From Ditylenchus dipsaci (Eukaryota; Nematoda; Chromadorea; Rhabditida; Anguinidae), in NCBI GenBank assembly GCA_004194705.1, contig SADC01001072.1, positions 62,001 to 126,000 of the forward strand: a DNA stretch of 64,000 nucleotides. Reading direction: 5' to 3'. The notes beneath the pieces are model-generated. The model saw nothing but the letters and a program-made list of their open reading frames with translations. It searched no databases and was not told the DNA's origin. This document shows positions 1 through 64,000 of the stretch, piece after piece; the first letter of the stretch is position 1; each line of letters begins with the position of its first letter. A program made the translations under genes and the position numbers.

Positions 1-93
1 AATGACTAGAATAAACCCTCGATTTAGTGTACACCCGATTCAGTGTACACCTGGGTACCCAGGGTGTACACTGAATCGGGAGTTGACTGTAGA
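1..93. mobile_element. pogo-like MITE, left end cut by window
   Basis: Palindrome around CTGGGTACCCAG near 50-62, with gtgtacac/ttcagtgtacac motifs on each side. The right end reads GGGAGTTGACTGTA, the terminus shared with MITEs at 33661, 34553, 48122, 50656, 55229 and 59470. The left terminus is outside or truncated. Confidence 0.6.
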
Positions 94-140
94 TAAGTAA
101 ATGCAAAATGAGAAACAGGATACCGCATTTCCTCTAATTC

Positions 141-791
141 TGGTGCACTTTGAACGCTGAATCCGAATTTCTCAGCAGAATTGGCTAATCAGCCCTTAAA
201 TGGGGTTAAATTTGCGATTTTTGAAACCGGATGTTTTGAACATTTTTAAAGCACAATTATTTTTTAATGAGCTGTAAATTTAATGAGCTTGTGGGTTATC
301 TTAAACAATATTTATACCAAAATGTAGCGCAAGACAAGGGCTTTCAAATGACATATTACATGCCTATACTTCTCTTGCAATTGCTGGACTTGACCCAATA
401 GCAATTGAATTAACCCAAATTTTGAAATTTCCGGACTTTTGCAAACCTGTGATCGCTACTGGGCTCTGGGCTCAGAATTTGCTAACGGGCCTTTAAAGAT
501 GGGTTTTGATCACAGGTTTGCAAAAGTCCGGAAATTTCAAAATTTGGTTAATTCAATTGCTATTGGGTCAAGTCCAGCAATTGCAAGAGAATATAAAGGT
601 TGTTTAAAGGTTGTTTGGCATAAAGGTTGTTTAAGATAACCACAAGACTTGCGTTTTACAGCTCATTCAAATAATTGTGCTTAAAAAGTGTTTAAAACAT
701 CCGGTCTCAAAAATCGCAAATTTAACCCCATTTAAGGGCTGATTAGCCAATTCTGCTGAGAAATTCGGATTCAGCGTTCAGAAGTGCACCA
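141..791. repeat. long palindromic (foldback) element
   Basis: The first ~310 bases (TGGTGCACTT..., then the block ending in the GTGATC near 452) return as reverse complement at about 505-791, centred near 470. Arms differ by a few substitutions and small indels. No coding sequence is convincing inside. Confidence 0.8.
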
Positions 792-1130
792 GCATGTACC
801 GCTCTTGCAGGCCATCTTTCTAGTGTTAAAATGAAGACATGGTCAAAAATTACCGGATGGTCCAGTTGGACTTATACTTAGATCATCGATCAGTCAACAA
901 GTTGGTTTGTCGACTGAACATGCAGTTGCTTTAGAGCCGTTCAAAGTTTTCTATAGTGGTTTGAAGTAGTTCGAGGATAATTTAGGTGTTTAGTGTGGTA
1001 TGAGTTCCCAAACAGATTTGCCCCGAAAAGGTTATGAAATAAGCATAAAAAAGTTAATGCTACTAGGCGGATTAAAATCCTAGTACTGACTGGGAAATGA
1101 CTGGGCGAAATTTTGCCGGGAAATGAATTT

Positions 1131-1550
1131 GGGTTATATTTAAAATTGGCCATAGATTACTGAATTTTGGCCATAGATTTCTGAATTTTAGCCATACTCG
1201 CTCGAAATCATGTTTCAATCACATTTTAAGATGCTCTTGGACCTGAAACATCCTGAAAAGATGTTTTAAGCGTGTCGATGACACTTTACCGAGAAAAAAA
1301 TTTCTGTAATTTTTCCGACCACTGGTCGCTCAGGGCAAAAAGTCAAATTTCGGTCAAAAAAAAATTCTCGGAAAATTGTTATTGACACCCTTAAAACATC
1401 TTTTCAGGATGTTTCAGGTCCAAGAGCATCTTAAAATGTGATTGAAACATGATTTCGAGCGAGTATGGTTAAAATTCAGAAATCTATGGCCAATTTTCAG
1501 AAATCTATGGCCAAAATTCAGTATTCTATGGCCAAAATTAAATACCACCC
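1131..1550. mobile_element. MULE-like foldback element, GGCCATAGATT arrays, 9-bp TSD
   Basis: A 420-bp palindrome. Each end carries two to three copies of a unit reading GGCCATAGAtt-CTGAATTTT in mirror orientation; termini start GGGT. The 9-mer aatgaattt sits immediately outside both ends (1122-1130 and 1551-1559), an exact target-site duplication. No ORF, so non-autonomous; MULE assignment is inferred from TSD length and TIR architecture shared with coding elements in the window. Confidence 0.85.
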
Positions 1551-2060
1551 AATGAATTTACCGGGAGTGAATTAGCCTAGTACCGAAATTGGGATCAATG
1601 AGGTGGGATCAAATGAGTACGAACCCAATAGCCGAGTGGCTAAAGCTTCTAGCAATAAGTTGAGGCTCGAAAGTTCGATTCCCACTAGAAACAGCAAATT
1701 TAAAATCGGTTCAAAATGGAACAGTTGTCCCAAAATCGGTACGATTATCGGTTCCGAAATCGGCCCGAAAATCTATCTTATTTTCTGTCGATTTGCGCCC
1801 TGAATACGGGCTCTTGTCTACCTATTTTTTCGCCATGATCATAAACATTAAGCATTTTGATTGAAAAATTTCAAAAATTATTAATGTTCTTTGAAAGTTA
1901 ATACGATATTTTAGACTAGGGGCAAAAGGCGCCTATCGGCGCTACTTTCGTATTTTAAAAATTACCTTTATCTGGCTAGCCTCATTATGGTTAGCCGCTC
2001 TCTTGGCCAACTCCTGTCTAGCCACCTCCTGGGTACCTCCTCCTTGTTACGGATACGGAT
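1551..2060. other. no gene seen
   Basis: Contains a tRNA-like stretch near 1628-1690 (box A-like GCCGAGTGGCTAAAGC and box B-like AGTTCGATTCCC) whose arms do not pair into a cloverleaf. Otherwise unassigned AT-rich sequence. Confidence 0.4.
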
Positions 2061-2063
2061 GAT

Positions 2064-2165
2064 TTATCACAACGCCGATTTATCACAACGGACAATTTAT
2101 CACAACTCCTTAAAAAGGGACAATTTATCACAATCAGACAAAAAGAGACAATTTATCACAACCAG
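2064..2165. repeat. tandem array of GACAATTTATCACAAC-type units
   Basis: Five to six imperfect copies of a unit ending TTTATCACAAC, spaced 16-30 bases. No mirror partner was found nearby, so it may be one terminus of an element whose other end is lost. Confidence 0.7.
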
Positions 2166-2688
2166 ACCATCTGAACTGATGATCAAACAAAAAACTTTTT
2201 AAAGGGACATGCCCGTCACCGATGGAGTATTTCAAAGGCGTGTACCAGTTCCATTTAAAAAAGAAGGAGGAGGACTTTGAAAATCAGTGTTAGGTTCGAT
2301 TCCTACACAAGGTATACTTTTTCATTGACATTTGCCAAATTCTGTCAATTTTATTGTCGTTTGAATTTCACTGGCACCCGCCTTTCAAAATATTCCTATC
2401 GGCGACGGGCATACCTCTTTAAATCGACGTTGGGGGGCTACCTACGTCGTTTGGACCTGATGCTGATGGTTCAGGCCTTATCTGGTGGTGTGAGCCATAT
2501 CCTGGTGGTTCGAACCCGGTCCACGACCCATTTTGGACCCATTTTCTACGACCATTTTGGGCCTTCGAAGTCAAAATAGCGTTAACCACCCACACATGCC
2601 AAATACTATATAGAGATTCCGATTTTGCCGATCGTTTTTCATAAAACTAAATTTTTATTGTCTAAAAAGGCAAAAACTCCATATAACA

Positions 2689-2850
2689 TACCGTATTTCC
2701 TCTAATAGAAGCCCATGCTCTAATAGAAGCCCACCCCCTATTTTTTGACTAAGGTTTCGGAGTTAAGGTCATTTTTGATTGACAATTTCAAGATTTTTGA
2801 GAGGTTGAAAAATAGAAGCCCATGGGCTTCTATTAGAGGAAATACGGTAA
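2689..2850. mobile_element. MITE with TACCGTATTTCCTCTAATA termini
   Basis: The left end TACCGTATTTCCTCTAATAG is repeated inverted at 2830-2849. Related termini bound the elements at 33179-33337 and 45088-45345 and occur singly near 49265, 52275 and 55314. TA is part of each end, suggesting TA target choice. Confidence 0.8.
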
Positions 2851-2895
2851 CTCGATTAACAAAAAATCCTGTTTTTAATCAAGTTTTTGCTTTTT

Positions 2896-4165
2896 TAGGG
2901 ATGGATCTTTTTTCTGCCCGCTTCTGGCTTTTTTCTACCCGTTTTTTAGCTTTTTTCTGCCCGCTTTTATTTGAAAGTGCCCGTTTTTGCAACAAAGTGC
3001 CCGTTTTTGGATTTTTTCTGCCCGCTTTTGTTAAAAAAATGCCCGTTTTCGCTAAAAAGTGGCCGTTTTTGTTGAAATGTGAATGTTTCTCAGTACCCAT
3101 TCCGGAATGGCCAAAATTATTGGTTTTTTGGGGGTTTACTGAAGGGAGAGTAAACTTTTCGAGAAAAATCGATTGAGCGGATCAGATTTCGGGTCCGATG
3201 GGCTAAATCGCTCAGAATTCCAGGTTTATGGTGGTTTTGAGCGGTTCAGGGTGGATTTGTGAGCGATTAAGCCGATCGGACCCGAAATCTGATCCACTCA
3301 ATCGATTTTTCGCAAAAATTTACCCCCTTCCCTTCAGTAAACCCCAAAAAACCAACTTTCAGGGGCTTCTGCCCATTTCGGGATGGGATTTTGACCGATC
3401 CAAGTTATTTCCTGACTAAAAAATTCGGGGTTTACTAAAGGGAGGGGGGGGTAAACTCTTTGCAAAAATTCGATTGAGCGGATCAGAATTCCAGTCCGAT
3501 CGGCTCAATCGCCCAGAATCCACACTGATCCACCCTGAACCACTCCAAACCACCAAAAATCTGGAATTCTGGGCGATTAAGCCGACCGGACCCGAAATGT
3601 GATCCGCTCAATCGGTTTTTCTCAAAAAGTTCACTCCCCCTTTAGTAAACCCCCAAGAAACTAATAATTTCGGCCTTTTGGCCATTCCGGAATGAATACT
3701 AAGCCATCTGGTCTTTGCCCACCCCTGAATTTCACACAAAAAATGACCAACAAAATTCAAAAATTGCTGTTTCCGTGTCGAGAACAACTTCCGGCAACAA
3801 GAATCAGTGTTTTGGCAACAAAAATTAATCTTTCGGCAACAAATTTTTTCGGCAAAAAATAAGTTTTCGGTTACAATAATGAGTCTTTCGGCAACGATTA
3901 TAAGTTTTCCCCGTTTCAAAACTGAGAAACATTCACATTTCAACAAAAGCGGCCACTTTATACCGAAAACGGGCACTTTTTAACAAAAGCAGGCAGAAAA
4001 AATCCAAAAACGGTCACTTTGTAGCAAAAACGGGCACTTTCAAATAAAAGCGGGCAGAAAAAAGCCAAAAACGGGCAAAAATCTTTTCTAATTTAAACTC
4101 AAAAACGGGCAGAAAAAAGCCAGAAGCGGGCAGAAAAAAGATTTATCCAAAATTTGAATTCCCGC
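2896..4165. mobile_element. composite foldback element with GCCCGCTTTT arrays
   Basis: Left array (about 2910-3075) of units like TTTTTCTGCCCGCTTTT and its reverse complement at about 3950-4140 enclose a long palindromic core (about 3100-3660) with arms reading GATTGAGCGGATCAGA... The same core, in diverged form, lies at 51865-52155 between a different pair of arrays. A secondary array of TTTCGGCAACA units occupies 3780-3900. No TSD was evident. Confidence 0.8.
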
Positions 4166-5030
4166 AATTTTTTTTGTTCAGAGTAGTTCTGGACGGTTCA
4201 GGTGGTTCTAGTTAGTTTTTGGTTTGTTAGGTGATTTTGGCTAATTTTGGATGTTTTGGGTGGCTTGAGATGGTTTTGGGTGGTGTGGGGTGGTTCATAC
4301 ACAATCTAAAAATTTTCGAAAAAACATGAAAAATGGCTTTTTGATTGAGTTGTGCTGAGATGTGTAAATAAAATATTGTTACCAAATATAACGGAAAAAA
4401 ATATTATCACCGGTGTTTATCACAGCTTTAGTTCTCGTGACATAGTATTTCAAACAAGGGTAAAAGGCTTGACTTTTTTCGGAAAATATCCTCCTTTTGC
4501 AATTGTTTTATTATATATTTTTATGACAAAATATGTAATTGAGCAACATGCTCTACCTTTGCTCTAAATATTTCCGTGCTGACAGTGGTATAATGTGTGT
4601 TTAAGCTGTTTTCAAGTAGTTTAATGGCCTTTAGGACTTCAGGAAGCTTCAAGACAAAATGCTTCAAAACCATTTGAGGTGTCTTAGGGTGATTAGAAGT
4701 GGTGTGATGTAGTTACAAGTTGTTAATGGTTTTTTTGCGCGTTTTTAGTTATTTGAATATTCTGAGTGGTTTGAACTAAGTTTTAGTGGTTTGGAGAAGT
4801 TAAAGAGGCTTGAGAGTGATCTAGAATTAAATGGTTTGGGATATTTGAGTGGTTTTGGGTATTTCGGGTTGTTCTGGGGATTTGGAGTGATCGGTATCAG
4901 GTCTTAAAATACCTGACCACATAATGAATAACACCTGAATTCTCCCGACAATGTGTATTTGGTTCAGCTCTCGAAATTCGAAATCGACAAATATATTTTG
5001 ATTCTTCTCGAGACATACAGATTTAAATTC
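4166..5030. other. no gene seen; GGTGGTTTTGGG-rich low complexity
   Basis: 4190-4300 and 4600-4880 are loose repeats of tggtttgggtggtt-like words. The rest is unassigned. Confidence 0.4.
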
Positions 5031-5034
5031 CTTA

Positions 5035-5418
5035 TGGCTCATTTATAACGTTGTCGTTGGAAAAAATGTTTTATAAAGGCACTTTTGCGCCAACGACGAC
5101 GACAACGACGACCTATTTATAAAAAATCCAACGACAACGCCAACGACAACGAAAACTTTTCTTCCAAATTAGACAAATTTTGCATTTCAAGTCAGAATTT
5201 TAAGGATTAACTATATTCTCCACACGTTTTCCCTCGAAATCTCGTCTGATAACGCGAAATTTGTCCAATTTTGAATGAAAAATTTCGTTGTCGTTGGCGT
5301 TGTCGTTGGATTTTTATAAATAGGTCGTCGTTGTCGTCGTCGTTGGCGAAAAAGCGTTTTATAAAAAATATTCCAACGACAACGACGATGACAACGACAA
5401 CGTTTATAAATGAGCCAT
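5035..5418. mobile_element. foldback element with CAACGACAACGAC arrays
   Basis: Termini GGCTCATTTATAACGTTG (left) and its inverse at 5402-5417. Just inside each end lie mirror arrays of (CAACGA)n broken by a shared TATTTATAAAAAATCC block. Centre near 5215. The array reads open in several frames on both strands but those translations are repeat artefacts. Confidence 0.85.
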
Positions 5419-6551
5419 TATACTCCATGTTCCGCATGTCCCTTAATTCGCTAAATTCTCAAAAACCGGCTCAAGACACAGTGCTCTACGATATCACAAT
5501 CGGAAGAGCATATTCAGTTTTACCGATTACAGAAAGAATTAGCGTGACATATCGACTCTAGTTAGAGAAAACCTTAACAAGAGACGAAAAACAGCGTTAC
5601 TTGTTGAGAATTTATGGATTCTCAAGTCAAAAAATATGGTGGATAGTCCCACTGTGGTGTTTTGTTGAACGTGTGTGTGTGTGTGTAGATTTAGAGTGTG
5701 ATGTTCACACAATATTTAATTTTGCACACATATTTTATTAGAAAATCGAGAGCAAGAGCTCAAAATATATTGAAACCAAATCGGAGAGAAGGGTGTAGCT
5801 AATACACAGTAGCTAATACACTAATACACAGAACAAGCAGCTATTTTACACATTTATATGATAGATACGGAGAGAAGGCTATTCTCACAAACAGCCTTTT
5901 CTTCCGGAAAAAACGATTTTTTTTATTTTCTACTCGAACTTTAGGTCGACATTACTTACTCAGTCCAAATACTATATAAAGATATTAGATAACATTGAAG
6001 AGCCTACCATTTTTGATGTGTTTATTGATGACACTTGAAGTTTGTTTCATAAAAGTTGATTCATGGAAGAAATTTGGAAAATGCCCGGACACATGCTCGA
6101 TTTTTAAATGCCCGGGCATTTCACCAACCCTGTAGAAAAATTTAAAAAAATAAAGTTTTTCATTTATTTTTTGGCATGTAGCAAGCTAAAATTTTTCCTT
6201 TGCAAAACACATTTTCAAATGCAAAACATTGAGTCATGCATGTACAAGTCCTTATACCACCATAACAAATCAGAAAAAGCATATTTGTGCAGCTAGACAA
6301 AACAAGCTACACCAATAGCACAACAAAAACAAATTATTTGTCCTCAGAATTCCACCACCAAATTACACAATTTGCACTTTTGAATTGGCGCATTTTGTTG
6401 AAGATTTTCTCAAGATAGAGTGCTTTCTTGAAAATTGTTCAGCAAATTCCTTGTTTTCCAGTGCGGGAACTTGTGTGTAATGATTGAAGAAAAAAGGGCG
6501 GACACAAGACAATAAGTGAAACACTGGACTGACATATAAATCGGTTGAAAC
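5419..6551. other. no gene seen
   Basis: Includes a short GT run near 5670-5690 and a small palindrome near 6085-6125 (AATGCCCGGG). No coding or RNA gene is supportable. Confidence 0.35.
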
Positions 6552-26742
<20,191 letters not shown>

Positions 26743-27690
26743 TTTCGGGATCCTTGTAAAAAATTGTTTCATTCATTTTTCGTGCGCTAAATTTGCCCTT
26801 TTTTATTTTTTTTGTTATTGTTGGCAAAAATATAATTTATATAACCTATAATTATCAAAAGGAGTTTGAAACCGGAATGGAAATGGTTTTTTTAAATGTG
26901 TCCTTTTTCAGTATTCCAAATATTTTTTGTTTTTAAATTTTTCATTTCCTTCACATCATAATTTTTTTACTTCAAATAAAAAATAAGAACTGAATAAAAA
27001 GCATTTTAACCTAGAAAATGTTAAAGGTATAATATTTTTGATAATTTTCACATCCATCCCTGACCAAACTCTAGATTTCCTAGACTGACCAAGACTACTC
27101 TGATAATTTTTTTCTATTTTACCGGGAAATTCCACAACTCTAGCGTAATCCCAAATTATCAATAATTTATTTTCGGCCAAATCCACTCCAAAAGCAAAAA
27201 TTTCCAACCAAAGCAATTTTTTTTATTTGTCAAAATTACATTGTCGTCTTCACTTGGCTGTTTCGCCAAAATACTGTAGTTATAAAGTGTCTTTTTGCAA
27301 ATAATGTGTGTGCTCATGATGTGATCATTCACCAAAGACGTGTGTGCTTCTTTTTTATCAGCCCATTTACTCTCTTTTGCAACATATTAGCCAAAACCAC
27401 AGTAAAATTTTTTTTAGAAAATGCCCGAAAATTTGGTCTACAATATTACTACTTTGGTCTAAAATATTACTGAGCATTTTTGCCAAAAACTATATTTTTC
27501 AAAAGTTGTGTATAAGACCAAGGTAGCAAATTGCAAACCAGAATTTTTCGAAAGTGCTCGGTCCCCCTATATGGTTTTGGCTAATCAGACGCAAAAGACT
27601 TGAATCAGTTGATAATTTTCTCCAAAAAAACATTCCTATTACCAGCAAGAAATTAATTGGCAGCCTTATTCTGTTTCACAGGATGTTGTA
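26743..27690. other. 3' flank of RALGAPB, no gene seen
   Basis: AT-rich; AATAAAAA at 26993 could serve polyadenylation. No structured repeat or coding signal recognised. Confidence 0.35.
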
Positions 27691-28026
27691 AGAAGTTCTA
27701 ACACTTTTGAAGGGTCATCATTTTTTTCATAGGCCCGAGCCAAATTTCAACATTTTGTACACGCAGATCGACTCAGAATTGAAAGGAATTTTTCATAAAG
27801 TCAAGAACACGATTTCCGCTTTGTCCCCTTGTGGGAGAGGCCTTACACATCCAAAGGCTATTCACAGACCAGGCCCAAAACCACAGGGGCAAAGCGAAAA
27901 TCGTGTTTTTGACTTTATATACTAAAAAAAGTCCATGAAATTCTAAGTTGATTGGAGTTTACAGAATGTTGAAATTCGACCTGGGAAAAAAATTATGACC
28001 CTTCAAAAATGTTAGAATTTCTTGAA
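27690..28026. repeat. foldback element with AAGCGAAAATCGTGTTTT centre
   Basis: Arms centred near 27862: TAACACTTTTGAAGGGTCAT and its inverse near 27995. The centre (CCGCTTTGTCCCCTTGTG / ACAGGGGCAAAGCG) resembles that of the palindrome at 31675-31800. Confidence 0.75.
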
Positions 28027-28980
28027 ACGCCAGGTATTTCAAATTTCCATATTCTTTTTTTGAAGGATATATAAATATTGCAGCAAACCCATTGTTATCT
28101 TCATAATATGTGATGGTTAGTTAATGAATTAAGTGTCTAATAAATTTATTTTATTGGCTCAAACAATCGAGCAAAAAATATATTTAATCGGCTTACACAT
28201 TTAAATTTTTGTACTAATGGCTGGCATATGTAATTGACTTTACAAAAGCAAAAAGTGCAGGAGTTGCAAAATAATTAGACGACCTGATACTTACTGCAAT
28301 TAATTAAGAAGAGGAGGAGGGGGTGGAGCTTATTAGGTTTGAAAAAGTGACCTCGGTGGCCCAAAATGGTGCGTAGGTTCGATCCCGCGTGGTAGCACGC
28401 TATTTATTTTGGCTTGGTTAACCGTCGTCTAAGGGTAATTGAAGTTGCTGATTTCGAACGTGGCTTTTAAAAAGCCGAATCATCCATTGAAACTAGTCAA
28501 ATAGAGAAAAACAAGTGACACCAGGTGGGATAGAACCTGCGCACGATTTTAGGCCAAAAACACAAATGCTTACGCACGCACATTCACCGAGAGGGCCTTT
28601 AATCCTAAAGTTCTCCCCAGACTCCCGCGAGACACTTCTTGCGATACAAAAATGGGTCTCGTGAGACAAAGTCACGTAACATGTCTCGCGAAACATGGTG
28701 CTTTTTGTCTGGCGCGACAGACAGACCTGCGAGACCAAATTATTTTCAGCCAAAAAAAATTGTTGGGATCGAAATAATAAACCCAAGAATCTATTTTCTT
28801 GGCGCCATCTAAAAATTGCAATAGATACAGTAAAACAGCTTTATTCATCAAGTTGACCTCTTATCACAAGATTAACAAATTATCCTATAATTTATGTGTG
28901 AAGATGTTTGACTTCTCTTGCAATTTTTTGAGTCCGCGCACTTTTTTATTTTTTAAACATGTTTTTAGCTTTTGATTATG
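28027..28980. other. no gene; tRNA-like and CTCGCGAGAC repeats
   Basis: 28350-28400 holds GGTTCGATCCC in a tRNA-like 3' half; 28510-28620 holds an antisense AGGTTCTATCCCACCTG; 28610-28735 repeats CTCCCGCGAGAC, GTCTCGTGAGAC and TGTCTCGCGAAACATG. None forms a convincing tRNA. Confidence 0.45.
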
Positions 28981-29549
28981 CACGGCTTTTCAAAACGCCC
29001 GAAAGTGTGTCATTTAGCTTTTTAGACGTGTCTGCATGGCGCACTGGGTAAAGCTCTTCGTTACACCATTTACATAGCAAAATAGGCTATTTTCCTCGGG
29101 TCAAGAGTTCGATCCCACCCTCTGGTACATCCGATTTTTTCACAAAAAAAATTTGCAATTTTTTATTCACCCACTCGACTTAAAATCGAAAAGTAGACAT
29201 AGGTCATAGAGGTCAGATTTTCAGCTTTTCTTATAAAATTTTGAGTACAGGTCCGATGAAAAACCAGAATTCACGTCAAATACAAGGCAAAAGTTGGAAC
29301 GCAACTTCTTTTTGTATAAGGTTTGCGAGGTTTGTATTTCAGAGGGTGAGTTATACACCAAAAGAAAGCTATGAATCTCCCCTTGCAGAAAATACAGATC
29401 GAATTTTCAAAATACAGATTTTATAAAACTAGAAGCCATTTCAAGTCTAAAACACGTTTTTCTAGTCAAATTTGAGGTGTTTTTTAATTTCCCGCGAAAT
29501 TCGCTTAAAAAGCTAAATGTCACACTTTCGGGCGTTTTGAAAAGCCGTG
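28981..29549. mobile_element. TIR element carrying a tRNA-like sequence
   Basis: TIR CACGGCTTTTCAAAACGCCC and its exact inverse at the right, continuing about 40 bases; ttatg flanks both ends (28976-28980, 29550-29554). Inside, 29034-29125 has box A-like GCATGGCGCACTGGGTAAAG and box B-like AGTTCGATCCCACC, but no paired acceptor or T stem. Confidence 0.7.
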
Positions 29550-30063
29550 TTATGTGAATACTAAAACAGATTCAAAACCACCATTTTAACAGATATAGAA
29601 GCCTAATTCCACCATCTGGATAGTTATGTGAAACATTAGCTAAGTGGAAAATTATGCATTTAACCAAAAAAAGATAATAAAAAATTGGGTAGCTTCTCAT
29701 AATCGTGTTCGGAACATTATTTGACGATATTAAGACGATGCAAAACACTAAAAAGGGTATGTCCGTACGTTTTGAAAAGTCAAGACGGGAGACCAGCCAA
29801 TTTTTTTGAATCGTTCTATTTCACAGCCGTTATGCGTCAAATCTAATATTGACGACTTTATACTACTTTTAAAAACCAGGCAGAAAACTTTAAAAATCTA
29901 GATTAGAACGCATGCAAAAGTTTGTCAAGAAATAAAATAACTGTTGGTCCCGCCTTTTCTCCGTGTCTCGCGCGGGCTTGCCCCTTTGAAGTAATTCAAT
30001 GTTTTTTGTCAAAACAATCGGTATGCAGCTCATAGGTGATTTCGCCAATAAAAAATGCGGGAA
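29550..30063. other. no gene seen
   Basis: Unassigned AT-rich sequence. Confidence 0.35.
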
Positions 30064-30072
30064 TTTATTTTT

Positions 30073-30611
30073 GGGAGTCGGTCGTTTCGCCCCTGTTCAT
30101 TTCGCCCCCTAGTTCATTTCGCCCCTAGTTCATTTCGCCCCAAGTTCATTTCGCCCCCTGCATTGTTTCGCCCCCAAAATTCATATTTATCTCCGAAATT
30201 CAAATTCGCGCCATGTACGCCGTCGAAATTGTGGTCGAACTCATATAAAGGGTCAGCCCCTATCCCGGACCATGTACCCCAAAGGGGCTTCCTATTGAAA
30301 TAGGTTGCCTGCCGAAGGCAGGCATGTAGAAATTCTAAAAAATCAAAAAGTTCTCTGTTTTTTCTCTGTTTTATGTTACCTTGCCAATAAAACTTGTTTT
30401 CTTTGATCTCAACTTAATTCTGCTAATGACCAAACTAATGAAAAATCAATTATTGCTAACTTCGTGAACTAGGGAGCGAAACAATACAGCGGGCGAAACG
30501 ATACAGGGGGCGAAATGAACTAGGGGGCGAAACGATACAGGGGGCGAAATGAACTAGGGGGCGAAACGATACTGGGGGCGAAACGAACAGGGGGCGAAAC
30601 GATACGTGCCC
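30073..30611. mobile_element. MULE-like element with TTCGCCCCC arrays, 9-bp TSD
   Basis: Left array of GTTCATTTCGCCCCCTA units (30085-30180) and mirror array GGGGGCGAAACGATACA/GGGGGCGAAATGAACTA (30472-30600). Termini begin GGGAGTCGGTCG and GGGCACGTATCG. TSD tttattttt at 30064-30072 and 30612-30620, exact. The centre is not coding. Confidence 0.88.
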
Positions 30612-30620
30612 TTTATTTTT

Positions 30621-30978
30621 TGCTGTTTTTGATATTCTTGCTATTTTCTTGTTATCAAAATATATACCCGTGAAGGTTTAAAATCAAAGAAATTGAGGAA
30701 GATTGGACAAGCGTAGCAACGCCAATATTTCAATGGTAAACTCTTCAGATGAAATTCTCAGCGATTTTATTTTAAGGAGAGGACACCGAATTCCGTTGTC
30801 TGAATGACCATCATCAGTCAAAATGCTTTGGGTAATAAAATGTTTATGGCGTAGGCACAAGGGTATATCGGCCGCGGGTGTCTTTGCTAAAGCTTTTCAG
30901 TCCGATTTGTCGACCCGTCAGAATTTGGCAATTTCTAGGCGCTGGTGTGTAGAAATCTCCACATTTCTGCTATTTCGG
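30621..30978. other. no gene seen
   Basis: Unassigned; open stretch 30823-30985 has no recognisable product. Confidence 0.3.
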
Positions 30979-30986
30979 GTAATAAC

Positions 30987-32365
30987 CAGTGTTGTTCCGG
31001 CGCCGGGATCGGCGCCAGCGCCGGCGCCGACCCTTTCTGAAAAAAGGCCCAGCGCCAGCGCCGAGCGCCTCCCTTAAAAAATTTTGACTCCGGCGCCAGC
31101 GCCGGCGCCGACCTCTCTTAAAAAATGCCCCAGCGCCGGCGTTCATGGCAGCGCCGGCTTGATAATTTTGCTTTTGCTGTAAATTTCATGGAAAATTCTT
31201 ACTTTTTTCTACAGTATGTTTTTCACAGTGAAAGCGATAATAATTATTTGCTATCTATATCTATATATTTCCTGTATTAGTTCCTCATGATGAGTGAATT
31301 TTGAAATACAGGGTGTTTAAAAAAATCCGCAGAATTTGAGATGGCAGTAGTACTGGCACCAAGTTTTTGCCGATCAAAGGATGCCGCCTTTTTGCCCATA
31401 CCTATTGGACACTTTGAAAGAGAAGCCCATAGTATGGAGGGTGTTAAGCTCCGCCCCTTTTTGTGAGGCATCAAAATATAGGCCTCCGCCCCTTTTTGAG
31501 CTCATAGTATGTCAAGCTTAACAATACTATGGCTTCTCTTTCAAAGTGTCCAATATATGGGGCAAACATCCTGATCGGCAAAAACTTGGTGCCAGTACTA
31601 CTGATGGCTATAATCTTTTCTAGAACGAATTTCTGTTTTCACTAATCGTTTTCTCTTGACAGGCAATTTCGTTAAATGTATAATGTCAAAATTATGATTT
31701 TCGCTTGGACCCCTTGTTGATTTGGTTTTAGCCATCTAGGAGCCACCCACAGACAGGACCACAAAGGGACCAAGCGAAAACCGTATTTTGACATTATACA
31801 CCAAATCAATTGCCCGTCAAGAGAAAATGGTTGAAGGAAACAGAAATCAGAAATTCGGTCGCGAAAACAAGTTATAACCATTTAAAATCCTGTGGATTTA
31901 TCGAAACACCCTGTATTTTCCGTATGCTGAGAAATAAGTTCATATAGGTGGAGTTATTAGATAAAAGGGAAGTTCATGAAAGGAATGGGTAATCCATATT
32001 AGTCTTGTGAAAATAAAAGTTGTGTGAATTACTTTTTCAACAATAGCATATGATACCCTGGTTATGTTACAAAAATAAACTAAAAAATTAAAGAAAATAA
32101 ATAAAATAAATAAAATATTTAAAGAAATGAAAGAAATTGCAGCACAAAAGTTCTGATAATTTAGTTTAAAATTAAGAATAATTGTCTTTCTCAATTTTAG
32201 GCTGTTAAATTTTAGAAACAGCGCCGGCGCCATAATCGTTCAAAAACAGCGCCGGGCCAGCGCCGGGACGAAAATTTTTAGCGCCGGCGCCGAGCGCCGG
32301 CCCGGCGCTGTTTTTTCCCGGGCATCGCCGGCGCCGGCGCTAGCGCCGACGCCGGAACAACACTG
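30987..32365. mobile_element. hAT-like element with GCGCCGGCGCC terminal arrays
   Basis: TIR CAGTGTTGTTCCGGCGCC at both ends; GCGCC-rich arrays 31000-31160 and 32220-32350. Flanks gtaataac and gtaatgac (30979-30986, 32366-32373) match at 7 of 8 bases, fitting an aged hAT duplication. A second element (31308-31915) is nested inside. Confidence 0.82.
31308..31915. mobile_element. nested MITE with TACAGGGTGTTT termini
   Basis: TACAGGGTGTTTAAAAAAAT at left, GAAACACCCTGTA at right. Internally two palindromes: CACTTTGAAAGAGAAGCC / inverse at 31530-31550, and CGCTTGGACCCCTTGTTG / inverse near 31762-31780. Confidence 0.75.
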
Positions 32366-33178
32366 GTAATGACAAAAAAAAATTTTGAAAATTTACACGA
32401 AGAGTGTAAATGAATGACGCGGAAAATAAATAATAAAGGCGACAAACAACCACACAACAACCAAAAATCGACCGATTGAACACTTAAGCAAGAATATATA
32501 ATTGTCTCGCGAGTCCTTCTGTCTCGCGAGCATAGTGGGCGCCCGTCCGCCGGGCCTGTCCCCGTCCTGGACGGCGCCTAAAAATTGGACGGTCGGACGG
32601 CCGGAGACAAATGAAAAAGGGAGGAGGGCCGGTGCACGGCCGGATGGCAGACGGACGGCGGACGGCCGGCAGAGGGCGATCCAGACGGGACGCCGAAGGA
32701 CGAAATTATTCAAGCCATCTTCAAGACAAAAGCAAACAAAATCTTTGCAACGTTGTCTGAATACATTGACTGAACATCTTCACAAAGAATCATTATAACG
32801 ATGTCCTAACTTCTGGAGATTGCGACAACAGCGACCTATACTACATAAGTGCAAAGTTATTAGACCATTTTGCTGGTTTTCTACAACGAAAACAATTTAA
32901 TAAGGGCGAAAAAAGCACTGAAGAGAGTTTTATTAGAACACTTGCGCTTGACATACTCATAATTCTCGCTTTATCCGGAGCAGCTGAGGGGCTAGGGTCA
33001 CATTTCATTTCGTGAGATTGCATATAGCGATATTTCACTCATTTTCTCTGACTTTTTTCAGACTTTTGAAAAAAGTTTTTACCATCTGATAGCTAAGATT
33101 TAAGGCTACAAAATTGTATTTTTTGAGCCGGATTTTGAAAACATGTTAGCCTACAGGCTGGCTTTTTGGTGAAAAACT

Positions 33179-33337
33179 TACCGTATTTTCTTTAATAATG
33201 ACCCCGGGGTCATTATTTTCAACCCCTCAAAAATTCCGAAATTGTCAATCAAAATGACCTTAACTCTGAAATCCTAGTCAAAAATAAGGGGGGGGGTCAT
33301 TATTAGAGAGGGGGTCATTATTAGAGAAAATACGGTA
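33179..33337. mobile_element. MITE with TACCGTATTTTCT termini
   Basis: TACCGTATTTTCTTTAATAA at left, mirrored by TTAGAGAAAATACGGTA at right; the interior has the same layout as 2689-2850 (GGTCATTATT replaces GAAGCCC). Confidence 0.8.
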
Positions 33338-33660
33338 GTTTAGTGGTGGCATTTAAAAAAAAAGTTGTTTTGACCAAAAAGCCGGTCCGTAGGCCAACAT
33401 TTCTCAAACTCCGGCTCGAAAAATACCATTTCGTAGCCTAAGACCTCAATTATCAGATGGTGAAAGATTAAAAAAAAAATTCTAAAAAGTTAGAGAAAAT
33501 AAATAATATCGCGATATGAAATGTCGCGAAATGGAATATGACCCTACCGCTGAGGGACTCTTCTTCATTCTTACAATGCACGCTGAGGGCAGAAGGCTGG
33601 GCATTGTCGAAGCCTTATTGAAAGCTTGTTCGATTATAAGTTATGACGCAAAAAATCTAA

Positions 33661-33834
33661 TACAGTCAACTCTCGATACAGTGCACGCTCGATATAGTGT
33701 ATATTTTTTCAACCTCATTTAGTCAGCTCTAAGCCAAACTGGCTTACAGTGCACCCTCGATATAATGTAAGCCTCGATATAGTGTATATTTTTCCGATCC
33801 CCGCGAGCTACACTGTATCGAGAGTGGACTGTAA
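33661..33834. mobile_element. pogo-like MITE
   Basis: TACAGTCAACTCTCGATACA at left, ATCGAGAGTGGACTGTA at right, with further internal copies of CTCGATATAGTGTA. Confidence 0.8.
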
Positions 33835-34550
33835 TAAGGATGCCGATTACTGTATGCTACCGTTTTATTATTCAAACAAAAAAATTCTGTTATGGACGGC
33901 CGGCTACGAAGTAGCCGGCCGGCGAAATTTCGGACGGCCGGCCGGCAGGACGGGCGGGAAATTTCAAAAATGGGACGGCCGGCGTAAATCTCAAAAGACG
34001 GGACGGGACGCGTCCAAATTTTAGAATTGTGCTCCACTATGCTCGCGAGACGAGGCAGCTTTGTCTCGCGAGACAAAAAACGTGTCTCGCGAAACTCTCG
34101 ACTCGAGAGTCTCGAGTAACTTTGTCTCGTGTCTCGCGGGAGTCCGGGGAGTGCTTAAGTAGCTTTCGACCCTTTCAATTAATCTTCCTCTCAAAAGAGG
34201 ACAAATGCATCTACTTTAAAATAATATCCCGAGAGCTTGACAAAAAACCTACAGGACATCTAACAGTGTAAACTGAAAAAGTTCAATTCAACGCAAGAGA
34301 TAAATTTCAATTGCTTATCATTTGCCTTCGAAAGCAACACTTCGCATTCCGCTAAATTAAAGCAAGTTATTACAAACTAACATAATGACGCGAAGTTACC
34401 GAAACTCGTGTTCCCATTAAGATACACAATATGATTCATCCAACGCAACTAAATTGTTCGTGTTTTATCGGCTATAAATATTCCTGATAATGGTCGATAG
34501 TAGGTAGTAGTCATCAACACAAAACACTGATCGAATCGCCCACCTCATGT

Positions 34551-34637
34551 ACAGTCAAACCTCGATAATCCGCCACCCCATGGACCGATCCGAGGTGGCG
34601 GTTTAGCGGGTGGCGGATTATCGAGGTTTGACTGTAT
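34551..34637. mobile_element. 86-bp pogo-like MITE
   Basis: TACAGTCAAACCTCGATAAT / ATTATCGAGGTTTGACTGTA, an almost perfect palindrome with a small GC-rich loop. Confidence 0.85.
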
Positions 34638-34787
34638 TGCAATGCAGCAGCCTCCAGAGGTCGTAAACAATTGCCGCTTGTTCTATCAACCCATTCTGTA
34701 TTACAGTGTGCCCCTTCGAAAAGATCTTAAGCCTAATTGACCTCCAGCAGAAGTAGAAGTAATGAAAAGAAGTAGTGTTTCCCTATC

Positions 34788-34954
34788 CAGGATTGGCAAG
34801 CGCCGGCGAAGCGCCGGTTTCGCCGGCAAAAATAGGCGCCGGCGCTTAGCAGGCGCTTAGAAAGCGCCTGCTAAGCGCCGGAAAAATTAAGCGCTGGCGC
34901 TTCGCCGGCGCTTCACCCGGCGCTTATAAGCGCCGGCGCTTAGGTACAATCCTG
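34788..34954. mobile_element. 167-bp hAT-like MITE with GCGCCGGCGCTT arrays
   Basis: Termini CAGGATTG and CAATCCTG, filled with GCGCCGGCGCTTAG palindromic units. Exact 8-bp TSD tccctatc at 34780-34787 and 34955-34962. Confidence 0.85.
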
Positions 34955-34994
34955 TCCCTATCACAAGTGTATTGATAGGTTACCACAAGTGTAT

Positions 34995-35146
34995 TGAACT
35001 ATAGTATAGAGTGAAGATATGATGGTACAAACAATACACGAAACAATAGTGCTAAAACGGTGCTAAAATCCATCTTAGCACCTGTTTAGCACACTTTTTT
35101 GTCCGTAATCTGAATCATCATATCTTTCACTCTACACTACCAAATT
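34995..35146. repeat. inverted repeat, MITE-like
   Basis: AGTATAGAGTGAAGATATGA faces TCATATCTTTCACTCTACAC; the interior has GTGCTAAAACGGTGCTAA and its inverse. Confidence 0.65.
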
Positions 35147-35551
35147 TCATGTACGATAGCTCACACTTATCCTGACGCTTGATTCAGCGCGCCATCGGCA
35201 GTAGGAGCAAAAAACCACACATTGACTTTTAGACTGGCTTTGAGTATTTCGCCCTGGTGTCCCTTGTTGTTTTTGACAACATTTCATCCCATATTCGACT
35301 TCAGCCTGAACCACTTTTTTCTCTCAATATTTTAGTTTTTGATCATCCGCACGGTTAGGAAATATACAACTGACAAATACTACAATATAAGTTACAAAAA
35401 AACACAGGATACATATACATATCTGGTGCCAAAACATACCTTGGTCCCCCTGTTGTTGTTTTTCTTAAAAAATGACTTGATCAGCGCTATTCATTATGGT
35501 TATGGTAAAACTGTCATTACGGTGATTAGGGTAACTATCGTGTTTTCTTAG

Positions 35552-35707
35552 CGTGATTACCTCAAAAAAGGGCAATCGGTTGATGCAATCAAATTGATCA
35601 GAAATCGAGAACTTGACGAAGCTCTGATTCACTCCCAAGAAAAAATATTGGAGACAGAAATATATTTGAAAAAAAGCGGCGACCTAGGCAATTTTGGCAC
35701 CAGATAG
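35552..35707 (+). CDS. possible isolated exon, unidentified
   Basis: After a good acceptor (TGTTTTCTTAG) the frame reads DYLKKGQSVDAIKLIRNREL and continues as a charged helical stretch to TAG at 35705-35707. Composition resembles alpha-solenoid proteins but no family is recognised and no partner exon was found. TGGTGCCAAAA-type words on both sides (35425, 35693) suggest it may sit inside a mobile element. Confidence 0.3.
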   Translation, partial: RDYLKKGQSVDAIKLIRNRELDEALIHSQEKILETEIYLKKSGDLGNFGTR

Positions 35708-36164
35708 TAGTATAGAGCCAAGTCTCACTGAATACTAGAAAGTCGAAAGTTCCACTGGATTACCACTAGAAAGCCAGTTTATTAAGAGTTACCATTGTTA
35801 ATACTGTGAAAATTTCAATTTTTGTGGCAACTGAGAGGAAGTTTGTGGTACTTCAATAGGGGCTGGTTACATTGAGCTGAAAAAATTACCTGTGATGTTT
35901 AAAATAGTTCACACAACACTCTAACAACCACAATGATTTCTCCTCAAACTGATTAGAATAAAACGTACATGGGTGAAGTGTCTAAATCGCTCGTTTTAGT
36001 TCGCTTTATTCGATAATACATAATTTACACTTTTCATATATACAGAACCAAAAATTGCACTAGCTGAATCTTTTTTCCCATTCATAGTTGTCGGTAGTAA
36101 CGATGCCATTTGTAGTTGGAACTAAATAAAGAGAACTTTTTTTACCAACTACAACGAATCTCAA
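35708..36164. other. no gene seen
   Basis: Unassigned AT-rich sequence downstream (on the minus strand) of the kinase-like gene. Confidence 0.3.
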
Positions 36165-37365
36165 AATTTTACTTCGTCAATTAAGCTGCCAAAGAAAGCA
36201 TAAGGAACGTCACACGACACAGCAATGGAATCAACCTTTCTTATCATGTTCTCAAAGGTCATCCAGAGAGACGATGGCAGACTGGACCCAAAAGCTATCC
36301 TTAGCTCTCTCTTCTGACGATAGGCATCATTTCGATCTAAAAAATTGGTTCATAAAGAAGGTGAAAAGATTGAAATAATTACCTTTTGAAGTGTCCAAGG
36401 CAAAGATCCGGATATGAACATTATTGACATATATACTCAAGACTCGATACCATCACGTCTACCCGAATCGAAGCCAGCATGTGCCCGAAGAGAAGCATAA
36501 TTTCTATTTCCCTGCCATCCGATTATGCCCTTGTGACTAATCACGTTATTGAACTAAAACGTTTAAAATTTAATCTCTAGAAAAATAAGAACTGTAATTC
36601 CCTTACTCTTACACAAAACAGTCTTTTGTTTTGGAAAAACCAATAATGTAGACTAGCTTCTTTTTTCATAGCGACCAATTGCAAAGTTTGATGGCCTAAT
36701 CACCTGATGCACATGTAGACAAGTATCATGAAGAGCTTGAATGGCCTGAAACTCCAAATTATTTGCAAAGACGAGAGCCAAAGTTCTAAAGTCACCATTA
36801 AAGTCTGTCTCGCAAAGTGTAACGCTGTGCACAACAAGAACTTTGAGTTCGGTATATTTCATTGAATTTTCTTCAGATCGTCCCCCAGTTGCTCCATTAC
36901 GAGAAAGCGATAAGAGTCGAAAGAACCCTAAGGCAAATTATCAAAAATAAGATAAGCTAGAAATAGAATAAGTTCACACAGTCAATAAACATTGCAAAGC
37001 AGTTGCAGTCTTTGCGGTTAGCCACTTGCAGTAGATTTACAACGTTTCCAAACTGCTTTCTCTAGAGTTGCATAATTTGATCACTGCTTGCTGCGATTTA
37101 CCACTAAATTATAACCATCGATTCACCTGTGTAAAAGTCACAAGAATCTTACCTCTTGCTATATCTGGATGAATAGATATTCGCAAACGAACCTTGCTTG
37201 ATGTGTTCCACCAGGAGAAAATTGGTTCCTGAACAGAACAAACGCTAAATTTTTTTTAACAACAATTTATGAACCTGTAGATGGGCTTCTAAGCACATCA
37301 CCCAGACAAGCTTTTTTCTCTTCCTTTGGAGGAGCTGCTTTCAATCTTGCGACAAGGGCACCCAT
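36165..37365 (-). pseudogene. CK1/VRK-type protein kinase, degenerate, catalytic Asp absent
   Basis: Minus strand. Exon 37275-37365 (MGALVARLKAAPPKEEKK) joins in phase to 37153-37228, giving LLVEHIKQGSFANIYSSRYS, a glycine-rich loop. From 36927, GSFDSYRFLVMEQLGDDLKK matches the hinge/alphaD of CK1 and VRK kinases. Then ALHDTCLHVHQVIRPSNFAI aligns with the catalytic loop, but HRDIKPSNF has become HQVIRPSNF, so the catalytic Asp is Val. Later NYASLRAHAGFDSGRRDGIE matches the SINAH...SRRDDLE segment, followed by an in-frame TGA, then SGSLPWTLQK, and LPSSLWMTFENMIRKVD toward the end. At least two frame changes and one stop. It is a pseudogene, or a pseudokinase with assembly indels. The family assignment is good; CK1 versus VRK is open. 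Confidence 0.7.
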
Positions 37366-37449
37366 AGTTTAGGAGACTGCAAATTTGAGGAATGAATGAT
37401 GACAAGTCAAATTATGGCTTTTGATAGTACGATTTGCAGGTAACGCAGG

Positions 37450-37700
37450 GCACGGTTTGCATGAGCTCACAACATAGTGAGCTCATCCTCATGAGGACCG
37501 ATTCTCACGTGAGCTCACCTCACGTGAGGAGACCTTTTTGAAATTCTCACGCAACCTCACGTTGAATGAGCTCACGTCGTCCTCATCCTCATGAAGTTGA
37601 GGACAAGATCTTGTCCTCATAAATTATCATGAGAACCCTTAAGCTCATGAGAATTTTGATCTCATGAGGATTTCATGATCTCATAAGAATTTAATAAGCT
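37450..37700. repeat. array of GAGCTCA / CTCATGAG palindromic words
   Basis: Dense imperfect repeats of TGAGCTCA, CTCACGTGAG and CTCATGAG. Each unit is itself near-palindromic, so this can fold extensively. Confidence 0.75.
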
Positions 37701-38246
37701 CACGAAAGTGCTTGTTTTGCTTTGTCTTAAACGAAAACTTGAACTGCAGGCTGAATTTTTAGGAGTCCTGTATACGGTTATCTGACATTAGCGCGCCGAC
37801 ATTTGCGCGCCAGAATACATTTTCATATCTGGACTTCAATTAAACCACCTAGATAGCAGATGAACCACCAGCTCAGTAATCTTTCATCCAAACAAGTACA
37901 TGAACCATCGGGTTAGTAGGCGGATAAACTAAATTTAACTTTGAGTCAAGCGGTTTTATGTGTGTACCTCATCCAAAACCATGAGCACTATTTAAAAGAC
38001 CAAAATGAATTTTTATTAGACAAATTACCAGTGGACTCGGGACAGACCCTTCCCGGACTAATAAAAAAAGAAAAAATTGCCACTTAAAGTGATGAAAATG
38101 CTGGTCAATTTCTCAAAATGACCTGGCAATTGTTTGGAGCCAAATGGCGACTTATCCGAAATAATCAAGCTAAGATTAATATGCTATTTGAAAGAGGAGA
38201 TGCAGAGCTACAAAATGGTATTAAATATTTGTTGATGTCTACACTG
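37701..38246. other. no gene seen
   Basis: Unassigned, AT-rich. Confidence 0.3.
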
Positions 38247-38254
38247 TTTTAAGA

Positions 38255-38929
38255 GGCTAGGAGACATTGGCAAAAACGACATTCGCCCAAACGACGTTTG
38301 GGCGAATGTCGTTTGCCCAAACGACGTTTGGGCAAACGACATTCGCCCAAACCACATTTGGCAAAACATACTAAATATTTGGAAACAATTAATGACGGAA
38401 CCATCTGTCTGTCTGATTCCACTCGTACCATATTCACCGGTCCACCACACCAACTACATCCAATTTACATTCCCAACACGTCTGACACTCCAAGCATCCA
38501 TCTAGCTACAGATTCTAGTTGCCAAATTCTGGCCAGTTGTTCCAATCAGACCAATGTCAAATTACTGAATCTATCAGATTTGGATAAAAAAGACAGAAGC
38601 TTGGAAGTCTCGGATTGAGACTGCTATCGAATGAACCCCAGCAATTCAACGGTAGCCAAATGTCGTCTTGCCAAATGTCGTTTGGGCAAATGTCGTTTTG
38701 CCAAATGTCGTTTGGCAAATGTCGTTTTGCCAAATGTCGTTTGGGCAAATGTCGTTTTGCCAAATGTCGTTTGGGCAAATGTCGTTTTGCCAAATGTCGT
38801 TTGGGCAAATGTCGTTTTGCCAAATGTCGTTTTGCCAAACGTCGTTTGGGCAAATGTCGTTTTTGCCAAATGTCGTTTGGCCAAAAGATACGTTTGCCAA
38901 ATGTCGTTTTTGCCAAATGTCTCCTAGCC
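38255..38929 (+). mobile_element. MULE-like element with CCAAATGTCGTTTTG arrays and captured exon, copy 1
   Basis: Termini GGCTAGGAGACATTGGC and GCCAAATGTCTCCTAGCC. Short left array (38270-38355) of CAAACGACGTTTGGG units, long right array (38650-38925) of CCAAATGTCGTTTTG/CCAAATGTCGTTTGGG. Between them is a 290-bp segment (38357-38645) shared with copy 2 at 50946. Left flank is ttttaaga (38247-38254), right flank is ggtttatc (38930-38937); these do not match each other but match the flanks of copy 2 crosswise. Translations of the array itself are artefacts. Confidence 0.9.
38363..38616 (+). pseudogene. captured coding fragment, unidentified protein
   Basis: Open frame with ordinary codon use reading KYLETINDGTICLSDSTRTI, ... 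SCQILASCSNQTNVKLLNLS. The alternating beta-like pattern hints at a WD40-type propeller but I do not recognise the gene. The second copy at 51001-51320 extends further (DLRLPNRPIHIVKPLFDSAG). Confidence 0.5.
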
Positions 38930-38940
38930 GGTTTATCAAG

Positions 38941-39394
38941 GGCTATAAGTAGTTTACGCCCTCAAAAAACTGATTTACGCCCTCAAAATACTGGTTTACG
39001 CCCTCAAATCTATGTATTGCCATTTTTTGTCAAATTTTTGTTGCCACTTTTCCAATATTTTTACACCAGCATGTAGCCCTGAATCTTGGCTTTCTAACAA
39101 GCTATTGACTGATTTTCTGAGATTCAAAAAGCTGGAGAAAAAAGTCTTTGTATGGAGCAAATTTTTCTAAAAATTTGGTCTATAAATTGACTTTTTTCTC
39201 CAATTTTTTGATATCTCAGAAATTCAGTCGATAGCTTGTTGAAAAGCCGAGATCCGGGGCTACATGCTGGTCTAAAATATTGGAAAAGTGGCAACAAAAA
39301 TTTGACAAAAAATGGCAATATATAGATTTGAGGGCGTAAACCAGTATTTTGAGGGCGTAAATCAGTTTTTTGAGGGCGTAAATCAATTTTAGCC
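38941..39394. mobile_element. MULE-like element with TTTACGCCCTCAAAA arrays, 10-bp TSD
   Basis: Termini GGCTATAAG and TTTTAGCC; mirror arrays of three TTTACGCCCTCAAAA units; inner arms with TGTAGCCCTGAATCTTGGCT (39071) and inverse. TSD gtttatcaag at 38931-38940 and 39395-39404, exact. It inserted one base from the end of the 38255 element. Confidence 0.9.
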
Positions 39395-39413
39395 GTTTAT
39401 CAAGTCACATTTT

Positions 39414-40212
39414 GGCTGTAGGAACTTTCGTAACAAGACAATTTCGTAAAAGCGAACTTTCGTAAGAATTTTTTTCGTAAGAGCGAAAATTCGTAAGAAA
39501 CTTTTTCGTAACAGCGAATTTTCGTAACAAGCTCTTTCGTAACGCGGTTTTCAGTAACATTAGTGATATGTTAAATTGCTTTTTTCGCTTTTTGATCCTC
39601 CTTTGATGTTTCTTATAGCTTCTGTGATGTTTGACAGAAAATAGTCAAGAAAAAAAATGAAACAGTCAGAGGGTGGAATCGAACCACTGGTGAAAAAAAT
39701 TCATCCCATCAACTTACCTACTGCACCATACATGCCACTAATTTCAAACAGCTATGCGTAGTATATAATATATAAATTCGAGCTCGGAGTTTTTCACCAT
39801 GCTTTGGGTATTTCTGCTGGTCTCCTAACGGATGAAAAATCGGGCGTCAACTAATTATCAAAATTTTCAGTCATATGACCTATGCTTAGCAACTTTTGTG
39901 CTCATACATTTAATAGTCATATAATTAACTGCTCGAAGTGTCAAACAGTGACAGAAAGGCCAAAACAAATGAATCAGATGAAATACTGAATTAGAAAAAT
40001 TGAATAGGAGTGAAAAAAATTTCGATTATTTCCTCTTACGAAAGAAATTCGTTACGAAAATTCGCTGTTACGAAAAAGTTTCTTACGAAAATTCGCTGTT
40101 ACAAAAAAGTTTCTTACGAATTTTCGCTGTTACGAATATGTTTCTTACGAAAATGTTTTTTCTTACGAAAGTTCGCTCTTACGAAACTTCGCTCTTACGA
40201 AATTGTCTTCGT
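39414..40212. mobile_element. element with TTCGTAAGAGCGAA arrays
   Basis: GGCTGTAGGAACTTTCG then an array of TTTCGTAA(c/g)AGCGAA (39425-39560) with a mirror array at 40030-40208. The right terminus is shorter than the left. The centre includes a tRNA-like sequence on the minus strand. Confidence 0.8.
39663..39740 (-). other. tRNA-like sequence, probably SINE or tRNA relic
   Basis: On the minus strand, box A-like GGTGCAGTAGGTAAGTTGA and a paired T arm GTGGTTCGATTCCAC, but no acceptor stem. It shares TTCGATYCCACCCTCTG with the sequence at 29107-29125. Confidence 0.4.
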
Positions 40213-40403
40213 GAAGAATGTCTAAATAAATATGAAGGATTTGATAATTGCACTGTTTTATTACATCCATATTTTTTCTTAGGTTATTCCGTCTTACAAG
40301 TCTGAAAACTAGGAAGTTTGGCTATTGAAAGCAAGAAAAATATGGTTTAATTTTTAACTTGCTGGGACTTTACAATTTACTTGACGATCGATCCTTTTTT
40401 CAG

Positions 40404-41480
40404 GAACCGAATAAGTTTGCAAACTTCGATCCGTTTGGAGGTGGCGGCGGCTACAGCAAGCAGCCTTCGTTCGCCGGTAATTCCAAAGCTTCGAAGGACG
40501 AGACCAAGCTCTTTATTGGTGGACTGGCTATGGTGACTAACGAATCGTCTCTCAGCAACTTCTTCTCACATTTCGGACAGGTTGTGGATTGTGTTGTGAT
40601 GCGAAATGAGGAGCAGCGTTCCAAAGGTTTCGGCTTCGTTACACTGGCTTCCAAGGATCAGGTTTTATTTCATGATCTAAATGACTTCAATTTATCTAAT
40701 ATTCTTTATTTTTCTAGCTTACGGCCGCTCTGGGTGCTCTTCCGCACACTATTGATGGCAAGGTGGTTGACTCGAAAGCTGCAGTTCCTCGTTTTGCTAA
40801 TCGATCTTCTACTTCGTCTAGCATGCATGATGTTGGTTCCAATCGTCTCTATTTGGTGGGTGTCACTCCCGAGCATACCGAAGGCCTAATCTCCAATTAC
40901 TTCGGGAGTTTCGGAAGCGTCACTAAGGTTTCTTTTTTGGCACAGGTAACGAACAAGCACCCCAAAAAATCAATAGGGGGGACCAAGGCAAAAAAATTTA
41001 AAAATAAAAACAATCAACAGGGGGGACCAAGGCATCTTTTTTTTTGCCTTGGTCCCCCCTATTGATTTTTTTGGGTGCTTGTTCTTTACTCGAGTGGGTG
41101 CTTGTTCTTAACCTTGGCCCTTTTTTTCTGGTAACATATTCTTAAAAAATGGTTCTAGGTCGACATTGTCAAGGACGCGAGACTGGCATGCCGCGTGGCT
41201 TTGCTTTCGTGCATTTCGTTGATAGCAGTTCAGTGACAAGTGCTTGGCGCAGCCTTCTCACAACATCGGAAACAGTCAGTGCTCGGTCAGAAAGGCAGTC
41301 AACAAGAAGAATTTGTCAAGTTATCAGCAACAGCAGGTTGGTTCTGTCGCTCGAACTCCAAAGACTCGAGGTGCCTTCCGCAGTGAGCCGTATCCTAGTG
41401 AAGAAATGCTGGTTACAACAATCAGACTTATGGCTCTCTTGCTGGTGGTGCTTTTCCTGGAGGTATCCAAGTGTTTGCTG
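40404..41480 (+). CDS. hnRNP A/B-type protein with two RRMs, 5' end missing and frame-broken
   Basis: Exon 40404-40661, after TTTTTTCAG, starts EPNKFANFDPFGGGGGYSKQ and gives RRM1 with RNP2 KLFIGGLA and RNP1 SKGFGFVTL. Exon 40718-40945 completes RRM1 (GKVVDSKAAVPR) and opens RRM2 with NRLYLVGVTPEHTEG. The intron 40946-41158 holds a hairpin with CCTTGGTCCCCCCT. From 41159 RRM2 continues VDIVKD..RETGMPRGFAFVHFVD and, after frame changes near 41176 and 41243, QCSVRKAVNKKNL; a Gly-rich YGSLAGGAFPGGIQ lies near 41430 in yet another frame. Order and motifs match hnRNP A1/A2 or DAZAP1-like proteins, which bind pre-mRNA in the nucleus. No start codon exon was found upstream. Confidence 0.8.
40955..41115. 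repeat. hairpin with GCCTTGGTCCCCCC
   Basis: CAATAGGGGGGACCAAGGC (about 40972) faces GCCTTGGTCCCCCCTATTG (about 41045) in the hnRNP intron. Related GCCTTGGTCCCCC words occur at 7566 and 35443. Confidence 0.75.
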
Positions 41481-41616
41481 TGCGCTTGCCTTTGGAAGTG
41501 CGGCTGGATGTTTACGCATTCATATCGTTTAACAGGAAACAATTCACAGATCATGCGAAGCTATCTGTTCGATATGTGAATGTCCAGGCAGGCTTTAAGA
41601 ATGCAATTATGATGAA
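41471..41616 (+). CDS. F-box-like fragment
   Basis: Frame reads VFAVRLPLEVRLDVYAFISF then NRKQFTDHAKLSVRYVN, with the LPLEV...DV..F pattern of an F-box, ending at gtaact. It follows the hnRNP Gly-rich part directly; whether it belongs to that transcript or to the next gene is unclear. Confidence 0.4.
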
Positions 41617-41735
41617 GGTAACTGATTTATTACATGAAGGCATATTATCAGGAAGCTCAAAAGTTGATAAGATTGATGATATTTCATAGATGGGTTTTTG
41701 GATTTCCTACCTTGTTATTTTTGACTCTATGTGAC

Positions 41736-42400
41736 ATGGCTGCACGTATTCCAAACGAAACTTTCTATGATATTGTCAAGTTTCTTGACAAACAAAGCTG
41801 CCTGAATCTTTTGTTTACATCGAGAACCCTCACCACACTTGCCCTTCAACGCCTTGAGTTTCTTCTGCTGAATACTGTACACTACTATATTTTTCTAGTG
41901 TGATCCAGTGTGTTAATAAGACAATTTACAGAAAAAAGACGTGCACTACAAAAATATTCTCCTGAAGATAAATGCAATGTTCACAGATGAATCTTTCACA
42001 GCTGTTCATTTCGAGGCAGTAAAAAATTTGTGAGCTATTCTCAAGTTTTGTTCACTAGCAAAGTCTAATTATCTTTTACAGGCCCATTTGTTCAGCGGTA
42101 TTGTTTCATTCCCGATTGGCCATGGTCAACTGGCTCCTTATCCCGAATATGCCGTCGTAGAATTCATCAAAGGTATCAAGCAGTCTACATCAGTGTGCTT
42201 AGCCTTTGGTCCAGGTCGTGATAGAGCTTTTGCTGGCGCTTCAAGAGCTATATTCAAGGTGTATTCCAATGCCGCAGTTGAAGGACAACATATGTGGCTG
42301 CTTGATTTTATGGGGAGTTGTTCAGTTTCGCTGATGAAAAATGATTTTCAATTTCTTTTTCAGCTGATGAAGGCCTTCCCATCTATCAGCTCTGCCTGAA
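41736..42400 (+). CDS. F-box protein (N-terminal F-box)
   Basis: Exon 41736-41876 encodes MAARIPNETFYDIVKFLDKQ then SCLNLLFTSRTLTTLALQRL, a clear F-box (binds SKP1 in SCF ubiquitin ligases). It joins in phase across a 55-bp intron to 41932-42029 (KDVHYKNILLKINAMFTDES). A third candidate exon from 42082 (AHLFSGIVSFPIGHGQLAPY, then ...AFAGASRAIFKVYSNAAVEG) is coherent but its phase does not match the previous donor. No substrate-binding domain is recognised. Confidence 0.6.
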
Positions 42401-43366
42401 CATGTCTGGAATGATCTAACGCTATCTTCTCTATGTTGTATATTACCGATATTTCTTCACAGCTTGTGTTGTACACCATATTCATGCACTTTCATTCTAT
42501 GTTGCGAGGTCAATAAAACTACTTATTTCCATTTGGTTTATAATGCCTTGACTTGATTTTTGGTAAGGGAAGCGGAAGCTCTTGACAAAAAAAAGTGTCG
42601 GCGTTTCTTCGCTCCACCCTGCACGTCCCCCGAATAATTTGTTGACTTAGGTTTAGGTCCTAGGATTAGGCTTGTAGTATAAATTAAAAATTATTTATTT
42701 AAATGTAAGAGTTGTCATAAATTAGCTTAAATTGTTAAGATGCATATCAGAATACAATAATTAGAAATAATATGCATATTGTGTATGTTTGCATATATTG
42801 GCTCCAGACACTGTGGCAAACAGACAAAATCTAGGCTCTTCAAATGGATACTGTCCGTTTGCTCCTTAGTGGATGTGTTCGCAAAAAGTCGTCTCGCGGG
42901 ATCCATTCCAGCTGTTTTTGTGCCTAATATAGACACTGCCATATTATTTGTTAGGTTTGCTATAATGACTAACCAAAAGCAAGTTTTCTTTCCTCTTTTG
43001 GGGTACACCATCCATCAATTTGTTGACGGCACCAGCTCCCTGATCCACAACATTGCACATGTTGGCTAGCAATCTCTTTTTTAGTCTCGTTGTTTGAATA
43101 AATTGAAAGGGATTCGCGGGTAAAATGACTGAAGAGGCATTGGAAGAGTGCAGGCTAAATTAATTTATCATTTTCTACATTTCTTTAAAGGTTCACTTCA
43201 TTAAGGCTTGAAAAATTGGCCTCGCTGGCAACGTGCGTAAGCGTTTGTATTTTTTCAAAAACTCTTGGACTTTGCCCTTTATCTACTGGCCATTCACACA
43301 CCAAAGCTTAAACCAATTTCATCCAATAAAGGTGCTATTGGTCAAGTGATCGCACTGAGATAGGGC
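42401..43366. other. no gene supported
   Basis: AATAAAAC at 42511 may be a polyadenylation signal for the gene upstream. Open stretches 42727-43069 on both strands overlap and match nothing I know. Confidence 0.35.
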
Positions 43367-43374
43367 TATATGAG

Positions 43375-43956
43375 CATACTTGCACGGGCGCCGGCGCCAG
43401 CGCCGGTGTGCGCCCAGAAATTTTTGAAAAAATTAGGGCGCCGGCGCCGGCGCTGGCGCCGGCGCTCGGCGCCGATTTTAATACAGCCCGGCGCCCGGTT
43501 CGGCGCCCGGTGCTTAATTTCAATACAGCCCGGCGCCCGGTTCGGCGCCCGGTGCCTAATTTTTCCACATTTTTCTCTTCTTTTATAACATCTTAGTTTA
43601 AAACAAGCTTTCTCTTTTTGATCGATTTTTTTCTAACTGGTAGTTGAGTCATAGTTGTTTTCTATTCAGCGTTTTTCTTCAATTTTAATAAACTAAATCT
43701 TTTACTAGTATATAATTCACTTATTTAAAGCTCGGCGCCCGGTTCTGCGCCCGGCGCCAATTTTTTGGGATGCCGGCGCCCGGTGCTGCACTCGGCGCCC
43801 ATTTTTCGGGATGCCGGCGCCCGGTGCTGCGCTCGGCGCCCAAAAAAGAGCCGGCGCCGAAGGCGCCGGCGCCCGGTTCTGCGCCCGGCGCCAATTTTTT
43901 GAGATGTCGGCGCCCGGTGGTGCGCCCGGCGCCCATTTTTTTCGCGTGCAACTATG
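43375..43956. mobile_element. hAT-like element with GGCGCCCGGTTC arrays, exact 8-bp TSD
   Basis: Termini CATACTTGCACG and CGTGCAACTATG; GC-rich arrays 43385-43560 and 43730-43935. TSD tatatgag at 43367-43374 and 43957-43964. A half-copy with the same terminus (CATAGTTGCACGC) starts at 45647. Confidence 0.88.
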
Positions 43957-44062
43957 TATATGAGTAGGGGAACATTAAGTGGCGTAAAGCCAGCTTTGAA
44001 AAAAAAATTGACCGAGTATACGTTTTTTTCCCTGGGTTACCAAGGTCAACGATTTTAAAAGG

Positions 44063-44425
44063 GTGTCCAAATACCTTAAAAGATGGATTTTGAACAAAGT
44101 TTTATTAACTGGGGCCTACCGCATAAAGAAACTCTGGTATGCATACATTTTTATGCATCCAGAGTCATTTATAAGAAAGTTATATCTCGTCTCAAAGAAT
44201 GCTCAGCTTTATTGTTTACATCAAATATTTGGTCAGATCCAACAGATGTTTTCATCAGGTTGAATAATATACGTTTTTAGAAGTTTTTATTTACTGTCTA
44301 TTATCTAAGTCTGACAGCTCACGGGATCAATACTGAATGGAAGCGCCAAAAGTTTGTGCTGTGCATGCGTCATCTTCCCGGCAGCCAAAACTCTCAATCT
44401 ATTAGTGTGTATCTATTCATGTGTT
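44063..44425 (+). pseudogene. hAT-family transposase remnant
   Basis: ISRLKECSALLFTSNIWSDP (44188 on) and YLSLTAHGINTEWKRQKFVL (about 44303) followed by CMRHLPGSQNSQSI match the conserved FTTDxWTS...Y.SLTAHyID..W....VL block of hAT transposases. The sequence linking the two halves is short and contains a stop, and the C-terminal dimerisation region is not seen. This is the only hAT protein relic in the window and could once have served the hAT-like MITEs. Confidence 0.7.
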
Positions 44426-45087
44426 TTCAACATTTGAAGTTCTCTCTTAGAAGTCCATTCTCCTCTTCCAAAGCGCTCAAATTCTCACCTTCACGTCACA
44501 TAAGCTTGTTTATCGAGAAAGGTGGACAAGAAGATCAGCAAGTCAGTAACGCAATGATTGAAATGAAGGCTTACAAAGGCGCACAGAAGCGTGAATACCC
44601 TTTTATATGCAAATCGACAATGATAAGACAAGAGTTCGGTGTCACAATCAAACTTTTTACTAGCAAGGAAAATTGCGTTATAACTTATATACTGATTTTG
44701 CATAATTTATCGCAATTATATAATAAACTCTTGTTGTATTTTTTGCCGAAATTTTGTTTTTCCATTTTCTTCTGACCATTTATCTAGAAATGATTTGTAC
44801 GCAGAGCTTTGGATATTTTAATGCTGAAAACAAGGATATCCAACAACTGGATCTTTGAGGAAAAGTCGTAAATTCTCTGTGAAACTTTGATCACTCTGCT
44901 GCAACTTTGGGCACAAATGACAGCTCTGATCACAGTCTGCATTTCAAGATGTTTTTTGCTCTGTTGGAGTTAGAATATACGGGAAATCCACCTGAAAGAA
45001 GTTAAAAATTTAATGATCTGAAATTTCACATTTTCGCAAGTTTCAAATTGCCCGGATCTCCTTACTTTCAATTGTAATTTTGAAAAT
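44426..45087. other. no gene supported
   Basis: Open reading to 44775 continues from the hAT remnant but shows no recognisable hAT motif. The rest is unassigned. Confidence 0.3.
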
Positions 45088-45345
45088 ACCGTAAAATCTC
45101 TAATTTAAGACAACAACCCCCCCCCTCTCCTGGTTAAAAATCATGTTTCAGGCATTGCGTTTTCGACCCACTTTTTGAACACTGCTTTCTTGCAAGTTAC
45201 CACTCATTTCGTAGCCAGTGATATGAGCTAAAGAATAAGGTATAACTTGCCTGAGAAAACTTTTCGAAAAGTGGGTCAAAAACACATTGCCAAAACACGA
45301 TTTTGAATTAGGAAGGGGGATGCTTAAATTAGAGGTTTTACGGTA
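45088..45345. mobile_element. MITE with TACCGTAAAATCTCTAAT termini
   Basis: TACCGTAAAATCTCTAATTT at left; AAATTAGAGGTTTTACGGTA at right. Inner arms: GCATTGCGTTTTCGACCCAC versus its inverse near 45280. Confidence 0.8.
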
Positions 45346-45646
45346 AATTGCATTATGGTGTTCAGCGTGAAGTTCTGCACCACCATCAACAAAAATCACC
45401 ACCCGCTTTTCTAGTGTTAAACTATTAACTATTGAAATATTTTACCAATACATATTCTATCAAGTAAACTCTTTTCATCAATGTCCAAGCATGCTTAAAA
45501 AGGGATAAACTGTTGAAGTATTTATTATTAACACCAGAAAGGCGGATAGTGATTTTTGTTGATTCTGTTCAACCAAAAAGATTTAACTAAAAGCTGAACC
45601 AAGCGCTGAAAAGGGGAACAAAAAAGAGAAGATACATAAGGACCAT

Positions 45647-45812
45647 AGTTGCACGCAAATTTTTTTGGCGCCGGCACCGGCGCCGGGGTTTTCAAAAATG
45701 GGCGCCGGCTATTCTGGAGGCGCCGGAACCGGTGCCAGGTTTTTCAAAAAATCGGCGCCGAACGCATCACGTGGCGCCGGTCATTTTTTTGGCGCCGGAC
45801 GCCGGAAAAATC
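45647..45812. mobile_element. half copy of GCGCC-array hAT-like element
   Basis: CATAGTTGCACGCAAATTTT then GGCGCCGG units; no mirrored terminus on the right. Confidence 0.6.
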
Positions 45813-46784
45813 TAAAAGTGACTAAAAATATTTGTTTCACAAAAAGTTTGTTTTTTCATTATCGATAAGAAAAGTGACATGAATTTATCTTTCTCTTGTT
45901 ATACAAAAACATGGTTATACATTTTCACAATTGTCGATGCGTTAGACTTTTTCCTTCAGCTGTTTGCATTGAAGTAATATACACGTGCAAATCACAGCTG
46001 CTGTGCTTGCACAAATAAACAACATGTCATACGCTAGCATGGCCAGTGATAAGTCAAACCTGTCGTTTTCTAGTCATTTCGAATCACTCCAAAGAGTACA
46101 CATACAGACGAAAGAGAAGTGTCCCTCGCCAATAAAACTTTGCACATGCCACTGCGCGCAAAGAATATGGTTCTTTAAGGAATTAATAACAACCAAACGA
46201 ACAAAATTTTAGCACAGAAAAAAAATTGAGTTTTTTTCGAAAAACGTTGTTCATACAAAAATATGTACAAAAAGTGTGAAAACGGCGTTTATCAGTAAAC
46301 GGTTTATACTGTTCGACAGAGAAAAAGAACTGCACCAGATAATTTTTTAAAATAATCTAAAACCAGGCTTTTGAGCGTTAAGCAAATGTTCAAAAGTATA
46401 TTCCAAAAAGCATCTTGATCTAAATCTTCGATTTTGCTGCATAAACCTCAACTTCTGTCGACCCCGATTTAAACAGGAAGCAGTCAAGAGATTCTGTGAA
46501 AAAGAAAAAAAATTTCGAACCACAGGGGGTGTCATGGTTCTTTGTCAAAATTTGAAAATTTTGAATTGGCGCTTTTTTAATTTTTAAGGGAATAAGGGCT
46601 GTATTAGGAAGGGAAGGGAATAAAAGGGGGCCACTTTCATGACAGAGCATTAAAAGAGTAAATGTTTGTATTTTTCGAGTGTCTTACCATGTTTTTCAAC
46701 TAGGCCGTGGCAAAAAGACACTCTATATCCATTTTATGATCAAGAGTACTTCTCGGAATCACTAAATTTTTCAAATTATGACAA
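45813..46784. other. no gene seen
   Basis: Unassigned AT-rich sequence. Confidence 0.3.
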
Positions 46785-46856
46785 AGCCCGGCGGCGCCAG
46801 GCGGCGCCGCCGGGCTTTTTCAGAAACGGCGCCAGCGCTAGTGGCGTTCTATAGTG
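46785..46856. repeat. GC-rich hairpin, AGCCCGGCGGCGCC
   Basis: AAGCCCGGCGGCGCC and GGCGCCGCCGGGCTT form a tight stem; then GGCGCCAGCGCTAGTGGCG. Likely another GCGCC-type MITE without visible termini. Confidence 0.6.
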
Positions 46857-48121
46857 CCAAATTTTTGTCTGTTTTTTTTCCTTTAGGCGGATTAAAAAGG
46901 TCAATCCCTCGTGATCGATGGATTTTATATATGTCCAAAAACTAAGTGCTGATTGAGGTGTGTTGATGATATGTGGTGCTGTTACCGAAAGAGAATGAGT
47001 ATGTTGTGTTGAAACTAATAGAGTGCCTTTTCGTCATTCTTAAAACTTAATGGTGTGGAACTTTATATGCGCATCGCTTATTGTCGAAAGATCAAGTCCC
47101 TCTGGGGTATTTTGATTTGTTTTTTTTTCACTAAGTTTTCTAACTATAAGGCCAAAATTTATCGAGCAATTGATTGCAACCATCTACAGCACTGCTTTGC
47201 TGTCGGCAACTGCCTCAATCTTGCAATTTTGGCAAATGACCACCAAAATTATAGGAAACTAGCCAAAATGATGCGTACTTAGACTAATATAGCCTGAGCC
47301 TCCGCCAATTTTATTTATTTTCTCACATGTTTAGTAACTTACTGGAGTCAGAACTTCATAGGGAACAAGATAGAAATTTTACACACCAAAATCACTTCAT
47401 AAAAGCAAGGTAGCTAGTGAATGTGGTGAAGAAGCTAGATAGTGAAAAAATGAGTACTATTGAAAGCTAGGATTTCAGTATTATTTAGGAAATGTTTTTT
47501 TCTCGTGATTTCAATTTATATGGTTTTCTACAACTGTATGTTCAAAATGACGGCAAGAAGTCGGGCTACATTTTGAGTGTGAGGTTGAAAAGTACTGGGA
47601 TAGTAGGCGCTACTGGAGTATACCCCCCCCCCACAAATGAAATTTTTTTAAAAGTGTTTCCAAACACTCTATATCGACCTAAAATGGCCTCAGAAACTCA
47701 AAAAAGACATTATTTTTGTGTTCTAGTCAATAAAAAATTGAGTTTTGGGACCACCCAAAAATACCTATTTTGACCATTTTCGAATGGATATAGGGCTGTA
47801 TTGAGGTAGATATGGACGAAAAAAAAGACGAAGGATGTCAAAAAGTGCGATGGTGACTAATTTTTTGCAAGATTTTTAAACTTCAAACCTAATTTTTTAA
47901 GCTATTTTGATAGCAGCTCAATGTTGATGTCATATCACGGCGTAAATAATAGCACCTAAGATACAAATTGAGATGTGGAGGGCTAAATTAGATTGATTGT
48001 AAGTAGTCGAAGTGGTCCATACAAGCTCTACACCGAGTTAATGGTGCTTAGTACCCAGGTAAAAATACTCAGGCAGTAATCGCGATTTATGGTTACTATG
48101 TGATGAAAAACCACTTAGTGG
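46857..48121. other. no gene supported
   Basis: Open stretches at 47055-47282 (SNYKAKIYRAIDCNHLQHCF) and 47492-47773 have no recognised family. Confidence 0.3.
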
Positions 48122-48266
48122 TACAGTCGAACCTGGATATAAGGCCACCTTGAGACGAATGAGTTGGCCAGCAGAGAAACTAGCTATAGTTCACCCTCGA
48201 TATAAAGCCAACAACCTACCCCCCCCCCTCCAGGGGGGTATGCCTAGGTGGAGGTATCTGACTGTG
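48122..48266. mobile_element. pogo-like MITE
   Basis: TACAGTCGAACCTGGATATA at left; GAGGTATCTGACTGTG at right, with CTCGATATAAAGCCAAC internally. Confidence 0.7.
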
Positions 48267-48339
48267 AGTAGATCCAGGTGAAGGGGCACTTACGCACTTC
48301 GAGGGCGCATTTTATAATGATTTAAGAAAAGTATTTAAA

Positions 48340-48745
48340 CATCTCCTAAGGAGAAAGTCGTACATCATCGAGAAGGCGTCCAGCTACAAAGCGCGCTTGA
48401 TGTCTCGATTGCCATCAATCCCTTACTCGAGCTTCTTGCATTTGAAGGCACCTAAAACATACAAGAGAAAAAAAAGCAAAAGACGGCAGAAAATATAACA
48501 AAACTTATCTAATGAAAACACTTCGAGTGGTCAGCTACCAAGTAGAGGCTCAAAAAACGTAAGACGTGCAAACTGTGCACAGAGTAAAAACAGAAAAACG
48601 TACCTACACACACATAGAAATCTCATCGAGATATTCAGCAGGTAAGATTCTTTTCGCTTCATAACTCGTTCTTCTCGACGCTTTTCGCAGAGACCTAAAA
48701 TACACAAGAGAAAAAAGCAAAAGACGGCAAAAATGTGATAGAAAC
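48340..48745 (-). other. possible exons with a duplicated splice-acceptor block
   Basis: On the minus strand, TTGCCGTCTTTTGC...TTTTTCTCTTGT...TTTTAG occurs twice (about 48698-48750 and 48452-48505), each time as a good acceptor followed by an open stretch (CEKRREERVMKRKESYLLNI in the first). This looks like a tandem exon duplication but no protein family is recognised. Confidence 0.3.
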
Positions 48746-49295
48746 TTATCTAATTGGAGGTATCGTATTTATTTATTTGAGCAGAGGCTGTAAATGCATA
48801 ATAATAAATCATAGTCGAAATAGTAATAATAAAAAATCACTAACAGCTTTAGACTCCAACAAGTCCAGCCATTACAGTCAACTGGACGATTCCTATGAGT
48901 ACACCGAGAAAAAAACAAGCGAGAATATGAGCACACCAAAAACATTCAAAATGATTTTAAAAACGATTTTGAAATTCAAATCTCTGGCGTGCCTGGTACC
49001 CGCGAATTTGAAATGCACGAGTTATTCCATCGGCGCGAGCATGCCCCTTGAACAACGGTTGATTGATTGATCAGTCTCAGCCGGTATTTGTAGCGCCAGT
49101 GACCCTTACTTTAATTTTACTTACCTCGCGGCTAACGATTCCAAGAAAGATAAATGGGAATAAAACCACCATCCTATACAAAAAGATGTGAATCTAATGC
49201 AGTTCAATAACCTTGAAAGTCAATAACCAATAACCTCTTTGGAGGTGGGGCCTTATTAGAAGATATACGGTAAGCGCATCAGATTCCAATGCATT

Positions 49296-50012
49296 GCAAT
49301 GAGACAATTGTGTCCGAGTTGTACATAAGGGACAATTGTGTCCGATTTTATATAGCGACTGATTGTGTGCGACTCGCATGGTCCATGTAAAAATCTAATA
49401 ATTTATGTTTCTGTCTACAATGTCATAGGATTTATTGATGTCTAAAGGACGTGTTTGTGCGCATCTCAACTCTAAGTCCTCAAGCCTAAACAATTAAAGA
49501 TGCTCGCATTCACTCACTTACCTTAGGCATAATTTTGAGCAAGGCACTTGACCATAAGTGCATTTAGAGCATGGATCCCATATCTACTTATTGATAAGAA
49601 TTCTACTTATCTCGGCACCCCGAATTATTATTTCGGCACTCTAAAATTATTCGAGAGCTACTGTTCTTTTGTACCGAAAATCTTAGTTTTTTTGAAAATA
49701 TAATCTTTTAAACGAAAAATCTTAGTTTTTGAAAAAATCTACTTATTTAAAAAAATTATTGGATCCCTGATTTAGAGGCTCTTTTTGCCCAACTCCAACG
49801 ACCAAAACATGGTGGAATAGCTAATTTGATTAATGACTTTTGATTTTTATAGATGTTTAGGATACAATCAGTCCTTTTACTGCCGGACATAATTATCCCT
49901 TTCACACTAGCCGCACATAATCGGTCGTCTTATACTAATCGGACTTAGGTGTCCCTTTCATATATCCCGGACACAATCGGCGCCGGACACAAATGACACG
50001 TACCGGACTCTG
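49296..50012. mobile_element. element with GGACACAATCGG arrays
   Basis: 49300-49378 carries GACAATTGTGTCCGA units; 49885-50005 carries the mirror CCGGACACAAT units. Ends are not resolved. Confidence 0.6.
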
Positions 50013-50041
50013 CAATAGCAACTGCATCGTCTGAGTTGAAT

Positions 50042-50560
50042 AGAACAGTCACAGTACCATGAATGGCCACCACGCGGGTTCATCATCTCTTCCAAGCTTC
50101 TTCTGAGGCACCATCAGTGCAAGAGATAAAGACTGAAATAATTAGCTTTTTAATTGAGACAAAGAATAATACAACAGTCACAGTACCATAGATGATCATC
50201 ACGCGGTTTCAGCATCTTGATTCACTGAAGCTTCTCCTGAGGCACCACCTAGAAGAGAGATAGAGAGACTGAAACAATTACATTTTACTTCAGACACAGG
50301 AGAATACAAAGTCACAGTACCATGAGGCCAGCACGCAATTTCAGCATCTTAATTCTCTGAAACTTCTCCTGAAGCACCACCGAGTAAAGAGAAACTGAAA
50401 CAATTACATTCTTTTTTGAGACATAGAAGAATACAATAGTCACAGTACCATGAATGGCCACCACGCGGTTTCAGCATCTTGATTCTCTGAAGCTTTTCCT
50501 GAGGCAAAGCCAAGAAGAAGAGTGAGAGACTGAAACAATTAAATGTTTCATTGAGACAAA
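50042..50560 (-). repeat. four tandem ~130-bp exon-intron-like units
   Basis: Copies begin (plus strand) at GTCACAGTACCAT near 50048, 50177, 50311 and 50439. Read on the minus strand every copy has acceptor (T)TTTCAG, a 74-82 base exon-like block containing CCTCAGGAGAAGCTTCAG, then ATG|GTACTGTGACT as donor, separated by ~53-bp intron-like spacers. The exon lengths and frames vary, so it may be a decayed multi-exon gene. Confidence 0.65.
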
Positions 50561-50655
50561 AAAGATTTTTGATGTTCCATTAGTTTTGATGTTCCATTAG
50601 AGCTACAACGACGAGGACAGTGTGTTTGCGACACAAAATTGAAGCGTTAGTATTA

Positions 50656-50857
50656 CAGTCAAACCTTGATATAACCAACCCTTTATACAACGAAACTCTT
50701 GCTATAACGTAACTCTTGATATAAAGAACATTTTTTGACGCCTATTAGCCAGTGATCACGTTAAACAACTAATAGTGTATCCTCGATACAACGAAACCCT
50801 CAATATAACGAAAATTATAACCGATCAGGGGTTCTTTATATCGAGATTTGACTGTAT
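50656..50857. mobile_element. pogo-like MITE
   Basis: TACAGTCAAACCTTGATATA at left, TATCGAGATTTGACTGTA at right. Confidence 0.8.
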
Positions 50858-50945
50858 TGTAACTACGACTGCGCCATTTTATCTTTGACGCATCGTCTAA
50901 TCGAAGCTTACGGCTTTTTAAAAAATGCTGTCTTTGTGGTTTATC

Positions 50946-51620
50946 GGCTAAGAGACATTTGGCAAAAACGACATTTGCCCAAACCACATTTGGCAAAACA
51001 TACTAAATATTTGGAAACAATTAATGACGGAACCATCTGTCTGTCTGATTCCACTCGTACCATATTCACCGGTCCACCACACCAACTACATCCAATTTAC
51101 ATTCCTAACACGTCTCACACTCCAAGCATCCATCTAGCTACAGATTCTAGTTGCCAAATTCTGGCCAGTTGTTCCAATCAGACCAATGTCAAATTACTGA
51201 ATCTATCAGATTTCGATAAAAAAGACAGAAGCTTGGAAGTCTCGGATTTGAGACTGCCTAATCGACCAATTCACATAGTCAAACCATTGTTTGATTCGGC
51301 AGGTGGGGTTGATGAGAATAAAAAAAGTTTAGTGTATTTTTATTATATGATTGTCTGGGTCTTATTATCAAACGTAATCGCTAGAACCCCTTCTTCTCTT
51401 TCTTATCCTTTATTTAACAAAGCCACAACAAATTAACATTTCAGACATCATCAAAATCCATCTAAACGCCTATCTAGCTATCTTCTTTCTAAATTACTAA
51501 TTAATCAGTGTATCGAATGAACTCCAGCAATTTAACGGTAGCCAAATGTCGTTTTGCCAAATGTCATTTGGCCAAAAGATACGTTTGCCAAATGTCGTTT
51601 TTGCCAAATGTCTCCTAGCC
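50946..51620 (+). mobile_element. MULE-like element with captured exon, copy 2
   Basis: Same termini as 38255 (GGCTAAGAGACATTTGGC and GCCAAATGTCTCCTAGCC), same orientation. Arrays are shorter and the captured segment longer (about 50985-51535), including an apparent intron-like AT-rich stretch ending AACATTTCAG near 51445. Left flank ggtttatc (50938-50945), right flank ttttaaga (51621-51628). Confidence 0.9.
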
Positions 51621-51635
51621 TTTTAAGAAAGGACA

Positions 51636-52262
51636 ACACTTTTTTCTCCGACTAAAACACTTTTTTTTTCCGACTAAATATTTTTTTTCCGACTAATTTC
51701 ATTTCCGACTAAAACACTTTTTTCTCCGACTAAAATACTTTTTTTTTCCGCCTAATTTACTCTTTTTTCCGACTAATTTTGATTCTCGACACGAAATCAA
51801 CCATTTTTAAAAAATTTTGTGTGAAATTCAAGGGTGGGCAAAGACCAGATGGCTGGAGACCCACTCCGGAATGGCCAAAAGGCCAAAATTATTGGTTTTT
51901 TGGGGGTTTGCTAAAGGGGAGTAAACTTTTCGAGAAAAACCGATTGAGCGGATCAGATTTGGGGTCCGATAGGCTTAATCGCTCAGAATTCCAGGTTTAT
52001 GGTGGTTTTAAGTGGTTCAGGGTGGAGTTGTGGGCGATTAAACCGATCGGACCCGAAATCTGATCCGCTCAATCGATTTTTCTCAAAAATTTTACTCTCC
52101 CCTTTAGTAAACCCCCAAAAAACCAATAATTTTGGCCTTTTGGCCATTCTGGAGAGGGTCTCCAGCCATCCGGTTTTTGCCCACCCTTGAATTTCACACA
52201 AAATTTTTTAAAAATGGTTGATTTCGTGTCGAGAATCAAAATTAGTCGGAAAAAAGAGTAAA
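51636..52262. mobile_element. foldback element with TTTTTCCGACTAA arrays
   Basis: Array of TTTTTTCCGACTAAAA units 51645-51780; short mirror ATTAGTCGGAAAAAAG at 52238. The core 51865-52155 (CGATTGAGCGGATCAGATTT and inverse) is homologous to the core of the 2896-4165 element. Confidence 0.8.
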
Positions 52263-52547
52263 GACACCCGATATTAGAGGAAATACGGTAAGTGCCCCTC
52301 ACACTCCCGCGATAAAAAAGTCGCGAGACAAATTTCAACCGGCTTGAAAGGCCGTGATATAACGGCACTTCTTGACAATTGGATAAATCGGAATTTAAAA
52401 AGAATTTGTCTTGCAACACTTTGGAGAATACGACAAAAAGTTTTTTGGAAAATTACATAGTATGTAATAGGTTAGATGTAATATGTATAGATATTATCTT
52501 ACCCATCCATAGTGGTTCTGCTGAATAATTCTTTGTTAAATTTTTTC

Positions 52548-53595
52548 TGGTTCTGTCTGGGTTAATGTCAATTTTGTGCCGCTAATTTTGTGCCGACAGA
52601 TTTTGTGTCACTATAATCTCAAGCTTTCAGGTTATGTGACCTTCAATGGTTCTTCACCATTTTTACTAGTCCAGTAGCCCTCATAATGGAAGCGGCAGTG
52701 AATTCCCCGTGCGGCAAATTCGGGTGGTATTTCTTTTTGGCCATATTATTCTTAAGATCTATTGGTCTTGCGATATTGTGGGGTGCCTCAAAAGGGGTTG
52801 CCAAGATGCAAAAGATAAAGTGTCACAAATGAAGTCAAAACCACCTGAAACCATCCAAAACTACCCCAAGCATTTCAACCACCCGAAACACCCAGGTGTT
52901 GATACTCAGGTAGTGGTCCTCAAGTAGCTGTTCCTGGGTGGTGCTACTTCGGTGGTGGTACTCATGTAGTGGTATTATGGTGCGTCAAGCAAATTGGCCC
53001 ACACACGAATTGGTCTACACTTTGTGAATTCGTGCATTTTGAAAATTTTGTGAGAATTTTAATTTATTAGTCTGAACCAGCCAAACCAAGTGGTCGTCCA
53101 CTTGATTTTTTACGCAATTTTTTCACGTTTTAATGTTCCAAAACCTGTTTTCTGGACTAACTTGGGGCATGCTGAAGATGGTTTGATAATAGTAAAATAG
53201 GGTTTTTACGGTATTTTTTAAGTATTGGGAAATAATTGAATTTACCAAAACTCGATTTTACCACAACTCGAAAAATACATGAGGAAACGGCATTTTACCA
53301 CTGTCAAACCATCTTCAGCATGCCTGAATTAGTCCAGAAAACAGGTTTTGGAACTCGAGAAACATGAAAAAATTGCGTTAAGTGGATGACCACCTGGTCT
53401 AGTTGGTGCATGGATTATCCAATAGAACTGAGGTTGAATTTAAAAAAAAATTTAAATACTAGGAGCTCTTGACAAGACAAAAAAGATAAATTTGAAGTTA
53501 TGGCGGCAAAAAGTTGGTCGGCATAAAATTGGTCGACACAAAATTGTCGACACAAAATTGGCGGAACAAAATTGACGGCACAAAATTGACCGGTA
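52548..53595. mobile_element. element with CAATTTTGTGCCG arrays
   Basis: Left end GGGTTAATGTCAATTTTGTG with GCCGACAGATTTTGTG; right end has five mirror units GGCACAAAATTGAC. Nested within is a palindrome at 53085-53400 (AAGTGGTCGTCCACTTG; CATGCTGAAGATGGTTTGA and inverse). Confidence 0.7.
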
Positions 53596-53715
53596 CCGTT
53601 CCTATCTTTTAAAAATTTGAAGTTGTGTTCAATTGCAATTCTCTGCTGGTGCGTTCATTTCAGGCACAGTCACAGTGGCGCATGAACCCACACCTACAGT
53701 GTGGCTACCCTCTAT

Positions 53716-54492
53716 GGGCCGTATCAAATGAATGAGGTTATATATGGATTTTTATATACTCTTGACATTTCTTTGGTCTTTTTGTGCTTGCTTTTATAAA
53801 TTCCTCAAGCAGTTCTTTTTTGTAAATGATAGTCCGCTCTTCATACTAGCATACACAAGTAAAACAATGCAGGTTGCTAAAAGCAGGTCAAGTTTAGAAA
53901 GACAATGAAAAAATTGAGGTTTTGGGGTATATACCCCCGAAAAATGGTCCATTTTCCAGGTGACGAGAATTTTCAAAGCTGACCGTCAATTGAAGCATAC
54001 CATTATTCTACGCCTCGAAAAACTACTTTGGGCAACAAAAAGCTTCGTAGAGAAATTTCGAGTTTTCGCCCAAAACGCGTTTTACCCATTTTACTTCTGA
54101 AAATCTCAAGGGTAAAATGGGTAAAACGTGTTTTGGGCAAAACCTCGAAATTTTTTTCTACTAAGCTCTTCGGCCTTTTGTTGCCCAATCTAGTTTTTCG
54201 AGGCCTAGAATATAATGGTACGCTTCATTTGACGGTCAGTTTTGAAAATTCTCGTCACCTGGGAAATGGACCAATTTTCGGGGTATGTACACCCAAAACC
54301 TCAATTTTTTTCACTGTCTAGCTCAACTTGGTTTGTTTTTAGCAACCTCCATTGTTTGACTTGTGTATGCTAGTATGAAGAGCGGGCTATCATTTACAAA
54401 AAAGACCTGCTTAATTGATTTAGAAAAGCAAGCATAATAAGGCCAAAGAAATATCAAACCCATACCCTTATTCATTTGATACGGCCCAATGT
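53716..54492. repeat. long palindrome, ~380-bp arms
   Basis: GGGCCGTATCAAATGAATGA at left, mirrored at 54470-54492; arms share ACTAGCATACACAAG, GGTGACGAGAATTTTCAAA and TTTTGGGCAAAACGCG-like stretches; centre near 54100. Divergence of roughly 10% by eye, so not brand-new. Confidence 0.85.
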
Positions 54493-55228
54493 GAGCACAC
54501 ACTTTTAGCACGCTCGAACCGCATTGTTAACAGGAGTGCGGGTGTGATACTATGAGTTATTGTGAACGTGGCTAATGTGAACGTGGCTATCCCAGAGGGT
54601 TCCGTTATATAGAAGTTTGATTCTATAGCCATTATGAAATTTGATTTTCTTTTATTTGTATGAACAACATTCAAATGGAAACAGGTTCATAACTTGCAGC
54701 TGAATTCTGATCATCCATGCATGAGAATTATTACTTCTCTCTGAAATCCACCTATTGCTTAGGGTTGAAGTATCCTTGAGATATATCACCGAATTCTAAA
54801 TATAAATTTTATTCTAGAAGTCGAATTCATGATTAGCGTGGAACAATTTTTGAGCCCATCTTAGAATCGGGTGCGCTTTTCGCCTTGACCCTTTTGTTGC
54901 TTTTTGGCTTATGATTATGCGCAGGGTAGCCCATCATATGTCATAACTGACTTAAACTGTTCGACTGTTTTCCCAACAAAAATATCTAGAAAAACATATT
55001 TAAGTAATTTTCAAGACTGGCCTACTCTACGCCTAGGCACAAGCCAAAAGAACAACAATGAAAGAATACCGTCCCTACGAGATGGCCATCACTAGGAACT
55101 GGTTGACCAGCATAACCCTACTAATTTTAAAAGGTATAATGATAGTGTCATTAAAAGCATAACCAACGCTATAATTAAGAGTGTAAATAGGTGGGAAAAG
55201 ATAGCGGAAAAAAGTATTTTCCAGATAC
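54493..55228. other. no gene seen
   Basis: Unassigned; open stretch 54904-55095 has no recognised product. Confidence 0.3.
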
Positions 55229-55316
55229 AGTCTACTCTCGATAAAACACCACTCTAGATATACCACCGCCGATGGCTTGTCCCGGGAGCGGTGTTATATC
55301 GAGAGTAGACTGTACC
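55229..55316. mobile_element. pogo-like MITE
   Basis: TACAGTCTACTCTCGATAAA / TATCGAGAGTAGACTGTA; it abuts a TACCGTAAAACCTCTAATA end at 55312. Lies just upstream of the next gene. Confidence 0.8.
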
Positions 55317-55380
55317 GTAAAACCTCTAATAATTTGTCACCTATACGAGCCTCTATCTCATTTTGCTCTCTACATCTTCG

Positions 55381-55390
55381 TTATTTTCAG
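55381..55390 (+). promoter_or_regulatory. candidate trans-splice acceptor before 55400 gene
   Basis: TTATTTTCAG ends ten bases before the ATG at 55400. An acceptor so close to a start, with no upstream coding exon, is typical of nematode spliced-leader sites; a 5' UTR intron is the alternative. Confidence 0.45.
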
Positions 55391-55399
55391 GTGTTTGAA

Positions 55400-56045
55400 A
55401 TGGCTTCCAAAAAAGTTCCAATTCTGAGTTTCGTTATGCTGGCTACTATATGGGTCCTGCTTTCAGCTTTCCCTCGTACAGATCCAATCGTCCGTCCGCT
55501 TTTTGGTCTTCTCTTCTACGCCGTTGATGCCAAAGCTACCAAGACGACTACAGAAGATCCTTCAAATAAGCCTGCAGAACCGAATACAGGAATGACTGGC
55601 CTGATTATAGGTTTATCTCTGATTGTCCTGATTCTGTAAGTTTTTGTTTTTCGTCTCGTACTCTCGCGCAAATTAACTAATCTGTTTAGCGTCTTAACCA
55701 TCATTGCAGTTTTTGTAAAGGGTTTGGATTCTACGATACAGAAATGTACGCTTTACCTGATAAGTTGTTTATTGTAATTCGGCTTTAGTGTATTTCCCTG
55801 CTTCTCTGATATCGTCAATATGCTGCATTATTGCTCCTTATCCACTGATGCTATTTGGTGTCAAGCTTTTGCCAGAATTCGATCTTTTAACAACAGTGTG
55901 TGTTCTGTTCAGTATGCTTCCGTGGTACCAGTGGCTCTTTGTAAGTGCATTCACTTTTAGGCTTTTATTACTGAAAAAGATTTAGGCTCTATTATTCGCT
56001 GTGGATTGGGTCAAAAAATTCGTTGCAAAGTACATGAAGGATGAG
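55400..56045 (+). CDS. multi-pass membrane protein, unidentified, 3' end open
   Basis: Exons 55400-55635, 55690-55745, 55789-55940 and 55986-56045 join in phase for 168 codons. The product starts MASKKVPILSFVMLATIWVL (signal anchor or first membrane helix), has a short Thr/Lys-rich soluble segment, then GLIIGLSLIVLILVLTIIAV, then LISSICCIIAPYPLMLFGVK and further hydrophobic stretches to LLFAVDWVKKFVAKYMKDE. Four or five helices are likely. The donor after KDE (gtatg) shows the gene continues, but no further exon was identified. No family recognised. Confidence 0.6.
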
Positions 56046-56752
56046 GTATGTATCCAGTTTTATTAACACACCTCTTCCTCCTTTTGCTAAACTTTGACGT
56101 ACATTTTTGAAAAATGGTCAAATCATGTCGGTTGACGTAACCATTCAGTCGATTTGAAATCATACAAGACCGCAAATCCGCTTTTAAAAATACCTGGAAA
56201 ACCAAAAAATCAGCCGCATAAAAGTCATAAGTTTCCTGCTTTTCCAATCTTTTTTCGGTTACTTTTGAATTTCTTCGTAAAGAGATTTACTATTATGCGG
56301 CTCCTTTTTAAAAGTAAGACGGTTTTGGATTTTTGATCAAAAACATAAGCGAAATCGTAATCCCTGCGATATTTGAAATCAGACTGCCACACTATGACGG
56401 ACAAAGACCATCCAAAAATCGAGATTAAAAAATGTCAGATCCGGCTGAGGCACGAGCTTTTTGAATAATTCTGACACCTTTTTTTGACTGTACTTCTGAG
56501 TTTTTACCTAGTTTTATTGCCACAAGGCAAAATTGAAAAGTGGGCAAATTATTTTTTGAAAATCCACCTGAAAAACTCTGATGGCACAATAAGTAATTGA
56601 ACCAACAAAACTTGGATATGATTTTGAGCCGTTAAAATTGCCACATCTAACACAGAGAATAAACTTCACCAAATCTTTCTGGTGTGCTATTCTCGAAAAA
56701 TTTAAATTTTAGGATTTTCTCTTAACCAACTGCCCTCTATCAACAACTTCAT
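56046..56752. other. no gene supported
   Basis: Between the membrane protein and the F-box/SR gene. AAATTTTAGG near 56705-56714 is a possible acceptor upstream of the ATG at 56753. Confidence 0.3.
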
Positions 56753-59260
56753 ATGCTATACATGCTAGCTGATTGGTTGCGTGTCTGTCTAGATCGATTA
56801 ACTCTAACATTTCGATGTCTGACTCCAAAATACTCTTCCAACATACCATTAGAGATGCTAGCTGATATTACTAGCTTCATACCCTACAATAATTGCGGAA
56901 TCCTTTCTCAAACATCATCAAACTTTTCTAAACTGGTGATCTGTCGTGTGAGAAGACAGAGAAAATTGGTTAACACTCGTTTTCAAAGGTTATGCAGAGC
57001 TTAATTTTGAAATTTTCAGCAGACGAAGGAGAGTGACAAGAGAAGGCTTGGAAAAGCGCATGGCAACATGAGTAGGTTCAAATTTTCAAACAATTCTCAT
57101 GGTTATAAGGGCTGTGACTACATCCTTGATTTTTCTAGTGCCTTTCCTGTGTCTTATTGTTCTATATTTTCAGCTCTTCAGTGGCTAAAAGAAAGGCTGG
57201 TAAATTTCGACTTCACGCTAGATGATGCCTCCGAGGGAACGATACTCGATCTATGTAAGAATCTTTTTCAAACGCCTTGTCCTTCATTTTATTCAACAAT
57301 TCCTCTGAATTAACAACTACTTGACTGATTTTTTTAAACACTATTTTCAGTGAATCAAATTAGTGTGACAAATCGGATCAGAAATGAGGATGTGGTTGGT
57401 TCAGTCACTGCTCTGCTCGTGGAGCGCAATATGGAGAAGCTAACTCTGATGCTTGTTAAGGACTATGCCAATTCGGTGATGCTTTGCCACTTTAATTGCT
57501 CATCGATGTTTTTATTGGTTTTTAGGTAACGCGGTGTCAGAAACAGGAGCCAGCTTCCCGAGAAGACTTGGATTTGCGATTTGAGTTGGCCGAGCGAAGA
57601 TTATGCAGGCTGGAAAAGGCACTGGGAAGGGTGGAGAAGGACCTGGGAAGGGTGGAGAAGGCACTGGGAAGGGTGGAGAAGGCGGTTGGCGCAAGGGGCT
57701 TCAGCATGGAAGATGATGTCCACAAAGATGCCAATGTCTCTGCAAATGACAATGAACGTAACTCTGCTGTAGACGACGGGATGGTTCGTGATGACAAGAA
57801 AAACTACGAAGCCACTGTAGATTTGAAAAAAGAGCACAAGCAAAGCGAAGTTGACCGTCTCGTCAGTGAAAACACATCTGCGAAAGTGGAAGAAGACAAT
57901 GTGCTTGAGGGTGAGCCATTTAATGTGCGCTGGTCATCATCCATTGTATAATATTATTTAGAGGAAGACAAAGACGATGAAGTGGAGACTTCTGATCAGG
58001 ACAAACATGTAGGTTTTTTAAGTTTTGCAGAGGGCGGCAACACGACAAACCCCCCTTTTGACAAAAGCCCCCTTAGCCCAGACAAAAAAATTTTGTGGGC
58101 CGACTTTTTGATTACGCATCGAGCTGATTTTTTCAGGATCAGTAAAACTGGCCGAGAAGAACTGATCCTGAAAAAATCAGCTCGATGCGCAACCAAAATG
58201 TGGGCTCACAAAACTTTTGTCCGAGCTACAAAAGCCCTTAAAAAGGGCTTTTGTTTTTAATTGGTCAAATTAAAAATAAATCATACTTTCTTAAGTGAAA
58301 TTTTGTAGGGAATTCGGATTTGTATGACCTAAATTACGAATCCCGAAAATTTTTTTTTACATCGCATTGAAGTCTATGGTCCCTACCCAAAATTATACGC
58401 TGAATGAATATCCTTCTTCTTTATTCGTCTACTTCATAAGTTGAATTACTAAAATTTAGGTGTTGGCTAATGCTATTGATGCCGAAGATGCTATCCATGA
58501 CCTCAATCCAAAAGAGTTGTGTGGCCCACAGGTTGCAGTCGAAGCTTCTAATCGTGGTTCTGGCAGTCATGGCGGAATATCTGATGGTGAGCCTTCCTAT
58601 CAAAGGAGTCGTAGCTTTGACAGAGCGGAAACGTAAGCGCTTTTTGTTATTGTTCACTTTTTATGTCGGCTTGTTTAGTTCGCGCTTTCCTCCATCGCGA
58701 AAAACGAAGTATTGCTTGATTGTAGAGAATTTGTCTAGTCGTTGTTCGGGGCAGGTAGTCTTACACCGTGGACTATTCAGTTGCTTCAACTTTTCTGTTG
58801 GTTTAGGATCTCAAGGACATGGTTCGCAACACTGCTGAAGCCACTTATGCTGATGCTCACAAGGAGAAGATGAATACTGCGTAGGTTTTCAGTTAGCAAT
58901 CGGTCTAGAGTAACAGAGTCTCTGTTTTCAGTTTGCTCTGCTTTGAGTCGCACAGTGATTTGAAGCGTGCCATGAACAAGTATCAGGGAGAAGAGATCAA
59001 TGGTCGCAAGATTAAGCTTATTGATGACACTTGTGGCAGCGGGTACTCTTTTTTCTTTTCGTGGGTCTTCATAACCAACCAATCATTTTAGTCGCTCTGG
59101 AAGTCGCTCTCCTTCTACTCCTCGCACTCGTCGTCGTCGTTCTTGCAGCCGCTTTCGTTCTCCACTGCGTGTTCGTCATTCTTTCTCTGGTTCTCGTAGT
59201 CGCTCTCCGTTGATTAGAGATAAGAGTGGATCGTGCAGTCCTAATTCAGATCGTCGTTGA
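56753..59260 (+). CDS. F-box / coiled-coil / SR-type splicing factor fusion gene
   Basis: Eleven exons, all GT/AG and phase-consistent: 56753-56968, 57020-57071, 57174-57254, 57351-57475, 57526-57910, 57962-58008, 58460-58632, 58679-58754, 58807-58880, 58932-59042, 59092-59260; 1509 nt, 502 codons plus TGA. Residues ~25-70 carry an F-box-like NIPLEMLADITSFIPYNNCG. Residues ~160-290 hold a coiled coil (LDLRFELAERRLCRLEKALG) with three near-identical LGRVEK heptads, then a Lys/Glu-rich tail. From residue ~303 the SR part begins: AIDAEDAIHDLNPKELCGPQ (second half of RRM1), then KYCLIVENLSSRCSGQDLKD (RRM2 start, with the SR-typical YADAHKEK), EEINGRKIKLIDD, and an RS tail (SRSGSRSPSTPRTRRRRS). 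The first half of RRM1 is missing. SRSF4/5/6 (B52) is the nearest known family. The 451-bp intron at the junction holds a palindrome. Confidence 0.75.
58035..58258. repeat. hairpin in the fusion-gene intron
   Basis: CCCACAAAATTTT.. on one side and CTGATTTTTTCAGGATCAGT / AACTGATCCTGAAAAAATCA at the centre (near 58146); arms about 100 bases. It sits exactly between the acidic exon and the first SR exon. Confidence 0.8.
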
Positions 59261-59469
59261 TTCAAATCGTTGAAGACCTACTTTTATGCTTTATTTTTGT
59301 TGCTCAATATTGTCGTTGACTGCTGTTTGTTTCGGACTTTGATAAATTGCTGCTGGATTTTTTTTTATCTGTAGACTACGGGTGGTGCATCCACACGGTC
59401 AGATATTTCTGGCTACGCCTCTGGTGGTGGTAGATGGTAGTTTCTAGGTAGTAGCACCTAAATGGTACT

Positions 59470-59900
59470 TCAGTCCACTCTCGATATAAGCACACCCCCT
59501 CAAGTTCGTTCCCGCCTAGGGTCCGACACTTTTTTAAACCCGATTTTCGAAGTCTTTTGCCAAACCTGATTCGTCAGTCTGATCAGAAAAATCGTACAGA
59601 TTTCGATTCCACTAATCAGTTCTCGAGATAGCCACAAGTTTGCCGAAAAGACCCGCGGCTCTCGATATAAGCACACCTAATTTTTAAAAAAGCTGTGCTT
59701 ATATGGAGTAACGCGGGTCTTTTCGGCAAACTTGTGGCTATCTCGAGGACTGATTGGTGGAATCAAAATCTGTACGATTTTTCTGATCAGACTGACGAAT
59801 CAGGTTTGGCAAAAAGACTTCGAAAATCGGGTTAAAAAAAGTGTCGGACCCTAGGCGGAAACGAACTTGAGGGGGTGTACTTGTATCGAGAGTGGACTGT
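59470..59900. mobile_element. pogo-like MITE, longest copy
   Basis: CAGTCCACTCTCGATATAAG at left, TATCGAGAGTGGACTGTA at right; arms of ~200 bases contain GGGTCCGACACTTTTTTAA and inverse GTGTCGGACCCTAGGCGG. The two arms are nearly identical, so a comparatively young insertion. Confidence 0.85.
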
Positions 59901-59984
59901 ACTCAGTTGTAACTATTCAGGTTGTATATTAGATCATTTTTTGAAGTGCATCTGACCATGTTGGTAGCTAGGTCATCTGGATGT

Positions 59985-60115
59985 CCCATCCACCACCTAA
60001 ACCAAGTGGTCGTCCACTTGGATCGGAATTTTTTTAACGCTATTTGGTTCAAAACTTGCTTTCCGCATTAATTCAAGCATTCTAAAGATGGTCTGACAGT
60101 ACTGAAATTACATTT
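59985..60115. repeat. half copy of the 53085-53400 palindrome
   Basis: AAACCAAGTGGTCGTCCACT and, 100 bases on, CTAAAGATGGTCTGACAGTA match one arm of the repeat inside the 52548 element. Confidence 0.6.
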
Positions 60116-60334
60116 TGCAAGGTTTACGAAAACTTTAAAAATACTATCAAATGTTGAAACTCGTATGAATCCTGAGTTCCAACAGGAAACCAAAAATTGT
60201 TCTGGGATGCTGTGGTGTACGAACTCTTTTGTAAAAAGTTTATACAATTAAAATACGAGAAGAACAAAGCTCGGTTAAATGTTACATAGTATTGAGAACT
60301 GAATTTTGGGGACAGGTCAGTTCTAAACGGCGTC

Positions 60335-60680
60335 AGTTCGAAACGGTTTTTTCAAAAATTTTCAAACTTTTTTAAATCAAAGTTTTTATTTTAGCGAAAA
60401 AGTAATTCTGACGTTCCGTAGTAGCTTAAATTTCCTCAGGAATCCAAATCAAAAAGCAGAATTTCAAAAAAAATGCTCGTGTGTTGAGATATGACCTAAA
60501 GTTGAAAGGTGGCATATTGGCACTCCAACATCAGGTCATATCTCAGAACACAAGCATTTTTTTGAAATTCTGACATTTTAGTTACTAGGAAACGTCAGAA
60601 TTACTTTTTCGTTAAAATAAAAAGTTTGATTTGAAAAAGTTTGAAAATTTTTGAAAAAAACCGTTTCGAACTGACCGTAC
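60335..60680. repeat. palindromic element, CAGTTCGAAACGG ends
   Basis: CAGTTCGAAACGGTTTTTTC at left and AAACCGTTTCGAACTG at right; arms about 140 bases. Confidence 0.8.
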
Positions 60681-61912
60681 ACCCTGAATTTGACTCAACT
60701 ATTTTCAACTTTTTTGACTAAAATTTGGCTGTAGGTGAAAACACTCATTGAAAACACTCGCTAGACGTAAATCGAAAAATTTTAAAATTCAACAATTTTC
60801 GGATGATTTTGAGGCTATTTTGAGAATTCGTATTGTTTTGCATATTTTGAGAGTACGAACTTTGCACTACAAAGGCTGTCTACCGCGAATTCGAAAATTC
60901 GAAATTCCTAATTGCATAAATGGTGATCGTTCCTCAAAATCTAGTTTTTTTGTTATATGAAAAGCGATAAAACCAACCGCTAGCAGGATTGTTCTTGTCT
61001 TACAAGAATCGGGCCACTTGTTTGCGTCACACCCGGCTAACATTGCCCACACTTCCATCTCGCACATTGTAGGTGAGTCGGAGAGCTTTTACATAATCGA
61101 AATGGCCTGACTGATCAGTCAAATGCACTCCACCCACTAAAGCTCCGAAATAGATGGGTTCAGTGCCTCGCCACCCAATAGTCAGCCGTCAGCCGGCTGA
61201 GGACCCCACCCTGGTAAAGACTATCAATTCTTTCCTTTCTTAAACAAATTCATGCCATTGTGTAGCCAATAGCCTGAACTAATAGTTGTAGGGTAATATG
61301 CTCAAAATTTTGTATAGCTAGCACGAGAACAAAAAAATCGATCTGACTGTGTAACTCGTCTAGTGCCTTGCAGCCTTATATTCAATTTAAGATATTGCAC
61401 ACATTCTAACAAAATCTATAACAACTTGTTCACCAAAAAAAAATTTTTAGACAATCTAGCAAAGGCAATTGACCTTTTGAAAAAGTGAAAACATGACTAC
61501 CTAAGTAGTCCAATAACAAAACAGATGAGGGGATTGAAGAAATCCCTGTTCACTAGTACGTGAGCAAAATAGAGAAATTCTACACAGGTCTAGCACAATA
61601 AAGGAAATTAGTCATCCAAGCAGTTCAGAAAGGGATTTGCGAAAGCATAAAAGTTTTCCTTTCTTCTTCGCTGCGCATGCTGGGATGTGGGGTGATGGGT
61701 CATACACGAGGAGAAGATTGAGATGTTCATAGACGATGACCCTTGGGCTCTTGACTGCTGCATCAGCTCAATGGCTACTTTGTTCAATAGGATTTGCTGG
61801 TTTTTTGGTTGAAAACAATATTTTTTGGGGTTTTCGCTGTGCTGCAGTATTTATCACAAGCTGTTCAAAAAAATTAGATGAAATAAAACGCACAGTTTAC
61901 ATCGCTTAAAGC
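60681..61912. other. no gene supported
   Basis: Unassigned sequence up to the target duplication of the next MULE. Open stretch 60748-60960 is not recognised. Confidence 0.35.
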
Positions 61913-62260
61913 AGGGCTCAGGGTACAGGCCGTTTCGTCGCCAGCATTTCGTCGCCCACATTTTTCGTCGCCACAATTTTCGTCGCCAACAATTTTCGTC
62001 GCCCACAATTTTCGACGCCGGTATATTTTCGTCGCCAGCATATTTTCGTCGCCGGTATACTTTCGTCGCCACAGTTTTCGTCGCCCATATTTTTCGTCGC
62101 CCACGATTTTCGTCGCCGGCATATTTTCGTCGCCCACAATTTTCGTCGCCCACATTTTTCGTCGCCGGTATATTTTTCTCGGCACTGTTTTCTATTGATT
62201 TTACGTTTTTAGCGTCGTTACGTTTTGTGACGCTTCTTTCTCCTTTTATTTCTTTACGTT

Positions 62261-62269
62261 TTATTTCAG
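62261..62269 (+). promoter_or_regulatory. candidate trans-splice acceptor before FLYWCH gene
   Basis: TTATTTCAG ends nine bases before the ATG at 62278, inside the transposon. Confidence 0.4.
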
Positions 62270-62277
62270 GCTACAAA

Positions 62278-62697
62278 ATGAACAGCGACTTAGATAACTA
62301 CGAGGAAGCGGAGGAACTGGCGGAATCCGAGCTCAGTGAACTCAGTGATGTCGAAGTGGGGCAAAACATTGTGAGAGTGGAGCCAGAAGTCGAGCTAGAG
62401 TGGGTCAATTCTACGCGCAGTGACAAAAGCAAGCCGATTTATAATGGAGCACTTTTTAAATTCGACAAGGATTCGGTGGACAAGAAACTTTCGTTCTACA
62501 GATGCGATCAGTGGGAGTTCGGGTGCAAGATGAGACTACATCTCGTCAAGGCGACGAGAAAATTGCGTTCCGTGGTCGGTGTTCATGCCGTCCATCCTAT
62601 CTCTCCTTGGCGGCCAATTAATGCTATGGTGCGCGATGAGCAAGTTCGACTCATCACAACTTTCCCTGATATGGCACGTTTTGCTGAATCTAATTAG
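62278..62697 (+). CDS. FLYWCH zinc-finger-like protein carried by MULE
   Basis: Intact 139-codon frame, MNSDLDNYEEAEELAESELS..., with an acidic N-terminus (~45 residues) and a FLYWCH-like module: SKPIYNGALFKFDK, FYRCDQWEFGCKMRLHL and SVVGVHAVHP, giving the C-x(6)-C...H-x-H zinc pattern (YRC, FGC, GVHAVH). In MULEs such modules are the N-terminal DNA-binding part of the transposase; here it stands alone and ends in a normal stop. It may bind the element's terminal arrays. The frame is free of stops and lies centrally between the arrays, so selection or recent origin is likely. Confidence 0.8.
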   Translation: MNSDLDNYEEAEELAESELSELSDVEVGQNIVRVEPEVELEWVNSTRSDKSKPIYNGALFKFDKDSVDKKLSFYRCDQWEFGCKMRLHLVKATRKLRSVVGVHAVHPISPWRPINAMVRDEQVRLITTFPDMARFAESN

Positions 62698-63193
62698 ATA
62701 TTTGAATTTACTTTACTAATTTTATAAAAAATAAGTTTTAAAGCTATGTTTGTCTTCAAGTAATAAAAAACGAAAAATGTGGGCGACGAAAATTCTGGCG
62801 ACGAAACGGCCTGTTCACTCTCGACAGAAAAATATTTCTAAAGTAATGTTTGTCTTCAAGTAATATGTTTATTGGCGTGGATTGTGGGTGACGAAAATTG
62901 TGGGCGACGAAAATTGTGGGCGACGAAAATATACCGGCGACGAAAATATGCCGGCGACGAAAAATGTGGGCGACGAAAATATACCGGCGACGAAAATATG
63001 CCGGCGACGAAAGTATGCGGGCGACGAAAATTGTGGGCGACGAAAATTGTGGCGACGAAAATATGCCGGCGACGAAAATATACCGGCGTCGAAAATATGC
63101 CGGCGACGAAAGTATGCGGGCGACGAAAATTGTGGGCGACGAAAATTGTGGCGACGAAATGCTGGCGACGAAACGGCCTGTACCCAGGGCTCA

Positions 63194-63465
63194 CGAGTCG
63201 AAGTCATCGAAAATCAGCAAAAGTATTAAAAGAAATGTTGGTTTTTTGGGTTTTATCGTATTTTGAAACGTAGATAAATTAGCATCTTCGAACTAGAACA
63301 AGAAGGTGTCGGGACGGCCGGTGCACACCTCAGCATGGATCAAGGGATAGTAAAAAATAATCTCAAACAAAATAAAATTCCAGTTGTATATGTAAAGGTG
63401 TAGTTTAAATGAAATTCTCGGTTTACCTAATCGAATAAAGTTACAAAATCGCGTCATAAGATGGT
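63194..63465. other. short intergenic stretch, no gene
   Basis: Unassigned sequence between two FLYWCH elements. Confidence 0.3.
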
Positions 63466-64000
63466 TATGGGTATATATCTCCCCAACACTTATCTCCCCA
63501 GCATATATCTCCCCAGCATATATCTCCCCAGAATATATTCGCCAGATTTTTAATTTAGCGTGTTGGTTTGTTCTTCTGACATATTAAAGCTGTGTTTTGG
63601 TCTTTTGATATTCCGTGTCATGCACTGTACTTCCTGTGATAGGGCGGCCCCTGTAGAGCGGCCAGTCCTGACTGTGAGGACCTATAACTCAGCCCAGAAG
63701 GAACATTTTGCAAAGCCGTTTTTTGGATTTCTTAACTACCAGGAGCTCTTCCAATTCCCCTTTGGTCTTTTGGTGACATGTTCTTGAAAGCACTGGTTAT
63801 TTGTTGTCTTTCTCAGCTTCGCCTAACTAACCTCAATCTTTAAGATATTACTATGGAAATCTCAACTAAGAAAGGAAATCCAATGCCGCTTTGCCACAAA
63901 TTCTTGATGTGCAAGGACAAAATCAGCCGCGATGGTCTTCGTCAGTTTTGGGCATGCAAAGACAAGAAAAGTAGGTGCCGCGGTCGTGCAGTTTCAGCTC
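63466..64000 (+). mobile_element. FLYWCH-MULE with ATATCTCCCCAGC array, cut by window end
   Basis: GGGTATATATCTCCCCAACA begins at about 63469 and the unit ATATCTCCCCAGCAT repeats four times to 63545. A FLYWCH gene follows. The mirror array is expected beyond the window. Confidence 0.65.
63853..64000 (+). CDS. FLYWCH zinc finger protein, 3' truncated by window
   Basis: MEISTKKGNPMPLCHKFLMC then KDKISRDGLRQFWACKDKKS and RCRGRAVSA: the G..(L/P)...F....... W.C.....CRGRA signature of FLYWCH fingers. CTTTAAG ends eight bases before the ATG, another close acceptor. Probably the start of a MULE transposase whose catalytic part lies beyond the window. Confidence 0.8.
   Translation, partial: MEISTKKGNPMPLCHKFLMCKDKISRDGLRQFWACKDKKSRCRGRAVSA

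Follow-up and report, generated by a model that had tools for sequence, protein, structure and literature searches.

How did two copies of one transposon in the nematode Ditylenchus dipsaci come to carry each other's target-site duplications, and what does this arrangement say about the 12 kb between them? We analyzed a stretch of 64,000 nucleotides (the window; positions 62,001 to 126,000 of contig SADC01001072.1, assembly GCA_004194705.1), in which two copies of a repeat that we call E, each 675 bp long, lie in direct orientation. Copy 1 is flanked by TTTTAAGA on its left and GGTTTATC on its right, and copy 2 by the same two 8-mers in exchanged order. With the first target named site a and the second site b, the repeats and their surroundings are as follows, in window coordinates:

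38071 to 38254, no strand assigned: left outer flank, a palindromic MITE arm (MITE3 here) that holds site a; 94-98% match to loci L070 (C865) and L071 (C931), where the site is uninterrupted
38247 to 38254, forward strand: outer duplication, site a, left copy (TTTTAAGA)
38255 to 38929, forward strand: repeat E copy 1, GGCTAGGAG...CTCCTAGCC, without the 245-bp segment of copy 2
38930 to 38937, forward strand: inner duplication, site b, right of E copy 1 (GGTTTATC)
50938 to 50945, forward strand: inner duplication, site b, left of E copy 2 (GGTTTATC)
50946 to 51620, forward strand: repeat E copy 2, in which the 245-bp segment is complete
51621 to 51628, forward strand: outer duplication, site a, right copy (TTTTAAGA)
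51631 to 52262, no strand assigned: MITE2, apparently truncated at its right end, adjoining site a

The exchange of target duplications between the two copies is real. Each crossed pair of flanks is identical at 8/8 bases, with no extension of the match beyond them, and the two flanks of either copy mismatch each other at 5/8 positions. Two random 8-mers from this window would match with a probability of 5.1e-5, and both pairs with one of ~2.6e-9, a figure uncorrected for the fact that the arrangement was picked after inspection. The original prediction had given these coordinates, lengths, orientation and all four 8-bp flanks, and had pointed out that neither copy has matching flanks of its own; all of this was recovered when the sequence was re-read. 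For comparison, 32 other E copies were taken from the top of the match listing, 27 of them bounded at both ends. Exact duplications of their own flank 18/27, and four more have one mismatch (L079, L092, L097, L098). Flanks of two (L081, L089) were clipped in the retrieved sequence, with the 6 letters present in agreement, two (L080, L094) agree only with a one-base shift or indel, and one (L082) does not match. As 18 of the 27 keep exact duplications of their own, the exchange in copies 1 and 2 is unusual. The label 'MULE-like' of the original prediction is tentative: the E copies examined are short and have no transposase, and 8-bp duplications with GG...CC ends are not enough to assign a superfamily. 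A segment inside E, possibly captured host sequence, had no protein relative at an E-value of 0.001 and no Pfam match.

Each target occurs once where E is absent, at loci that are related to this one and not allelic with it. Empty site b reads GGTTTATCAAGT in L033 and GTTTATCAAGT, with one G fewer, in L034, and empty site a reads CACTGTTTTAAGAAAAA in both L070 and L071, which are other copies of the surrounding MITE. The motif GACACCC at 52263 is only suggestive of the end of the MITE that holds site a. A search for an empty allele at this locus returned only matches to repeat pieces outside the window, at no common place, from the outer sequences 36000-38070 and 52263-54600 (40/257 and 40/4,488 candidates scored, respectively).

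The segment enclosed by the two E copies contains the following features:

38941 to 39394, no strand assigned: MITE1, just inside E copy 1, with GTTTATCAAG on both sides; read directly, with family copies found
39405 to 40210, no strand assigned: inverted-repeat stretch from site b to the hnRNP region, where the paralogs have only ~50-65 bases
40329 to 41529, forward strand: RRM exons of an hnRNP A-type gene, with matches to RRM_1 and to hnRNP A1/A2 structures, and paralogs on C1295 and C949
50038 to 50565, forward strand: ~130-bp tandem subrepeats ending at the joint described below
50566 to 50945, forward strand: X1, found upstream of the hnRNP gene in both C1295 and C949, which carry some extra bases in it
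50567 to 50600, forward strand: possible joint scar, a tandem pair of TTTTGATGTTCCATTAG where each paralog has it once

MITE1 is missing at site b of L033 and L034, and the inverted-repeat stretch is probably another insertion, given the few bases that the paralogs have there. The hnRNP gene is interrupted by a small palindromic repeat at ~40940-41120, and its earlier labeling is upheld by the RRM_1 match (Pfam, E-value 5e-13), a second RRM piece scoring 18.2 bits against a cut-off of 20.7. The F-box and hAT labels found no Pfam support among the 10 reading frames tested of 63 listed.

Relative to two paralogous loci, on C1295 and C949, the order of the inner 12 kb shows a circular permutation. 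On both of them X1, which in the window lies left of E copy 2, is followed by an empty site b and then by the hnRNP region, which in the window lies to the right of E copy 1. A second joint, specific to the window, was located near 50,566 through a comparison of the paralogs, which stay alike here where the window departs from both. To the right of this point the window equals the paralogs at 78/83 and 80/83 aligned positions, and to the left its agreement with them falls to the level of shuffled sequence, although there the paralogs match one another at 161/188 positions and keep a piecewise colinearity for 2-4 kb upstream. The 17-bp tandem duplication beside the joint resembles an end-joining scar and may be one. 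Similarity changes a second time at 50,038, which the history proposed below does not account for. Also against that history, colinearity on the gene side is patchy, as the C1295 stretch examined lacks an equivalent of 41,467-42,577, and the C949 contig terminates within the hnRNP gene. The search with 41467-50560 for a second copy or donor gave only repeats and the colinear piece at C1295:637971 among the 40/13,831 candidates scored, and neither a source locus nor a source scar was found.

We consider it fairly probable that end joining released a ~12-kb segment, probably as a circle, which then entered its present place by recombination with a resident copy of E. We infer a history in which E, a non-autonomous DNA transposon, would have sat at site b upstream of the hnRNP gene, and a second E of a different subtype at site a elsewhere. 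About 12 kb including the first E would have broken out, reaching from ~0.38 kb on the far side of site b to ~11.6 kb on the gene side, and its two ends would have been joined at the present ~50,566, most likely forming a circle. Homologous recombination between the E of this circle and the one at site a, including a gene-conversion patch in the middle, may then have brought the segment into site a, where it would be bounded by two recombinant E copies that had swapped target duplications. A more specific version, that a gene-bearing circle of 12 kb was closed by polymerase-theta-like end joining and re-entered homologously at a dispersed non-autonomous DNA transposon in an animal germ line, is put forward tentatively, at somewhat less than even confidence. 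The original prediction that the 12 kb moved as one unit in a circle-like layout agrees with the permutation relative to two paralogs and with the second joint. A physical circle, which it had offered as one alternative, goes beyond what the layout strictly implies, since two successive exchanges or copying from a tandem array would leave an identical product.

The E copies themselves suggest how the segment entered. They differ in the 245-bp segment, in their arrays and by substitutions at single sites. An exact match to the outer left 34-mer of copy 1 is found elsewhere only on C1324, and two further places differ from it by one base; copy 2 shares its base at 51214 only with the same C1324 copy (1/28 readable). 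The inner deletion junction of copy 1 occurs only here and on C944. Markers on the side of site a thus lead to one relative and the marker on the side of site b to another, which fits a reciprocal exchange; these three end markers are consistent with chimerism of both copies, and the left end of copy 2 is uninformative as a subtype marker. Because the ends carry markers of two relatives, they favor, on few markers, homologous recombination between two different E copies over cointegrate transposition. Of the two routes that had been offered, the better fit is accordingly the one in which a circle with E recombined into an E already present. In the center, six states at 50985-51186 are common to both copies; compared with the 32 others, three are in no other readable copy, two are also in L092 and L102, and one is also in L003 only (L098 and L101 do not reach these sites). 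Within this tract, a 30-base junction variant has no occurrence in the assembly outside copies 1 and 2. Such a shared tract could also have come down from one E to two daughters. As to parentage, C944 was considered as the simple parent type for both arrays and rejected, as only the deletion junction and one base hold when the arrays are compared; the right array of copy 1 is unlike that of the C944 copy.

Recombination between E copies could also have acted without a circle, through a reciprocal translocation or an inversion followed by a second break and rejoining at ~50,566, or through copying from a tandem array. The final sequence would be identical, and the Galileo inversions show that such exchange happens (PMC2775673). 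However, the breaks of the second rearrangement would have to fall 0.4 and 11.6 kb from the same E, both of which a 12-kb circle gives at once, and no tandem array of the segment was found among the 40/13,831 candidates scored. We regard this course of events as unlikely. Less likely still is a composite insertion, in which E ends on sister chromatids would have inserted at site a before its replication, with re-replication of E and its flanks and joining of the broken ends at ~50,566. In maize, composite insertions of Ac/Ds are bounded by 8-bp duplications on the outside, retain donor flanks on the inside and contain an internal junction that arose through end joining or homologous recombination (PMC4270019). 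All three features have their equivalents here, and the central tract common to copies 1 and 2 is what two daughters of one E would show. In this case, however, both copies would have been the same E at birth, so that the C944 deletion and the 51214 base would need separate or later gain, and the maize events are described with paired reversed ends (PMC4270019).

Wrong joins through E during long-read assembly of heterozygous material are improbable as well. The draft of Ditylenchus dipsaci, produced with PacBio reads, Canu, Quickmerge and reference scaffolding, has 227 Mb assembled against 160-170 Mb haploid (PMC6929663), which would allow for such errors. Yet E, at 675 bp, is much shorter than the mean read of 10.2 kb, if the assembly is the one described there, the window has no N, and the E copies can be told apart by substitutions, an indel and the length of their arrays. 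Moreover, exchanging two linear loci would not produce a closed, permuted 12-kb ring, so that even a misjoin presupposes a ring or tandem array. The other route originally offered, in which E transposed replicatively out of a circular donor to give a cointegrate, is very improbable: its geometry and the common central tract fit, and later change could account for part of the differences between the copies, but the end markers (C944 deletion, C1324 34-mer, 51214 base) speak for different E copies, and to our knowledge no replicative cointegrate pathway exists for such elements.

With re-entry of an excised segment through a resident E as the preferred reading, the locus appears to record, with unusual clarity, a DNA rearrangement of a known kind in which a 12-kb piece with an hnRNP gene was moved. 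Reintegration of circles is often proposed for gene movement, and old events are hard to recognize; at this locus the entry junctions are resolved to single bases, and the closing joint is placed with an uncertainty of a few bases. The signature, which consists of direct copies, exchanged target duplications and a permuted segment, can be searched for automatically, and such a search would make the germ-line frequency of the process testable. If the reading is true, exchanged duplications in direct orientation would provide a census of past circle reintegrations in any genome.

Several known systems, compared here as far as the available portions of the reports go, resemble this locus in part. 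The maize Ac/Ds insertions, with re-replicated segments of 4.8-18.9 kb per fork, share the element copies at both ends in addition to the features named above, but there existing Ac and fAc ends are re-replicated, whereas the E copies here appear mosaic (PMC4270019). Galileo in Drosophila buzzatii is likewise a cut-and-paste element whose long ends are repetitive internally; its paired copies are mosaic and have swapped target duplications, and chromosomes free of the event contain each target once. There the copies are inverted and lead to an inversion, whereas direct copies here lead to insertion of a permuted segment, with weaker mosaicism (PMC2775673). Color-sidedness in cattle arose by serial translocation through circular intermediates (Durkin 2012, cited in PMC4222609 and PMC12235870), a relocation like the one preferred here, but of ~500 kb instead of 12 kb, and entry at our locus involved a transposon pair with exchanged duplications. 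Permutation was likewise taken as the sign of an integrating extrachromosomal circle for Region B of wine yeast, where integration is ascribed to non-homologous recombination and several permuted forms exist, in contrast to the one copy seen here and its entry through a homologous repeat (PMC3053389). The human PAR1 extension is an insertional translocation that arose by recombination of dispersed repeats, within which gene conversion has been proposed as well; these are LTR6B repeats on X and Y, and that account, in its available portion, describes no permutation (PMC4222609). Exact-phrase matches in the literature for exchanged duplications came from two papers, both of them about inversions in Drosophila (including PMC3355041), and we met no case in direct orientation around a permuted segment in a search that left most subscription journals outside. 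Both halves of the proposed history nevertheless have precedents in these sources, the repeat exchange in the Galileo inversions of Drosophila and the circular intermediate in the circles of cattle and yeast.

The original prediction of two same-orientation copies of the non-autonomous repeat E, each 675 bp long and with crossed 8-bp flanks, was borne out when the window was re-read, and the features are placed as follows.

38247-38254 and 51621-51628, outer 8-bp duplication (site a)
38255-38929, E copy 1
38930-38937 and 50938-50945, inner 8-bp duplication (site b)
38941-39394, MITE1, between site b and the hnRNP gene, with GTTTATCAAG on both sides, extra in the window
~39,405-40,210, inverted-repeat stretch between site b and the hnRNP gene, extra in the window
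40329-41529, hnRNP A-type gene
50566-50945, X1, the sequence left of copy 2
50946-51620, E copy 2

Each crossed pair agrees at 8 of 8 bases, as claimed, with agreement extending no further, and the claim that neither copy has matching flanks of its own also holds, since within each copy the left and right flanks disagree at 5 of 8 positions. Under random draws from the window, p is ~2.6e-9 for two independent 8-mer matches, an uncorrected value for an arrangement chosen afterwards. The assembly searched (226.98 Mb, 1,359 contigs) holds at least 202 pieces matching E, and our comparison set was 32 other copies from the top of these matches, 27 of them with both ends. Own 8-bp flanks match exactly in 18 of the 27 and with one mismatch in 4; 2 more are clipped in the fetched sequence and agree in the available letters, 2 agree only if a one-base shift or indel is allowed, and 1 is non-matching. 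These counts indicate that E normally makes 8-bp duplications and that clearly non-matching flanks are rare. Two E copies, on contigs C452 (locus L080) and C822 (L089), are followed on the right by identical flanking sequence, gatacccgcatc, which suggests either duplication of a locus or uncollapsed haplotypes. The internal unique segment of E (38334-38630 and 50966-51510) has a protein-like look and is present in many copies, among which it carries at least three different deletions; it gave no Pfam match and no protein relative.

At site a, copy 1 is bordered on its left by one arm of a palindromic MITE; this MITE also occurs on C865 and C931, where both copies read CACTGTTTTAAGAAAAA without E. 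On the other side, beyond copy 2, two further bases match after the duplication before a different MITE begins, which seems to be truncated, so continuity here rests mainly on the duplication. At site b, X1 recurs on contigs C1295 and C949, running on through GGTTTATCAAGT (with one G fewer on C949), and 50-65 bases past the site both reach the hnRNP region, whose counterpart in the window is to the right of copy 1. These two empty sites are paralogous and non-allelic, with gene identity to the window of 92-95%; they carry some extra bases within X1 relative to the window, and only in the window do two extra stretches separate site b from the gene. MITE1 and E have nearly the same target, GTTTATC (38931-38940 and 39395-39404), and ends starting GGCTA, which hints at related transposition machinery. 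Over 47% of its length, the hnRNP reading frame is 90% identical to a protein of Ditylenchus dipsaci. A palindromic high-copy element of ~183 bp, missing from both C1295 paralogs, interrupts the gene region at 40940-41120, and this gene copy may therefore be a pseudogene.

In the relatives X1 lies upstream of the hnRNP region, whereas in the window the 12-kb segment between the E copies ends with it, so the segment is circularly permuted and an internal joint is required. Upstream of X1, C1295 and C949 are mutually colinear in pieces over 2-4 kb, and the window departs from both near 50,566. To the right it agrees with them at 78/83 and 80/83 aligned positions; to the left it agrees at 105/142 and 110/145, which is shuffle level (same free-end alignment, 100 shuffles, mean 0.75, best 0.88), while the two relatives match each other there at 161/188. 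At the joint, TTTTGATGTTCCATTAG is present as two tandem copies in the window and as a single copy in both relatives; a short local duplication like this is a usual mark of error-prone end joining. Similarity changes a second time at 50,038, where a stretch shared with C1170 gives way to tandem subrepeats; this point may mark the edge of an array and is less likely to be the joint itself. About four 130-bp subrepeats fill 50038-50565, with related sequence apparently arranged in longer tandem arrays on C170, C474, C1160, C1158 and C211. On the side of the gene, the window resembles C1295 as far as 43,261-43,266, apart from a gap at 41,467-42,577. On this reading, ~11.6 kb of the segment comes from the gene side of site b and ~0.38 kb from the opposite side. 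A GGCGCC-rich element at 43375-43956 is a simple insertion flanked by a matching 8-bp duplication, TATATGAG; it has many close copies, one on C1198 at 98%.

The E copies themselves appear mosaic. Six states between 50,985 and 51,186 are common to both; those at 50,985 (0/32), 51,056 (0/31 readable) and 51,186 (0/28 readable) occur in no other copy of the set, those at 50,993 and 50,995 each in 2/32 (only L092 and L102), and that at 51,139 only in L003 on C944 (1/28 with a letter). Within this tract, a 30-base junction variant is confined to copies 1 and 2 across the assembly, with up to one mismatch allowed. Inside the tract one state is peculiar to each copy (51,106 and 51,116), and outside it the two differ. 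A 245-bp segment that copy 2 has in full is missing from copy 1, whose deletion junction occurs only here and on C944; the left 34-mer of copy 1 has exact matches in just two places, here and C1324, and one-mismatch forms in two more. The base at 51,214 of copy 2 is shared with the C1324 copy alone (1/28 readable). The site-a markers on both sides thus point to C1324 and the site-b marker, right of copy 1, to C944. All these markers would be explained at once if two different E copies had undergone a reciprocal exchange with conversion of a central patch, although the markers are few, the right array of copy 1 is unlike that of C944, and the left end of copy 2 is uninformative.

We conclude that the structure was made by homologous recombination between two E copies and one joining event near 50,566. 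One E would have been resident at site a and the other would have come from site b together with the hnRNP segment; in the simplest order, this segment would first close into a circle at the joint, and the circle would then cross into the resident E. The identical final sequence would also result from translocation or inversion through E copies and a subsequent second rejoining, or if the segment had been copied from a tandem array. No second copy of the 12-kb segment was seen among the 40 candidates scored out of 13,831, a result compatible with a conservative move, or with loss of the source, without proving either. Assembly misjoins are a less likely but conceivable source of the structure. 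The published D. dipsaci draft (227.2 Mb, 1,394 scaffolds, against a flow-cytometry haploid size of 160-170 Mb) was built with Canu, Quickmerge and reference-based scaffolding from PacBio reads at 42x (PMC6929663); E is far shorter than these reads (mean 10.2 kb), and the window has no N. Moreover, a simple swap between two linear loci should put the flanks in different places, and reuniting them 12 kb apart would need a ring or tandem array even under a misjoin. That copies 1 and 2 are two daughters of one E would require a repeated identical deletion, or later conversion, as well as a repeated substitution.

A study of a Galileo inversion takes exchanged duplications and mosaic copies as proof of ectopic recombination (PMC2775673), one on wine yeast takes circular permutation as evidence for a circular intermediate (PMC3053389), and circular intermediates are reported in cattle (Durkin 2012, as cited in PMC4222609). 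The nearest transpositional look-alike is the composite insertions of maize (PMC4270019). As the parts have precedents and the combination found no match in literature searches of open-licence papers, we regard the structure in the window as a variation on a known kind of rearrangement.
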